20,022 bases of DNA from a virus. The notes below the pieces were generated by a model that saw nothing but the letters and a program-made list of their open reading frames with translations, was not told where the DNA came from and searched no databases. Location: the IMG/VR virus record IMGVR_UViG_3300035201_000055, positions 1 through 20,022 of that record, one strand, 5' to 3'. Made by a program: the position numbers and the translations under genes. Shown piece by piece: positions 1 to 20,022 of the stretch; within the stretch, counting starts at the first letter, position 1, and every line of letters begins with the position of its first letter.

Positions 1-1650
1 AGCAAGACTTCCGTTTGTGTTTGCACTTAAAGTAAGTGTAGTTGTCTTGAATACCTTTGTAGATACCTTAATAATACCTGCTTTCTGTGCAGTTGTTGGA
101 CTACCAGATGACTGAGTTGTTAAACTGTTACCATTATAGAAATCATCAGAAGATGTAGAAATATTCGCTGCAAGGTCAATAGTTACTGAAGATCCAGTCT
201 TACTAACGAAATCACCAAGTAGTGAGAATGAAGTACCATCATAAAAATAGATATCATCACCAGCAGATGGGTTAGATGATAATGGAGTACTACCTGTATT
301 AAACTCAATACGAACGTTAGTAACTGTTGTACCACCTGCAATTCCACTTCCTGCTGTAATAGTTGCACCTTCAACAATAGAAGATGGATTATCAACTACT
401 AGAGTATTCTGTCCAGATGATGCAGCGGATTGTACAGTTTTCTCACTTACACTATCACCAACAGTGAATAATGGGTCATTAACTGTCATTTCACTAGAAT
501 TGACAGTTGTTGTAGTACCAGCAACTTGAAGGTTACCACGAATGATAACATCACCACCAGCATCTCCAGAATCTGGATAAGGGTCGATGATTAATTCTGT
601 AGCAGAAGTACTATCTGTAGAAATTGTATTTCCTTTGATCCTGATATAACCAAGATCTAATGTAGTAGCAGCAGTACCCATATTAATGGTATTTGCTGCA
701 CCAGCAAAATTAACTGTTGTTGCAGCTGTGTTCCAAAGATTTTGTGTTGTTTGTGTACCAACTACAGTTGGGTTATTGATTGTAGCAGTACCAGATGTTT
801 TACCAATCTGAAGTGTTCCAGCATTTGTAAATGCATTAACTGTTGTACAACCAGCTGTATTAAGAAGGTTGAATGTTGCAGCAGTACTGGTAATATCTCC
901 ACCATTTACTGCAAGGTCACCACCAATAGTAACGTCACCAGTAAAGTTTCCATCTCCAGGCAGAGTTATCGTTCCATCTAGACCAACTTTAAACTTAGAT
1001 GCACCACCAACCTGTAAATCCATTAACAGGGAAGTACCAGCAGATGCAGTATTAGTTACATTTACCTTTATCGCATCAAATTTATTACTAGCATTATTCC
1101 AAGTACTTGCAATATTTAAAACTGTATCTGCAGCACTTAATGCAGGTGTTGTTATATCAACAGCACCAGAGAATGAATCAACTACAAATCTATCTGTTGA
1201 ATTATCTGTAATCTTAAATAAATTAGTTCCTACTGTAGCAGCACCTTTGAAAACATAATCTCCAGTACCATCGGTATTAAAATTTAGATTTTGGTTGGAT
1301 GTTTGCGTTGATATTTCATCTCCATCTAATCTTATATGATTTACATTGACTCTATTGAGTTTTCCTGCCGAGTCAGCGATTAATGCAGAGTTATTATTCA
1401 GTTGACCGTGAGTATGGTCTAATAGATCGGTGAAGTATTTACCCCCGATAATATCAAGTCCAGCAGCAACTCCAGATGTTTCAGATCCTTTACCAATAAA
1501 CAGTTTACCATATGATGTAACTGATGCTGATTGGTTATCTCCATACGTACTAGTACCTTCAGCGTAGGCAAGTTCACCTTGGCCAAGTACCGATGACGGT
1601 GTAGCGGTTGGGTTTGCGCTCGACCTTTTAATTTTTATTCTAGTTGCCAT
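1..1650 (-). CDS. Tail-fibre-like virion protein, C-terminus cut off by the left window edge
   Basis: I read this frame codon by codon: it is open from an ATG at 1650 to base 1 with no stop, giving at least 550 residues. The start is supported by an AGGT ribosome site at 1659-1662, 8 bases upstream. The N-terminus (MATRIKIKRSS, then GQGELAYAE and YGKLFIGKG) resembles the short Mtd_N-type segment that begins many phage fibre proteins and probably anchors the fibre to the baseplate. Residues about 230-320 are Thr/Ala/Asn-rich repeats (GNFTGDVTIGGDLAVNGGD, TTVNFAGAANTINMG) typical of elongated beta-structured fibre shafts. Residues about 369-395 carry GTTTTVNSSEMTVNDPLF, a motif I recognise from marine myovirus fibres. 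It is last in the run, 20 bases after the 68-residue gene, so it is probably the distal adhesin or its shaft. The receptor-binding tip is outside the window, so host range cannot be read. Family certainty is good; exact role is inferred. Confidence 0.8.
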   Translation of the reverse strand, partial: MATRIKIKRSSANPTATPSSVLGQGELAYAEGTSTYGDNQSASVTSYGKLFIGKGSETSGVAAGLDIIGGKYFTDLLDHTHGQLNNNSALIADSAGKLNRVNVNHIRLDGDEISTQTSNQNLNFNTDGTGDYVFKGAATVGTNLFKITDNSTDRFVVDSFSGAVDITTPALSAADTVLNIASTWNNASNKFDAIKVNVTNTASAGTSLLMDLQVGGASKFKVGLDGTITLPGDGNFTGDVTIGGDLAVNGGDITSTAATFNLLNTAGCTTVNAFTNAGTLQIGKTSGTATINNPTVVGTQTTQNLWNTAATTVNFAGAANTINMGTAATTLDLGYIRIKGNTISTDSTSATELIIDPYPDSGDAGGDVIIRGNLQVAGTTTTVNSSEMTVNDPLFTVGDSVSEKTVQSAASSGQNTLVVDNPSSIVEGATITAGSGIAGGTTVTNVRIEFNTGSTPLSSNPSAGDDIYFYDGTSFSLLGDFVSKTGSSVTIDLAANISTSSDDFYNGNSLTTQSSGSPTTAQKAGIIKVSTKVFKTTTLTLSANTNGSLA

Positions 1651-1670
1651 TTGTTAATACCTGATTGGAT

Positions 1671-1877
1671 TTAGAAATTACCACCTGTTATAGTAAGACC
1701 TGCTTTTTCAACGACATTTTCAGTCTTCCAAGAAGCAGAGATTGCATCATATTGGAGTATAGCACCGTCAGTTGCACCTGTTGTATTGACATCGGTAAGA
1801 CTACCTAATGTACTAACACCAGCAGAAGAAACAGTTAATACTTGAGGTCGATTAGATATAGTGACTTTTGTATTCAT
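1671..1877 (-). CDS. Small fibre-associated structural protein, 68 residues
   Basis: This short protein has no signal peptide or membrane segment. Its middle (GSLTDVNTTGATDGAILQYD, then SASWKTENV) matches the 'L-DV-TTG-TDG-L-YD--W' element found inside many phage tail-fibre and collar-like proteins, here standing alone. The ATG at 1875-1877 overlaps the TGA of the upstream gene as ATGA, which suggests translational coupling. An AGG at 1884-1886 lies 6 bases upstream and could serve as ribosome site. The fibre gene follows after 20 bases. I infer a connector or trimer-assembly role between baseplate and fibre, or a gene fragment split from a longer fibre; neither is demonstrated by the sequence. 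It is a real gene by its tight packing and recognisable motif; function is uncertain. Confidence 0.7.
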   Translation of the reverse strand: MNTKVTISNRPQVLTVSSAGVSTLGSLTDVNTTGATDGAILQYDAISASWKTENVVEKAGLTITGGNF

Positions 1878-2194
1878 GTTACGCCTGGGTTAATTGTTAT
1901 AAGACCCTCAATAACTCGTGTTTTAGTTCCACCAGCAGCTGTAATTACAACATCATAAAGATATCTCCCTTGTTCGATAGCCGCAGTTACTGCAGCTGTC
2001 ATAGCAAGAGTCACTTTACCAGAACCAATAGAAACTGTAAACGCATGAGAAGTTGAACTATAATGGGATTTTTTCATTTTGGCAGCACCACTATATCCAG
2101 TCAAATCCCATAGAGCATTGGAATCATCATAGATTCCAATCTCAGCGGAGAAATCCGCCCCTTGATCAATATAGAGATTGTGTTGTGCAGCCAT
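1874..2194 (-). CDS. Small Ig-like virion structural protein, 106 residues
   Basis: The protein starts MAAQHNLYIDQGADFSAEIG and has an all-beta pattern: DQGADFSAEIGIYDD, LTGYSGAAKMKKSHYSS, GSGKVTLAMT, then EQGRYLYDVVI and TRVIEGLITINPGV. This layout ('polarised input, then a modified chain of residues, then a Y-D-V-I strand and a final E-G strand') resembles the N-terminal Ig-like fold of BppU-type baseplate upper proteins. I recognise close relatives beside fibre genes in marine T4-like phages. It is the first gene after a late-promoter match at 2215-2222. No clear Shine-Dalgarno sequence precedes the ATG at 2194 (the leader reads GCGATAAACCCTA). Its end overlaps the next gene by 4 bases. 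A baseplate-to-fibre adaptor role is inferred from fold and neighbours, not shown. Confidence 0.75.
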   Translation of the reverse strand: MAAQHNLYIDQGADFSAEIGIYDDSNALWDLTGYSGAAKMKKSHYSSTSHAFTVSIGSGKVTLAMTAAVTAAIEQGRYLYDVVITAAGGTKTRVIEGLITINPGVT

Positions 2195-2214
2195 TAGGGT
2201 TTATCGCTTATATT

Positions 2215-2222
2215 TATTTATA
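2215..2222 (-). promoter_or_regulatory. T4-type late promoter match upstream of the 106-residue gene
   Basis: Read on the minus strand the bases are TATAAATA, an exact match to the T4 late -10 element. It lies 2 bases after the TAG stop (2225-2227) of the 73-residue gene and about 20 bases before the ATG at 2194. A second overlapping AATAAATA is at 2211-2218. With T4-like spacing, transcription would begin about 6-8 bases downstream, leaving a leader of only about 14 bases. Late transcription would need phage gp55, gp33 and the gp45 clamp, which are not in the window. Confidence 0.65.
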
Positions 2223-2224
2223 AC

Positions 2225-2446
2225 CTATTGTTTATTTAGGTTAATTAACAAATTTTTGATCTCATTGATCTCAGTCTTCAGTGATTTTAAATCTGATTCA
2301 AAAGAAGATAATCTATCTTTTTCAGATTGTCTGTGTTTATAAGTTTTCATATAAGTTTGGTAATCATCAAGATTGTTGTTTATTACCGCATGGGAAGAGG
2401 TATCCCGCATCAGATCAGGATGTCCTTCAATTTTTAAATTTTTCAT
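2225..2446 (-). CDS. Small conserved phage protein with C-terminal coiled coil, 73 residues
   Basis: The protein begins MKNLKIEGHPDLMRD, then has HAVINNNLDDYQTYMKTY, and ends in a charged helical stretch (RLSSFESDLKSLKTEINEIK, then NLLINLNKQ) with a heptad-like spacing of Leu/Ile. I recognise the 'EGHPDL-RD---A-IN-N---Y--Y' head plus coiled coil from small genes beside the baseplate block of marine T4-like phages; no function is known to me. I chose the ATG at 2444-2446, one base after the TAA of the giant upstream gene, because homologues begin MKNL-type and termination-reinitiation fits. A TTG at 2458 would add four residues (overlapping the upstream stop) and has GAGG about 10 bases before it, so it stays possible. 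The coiled coil suggests an oligomeric linker in the baseplate or fibre base (inference). Confidence 0.72.
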   Translation of the reverse strand: MKNLKIEGHPDLMRDTSSHAVINNNLDDYQTYMKTYKHRQSEKDRLSSFESDLKSLKTEINEIKNLLINLNKQ

Positions 2447-2447
2447 A

Positions 2448-5400
2448 TTAGATAGCAAGTGCCAAACACCTCACATTTCTAATCTTTGGAATATCACTCT
2501 GATCGTCCCCTATCATAGCAATCTTAACACTGAATTCTTGAAAATCACTCATACCTTTTAGTTCAAAATCAAAAGCTCTATATTGAGTCTTAGTCTCTGA
2601 TGATGGATAATTAACTGAAGGAACCTCCATATAACTCATTTCATCAAAATCGCCAGGATCACCATCTCCTTTAGTTTTAACAAATACTTTAAATTCATTA
2701 GATGAATTTCTTATACCATCAAATAGAACCTTAACAGAAGTAGAAGTATTTTCTAAAACTACTTTCTTAGTAATATATGCAGAATGTTTCCCACCTTTCG
2801 GAAGAAGTTCTGAAGAAACATCTAAAACAGCAGGAGTGCCTGAGGTTTCTTTGTTTATTCTATTAGAAATGGTGATAATTGAAGATCCTTCTAAATCAAT
2901 GATAGGACTTAATCTATCGTTAGATGTAGACAACACGAGATTTGTATTTAAAGTACCAGAAAGACTTGATAAAGAACTATTACCTGCTATAGTAGCACCA
3001 GAAGCAATTAACTTTGGTTCATTGAGAATATTTTCAACATTATTCTCGATAACTTCATTGAGTCTAATATTATATGGTACTTGTTTAACATTTCCAATAC
3101 TCTTTCCAGTCAAACTATCTATTCTAAAATTAGCAGTGGTCTCTATAGGAACAAATGATTTAATCTTTGGTTCAATAGATTGATATGCAATATTCTTAGA
3201 TCCTATAACATTATTACCACCAGTTTTCTTAGTAATACTAGCTTTACTAGTAACAGTAACTTCATACTCATCCATATTAATAACATTAGTTATTGTATGA
3301 GTTGTATTTAATTCTTGTAAAGGTATACTATTATTTTGATAACATTGAACAACTGAATACTTATCATGAGTTGCGACTATTGTTGAAAGTTGACCACGAG
3401 TACAACCAGTCAATCCAGTAGCAGTAGTTCCAGTATATGCTATAATTTCATCATCAATTTTAACATATCCTTTATTACTTGTTGATACATTAACATTAGA
3501 AATAGTATTCCACAAATCAGTTGATGTAGCATCTAAAACCTCATCAGAAACAGTTCTCAAGGAAATAGTAGTACTATTAACTGTAAGAGCATCTCCTAAT
3601 TGACCATTTAATGTATCAGATGTGACATTACTAAATTCAACTGTATCTCCAACTGTATGCATACCATGATTAGGTTGTGAAACTTTAATTACAGCTGAAT
3701 CATTGGTACATGTAAATGGGTTATTTGGTAATGAAGACAAAGGAATTGGTGTATTATTTAATATAGCTGTATAACTAGTGTTTGGTGTAAACTTACATCT
3801 ATTTAAAACAAACTTAATATCTTCATACTGATCGGATATCCAAGTCTTATCGTTAGCAGACTTAAATAACACTCCTATAGCTGGTTGTTTGTCAATAATA
3901 AAACCAGTAGAAACATCTTTTTCACCTAATCGAGATACCCAAACATTATAATTATTGGATGTACTCTTAATAACAAAAGCATAATCATTTTTATCTGTTA
4001 GATAAACTGGTTTTTTGAACGTAAATTTCGTTGCCTTACTAGCATCATCTGATATAACAACAGTACTTGATGCTAATGAAACTACTGATGATGGAACTAC
4101 CGTATCAGATGGAACACCATTTTCAATACCTCTTATTTCTACAGTGACAGGAGCTATAGAATCTTTAGCATAAAAATAAAGATCTATAGAACTAAGGAAT
4201 ATACCACCTTTATCATTAACAAAGAATGATTGTGCAAGGGGATCACAACCACCTCCACCAGGCGGAGGATCTGGAACAAAGAATGTTCTAGAATCACTAA
4301 TTGCAACTGTGGTAACTTCTGGAACTTCTAAAGTGGTAATTGTAGCAGTAACATCCAAGGTCGATCCTTGTGAATAATAATTACTTGATGCATATGAACC
4401 ACTAAGTCCTAAAATCTTTACGCTATTAGCATCATCAGCAAGAGAGAATGTTAAATCACCAGTCTCGAATGTTTGAGATGGAAGTAATACAAAAGCTGCT
4501 AGATTACCAGTTTCATTAGACTTTAAAGTTTGTTGTGTTAAAGATTCAGCTATAGCACCAGAACTATTACCAATAACCTTAAACTTCACACCAATTTGGC
4601 CAGGATTTAAATCAGAATCATCTAAAGATCTTATACTATCAATAGCCAAAATATCAGTAGTACCTGTATAACCAAATACTCCAGTAGAAGAACTAGCGGC
4701 AAAATCAGTAGTTGCAACTACATTTGTAAACACATTTGGATTTTGTACTGTTGCTTTAATTCCTTCAATTACTTGAGGTCTTACAACACCATCATCATAT
4801 ATTGGTTGAATGGTAACTGTTTCTCCAATAACAAAAGAAACACCATTATTATTTGTCAACCCTGTTAGTAATTTTGGATATGATATACCAGAAGATAATA
4901 CATCATCTATATGAAAATAGAATTTAGTATTTGGTTTTAAATTTTCAGTAACGACACTTAATACTCTAGATCTACTAAATTTAAGATCAGTTACTTTATT
5001 AATAGTATCACCACTTTCTATATCAAAATTCAAAGATCCAAGAACATCTTGAACACCACTTCTTACCTCAGTTACAGTTGTGCCACCATCCGTTCTAGTT
5101 CTATCTGATGTATTCCAATTACCCCATTCTTCAGCACCTGCTCCAATTTCATCCCATAAGAACCTATAACTATCTACAAGATTAATATTCTGACCATCTT
5201 TAATTTCTCTCACAGTATCATACCAAATATCTTTCTTTGGTATAATTTCCATTTCACCAAGCCATGTAAATACTTCAAATGGAGTTACATTTTCTACCCT
5301 ACTAGCAAAAGAAGTAGAAATATATGATTTTTCTGTGTATGGAATAGTTATATATCCAGTATTAATACCATCTATACCACCTGTAATTGTAGTCGTACTA

Positions 5401-8400
5401 GCACTATTATAACTGAATCCAATACCAGTTACATATGGATAAGGTCTAGCAAGTTTATTATCTAAATCAATTGATGCCGTATAATCAGTATTTGATAAAT
5501 CAGCAACATCAGTATTAATAAAACTATCTACAACAAAACCATTTTTAAATCTATTCCTACCATCACCATCCAGAATATTTAAATTAACTGTATTGTTTTC
5601 TAAAAGATTTAAAGAAGAATATTTCTCTACATTGGATAATCTTGTTTCCAATTTTCCAATATCCTGCATAGTATAATTTCTATTATTCTCTATTTTTATA
5701 TCAGCATCTCTAACATCCTTTAAATATGGTGGTAACGTTAACGTTGCTATATGCAATCCAATAGATTCATCTTCAGTTTTCTGTGGATCTATAGAATCTG
5801 CACCTTTAACAACTTGTATATCACCACTAGTTGTTACATATACATTATCAACCCTTCCCAAATAGAAAGAATAATCTAAATTTAATACAGACGTTGGATG
5901 TACAAATTTAGTAGAACTCTCAATAGATTTACCAGCAATTAAAAGTGGATTTGTATTATTATCAGAAAATGGAGATCCAATAGTACCACTACCAGTAGTA
6001 CCGTTACTTATAACATATCTAAAATCTATTATATCAGCATAAGAATTATAAGTGTATGCTAATGGAGTATCTTTGTATGTTAAATTATATGATTCTTTAG
6101 AATAAAAATCATTAGATAAATTCCCATGACTAAAATGGTCATACACAACTACAAATTTATTAACTGGAGTTGCAGCAGATGTTTTTCTTACTAACTTGGA
6201 TGGTCTATAAAAATTCTCTGTATCATTCTTAATGAATATAAAGTCATCAGTTATATCCTTATATACACCATACTTAGATTCTTTAACAAATACACCAGAT
6301 GCTGTGGAATTATTTGGTATAGTAACCGAGATTGCAAGATTTTCACCACTCTGGAATTTTGATGAAGAAAGATACTTAACATATAATAAATTAGAACTAC
6401 CTTTAGATATTACTTTAGCTCTAATCAATCCATAGACAATAATATCTCCCAAGTTTATATTAGCAGATGAATTAACTGTAAGTTGATCAAATAATTTAGT
6501 AGTAGATGCCCCACTATCAGTTGCTTCATGAATAGCATGAATCTTAATTACATCCACGTTTCCTAAAGATATATCTTTATCAACGAATCTAGTTCCATAC
6601 CCATGATTAGTAGCATCTTTTACTTTAGTTACCTGAAATATCTTATAAGATTCTTTATTTTTTGTTTTAACTGTAGATACTGGTACTCTTGACTTATAGT
6701 AAATATTATGTGCTGTATTAGCAGCTAATCCAGTTATCTTAATTATATTTGGGAAAAGTGGATCTGGAACTGTTACTGCAGTAACAGAATCAGCTGCAGT
6801 GCCAGTCATGATTAAAATATTAGTTGTGTCTACTTCTTCACCAGCACCAGTAGTAAGAGTAACAGCTCCATTACCATCAGCAGTTAATAAAGCATATCCT
6901 GTTCTATAATGACTATAATCCTCTGTTGATGCAATTGGATTTGAATATACTTTAGATGTTAATCCAGTATCAGACTTATATAATTTAGTGACATACTTCT
7001 TAATATCGTAATATGTACCAGCTGTACCAGAAGAACCCAATACCGCTCCAGTAGCAGTAGATACAGAAGCCATCTCAAAATTAGTATTACCAATTCTTAT
7101 TCTAGATACAGAAGATAATTCATTAACAAAATTTGAATTCAAACCAGTAAGAGCAGTACCATTAACAACAAACGAAGCGCCGCTTAAAGCAACAGTATCT
7201 TGTTTTACTCTACCTTCGAAAGAATTAGAACCAGAACCTGATGTTATTGTTCTGACATCTTCTAACTTACTTGGTACAATAGAACTAATAGTAAGCAAAG
7301 AAGCAGTGGTATATCTACTCTGAGATAAAGTTTCACCTAAACTAAATGTACCAGTAACTTGATGTACGTGAATATTATTACCTGAACCAATACCAGTGTC
7401 CCTAACATATCCCGTAGCACCACTAGTTTGACCAGTAACAAAATCACCGACAGTTAACCCAGTTGTGCCTGGAGCTGCACCGAGATTTAATTTTACCCAT
7501 ACATTAACATCACCTACATATAACTTAGTTGTAGTCTGATTAATATTATCAACTAATCCAAAAGCTTTTGCAGTACCAATTTCAGTATTAGCAACATCTT
7601 TTAAAGATAATTCAGCACCAAATCCTACAGCACCTTTAATAAAACTGTCAGTACTAATATCTAATTTAAAATATGATCCAATATTTGCAACAAATCCTTT
7701 ATTTTGTTTAGTAGCAGTATTTCTTGGTTTCTCTACAAGTGCATATTGTTTTCTATCTGATAATACCTCAAATCCTTTAACATATGCTTTACCATCAGAC
7801 AATTCAACAGCATAGTAATCATTACCATTAATTGAATCTGTTGGATCTGATGATGTTGGAGTTCCATTTACAACAGTTCTACCATCTATTAATTTTGATC
7901 CAGCTAAATACACACCCCCATTAACACCATCATCCAAAGCTTCTCTAACTTTAACACCAAATGGTTTAATTGTATAATGGCCAGACTCATCATAAGTCCT
8001 TCTTGCCAAATTCTTTTCCAATTCACTATAAATGGAATTATCTACACGTAAAGTGGATTCACCATCTTCCAATCTCAATATTTCAATGAAATTAGAATCA
8101 TCAGTTATTAATAAATTTTGTTTGGTGAGTGTTATTGCAATCTTTAATCTATCAGCACCAGGCGATGCATAGTTAGTAGTACCTAAAGCATTATCATATA
8201 ATGTATCATCCTCAGATGTAGTTGATATACTTTCTTTTACCTGAAGACCTACTTTATATGATGGTTTATTATTATATTGATCAAGAATAATTGTTTGTGG
8301 TGATACTTCTACAAAATAACCTCTAATGAAATAAACACCAGCATTAATAGTAGCGGATGATCCAGTATATGCAGTAGCATTTTGAACAGCAGTAACAGCT

Positions 8401-8876
8401 AAAGATGTACCAGATGAATCTTGAAGTACCTCATTATTTTGAAATACATTAACTTGAACATTATTTGTAATATTACCACCAGAAGTATATTTTACATATA
8501 AAGTGATAGTATCTTTTTCTGAAGTTGCAGCACTTATTGTATTAATAACTTCTGCTTTCACACCAGAAGTTAAACCAGTTAATTCTTGTCCTACTAAATT
8601 TGTTCTATATGTCTCTACAGAAATACCATTCATAAGAGGCTGAACTAAAACAGCCTTATAACTGACACTATAATTCATATTGCCAGGGATTACAACGGAT
8701 CCATCCTTGAATACGTGCGACCCAAATCTATCAATTTGATTTTGTAAAATTGACTGAAGGGTATTTAATTCCCGTGTTTGGACAGAATATCCTGGCTTAA
8801 AAAGAACCTTTTGGTAATTTTTTGATCGATCAAAATCATCAAAGTACGGAGATATCTTGAGATTAGTAACTTCCAT
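2448..8876 (-). CDS. Giant baseplate/fibre-type virion protein with N-terminal DUF4815-type domain, 2,142 residues
   Basis: The ATG at 8876 opens a complete frame to TAA. Residues about 8-66 (SPYFDDFDRSKNYQKVLFKPG, TRELNTLQSILQNQIDRFG, HVFKDGSVVIPG) are the hallmark of DUF4815-type phage virion proteins. Further marks in order: a conserved helical segment at about 1044-1092 (LTLPPYLKDVRDADIKIENN, then GKLETRLSNVEKYSSLNLLE); a Trp-rich patch at about 1230-1255; a PPPGGGG hinge followed by DPLAQSFFV at about 1534-1556, where a second beta-rich half begins; a 'DEIIAYTG...GCTRG' module at about 1802-1846; and a C-terminal domain at about 2026-2142 (GGKHSAYITKKVVLE ... MSYMEV ... IGDDQSDIPKIRNVRCLALA). 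GE/TSGA-type modules occur near residues 95-150, 470-520 and 790-850. It sits directly after gp8, where T4 has gp9/gp10. A baseplate rim or fibre-attachment role is inferred. No strong Shine-Dalgarno sequence is seen. Confidence 0.85.
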   Translation of the reverse strand: MEVTNLKISPYFDDFDRSKNYQKVLFKPGYSVQTRELNTLQSILQNQIDRFGSHVFKDGSVVIPGNMNYSVSYKAVLVQPLMNGISVETYRTNLVGQELTGLTSGVKAEVINTISAATSEKDTITLYVKYTSGGNITNNVQVNVFQNNEVLQDSSGTSLAVTAVQNATAYTGSSATINAGVYFIRGYFVEVSPQTIILDQYNNKPSYKVGLQVKESISTTSEDDTLYDNALGTTNYASPGADRLKIAITLTKQNLLITDDSNFIEILRLEDGESTLRVDNSIYSELEKNLARRTYDESGHYTIKPFGVKVREALDDGVNGGVYLAGSKLIDGRTVVNGTPTSSDPTDSINGNDYYAVELSDGKAYVKGFEVLSDRKQYALVEKPRNTATKQNKGFVANIGSYFKLDISTDSFIKGAVGFGAELSLKDVANTEIGTAKAFGLVDNINQTTTKLYVGDVNVWVKLNLGAAPGTTGLTVGDFVTGQTSGATGYVRDTGIGSGNNIHVHQVTGTFSLGETLSQSRYTTASLLTISSIVPSKLEDVRTITSGSGSNSFEGRVKQDTVALSGASFVVNGTALTGLNSNFVNELSSVSRIRIGNTNFEMASVSTATGAVLGSSGTAGTYYDIKKYVTKLYKSDTGLTSKVYSNPIASTEDYSHYRTGYALLTADGNGAVTLTTGAGEEVDTTNILIMTGTAADSVTAVTVPDPLFPNIIKITGLAANTAHNIYYKSRVPVSTVKTKNKESYKIFQVTKVKDATNHGYGTRFVDKDISLGNVDVIKIHAIHEATDSGASTTKLFDQLTVNSSANINLGDIIVYGLIRAKVISKGSSNLLYVKYLSSSKFQSGENLAISVTIPNNSTASGVFVKESKYGVYKDITDDFIFIKNDTENFYRPSKLVRKTSAATPVNKFVVVYDHFSHGNLSNDFYSKESYNLTYKDTPLAYTYNSYADIIDFRYVISNGTTGSGTIGSPFSDNNTNPLLIAGKSIESSTKFVHPTSVLNLDYSFYLGRVDNVYVTTSGDIQVVKGADSIDPQKTEDESIGLHIATLTLPPYLKDVRDADIKIENNRNYTMQDIGKLETRLSNVEKYSSLNLLENNTVNLNILDGDGRNRFKNGFVVDSFINTDVADLSNTDYTASIDLDNKLARPYPYVTGIGFSYNSASTTTITGGIDGINTGYITIPYTEKSYISTSFASRVENVTPFEVFTWLGEMEIIPKKDIWYDTVREIKDGQNINLVDSYRFLWDEIGAGAEEWGNWNTSDRTRTDGGTTVTEVRSGVQDVLGSLNFDIESGDTINKVTDLKFSRSRVLSVVTENLKPNTKFYFHIDDVLSSGISYPKLLTGLTNNNGVSFVIGETVTIQPIYDDGVVRPQVIEGIKATVQNPNVFTNVVATTDFAASSSTGVFGYTGTTDILAIDSIRSLDDSDLNPGQIGVKFKVIGNSSGAIAESLTQQTLKSNETGNLAAFVLLPSQTFETGDLTFSLADDANSVKILGLSGSYASSNYYSQGSTLDVTATITTLEVPEVTTVAISDSRTFFVPDPPPGGGGCDPLAQSFFVNDKGGIFLSSIDLYFYAKDSIAPVTVEIRGIENGVPSDTVVPSSVVSLASSTVVISDDASKATKFTFKKPVYLTDKNDYAFVIKSTSNNYNVWVSRLGEKDVSTGFIIDKQPAIGVLFKSANDKTWISDQYEDIKFVLNRCKFTPNTSYTAILNNTPIPLSSLPNNPFTCTNDSAVIKVSQPNHGMHTVGDTVEFSNVTSDTLNGQLGDALTVNSTTISLRTVSDEVLDATSTDLWNTISNVNVSTSNKGYVKIDDEIIAYTGTTATGLTGCTRGQLSTIVATHDKYSVVQCYQNNSIPLQELNTTHTITNVINMDEYEVTVTSKASITKKTGGNNVIGSKNIAYQSIEPKIKSFVPIETTANFRIDSLTGKSIGNVKQVPYNIRLNEVIENNVENILNEPKLIASGATIAGNSSLSSLSGTLNTNLVLSTSNDRLSPIIDLEGSSIITISNRINKETSGTPAVLDVSSELLPKGGKHSAYITKKVVLENTSTSVKVLFDGIRNSSNEFKVFVKTKGDGDPGDFDEMSYMEVPSVNYPSSETKTQYRAFDFELKGMSDFQEFSVKIAMIGDDQSDIPKIRNVRCLALAI
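4252..4268 (-). other. GC-rich hairpin at the Pro/Gly hinge codons
   Basis: On the coding strand CCTCC GCCTGGT GGAGG forms a 5-base-pair GC stem in a region that is otherwise strongly AT-rich. It encodes the PPPGGGG linker just before the DPLAQSFFV motif. The stem may be nothing more than a result of Pro (CCN) and Gly (GGN) codons lying side by side. A pause during translation between two halves of the protein is possible but speculative. Confidence 0.3.
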
Positions 8877-8899
8877 TTAGATAAGGTATTTCTTTTGAG

Positions 8900-8907
8900 T
8901 ATTTATT
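8900..8907 (-). promoter_or_regulatory. T4-type late promoter match upstream of the DUF4815 giant
   Basis: The minus-strand sequence AATAAATA differs from the T4 late element TATAAATA only at the first base, a change seen in marine T4-like late promoters (NATAAATA). It begins directly after the TAG stop of gp8 (8908-8910) and ends 23 bases before the ATG at 8876. It is the only candidate in the 31-base gap. Confidence 0.55.
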
Positions 8908-10491
8908 CTAAAATTCGACAACTAGTTTGATGTCTTCAATTTGATCGTTAGATCTATTAACTGCTTTTCTGTTTTCTGTGTAGATAACAGTTCCACTATG
9001 CTTCTTAACTTCTGAAGATGCATAACCAGAGGTCCAAGACGCTGCTGCAATACCAGAAGATGCAGTACCATGACTGGTATCTGGTGTTACTGTAGTATTA
9101 CTTACAGCACCAGTGACAGCATTTGCTCCTGTGAAAGCAACTTCTTGATACTTATTAGTACCAGCTTGATCTACATCAATGTACTCATTCTGATAGTATC
9201 TAAGAACTTTAGATACAGAATCCCAATGAATAACTCTACCCTTAGCACCAGTAGTAGCTTGTGTAATAATTTCTCCTGGCGTATATGTGGATGTAGTAGA
9301 TGAAGCGAACTTAATTGCCTTACAAGCAGTAACTGTAGGGTCTATGAGATCTGTTGTAGCACCTGCAACGACAGGATCAGAAACTAATCCATACCTTCTA
9401 AACTGGGAATCTACAGGGATATCTCCACCACCATCTAGAAAATCTAGACTTTTATTAATCATTACACGATAACCACCCAATTCGAGTGATGTATCTGCAC
9501 CATGTCCATCAGGAGGTGAAATAATTGCTTTTACGGTTCCACTCAAAGCTGTGGAAGAACCACTCCTTGCAATTGCAGCAGCGGCAGTAGCATACCCTTC
9601 AGTTAATAAAACTGTTCCACGAGTATATCCCTTACCAATCTGATGTAATGTAGCAGAATCAATTTTACCAGAATTAGCACCAGTATTTGGAACTACAATT
9701 GCTGCTATAGCTTTATTAGAGTCTGTACCAATATCATTATCTCCAAGTATAGGACAATAATAAGTACCAGCAGTAATACCACTTCCTCCAGCAGTAATTA
9801 AAAGTTGTTCAATTGATCCAGATCTTGCTGCTGAAGCAGTCTGCACAGCATTATCAGTTTTTACTGGAATAAAATCACTGGAAACAAATTTAATATAATC
9901 AGAAATATTAATGGTGTATAGATACAACCAACGATATCCATCAGAAGTATCAAATATCGATGTAGTAGTTCCAGTTGGTTCTACCGTAGATACCTTTCCA
10001 GTTGGGTTTGTCGGACTCTGACCATTGTATATACATTTATAAACTTGGTAATCACTATTAATCACATAAAATTGTGCATCATATAACTTTGATTGACCAT
10101 TAACTGAAAGATTTGCTGGAGTATAATCATTCTTATACATATCATACTTAAGTCCAGTCTTCCAAGTATTTCTTTTTACTACTTTAGAAACATCTGTGGA
10201 TGTTACTCTTTTCATAGCAATCATATCATCATATATTTCATTCATATCATCGAATGAATCATTTGGTGTTGGAGGAACGAGTTCACTCACTCCAGAAACA
10301 CCATTATATCTTTCATAAGTCCAATTTTGGGGTCTACCGATAAAGAGGTAAATCTTACTCCTATAAGCTTGTGCTTTAGCAGAACTATCGGCTTCTTGAG
10401 TACTCGAAGCGTCAGAAAATGGTTCTGCTAGAGACTCAATAAACTGTTCAGCCGCAAAAACTCGGAAATTATCTGTTACAAGTGAAGGCAT
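8908..10491 (-). CDS. gp8: Baseplate wedge protein, T4 gp8 family, 527 residues
   Basis: T4 gp8 is a 334-residue dimeric wedge subunit that joins gp7 and gp10 in the baseplate arms. Matching blocks seen here, in the same order: YLFIGRPQNW (about 48-57; T4 has an F-GR-EPW block); PPTPNDS with a following DDM and the KRNTW block (73-110; T4 PPYPTDS and RRDW); VYKCI (150-154; T4 VYRCL); DGYRWLYLYTI (184-194; T4 DGYVWEYLFEI); FRRYGLVSDP (about 361-370; T4 FRQISIITNP); and HSGTVIYTENRKAV with the extreme C-terminus (about 497-527; T4 HSGEMIYMENRPPI). The extra length against T4 lies in two insertions: about 218-345, with GGSG/GKGYT-type repeats, and about 385-490, with a GEIITQATTGAKGRV module. 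ATG at 10491 is preceded only by a weak GAG. The stop is TAG. Assignment is firm by ordered motifs; the function of the insertions is unknown. Confidence 0.9.
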   Translation of the reverse strand: MPSLVTDNFRVFAAEQFIESLAEPFSDASSTQEADSSAKAQAYRSKIYLFIGRPQNWTYERYNGVSGVSELVPPTPNDSFDDMNEIYDDMIAMKRVTSTDVSKVVKRNTWKTGLKYDMYKNDYTPANLSVNGQSKLYDAQFYVINSDYQVYKCIYNGQSPTNPTGKVSTVEPTGTTTSIFDTSDGYRWLYLYTINISDYIKFVSSDFIPVKTDNAVQTASAARSGSIEQLLITAGGSGITAGTYYCPILGDNDIGTDSNKAIAAIVVPNTGANSGKIDSATLHQIGKGYTRGTVLLTEGYATAAAAIARSGSSTALSGTVKAIISPPDGHGADTSLELGGYRVMINKSLDFLDGGGDIPVDSQFRRYGLVSDPVVAGATTDLIDPTVTACKAIKFASSTTSTYTPGEIITQATTGAKGRVIHWDSVSKVLRYYQNEYIDVDQAGTNKYQEVAFTGANAVTGAVSNTTVTPDTSHGTASSGIAAASWTSGYASSEVKKHSGTVIYTENRKAVNRSNDQIEDIKLVVEF

Positions 10492-10520
10492 TATTCTCTA
10501 TAGTTCTGAATTGTTACTTT

Positions 10521-10528
10521 TATTTATT
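10521..10528 (-). promoter_or_regulatory. T4-type late promoter match upstream of gp8
   Basis: The minus strand reads AATAAATA within TCTAATAAATAAAAG. The element overlaps the last two bases of the TAA stop (10527-10529) of the giant upstream gene and ends 29 bases before the gp8 ATG. The 35-base gap holds no terminator-like hairpin, so read-through from the giant gene is also likely. Confidence 0.5.
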
Positions 10529-13500
10529 AGATATAATTATCAAAATACACAATATCATTTGCGGAATAGGCTTGAGCTGTACCAAGAACTCCTCTTGTAC
10601 ATCCATCTATCCCAGAAGAAGAATGGGTTGTATATTCGACAATTTCAGCATTAACTACGTTAGAGACCGTTTTATAAAGGATAACTCTATTCGTATCATA
10701 ACCAACGCCAGGATTTTTAATAGTTAACGATGTAACTGTACCTGACCCATTTAGTACTGGTTCGAGAACACATCCAGTTCCCCCACCACCAGTAAGCGTA
10801 ATATTTATATCACGATCATCATAACCAGTACCACCACTTATGATTTCAACCTTTCTAAGTTCACCACCTGAAATAAATGGTTTAAAAGATGCATTAGATC
10901 CACTATGTGTACCTGTGATAGTAAATGTTGGTGAATTTGATGTTAATCCCGTAGTATTATTAAGGGGAATAGTCTCAACCGAATTAGTGATATTCGATGT
11001 AAGTTTAGTACCCTTTCTAACTTCAGTTTTACTCATCGGTTCCTTTTTATATGTGGATGCATATACAGTCGGGAACACTTTATGTGTATTATAAACATTA
11101 TAGCCAGGATATTGAAGGTCTATTGAACTATTAACAATCTCACCACCTTTAGGTATACTTACGGTTGCAGATGCTTTTGCACCAACTCCAGTACCTTCAG
11201 TTCTTAATATAACAGGATTCTTGAATTTTACACTACCAGAAGTAGTTGTTATCGACGCAACAGTACCATTAGAAATCGTTGTAGATCCTAAAGTACCATT
11301 TCCCCATGTAAAGATATTGTCGCCAGAATATGTAGCTGTAGTAAGAACTGTTGGTGATGTGATTCCAGTAATAGTTCTTGCACTATCTTCTCCACTAAGT
11401 GTTAATTGATCTCCAATTACAACTTCATATCCTCTACTCAACACCTTAATATCGTCAGAAGTACCACGGAAATCTAAGATAACCATTTTTGTGAATGTTT
11501 GTGGTGATACAAAATGTATTTTATCATTACTTATATAATAATCATATAAAGGACTTAAAGGATAACCATCTTTTACAACCAAATACTGATTTGCCCATTG
11601 TCTAGGTCGTTCTATATGAGCATTTGGATAGTAAGATGCTGAACTCTTGGTTACAGTAAGTTCAGTAACATTAGTACCATTAGTAAGTGTATCCAACTTA
11701 TCAAATGAACCAACAGATCTTATTGATATAGTGTCACCATCAGCAGGATCTACAGCAAGTTTAATTTGAGTCTTATTATCTCCAACCAATGTATAATCTA
11801 CCTTTGGATCCAATATCAATCCATTTTTGACAACTAATAGACTTGTTTCATCTGGTATATTATCATTACCAATTGTACCTACGGGAGTAAATACTCGTTG
11901 ACCTTGAGTACCATATCCTACAGTCAATATACATCTAGGATTAGCAGACACAAATGTATGTGCATAATTACCACCAGTAATTACAGAGTTTGCAACTCCA
12001 CTATTAGCAACAAATGTATGATTTGATGTATCAGATGACGTACCAACATTAACAGTAATGGTTGATGAAGTTTTTGTAGTAATTTCAAGTGGAGCATCAT
12101 ATGATCTATCACGTTTTCTACTAAGTGAACTAGCAACTGCACTAATAAATGTATGAGTTGTAGTATTAGTTGAAGGTGTAGAATCCAATACTTGAATATC
12201 AAAAGTATCTGTTGTTACATTAGAAATAGGTGCCCACTTACCATTACCCATTCTATCAGTTGGGCGAGGATAATTATGAGTTCCAACACCTTGTGTACAT
12301 TCGAATCTAAGAGCACCATTACTTAATTTAATTAAATCACCATTCTTAAATCCATGAGTAGTAATTTTTATAGTTACAATGCCTGTTGTTGGATTATATG
12401 TAGTACCAGCTTCTGGGGTCTTAAGGTCTATAGTTGTTCTCGGATATGCATGATTACTTTGATTATTGTCTGAATCACAAGTAAATGTAACTGCCCCATC
12501 AGCCAACTTGATAGACTCTCCAACACTAAGTGCATTAGCACCAGTACTACCAATATCTAAAACTAAGTTTCCAGTTGTAGGATCATAAGTGGTATTGTTG
12601 CCAGGAGTATAATTTACTAATGGAGATGTACCAACGTTAAGAGTAATTGTATCTGTAGTTACTGCATCACAATTAATATCAACATTATATTTTGGATCAG
12701 TAGGTCTTGGATAAGACTTAATAGCATAACCACTATCCATATTACATTTGAACTTCAATGAATTTGGTTCAATTCTAACATCAGAATTTTGTATAAGACC
12801 ATGATTAGGAATAGTTAATACTAAATTACCATTAGCGGGATTATAGGTTGCATTAGTCGGTGTAAATCTCTTTCTACCATCAAACAAAGTAAATGTATCT
12901 CCAACATTAGCAAATGCTGTATTAGTTTGATCCAATAACTTAAATATACTGGTAAACTTAATACCAAACAAAGTTCCTGTGGTATGAGCAGTACCTAAAG
13001 TAATTGTATTATCATTAACCCATGTAAAGTCACCTAACTCTGCAAACTTCCAAGTATTATTAGAGAATATAACAAGATTATCCCGTTCTCCAGATGCCGT
13101 TGATATAGACTGACTAATTGTATAATTAGATCCTGAAGCTGATAAGGTAACTGGTAGATTATTACTCATCCTAACCATAAAGAGTTTAGTTCCAGTTGGA
13201 GGAGCAGTAGTAAAATTAATGAATCCTCTATTAGCACTAAATGTATACTCACTTGAAGGATCCTTAATAACACCATCAACAGAAACTAATATTGATGCTG
13301 TATTAGTGGTATTAGGAATATTTGCACCATTAAGGAACATTTTAAACTGAGTTCTAACACCATCGGGACAATAATCAAAATCATCTATTTGAGTAACTGA
13401 TGCATATTTCACAACAAAAACATTAGCTGGTGCAGGAGATCCTGTATGATCTAATGTAATATCATTTCCACTTACTGTAAAGTCATTTCTATCAAGGAAC

Positions 13501-16500
13501 CTTGGAGCACCATCTGCATAAACAACTATTCTTCTATAATCAGCAGCAGAACTGCCTGGCGATGCAGACATAGTTATTTTCCAACTATTGGAATTTACAG
13601 CACTTTGACTAGCAATTGGTAATTCCGCAGCACCATGTGTATAAAGAATCCAAACTTGTTCTGATGCAGCGGGTGCTGTTGTAAATGTAATCTGACTACC
13701 GCTTACTGTATAATCCTGAGTTGGGTTTTGTACAACACCATTTCTAACAACCATTAGATCATCAACATCTGGTGGTGTGAATGCAGTACCACTACTATGT
13801 GTCAAGTTAAATGTTTGTTGATTGCCATTAATTCCAGTGAGATTATCAAGCATTATATTTTGATTTACACCATCATAAGAATAATATCCAAATATTATTT
13901 CATTAGCAGCAGGAGGAGTAGTGAATGTAATTTGATTTGTAGCTACGGTAAAGTCTGTTCCAGATCTTTGCATCACACCATTTCTCATTACAAATAGATT
14001 AGCTTGTATTGGTGAGAATAGAAGACCACCTGAAGTTATTGGGAATACTGTAGTAGTACCATTACTACACTTAAATTCATCTAAAAGTACATTATTTGTA
14101 CTTGATGGAAGAAGTTGTCTATTAAAGAATGGTAATTTAATAACATCAGTATCAGTAGGTGGATCAACAAATGTAATTAAATTACCACTAACTGTATAAT
14201 TCGATGAATCTGGTCTTAACATAGTTCCATTCTTTATCGCAAATACATCAGTAGGATTTGCAACATACTGAGGTACACCATCATCAGATAAATTCCATTG
14301 CACTCTAGTACCTGTTTGATCTTGACCTAATCTATCGAGAATAGCACCTCTACTATTCTCTAAATTGTCTAAGTAACTACTTACATAATCTATAAGTGTG
14401 CATCTAGTAGTAGCTGGATGAGCATCACTAAAAATTATTTGATTCCCAACTATAGTATACTTGTCATGATCAAGTACAGCATTAGATATGCCTGGATTTA
14501 CTTGATAATCATCATCCATATAAACAACTAAACTTTCTTCTCCATTTGTAGGAGTATAATTAACACCATTTCTCTTCAGTGTAAATGTCTTAGTACTTCC
14601 ATTAAATGTAATTGCTTCTAAAACTTCAACAAAACTTGATGAATGTGATGGACTTGTATATGTAAATCGAGTATCATAACCCTTTATACTAGTTGCACCA
14701 GTACCATAAACAGTACCACTAATATTTTTTGCTCTTACTTCATAAGCAACATCTGATGGAGCTTTAACTGCATTTGATTCTATATGTTCATTGAATCTCT
14801 TAGTTCTACAACCCAAAATACCTTGAATCTGTCTATCATTCCATGTAGAAGTATTTAATTGGAAACATCTTGTATCTTCATCAATATACCATCCAAACAA
14901 ATCAGCTTTAGTTGCTGTTGAACTGAATGTAATTACATTATTACTAACACTATAATTTGAAGGTGGAACTATATGAGTCTGGAATACAGAAGTCTCAAAT
15001 ATAATTAATTTACAATTGGAACTAGGTGTATAGTTCAATGTGAATTGTGTACCAGTAGCAGATCCAGCGAAAGTCAAAGAATTTAAATTTTGATGACCCA
15101 TAGCAAATACACGAGAATCATTAGTAGGACTAGCACCAAAATTAACTACATTATTAGATACTGTTAGATTTGCAGGATTCTGTACACTACCTGCAACAGA
15201 AATTATAACTTTACCAAGATTTGTTATAGGATAAACAGTAGACTGACCAACCTTCTCAAATGATAATGTAGTATCGGAAGTTGTTAATGTTTGTGTTTTT
15301 AATATATCAAACTTATTTACATTAGGATGAGTTATATGAATATTATCATTATTATTAAATCCAAAATTTGGAACAAATGTTTCATTTGCAACAGTTGTAA
15401 TTGTATGAGTGCCTGCACCCTGACTAGTTAAATTGATAGCAGTACCATTATTTGCATTGGTAGCAGTTGTAGCAAATTTTATAGTATTATTATCTACTTT
15501 AATTAAGTAATAAAGAGTATTAGTTGTTAATCCACCAATTGCTGTAGTACCAGCAGTATACATTACTGCAAGACCATTACTCATACCATGATTACTAATA
15601 GTAATTGTTTCATTAGTAGTATTAACAGCTGTATGTGGTGCAGTTACGGCAATCGAAACTAGATCACTAGCAAATGTATAACTATGATTTGGTTCCTGCA
15701 AAAGACCTTGCCAGAACACTAGGTTCCTATCTGTTGCATCACTATTACCTATATTAAATGCATATGCATCAGGTATAGAAAGTACTAACTCACCAACTAC
15801 AAATCCAGTACCTTCTCTAATCCTAAACTTAACAAAGTAATCACCAACACTTAAAACATAAGCTATAGTTCTAGATGTAAGTCCAATAACATAAGTACCA
15901 ACAGCAAATCCACTAGCACTTCCAAATATAACTGTTTGGGTACTACATGGAGTCAACCCAGCACTCAAATCTAATTTTTCTGATAAAGTTGTTGTAAATA
16001 CAACGCTACTACTGAATACATCAGCAGGATTTTCAAAAAATCCTTTTCTTCTTTCAATTACCTTCCTACCAAATTGTTTAAATCCTGCTGCATGTGTATT
16101 AACATCCTGTTGATCTTTCCATTCCTTAGTATCTCTAGATGTTGTTAATGAATAAGACCAATCTTGGTAATAATGACTATCAGTTATTTTCTGTAAATTT
16201 TCACTAGGGTTTCCAATAATATCTTTTCTAGTTTTCTCCAACTTACCATAAGGACTTACTTTCGCATAAGCTTTAGATCTTCTAATACTGGTAATTTTAC
16301 CATATACTACTCCATCAGATGTCTTTATAATATTCTTATCAGCATCTGCATTAAATTGACCTGCATCTTCATTAAAGACTAATGTTGATGTTTTTTCATC
16401 AAAACTTACAACTGTAGCTTCTACAGGAACACCAAATATTTTAGAATTAGTTTTATCGGTAAGATATCCAGATGTTGGTGTCCAATCTGGATTATAATAG

Positions 16501-19500
16501 TATAACTTATTACCAGCTGGTAATCTCTTTCTTTGTATAGCTGTTTTAAATAATGCACCAGAACCACTTGTAGATTGTATGGTTACAACTGGTTCTTTAG
16601 TAAATCCAGCGCCAGGATTAACAACAGTTACCTTAGTAATAGTACCAAGAACAACAGTTACAGTAACATGTGCATTACCTATAGATGCTTTAGTTCCATC
16701 TGCAACAATATTATCAAGTAATACAATTGGAACGTTATCATAGTTTAAACCGCCAGTTGGATTAACTCCATTTGGATCAGGTATTAAAGAAATACTAGAA
16801 ATTTCGAAATTATTAATTAATTTAGCTGTTGCAGGAAGATTTAAATAATAATTAACATTTTCATTTGGTGTAAAATTACCTAGACTACTATACTTAATAC
16901 TTCCTAATTTACCAATAGTATTAGAATTAGTTTGTATAACTGCTTTCCCATCTCCAGCGATAGTACTTATAGTTCCTCTCTTAATAAGTCCAGTAACTTC
17001 TGGTAATAACCTATATCCAAATCCTTCATTTGAGACAGAGATTTTATCAATTGGACCAGTTGCACCATAAGACTTTGCTGCATAATATAACCCCATATCA
17101 TTATAATTTAATGTACTTCCACTGAATTTTATTGTAAATTTATTATTAACAGAATCTATATCTGATATTACATGAGATCCTCTATATTCCGATACCTTAT
17201 TAATAACATAGATATAATTACTAGAATGTAGATATAAAGTATCTGGAATTTTAGATCCATCCAATTTAATATAATCGTTTACGCCTGGTTCTGAAATTTG
17301 GAACCACTCATTTGTTTGATCGATCTCATACCATAAAGATGGTGCTATAGCACTATTAAGTGCAGGTGTATATATTTTATACGTATACCTAGAATTTAAT
17401 TCTAATGAATATATCTCTTTATTTTCAAAAACATTTACCTCCACTCCATCTATTATTTTTGGAGCAATTTGAACATCATATAATCTAGTAATTTGTGGAC
17501 TTACTGCTCTAGATCCATTATTATGAATTGCTACTTCTACAAAATCCAATAATCCAGTTACAGGATCTAATGGTTGTGTATAATCAAAATAAACATAATC
17601 TCCTATGGCTAGGTAATGTGGATCATTAGTCTGGAATGTTACATTCAATCCATCAGAAGATTTTACAAGATCTATAGATCCATCAGTTTTTTTCCTAAGA
17701 TCTTTACCACGAACTCTCGATACAAAAGCAGAAAAATCACTGCCAAATGTCTTTGAATTATCTACTGTAAGTCTATCACCAACACCATAATTATCACCAG
17801 CAGATTCTACAATTACACTATCAACAGTACCTTGAGATTTATCTCCAGTATTTGCAATAGTTCGATTTAACCTAATATCTTCTTGTGGATATTCATTATT
17901 AGATGGAAGACCTCTAAATGCAGGAGCTCCATTAATTACTGTAGGAATATCATCAATCTGTTTCTCATATGCTCTTGTAAATGCTTTTGGAATCTTATCA
18001 TTTGTTCTAGCTTGATTATTCATATAACCATCACATTCACCAGCAAACTTATCTCCTATAAAATATGGAAATCCATTGAAATTAATACCATTATTGTTTG
18101 CTGCAGCAAGATTAACTAATTCATTAGTAATACCATCAAATGAAGATGTAGTTATAAAATAAAGATATCTACCATCTGGGAAATCTGGTGTTACACAGAA
18201 TCTACCATTATGTTGATCTAGATCATCTAATGTACCTTGATCAAATTCATAATCTTCTATAAAAGTACCAATTGGATATTCTGATATAGAAGGTCCACCA
18301 TCCCTATCCAAAGTAACATACTTATTAACTCCTTGTACATTAAATGGTCCTAATGCACCAGCAGTACCTGCAGCAACTTCTGTATATTTTAACCTATATC
18401 TAGATTGTATCTCACTGAGTCCTGTTCCAGTACCAAGATCAGGAACATTTCTTACTGTATTTACTTTCTTACCACTATAAAATGGAATACCATCATAAGA
18501 AACTCCCATTACTGGAGTATGAACTGGTATTGCATCTAACTGGGTAACATAATTACTATTAGCATCCGCCCATACTTTAAATGGTTTAGTACCATCTGGA
18601 TTAGTTGCACTAATAAGAGAAGAATCTAAAGTACTAGGAATAGTAGCTGCTCTTGCATTAGCAACATTCTTTTCGTAAATATACCTTGCTCTTAGTCTAT
18701 CAGCACCATGCATTAAGTAGTATTGTTTTTCATTTATATCTTTTGGAAAATCTAACGCATAATTGAAGTAATCAAATCCTCTTTCATTATCAGTGGATGG
18801 TTTCTTATCGCCACTATCATATACATATCCACCATAATCATCCAAACGACCATCTTTTTTAAACCTTCTAATTAAATTAAAAGTCCATTCCTTTAATCTA
18901 GGTGTAACTCCACCATTAGTTCCCAATGGAGTTATAACAACTCTTGGTGTAGTTCTGTATCCACTACCCTTATTAACTATATTAAACCTTGTTATTTGAC
19001 CAGAATCATTAGTTTCTGCTGTAAGTACTCCACCAGTACCACCCCCTCCACTAAGAGTTATTGTAGGTGGAATAAAGTAGTTCTCGCCTGGATTTGTTAT
19101 AACAATATTAAATAACGCTCCATTTGCAACATAAGCTGTCGCTGCAGCATTTTTACCATCACTAATCTTAATTGTTGGTTGTTTTATAAAATCTTGAGTA
19201 GTTAATCCAGTTGCATCAATCTCATTTGAATTTGTTTTATTAAAATTATCATATGATATTAAAGATCCACTAGTTTCAATCATTCTAATATCATCAACTT
19301 GGAAAGGAATATCAATAACATCTGATTTTCCACCACCACTTATTCTAATAGTAGGTAATTCAATATAACCAGAACCAGATTCTTTTATAACAATATTGTC
19401 AATATTTCCATTAGCATAACTAATATCTAATACAGCAGGTTTAAATCCAGCTGGGTTAAGTTTATCAGTTTCAAAACTAAACAGAACTGGTGGATTTGTT

Positions 19501-20022
19501 GTTGGAATGGTGATAGTAGTACTCTTTAATGATTGTAAACTAAGAGAACTTTGATTTAATAATGCATCAGATTCTGTTGCATGTACTGTAATCATATCAC
19601 TACGAACCTTTCTTACATAATATTGATCCTTTGGAGTTAATCCATCAAAATAATCATCATTTGCCTTAAAGGTTACTTTATCACCAGTTATTAATCCATG
19701 ATCAGTATAAATTATCTCATTTGTTACAGCATTTGTCTTGGTAAAATCAGTAAAATCTATTTTTATATTGGGGTTATTATTAATGACATTAATAACTGGT
19801 TTTGAATCAAATCCTGTTAATTTACCATAAAATGAGTTAGCTGTAACTCCATCTGTAAGGAATTGATTGGTCAATTTATTAAAATCAATCGATTTTATAG
19901 AAAAAGATAATCTTATTATTTTATTAGATGATGTATTAGATAAAGTAAATGTAGCAGATGTATTCTGAGCAGTTGTTGCTCCTGGCGCCGTACCAGTAAT
20001 ATCAAATTTTGGTAATTTTAAA
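10527..20022 (-). CDS. Giant modular virion protein with YHYH-like domain, at least 3,164 residues, start beyond the right edge
   Basis: The frame is open from the right edge to TAA at 10527-10529. A TTG at 19872-19874 could be taken for a start, but the frame continues upstream of it without a stop for 49 codons (reading KLPKFDITGTAPG ... SFSIKSIDFNK), so the true start is outside the window. Domains in order, by window position: HGLITGDKVTF module (19600-19720); Gly-X-Gly-Tyr beta repeats (16560-19450); YHYH-like domain (about 18050-18550) with HTPVMGVSYDGIPFY, LDQHNGRFCVTPDFPDGRYL and FPYFIGDKFAG; a second HGM module (15420-15610); a tandem array of 'NG...DYTVSGN.ITF' modules (11465-15230); three YPRPT modules (12130-12885); and a C-terminal GTGY repeat plus GCTRG module (10530-10850). 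It occupies the T4 gp7 position before gp8 but shows no gp7 similarity I can see. A long wedge-linked arm or fibre is inferred. Confidence 0.85.
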   Translation of the reverse strand, partial: LKLPKFDITGTAPGATTAQNTSATFTLSNTSSNKIIRLSFSIKSIDFNKLTNQFLTDGVTANSFYGKLTGFDSKPVINVINNNPNIKIDFTDFTKTNAVTNEIIYTDHGLITGDKVTFKANDDYFDGLTPKDQYYVRKVRSDMITVHATESDALLNQSSLSLQSLKSTTITIPTTNPPVLFSFETDKLNPAGFKPAVLDISYANGNIDNIVIKESGSGYIELPTIRISGGGKSDVIDIPFQVDDIRMIETSGSLISYDNFNKTNSNEIDATGLTTQDFIKQPTIKISDGKNAAATAYVANGALFNIVITNPGENYFIPPTITLSGGGGTGGVLTAETNDSGQITRFNIVNKGSGYRTTPRVVITPLGTNGGVTPRLKEWTFNLIRRFKKDGRLDDYGGYVYDSGDKKPSTDNERGFDYFNYALDFPKDINEKQYYLMHGADRLRARYIYEKNVANARAATIPSTLDSSLISATNPDGTKPFKVWADANSNYVTQLDAIPVHTPVMGVSYDGIPFYSGKKVNTVRNVPDLGTGTGLSEIQSRYRLKYTEVAAGTAGALGPFNVQGVNKYVTLDRDGGPSISEYPIGTFIEDYEFDQGTLDDLDQHNGRFCVTPDFPDGRYLYFITTSSFDGITNELVNLAAANNNGINFNGFPYFIGDKFAGECDGYMNNQARTNDKIPKAFTRAYEKQIDDIPTVINGAPAFRGLPSNNEYPQEDIRLNRTIANTGDKSQGTVDSVIVESAGDNYGVGDRLTVDNSKTFGSDFSAFVSRVRGKDLRKKTDGSIDLVKSSDGLNVTFQTNDPHYLAIGDYVYFDYTQPLDPVTGLLDFVEVAIHNNGSRAVSPQITRLYDVQIAPKIIDGVEVNVFENKEIYSLELNSRYTYKIYTPALNSAIAPSLWYEIDQTNEWFQISEPGVNDYIKLDGSKIPDTLYLHSSNYIYVINKVSEYRGSHVISDIDSVNNKFTIKFSGSTLNYNDMGLYYAAKSYGATGPIDKISVSNEGFGYRLLPEVTGLIKRGTISTIAGDGKAVIQTNSNTIGKLGSIKYSSLGNFTPNENVNYYLNLPATAKLINNFEISSISLIPDPNGVNPTGGLNYDNVPIVLLDNIVADGTKASIGNAHVTVTVVLGTITKVTVVNPGAGFTKEPVVTIQSTSGSGALFKTAIQRKRLPAGNKLYYYNPDWTPTSGYLTDKTNSKIFGVPVEATVVSFDEKTSTLVFNEDAGQFNADADKNIIKTSDGVVYGKITSIRRSKAYAKVSPYGKLEKTRKDIIGNPSENLQKITDSHYYQDWSYSLTTSRDTKEWKDQQDVNTHAAGFKQFGRKVIERRKGFFENPADVFSSSVVFTTTLSEKLDLSAGLTPCSTQTVIFGSASGFAVGTYVIGLTSRTIAYVLSVGDYFVKFRIREGTGFVVGELVLSIPDAYAFNIGNSDATDRNLVFWQGLLQEPNHSYTFASDLVSIAVTAPHTAVNTTNETITISNHGMSNGLAVMYTAGTTAIGGLTTNTLYYLIKVDNNTIKFATTATNANNGTAINLTSQGAGTHTITTVANETFVPNFGFNNNDNIHITHPNVNKFDILKTQTLTTSDTTLSFEKVGQSTVYPITNLGKVIISVAGSVQNPANLTVSNNVVNFGASPTNDSRVFAMGHQNLNSLTFAGSATGTQFTLNYTPSSNCKLIIFETSVFQTHIVPPSNYSVSNNVITFSSTATKADLFGWYIDEDTRCFQLNTSTWNDRQIQGILGCRTKRFNEHIESNAVKAPSDVAYEVRAKNISGTVYGTGATSIKGYDTRFTYTSPSHSSSFVEVLEAITFNGSTKTFTLKRNGVNYTPTNGEESLVVYMDDDYQVNPGISNAVLDHDKYTIVGNQIIFSDAHPATTRCTLIDYVSSYLDNLENSRGAILDRLGQDQTGTRVQWNLSDDGVPQYVANPTDVFAIKNGTMLRPDSSNYTVSGNLITFVDPPTDTDVIKLPFFNRQLLPSSTNNVLLDEFKCSNGTTTVFPITSGGLLFSPIQANLFVMRNGVMQRSGTDFTVATNQITFTTPPAANEIIFGYYSYDGVNQNIMLDNLTGINGNQQTFNLTHSSGTAFTPPDVDDLMVVRNGVVQNPTQDYTVSGSQITFTTAPAASEQVWILYTHGAAELPIASQSAVNSNSWKITMSASPGSSAADYRRIVVYADGAPRFLDRNDFTVSGNDITLDHTGSPAPANVFVVKYASVTQIDDFDYCPDGVRTQFKMFLNGANIPNTTNTASILVSVDGVIKDPSSEYTFSANRGFINFTTAPPTGTKLFMVRMSNNLPVTLSASGSNYTISQSISTASGERDNLVIFSNNTWKFAELGDFTWVNDNTITLGTAHTTGTLFGIKFTSIFKLLDQTNTAFANVGDTFTLFDGRKRFTPTNATYNPANGNLVLTIPNHGLIQNSDVRIEPNSLKFKCNMDSGYAIKSYPRPTDPKYNVDINCDAVTTDTITLNVGTSPLVNYTPGNNTTYDPTTGNLVLDIGSTGANALSVGESIKLADGAVTFTCDSDNNQSNHAYPRTTIDLKTPEAGTTYNPTTGIVTIKITTHGFKNGDLIKLSNGALRFECTQGVGTHNYPRPTDRMGNGKWAPISNVTTDTFDIQVLDSTPSTNTTTHTFISAVASSLSRKRDRSYDAPLEITTKTSSTITVNVGTSSDTSNHTFVANSGVANSVITGGNYAHTFVSANPRCILTVGYGTQGQRVFTPVGTIGNDNIPDETSLLVVKNGLILDPKVDYTLVGDNKTQIKLAVDPADGDTISIRSVGSFDKLDTLTNGTNVTELTVTKSSASYYPNAHIERPRQWANQYLVVKDGYPLSPLYDYYISNDKIHFVSPQTFTKMVILDFRGTSDDIKVLSRGYEVVIGDQLTLSGEDSARTITGITSPTVLTTATYSGDNIFTWGNGTLGSTTISNGTVASITTTSGSVKFKNPVILRTEGTGVGAKASATVSIPKGGEIVNSSIDLQYPGYNVYNTHKVFPTVYASTYKKEPMSKTEVRKGTKLTSNITNSVETIPLNNTTGLTSNSPTFTITGTHSGSNASFKPFISGGELRKVEIISGGTGYDDRDINITLTGGGGTGCVLEPVLNGSGTVTSLTIKNPGVGYDTNRVILYKTVSNVVNAEIVEYTTHSSSGIDGCTRGVLGTAQAYSANDIVYFDNYI
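11465..15230 (-). repeat. About eleven copies of a ~45-residue fibre-type module in the giant protein
   Basis: Each copy has a hydrophobic strand, a short 'NG' turn, a 'DY/DF-TVSGN-ITF' strand and a closing 'PP/AP...' strand. Clear examples are LMVVRNGVVQNPTQDYTVSG (about 13635-13765), LFVMRNGVMQRSGTDFTV (13875-14005), VFAIKNGTMLRPDSSNYTVS (14120-14250) and LLVVKNGLILDPKVDYTLVG (11710-11850). More divergent copies lie near 11465, 12955, 13165, 13400, 14380, 14880 and 15100. The array is interrupted by the YPRPT block. The motif recalls beta modules of T7-like fibre N-termini and of cyanophage structural proteins. Copies are diverged at DNA level, so this is an old duplication rather than a recent expansion. 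Confidence 0.75.
12130..12885 (-). repeat. Three tandem YPRPT modules within the giant protein
   Basis: Each unit opens with TYNPTTG or a close variant (ATYNPANGNL, TTYDPTTGNL, TTYNPTTGIV). It continues with a strand, a 'HGL/HGF...' turn and a 'SLKFKC / AVTFTC / ALRFEC' strand, and closes with a 'YPRPT/YPRTT' loop. Copies lie at about 12610-12885, 12410-12606 and 12130-12410. In the second copy the HGL turn is replaced by GANALSVGE and the third P of YPRPT by T. I recognise this module from T4-like cyanophage structural proteins, where it likewise occurs in tandem. Its ligand, if any, is unknown. Confidence 0.75.
16560..19450 (-). repeat. Scattered Gly-X-Gly-Tyr beta repeats in the N-terminal part of the giant protein
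   Basis: A short motif (strand, 'SGSGY / NPGENY / NKGSGY / NEGFGY / NPGAGF', then 'PP/EP-V-I' strand and often a GGGGTGG loop) occurs near 19365, 19080, 18960, 17025 and 16600, with a weaker SAGDNY form near 17795. Two more copies lie at the C-terminal end of the same protein (about 10700 and 10830), and a related GSG/GKGYT form sits in the first gp8 insertion. The pattern suggests small beta units strung along an extended protein. Confidence 0.65.

Follow-up and report, generated by a model that had tools for sequence, protein, structure and literature searches.

A homologue of the T5 fibre collar protein heads a putative fibre-attachment unit in a T4-like phage

The Ig-like protein encoded ahead of the tail fibre in the window (the whole stretch of 20,022 nucleotides analyzed here) is a homologue of the fibre collar protein of phages T5 and DT57C, p132/LtfC. 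The window comes from a T4-like phage, kin to phages of marine cyanobacteria. Together with a 68-residue protein, p68, and the fibre itself, the gene of this protein appears to form a fibre-attachment unit with its own predicted late promoter. p68 and the fibre share one C-terminal tag, Φ-D/N-G-G-x-F/Y, a shared feature that is new in this analysis; keyword searches of the literature gave no paper on such a tag among the titles of the matches listed. We lean towards an explanation of fibre attachment in which a collar, a p68 head and a tag fit together, the docking of the tag being the conjectural part.

All genes of the locus lie on the minus strand. The DUF4815 (VrlC-type) baseplate giant (2448..8876; 2142 aa; PF16075, E 2.2e-59), given here as context, is followed by the 73-aa coiled-coil virion protein cc73 (2225..2446), the 106-aa LtfC-like protein (1874..2194), p68 (1671..1877) and the tail fibre (1..1650), which has at least 550 aa and is open at the window edge. 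The sequence-only reading had described three small proteins in series between the giant and the fibre, with a promoter upstream of the second gene and an ATGA coupling of the second and third. All of these are present: the promoter motif TATAAATA occupies 2215..2222, and the stop of the LtfC-like gene overlaps the start of p68 at 1874..1877. When the gene order was compared across related phages, as that reading had proposed, it was found to recur.

The Ig-like beta-sandwich fold proposed for the second protein is backed by prediction and by structure comparison. Its AF2 model has a pLDDT of 94, and the best VIA matches among the 1000 chains ranked highest by Foldseek are LtfC of DT57C (8hqz_T; Z 11.5, rmsd 2.4, 106 aligned residues, 26% identity) and p132 of T5 (7qg9_L; Z 11.4 over 106/106 residues). 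When the LtfC profile (A3) was searched against the PDB, the same two structures were matched at E 9.7e-6 (7qg9) and 6e-5 (8hqz), with the next match at 0.018; the single sequence recovered neither of them at E 1, its best match (E 0.47) being another protein. The protein also matches phrog_3304, annotated as "L-shaped tail fiber protein assembly" (2.1e-20). Its match to the Pfam family PF23926 (LtfC) reaches 24.8 bits (E 3.4e-5), below the gathering cut-off of 27 bits, so we call it a p132 homologue and do not file it under PF23926, a family matched at E 0.01 by 21 of the 34 LtfC members, the window's own among them. Relatives of LtfC were found in 110 phage records. According to two papers, p132/LtfC is a dodecamer that holds the N-termini of the L-shaped tail fibre (PMC10038345, PMC10713586), and T5.135/136 is named as the LtfC homologue (PMC10713586); this T5 gene, which precedes ltf, overlaps it by 1 nt. 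In the window p68 lies between the two genes, and in HTVC008M and DSL-LC03, where p68 is fused to the fibre, the fibre directly follows LtfC.

It may be asked whether such a protein is specific to the fibre, or is a general Ig/BppU-type baseplate adaptor for other parts. Foldseek itself places other phage Ig-like parts first, BppU_N (PF10651) is matched by 3 of the 34 LtfC members (best E 1.7e-4, the window's own protein not among them), and at three contig loci (L052, L096, L101) and in Bellamy the gene next after LtfC is gp13-like, with neither p68 nor fibre there. These loci, together with S-T4, where p68 is present and the fibre absent from the locus, are of the kind that the sequence-only reading had named as telling against its proposal, and such cases were thus found in part. 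However, the profile and the full-length alignment single out the collar proteins of T5 and DT57C, and in RN05-S the LtfC gene stands with p68-type proteins and a fibre, away from the giant. We thus regard a general adaptor as unlikely.

The motif TATAAATA, of the T4 late promoter type, starts 28 nt before the LtfC-like gene and would start the fibre transcription unit. Removal of identical upstream 60-mers left 93 distinct loci, that of the window among them, and 67 of these have the motif in the 120 nt ahead of LtfC. The corresponding stretch contains it in only 7/74 cases ahead of p68 and 1/56 ahead of the fibre, and 358 of 18,600 random 120-nt windows contain it.

The adaptor set envisaged for the three small proteins stands for the collar homologue and for p68, which looks like a fibre piece, but not for cc73. 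The latter matches phrog_473 "virion structural protein" (1.4e-21), its coiled-coil heptads having been judged by eye. Of 95 loci, only 39 have it directly 5' of LtfC. The block of LtfC, p68 and fibre occupies another site in RN05-S, while a small "virion structural protein" gene, which we equate with cc73 by position and annotation name, is still found behind the giant. On these grounds we reject cc73 as a member of the set and judge it to belong to the baseplate unit, outside the fibre unit.

For p68, phrog_13853 is matched at 5.6e-11; segments of longer phage families, among them phrog_9627 (2.7e-4) and phrog_11660 "tail protein" (0.0055), give weak matches. With identical LtfC or p68 sequences removed, 99 loci were compared. 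In 78 of them the gene immediately after LtfC is a separate one of the p68 type; in 3, namely HTVC008M, DSL-LC03 and the contig locus L131 (the last with a weak p68-domain match, E 7e-4), p68 is fused to the fibre that comes directly after LtfC. Because of this position and these fusions, in which a long fibre begins with the p68 domain, p68 is best read as a split-off fibre head, much as had been suspected from the sequence alone. The separate genes encode 68-112 aa, and their commonest spacing from LtfC is a 4-nt overlap (28 of 81 distinct p68 genes). The resemblance to a fibre piece and the fusions in some relatives would also suit a functionless, decaying remnant of a fibre gene. Yet p68 stands as a separate open gene in those 78 loci, with F or Y as the last residue in 81/81 distinct copies, and we reject this reading as extremely improbable. 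Other searches with p68 returned little: tblastn against phages gave no match, a scan of the collection with the p68 alignment was unsuccessful, conservation being too low, and the best PDB match of the profile (E 0.089) was GAPDH, which we take as chance. The N-terminus of T5 Ltf scored 4.9 against the p68 profile, a weak value, since 63 of 2000 shuffles did as well.

In the closest contigs the complete fibres have 674-735 aa and terminate in VDGGTY. The fibre body is variable and the attachment end better conserved, which fits the earlier description of the fibre as exchangeable. At this end lies an N-terminal domain (1441..1650; IKIKRSS...GELAY...LFIG), the proposed socket, which is Mtd_N-like in some relatives: PF18454 (Mtd_N) is matched by 5 of 18 members of the domain family (best E 6.3e-5), and the window's own fibre has no match to it. 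A 129-aa relative at locus L127, made up of this domain and the tag, gave weak matches in VIA, the best to the trimerisation domain of collagen XVIII (Z 3.6), with Mtd at Z 2.0; in its AF2 model, built to see if the tag packs against the domain, the tag has a pLDDT of about 51. Within the clade of the window, the fibre gene is followed by one for a coiled coil or gp13, and hence the partner of the fibre must lie elsewhere.

The tag of p68 is TITGGNF (1674..1694). After removal of identical C-terminal 60-mers, GG.[FY] ends are carried by 118 of 179 proteins in the two genes after LtfC (48/91 at +1, 70/88 at +2), by 10 of 201 at +3 to +5 and by none of 557 elsewhere. The fibre logo was drawn from proteins preselected for G.[FY] ends, so this count by position is the unbiased figure for the fibre. 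In P-HM1, Mosig and Melnitz-1 only p68 and the fibre have the tag (two looser forms counted), and in DSL-LC03, where p68 and fibre are one chain, a single protein bears it.

Tag and free N-terminal domain co-occur. Of 19 genomes, 12 have the two together and 7 have neither, with no discordant genome, a count reached after five tag matches had been dropped by hand as false and, for the first 12 genomes, with counting choices that followed sight of the data. The matches dropped were two glycine-rich ends (S-SSM7, 1008 aa; Bellamy, 692 aa), two spurious small ORFs (62 aa in G006, 105 aa in G004) and a 353-aa protein of RN05-S; internal domain matches in DSL-LC03 (residue 65) and Bellamy (residue 62) were excluded from the free domains. 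G004 was scored 0 and 0, its p68 relative ending in MDLGTY and the next protein starting with an IKRTT motif, both below threshold, and a 178-aa p68 relative of G006 ending in GGDAGFF was left uncounted; G001 (104,877 bases) and G010 (107,375 bases) are possibly incomplete. The numbers of tags and domains agree less closely. Raw counts are equal in 4 of the 7 test genomes, RN05-S has 3 tags and 2 domains after cleaning, and P-HM1 has a third, weak domain match (4448-aa frame, E 0.018), absent from the co-occurrence listing, that would break the equality there if counted. In S-T4, p68 carries the one tag and a single N-domain protein is encoded elsewhere. Among neighboring genes, a tag on one gene is followed by the domain on the next in 101 pairs, compared with a mean of 67 and a maximum of 84 in 2000 permutations, a test that is not blind since fibre genes of this kind had supplied the sequences for the domain profile; profiles A2 and A4, built from genes at this place, are likewise biased towards it. 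This profile-based figure supersedes an early count of 83 pairs by regular expression. In 49 of the 150 adjacent pairs with a tag-bearing first gene, the next gene lacks the domain.

In the explanation that we favor, the LtfC-like collar would oligomerise on the tail end, as its homologues T5 p132 and DT57C LtfC suggest, and would hold the fibre complex at its N-termini through strand addition. The N-terminal strands of p68 (about 25 residues; 1803..1877) may enter the collar as a strand-donating anchor, by analogy with DT57C LtfA, and its C-terminal tag would insert into the fibre's Mtd_N-like N-terminal domain. The tag at the fibre's own end would in turn dock with a distal protein, again at the N-terminal domain; the gene of this protein could lie close by or at another site. 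Such docking would render fibres with a matching domain exchangeable or stackable, with the collar unchanged. This explanation is supported by the homology and predicted fold of LtfC, the gene order, the split and fused forms, the enrichment of the tag and its co-occurrence with the domain. One difficulty is that the ring of the tail tube encircled by T5 p132 is bare, and a T4-like tail, being sheathed, presents no such site in quite that form. Further points against it are the unequal numbers of tags and domains, the 49 pairs in which the domain does not follow, the low pLDDT of the tag in the 129-aa model, the tags on some proteins of other kinds, the weak likeness of p68 to T5 Ltf and the LtfC score below the Pfam cut-off. 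A broader proposition, on which we are evenly divided, is that Kyanoviridae and their relatives use a plug-and-socket fibre code, in which the seven-residue tag of each segment, beginning with collar-bound p68, docks into the next Mtd_N-like domain, so that fibres could be inserted, stacked or, as in S-T4, skipped, leaving the collar untouched.

Two other accounts of the tag must be weighed against docking. It could be the signal by which a single common assembly factor (a chaperone, or the coiled coil encoded after the fibre) recognises these proteins, and would then link neither p68 to the fibre nor the fibre to a distal protein. The same tag is indeed found on p68, on the fibre and on some proteins of other kinds (251 aa at locus L130, 188 and 171 aa at L110), and a coiled coil of 66-75 aa (by eye) often follows the fibre in the window's clade. 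But a signal of this sort does not account well for a tag that tracks the free N-terminal domain in all 19 genomes after cleaning, nor for the fused proteins of HTVC008M and DSL-LC03, which have no tag at the joint, and we find it rather unlikely. Alternatively, the tag could be the partnerless last strand of a common trimeric fibre end module, shared because fibre ends are the common origin of p68 and the fibre; that both have, by eye, the pattern x-[IV]-L-x-x-[DN]...W ahead of the tag would agree with this. Against such an origin, in genomes searched whole the true tags sit in the unit behind LtfC, the neighboring genes pair with the domain, and the tag's presence on proteins of other kinds is also hard to reconcile with it; we consider it quite improbable. 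Tag docking, the reading we retain, is open to test with two small proteins, and if the tag does predict fibre-joining proteins, parts of fibres could be recognised in metagenomes by sequence alone.

In the structural operon the unit stands where T4 has its region from gp8 to gp13 (gp9-gp12, wac) and pelagimyophages have their "host recognition cluster", flanked by gp8/VrlC on one side and the neck genes on the other. No T4 gp9-gp12 or wac family was listed for the small proteins in Pfam and PHROGs at E 0.1, and fibre anchoring in T4-like phages of cyanobacteria, SAR11 and OM43 is the subject of no title among the literature matches listed. In Mtd of Bordetella phage BPP-1, a receptor-binding tip protein, Mtd_N forms the N-terminus. 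The likeness to it lies in the PF18454 matches of some relatives, from which the window's own fibre differs; bbp9 of BPP-1, encoded just upstream of mtd, has a C-terminus without the tag. As in T5 and DT57C, with their L-shaped fibres pb1 and LtfA, a homologous Ig-like collar protein with a predicted fold matching over its full length heads the fibre block, and the collar would grip the N-terminus of the fibre. The T5/DT57C collar has a partner ring, p140 or TTMP, on its inside. The present phage differs in being contractile and T4-like, and in having a fibre head that is usually a separate small tagged protein. PMC10038345 describes p132 as a landmark of T5-like phages only; a contractile phage with a collar of the T5 type would contradict this restriction of the anchor. 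Finally, the branched receptor-binding complexes of Ackermannviridae and the LtfA-LtfB pair of DT57C also join several chains by dedicated docking modules, whereas here a C-terminal tag of seven residues would be paired with a small domain at the N-terminus.

On the minus strand of the window, the genes run in the order gp8 (PF09215), the DUF4815 giant (2448-8876; PF16075, E 2.2e-59), the 73-aa coiled-coil protein cc73, an Ig-like protein of 106 aa, the 68-aa protein p68 and the fibre. The three small proteins thus stand in series between giant and fibre, as the sequence-only reading had described, with cc73 starting at 2446, directly behind the end of the giant at 2448, and the ATGA overlap of the Ig-like gene with p68 is present as well. 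The source record is a virus contig of 20,022 bases, and the fibre (-) runs off the window edge as an open frame of 550 aa; intact copies in the closest contigs have 674-735 aa and end in VDGGTY. At two loci (L008 and L011), a 275-aa gene comes after the fibre. The window's relatives are Kyanoviridae and kin, with Synechococcus, Prochlorococcus, Pelagibacter and Methylophilales as hosts; passages of a pelagimyophage paper term the region the 'host recognition cluster' and cite Mtd and YadA domains among structural proteins (PMC7029224). A second giant upstream of gp8 (10527-20021, -; 3164 aa, open) has a YHYH domain (PF14240, 7.5e-16) and weak matches, under their cut-offs, to T7 tail fibre and DUF2460. 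The name gp7 is in conflict for these giants: according to the pelagimyophage passages (PMC7029224) VrlC, the DUF4815 giant, stands in for T4 gp7, and in the P-HM1 annotation two giants are called gp7, one preceding gp8 and one located behind the fibre.

For the Ig-like protein, PHROGs gave phrog_1084 (2e-27) and phrog_3304 (2e-20) ('L-shaped tail fiber protein assembly'), and Pfam gave LtfC at 24.8 bits, under the curated cut-off of 27. When its AF2 model (pLDDT 94) was compared by VIA with the 1000 chains ranked highest by Foldseek, the top two were DT57C LtfC (Z 11.5) and T5 p132 (Z 11.4), each aligned over 106/106 residues with an rmsd of 2.4 and 26% identity; the Douge baseplate protein came next (Z 10.8, 8% identity) and is tied with them in Z, since the difference lies within 1. 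Foldseek's own ranking was unlike that of VIA: its top places went to the 80alpha baseplate and further Ig-like components of phages. Searched against all PDB chains, the LtfC profile independently found p132 (9.7e-6) and LtfC (6e-5), everything else being at 0.018 or worse; the single sequence found neither of the two in the PDB. Scanning viral contigs for LtfC relatives returned at least 600 stretches, at least 595 of them confirmed. Because public records already use 'L-shaped tail fiber protein assembly' as a name for this protein, the collar homology is not new, and the relation is new in its implication only.

The promoter noticed before the Ig-like (LtfC) gene is a T4-type late promoter, TATAAATA (2222-2215, -), that occurs in the 120 nt preceding LtfC at 67/93 distinct loci. 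Same-size upstream checks found it before p68 in 7/74 cases, before the fibre in 1/56 and in 358/18,600 random windows. Given this enrichment before LtfC and rarity before p68 and fibre, a late transcription unit most likely begins at LtfC and includes p68 and fibre, with cc73 most likely a member of the preceding unit. The proposal that the coiled coil belongs to a fibre-adaptor set is not supported by gene order: cc73 lies directly before LtfC in only 39/95 loci (non-adjacent in 15 more). In RN05-S, the neck genes have beside them the giant and a small gene with the annotation virion structural protein; LtfC, the fibre and two small proteins with tags are found away from the giant, behind the small terminase subunit. 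Homologues of cc73 are annotated as virion structural proteins, and the 2010 cyanophage comparison describes virion proteomics for S-SM1 (PMC3037559). We prefer to place cc73 in the baseplate unit.

The suspicion that p68 is a split-off piece of fibre is supported, and we regard it as the probable fibre head. Among 99 distinct loci with room downstream of LtfC, with the domain called by profile, a separate p68-type gene directly follows LtfC in 78, the domain is fused to a long fibre in three (HTVC008M, DSL-LC03 and L131) and other p68-bearing proteins occur in five; the profile did not find it in the remaining 13, four of which (L092, L099, L100, L119) still have a tag-like end on the protein after LtfC. 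In DSL-LC03 the fibre N-domain begins immediately where the p68 part ends. The attachment end is more conserved than the fibre body: identity to the window is 42-95% for LtfC and 41-93% for the N-domain across the relatives compared (the latter without the fused L007), whereas intact separate fibres range in length from 559 to 1121 aa and matches in the body drop to about 31%. In S-SSM7 (L006), L056 and S-CAM3 (L244), LtfC is followed by a different kind of protein (224-241 aa, ending LKLKL or MKLAL) with neither tag nor N-domain, perhaps a different fibre head.

Both p68 and fibre end in a tag, Φ-D/N-G-G-x-F/Y. The last residue is F or Y in 81/81 distinct p68 copies, with G at -3 in 78/81. 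Terminal GG.[FY] occurs in 48/91 first genes after LtfC (a count lowered in part by variants such as INCGNF), 70/88 second genes, 10/201 third to fifth genes and 0/557 at other positions, for a composition-based chance of 0.00056. In P-HM1, Mosig and Melnitz-1 (218, 186 and 205 genes), the tag is limited to p68 and fibre, two looser forms included; DSL-LC03, where these form one chain, has one tag-bearing protein among 206 genes. Cys replaces the first Gly (residue -4, INCGNF/Y) in 26/81 distinct p68 copies and 0/59 of the fibre set; the S-CAM9 fibre ends in the Cys form, DCGTY. L130 (6346-12326) has a longer chain of four consecutive proteins (178, 74, 644 and 251 aa) with GG..F-like ends, the 74-aa one being almost only N-domain and tag. 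Between tagged fibre and gp13 there is often a gene of 66-75 aa whose product looks by eye like a coiled coil (L016, L036, L039 and kin); its 78-aa counterpart in RN05-S ends DGGTFE, near the tag.

The fibre N-terminus carries a domain xIxIKRS...GELAY...LFIG...IGG, which matches Mtd_N in 5/18 members; the window's own copy gave no Mtd_N match. Of 14 genomes searched, 10 have it on the fibre, and several of these carry it on one more protein too (P-HM1, 2425 aa; Melnitz-1, 517 aa; Mosig, 126 aa; DSL-LC03, 2241 aa), with a weak third match in P-HM1 (E 0.018). Tags equal free N-domains in number in 12/12 genomes, under rules set after viewing the data and with three false tag matches dropped. With the rule frozen, raw equality held in 4/7 further genomes, and in 6/7 after a hand check that dropped two false matches and added one DSL-LC02 N-domain by eye; RN05-S is the exception (3 tags, 2 domains). 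After cleaning, joint presence or absence agrees in 19/19 genomes (12 both, 7 neither), which, being related, are not independent events. Tagged genes directly precede N-domain genes 101 times in 94 loci (mean 67, maximum 84 in 2000 permutations) and something else 49 times. The case of S-T4 is telling in support of the pairing: tagged p68 is followed by gp13 with no fibre, and one N-domain protein (836 aa) lies about 82 kb away. Neither split head nor tag-domain pairing is named in the titles and abstract openings of the open-access literature searched.

The data show homology, gene order, fusion and the tag statistics; from these we infer, as the most likely assembly, that LtfC would oligomerise as a collar and hold p68, whose tag would dock into the fibre N-domain, while the fibre's own tag would dock into a distal protein through that protein's N-domain. 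By analogy with DT57C, the p68 N-terminus may donate strands to the collar; like DT57C LtfA, it appears to contain a pair of short stretches resembling strands, and its likeness to T5 in direct comparison is weak. The T5 and DT57C counterpart is described, in passages of PMC10038345 and PMC10713586, as a dodecameric collar with fibre N-termini intertwined inside, those of DT57C donating strands to it. Passages of PMC10038345 also treat p132 as a landmark exclusive to T5-like phages, whereas LtfC relatives occur here in 110 phage records.

Follow-up and report, generated by a model that had tools for sequence, protein, structure and literature searches.

A putative gp7-type baseplate wedge protein with a diverged array of predicted tail-fibre-anchor-type domains in a T4-like phage

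Introduction

The wedge protein gp7 of bacteriophage T4 is a monomer and forms, together with gp8, a platform for gp6 (PMC3004832). In the contractile phages studied so far, BW3 proteins, including T4 gp7, serve as attachment points for receptor-binding proteins (PMC10811340). For pelagimyophages and cyanomyophages, T4 gp7 has been reported to be absent and seemingly replaced by VrlC (PMC7029224).

In the current study, we describe a giant protein that is located, like T4 gp7, between gp6 and gp8, and whose N-terminal motif and, more weakly, K motif match T4 gp7 in a like order. T4 gp7 counts 1032 aa, and its peripheral domains precede the shared part, while the giant protein adds a YHYH domain, GGSGY repeats and a C-terminal array of repeated units. 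The gp7 proteins of the cyanophages P-SSM4 (7312 aa) and P-SSM7 (7124 aa) are colinear with it over the N-terminal motif, YHYH domain, K motif, an array unit, YPR units, the terminal pair of array units and the C-terminal region, but they hold only 4–5 array-type units (one of them after the K motif) and 13–14 YPR units, and gp9 and one further gene lie between their gp7 and gp8. Both I899_gp055 of HTVC008M (1016 aa) and ORF122 of S-CREM2 (1937 aa) share the place in the gene order, the N-terminal motif and the K motif, but end near the latter and have no array. The array-less orthologue ORF122 was detected in CsCl-purified virions with 91 unique peptides and a coverage of 27.2% (PMC10665884). 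The main text of the paper on the S-CREM1 virion, a phage with a gp7 of 5422 aa, gives 14 virion proteins and names only 'baseplate', without an ORF.

Gene content of the window

The stretch of DNA analysed here (the window) is an IMG/VR record of 20,022 bases with five tail genes, all on the minus strand (Table 1). The virus is known from metagenome sequence alone, is T4-like and is related to ocean phages. The giant gene is a single unbroken frame of at least 3164 aa, whose 5' end lies beyond the contig, and 35 bases separate its end from the start of gp8. The YHYH domain scores 59.1 bits, above its gathering score of 25, and is also present in cyanophage gp7 and in S-CREM2 ORF122. With regard to the outer genes, the LtfC-like protein is 53–95% identical to the copies of the relatives, and the structural protein cut by the contig end varies far more among relatives, in identity and in aligned length, than the wedge genes do, as expected for a fibre-type gene.

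Table 1. Genes of the window, and domains and array units of the giant protein
Feature	Position	Strand	Remark
Structural protein, cut by contig end	1-1650	-	
LtfC-like protein	1874-2194	-	PHROG 'L-shaped tail fiber protein assembly', E 2e-20
DUF4815/VrlC-type structural protein	2448..8876	-	Pfam PF16075, E 2e-59
gp8 baseplate wedge subunit	8908..10491	-	Pfam PF09215, E 1e-16; phrog_438, E 6e-153
Giant protein, best read as gp7/BW3-type baseplate wedge protein	10527..20021	-	Open frame; colinear with full-length relatives of 2499-5217 aa
YHYH domain region	17574..18524	-	Pfam PF14240 on aa 494-626, E 7.5e-16
K motif domain, DSxYYQDxSY..W...HxAGF	15984..16415	-	Aligns with T4 gp7 864-891
Array unit 1	15597..15734	-	Outside the interval of the initial annotation
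Array unit 2	15078..15221	-	
Array unit 3	14865..15020	-	
Array unit 4	14382..14540	-	
Array unit 5	14112..14258	-	In structure model
Array unit 6	13869..14009	-	In structure model
Array unit 7	13623..13769	-	In structure model
Array unit 8	13386..13541	-	In structure model
Array unit 9	13152..13304	-	In structure model
Array unit 10	12936..13088	-	In structure model
YPR cassette, three clear units and one degenerate	11922..12869	-	Insertion separating unit 10 from unit 11
Array unit 11, first of conserved terminal pair	11697..11852	-	
Array unit 12, second of conserved terminal pair	11463..11597	-	Fibre-anchor fold matches
C-terminal region after the array, GGSGY-type elements	10530..11411	-	

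The giant protein as a probable remodelled gp7

The giant gene is best read, from its motifs and its neighbours, as encoding a wedge protein of the gp7/BW3 type in a T4-like member of the cyanophage/pelagiphage group, mainly because of the N-terminal motif and the gene order, and to a lesser degree because of a weakly matching K motif. The order gp25–gp6–this gene–gp8–VrlC is the same in HTVC008M and S-CREM2, and gp6 precedes the giant gene in its full-length relatives, the window itself showing the gp8 side only. The N-terminal motif, FYS.KG..(S)..LF..L.N, was tested on the full-length relatives, since the contig does not include this part of the window gene, and aligns with T4 gp7 727–759. 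T4 gp7 was the best match of its profile among 177,635 PDB sequences (E 0.01), and alignment of the profile to six T4-family gp7s by hhalign gave an E of 1.3e-5 over 36 columns. All six gp7s scored 16.5–21.7 bits, compared to 7.5 bits for the best of 1,095 shuffles, and the scores against T4 gp8, gp9, gp10 and gp11 were all below zero.

The K motif lies downstream, in the T4 order, and its match to T4 gp7 864–891 (hhalign E 2.5e-3 to 3.7e-3) is marginal and close to that of shuffled sequences, with 5.1 bits for T4 and 0.6 bits for RB49 against 4.1 bits for the best shuffle. Within the marine phages the motif is clear. About the first 700 residues of T4 gp7 are unmatched, and a search of the PDB with the whole protein sequence gave nothing significant. 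The motif matches argue that gp7 would be present but heavily remodelled in this group, against the statement of its absence (PMC7029224).

Two further sequence matches were set aside. A match of the K profile to EscO (E 0.006) covers a stretch other than the K motif, and orthology with GC399, the immediate upstream neighbour of gp8 in cyanophages, would rest on short GGSGY-type and YHYH-like matches only; the cyanophage protein colinear with the one described here is the giant gp7, encoded two genes farther upstream. Besides, I899_gp055 of HTVC008M (18436–21486 of its record, L085) is annotated as 'head closure Hc2', yet it lies between gp6 and gp8 and has the N-terminal and K motifs; the label probably stems from shared GGSGY-type elements.

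The repeat array and its variation among relatives

The initial annotation counted about eleven repeats at 11465–15230, which agrees with the result of a profile search. The profile, made from nine hand-picked copies at first and refined to twelve, finds 12 diverged copies of a core of ~50 aa (NG..DYTVSGN.ITF..AP) in the giant ORF at an HMM threshold of 0.01 per domain, on which the unit counts depend. Eleven of them lie within 11463–15221, and the remaining one, unit 1, is located upstream. When each copy was left out in turn, all 12 beat all 500 shuffles of themselves (11 to 48 bits vs at most 9.6 bits), the single-unit shuffles taking no account of composition trends along the protein; units 1 and 2 were the weakest, with 11.2 and 11.5 bits vs 8.9 and 8.1 bits for their best shuffles. 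The spacing from start to start is 73–94 aa over copies 4–10 and 85 aa for the last pair. No tandem repeats were found in the window at the DNA level, and thus 'diverged' is the apt word for the array. It was also claimed that three YPRPT units interrupt the array. Three clear YPR[PT]T motifs were indeed found (12713, 12446 and 12272), but the profile adds a fourth, degenerate unit, and the units form a block between units 10 and 11.

Among viral contigs scanned for gp8, those with a gp8 of at least 48% identity and enough upstream sequence had the same giant, unit-bearing ORF directly upstream, while loci with a gp8 near 41–43% identity had a different ORF of 700–1500 aa without units. The full-length relatives, taken from their contigs, range from 2499 to 5217 aa and have a constant layout of N-terminal domain, a middle part (mostly with YHYH), GGSGY-type elements, K motif, array and C-terminal region, all of which except the N-terminal part, lying past the contig end, is found in the window gene. 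The terminal pair also occurs in gp7 of P-SSM4, P-SSM7 and S-CREM1. The fibre-type modules, initially regarded as an oddity of this baseplate gene, are thus present as described but are general in the whole lineage, with a few copies in the gp7 of 5400–7300 aa of cultured cyanophages. In a gp8 tree with a poorly supported base, one change is enough to account for the array label relative to the cyanophage type.

The number of units, counted with the refined profile, varies from 11 to 26 in the full-length relatives and is 28 in L021. Counted from the front, units 2–6 of the window match units of equal or neighbouring rank in almost all relatives, and units 10–12 match the last ranks. Units 1–6 hold their place relative to the start of the array and the last units relative to its end, and the middle of the array shifts. 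Neighbouring middle units in L021 and L089 are 59–60% identical to each other, which is a sign of later duplication. These two longest relatives also have three more array units behind the match to the C-terminal profile, a second short array added near the very end.

Compared with the closer relatives (gp8 identity of 59–69%), the K domain is 50–62% identical, the terminal pair 42–58%, the array segments 33–54% and DUF4815 47–56%. The rate of change in the array segments is close to that in DUF4815, and the distal pair shows stronger conservation. These identities indicate that the array evolves like a structural protein and not like a hypervariable receptor-binding tip.

Predicted structure of the array

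The initial annotation expected a long string of beta-sandwiches and proposed segment-wise structure prediction as a check. Units 5–10 were modelled with AlphaFold2 from 11 aligned sequences (mean pLDDT 82.7, pTM 0.77), and such a string was predicted. When the Foldseek matches of this model were re-examined, the phiKZ baseplate chain 9xqd_G came first (Z 9.1, 198 residues, 4.0 A), followed by CBA120 TSP4, Kp9, the KP1 baseplate and T7/HRP29 tail chains; the Kp7 tail protein was also among the matches, most of which had a Z under 8. Immunoglobulin-like chains (contactin etc.), at the top of the plain Foldseek list, were not used because of their low probability and a TM near 0.1. A second model, weak overall (pTM 0.32), gave TSP4, HRP29 and T7 fibre chains at Z 7.0–7.5 for the terminal unit. 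On the sequence side, the array profile finds a Klebsiella K1 depolymerase in the PDB (E 1.6e-6), and Pfam Phage_T7_tail (PF03906) reaches 22.5 bits (E 1e-4), below its gathering score of 25.2.

Going by these models, the array unit is predicted to be a beta-sandwich of the tail-fibre-anchor type, and strings of a similar kind would occur at the rim of the phiKZ baseplate. The phiKZ protein is an outer peripheral baseplate protein, in which two or more consecutive domains superpose on the array, but it belongs to another baseplate and is 10% identical in sequence; the likeness is one of fold. The N-terminal domains of T7 gp17 and CBA120 TSP4 and the Kp7/Kp9 tail adaptors have the fold of one unit (Z 2.5–7.5, rmsd mostly 1.8–3.5 A, about 65 residues), but they are single anchor domains in fibres, tailspikes and adaptors, whereas here a dozen follow each other in one polypeptide of a wedge protein. 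In solved fibres and tailspikes, anchor domains with this fold work as trimers. T4 gp7 being monomeric, a common fold does not have to imply a common role.

The YPR cassette and a possible host-binding function

The YPR cassette is optional and missing from many relatives; it is 55–59% identical in some and wholly missing in others at an equal gp8 distance. From unit 9 to the end of the cassette, the giant protein aligns with YapH of P-HM1 over 464 columns at 38% identity. YapH is encoded in the fibre region, downstream of VrlC, and YPR units are common to YapH and the gp7 of P-SSM4 and P-SSM7. A cassette common to a wedge gene and a cyanophage fibre-region protein indicates that modules are exchanged between wedge and fibre genes, in whichever direction.

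Both the link to YapH and the presence or absence of the cassette between relatives would fit an array that serves as a host-binding arm, an additional wedge-borne adhesin whose domains, the YPR cassette in particular, attach directly to glycans of the cell surface. YHYH proteins have also been placed among putative receptor-binding proteins (PMC7029224). The model of the YPR block resembles the endosialidase beta-barrels 4hiz and 3ju4 (Z 6.8–7.6), but these matches tie with the unrelated barrels of Uba1 and V-ATPase in a low-confidence model (pTM 0.32), and a lectin claim for the block was therefore rejected. CBM_X2 (PF03442), matched by five of 11 members, is just above its cut-off when summed over the array segment (29.8 vs 28.9 bits), but no single stretch passes. 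The distal pair and the C-terminus are, moreover, conserved, and no hypervariable tip was seen. Considering both sides, we regard a host-binding arm as possible but rather unlikely.

Proposed role of the array

A joint reading of these results, to which we give moderate preference, is that of a gp7/BW3 wedge protein with a permanent C-terminal arm of the fibre-anchor type and of variable length, which braces the rim or carries or positions fibres. The gp7 core, i.e., the N-terminal motif and the K motif, would build the protein into the wedge beside gp6 and gp8 and, by analogy, we infer that it may do the same wedge work as T4 gp7. Past the K motif, some twelve beta-sandwich domains in tandem, of the predicted anchor type, would form an arm that continues through the inserted YPR cassette and the conserved terminal pair to the conserved C-terminal region. 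The arm most likely remains part of the baseplate, its proximal end held by the core and its distal end presumably meeting a conserved partner, and the middle units would, by varying in number, set its reach. In this way, it may stabilise the rim of the baseplate and hold fibres or set their position. We infer the geometry of the arm, its docking or bracing role and its partner. Among the possible roles of the array, we consider rim bracing and fibre docking the likeliest. Its distal end is one of its better conserved parts, which suits these two roles more than that of a receptor-binding tip.

The proposal of the initial annotation that a fibre could be permanently built into the wedge gains from the fibre-type modules in a protein with gp7 motifs, from the gp7 synteny and from the orthologue in virions. 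However, this virion-proven orthologue, S-CREM2 ORF122, is without the array, and the array itself would be placed in virions by analogy.

As a more speculative extension, which we consider doubtful, the array may work within the wedge as a ruler of adjustable length or as a rail for docking, with fixed ends and middle units that are gained or lost. Successive units would form docking sites for fibres, perhaps as intramolecular pseudo-trimers that mimic trimeric fibre anchors, and the unit number would set the reach or the number of receptor-binding proteins held.

That compact orthologues work without any array would also suit an array that acts as a scaffold or chaperone during assembly, is removed by cleavage or folded away, and plays no part in the mature baseplate. 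The array, however, has the predicted fold of stable virion anchor domains, and its distal pair and the C-terminal region are conserved across lineages, including the 7000-aa cyanophage gp7, which is unexpected for a discarded tail and makes a scaffold improbable. Despite its fibre-type domains and the cassette common to a fibre-region protein, the giant protein is hardly a true tail-fibre protein that happens to sit upstream of gp8, as its gp7 motifs occur in order, it lies between gp6 and gp8, and it is colinear with annotated and virion-detected wedge proteins.

A replacement of gp9 by the array was considered and rejected. Cyanophage gp9 had no match in the records behind L009, L011, L022, L026, L029, L033, L037, L039, L085 and L096; the match is lacking in eight array-lineage records but equally in HTVC008M and S-CREM2, and metagenome records may be partial. 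The match of S-CREM1 to cyanophage gp9 is confined to residues 1–71 of the query.

Conclusions

We conclude that the giant gene offers a clear example of tail-fibre-type modules that appear to have entered a core baseplate protein and change in number within it. Our results also argue that gp7 in the pelagiphage/cyanophage group is remodelled rather than absent, contrary to the earlier report (PMC7029224). The phages carrying the array are related to those of abundant ocean bacteria, and the finding is relevant to the ways in which such phages remodel the apparatus by which they attach.
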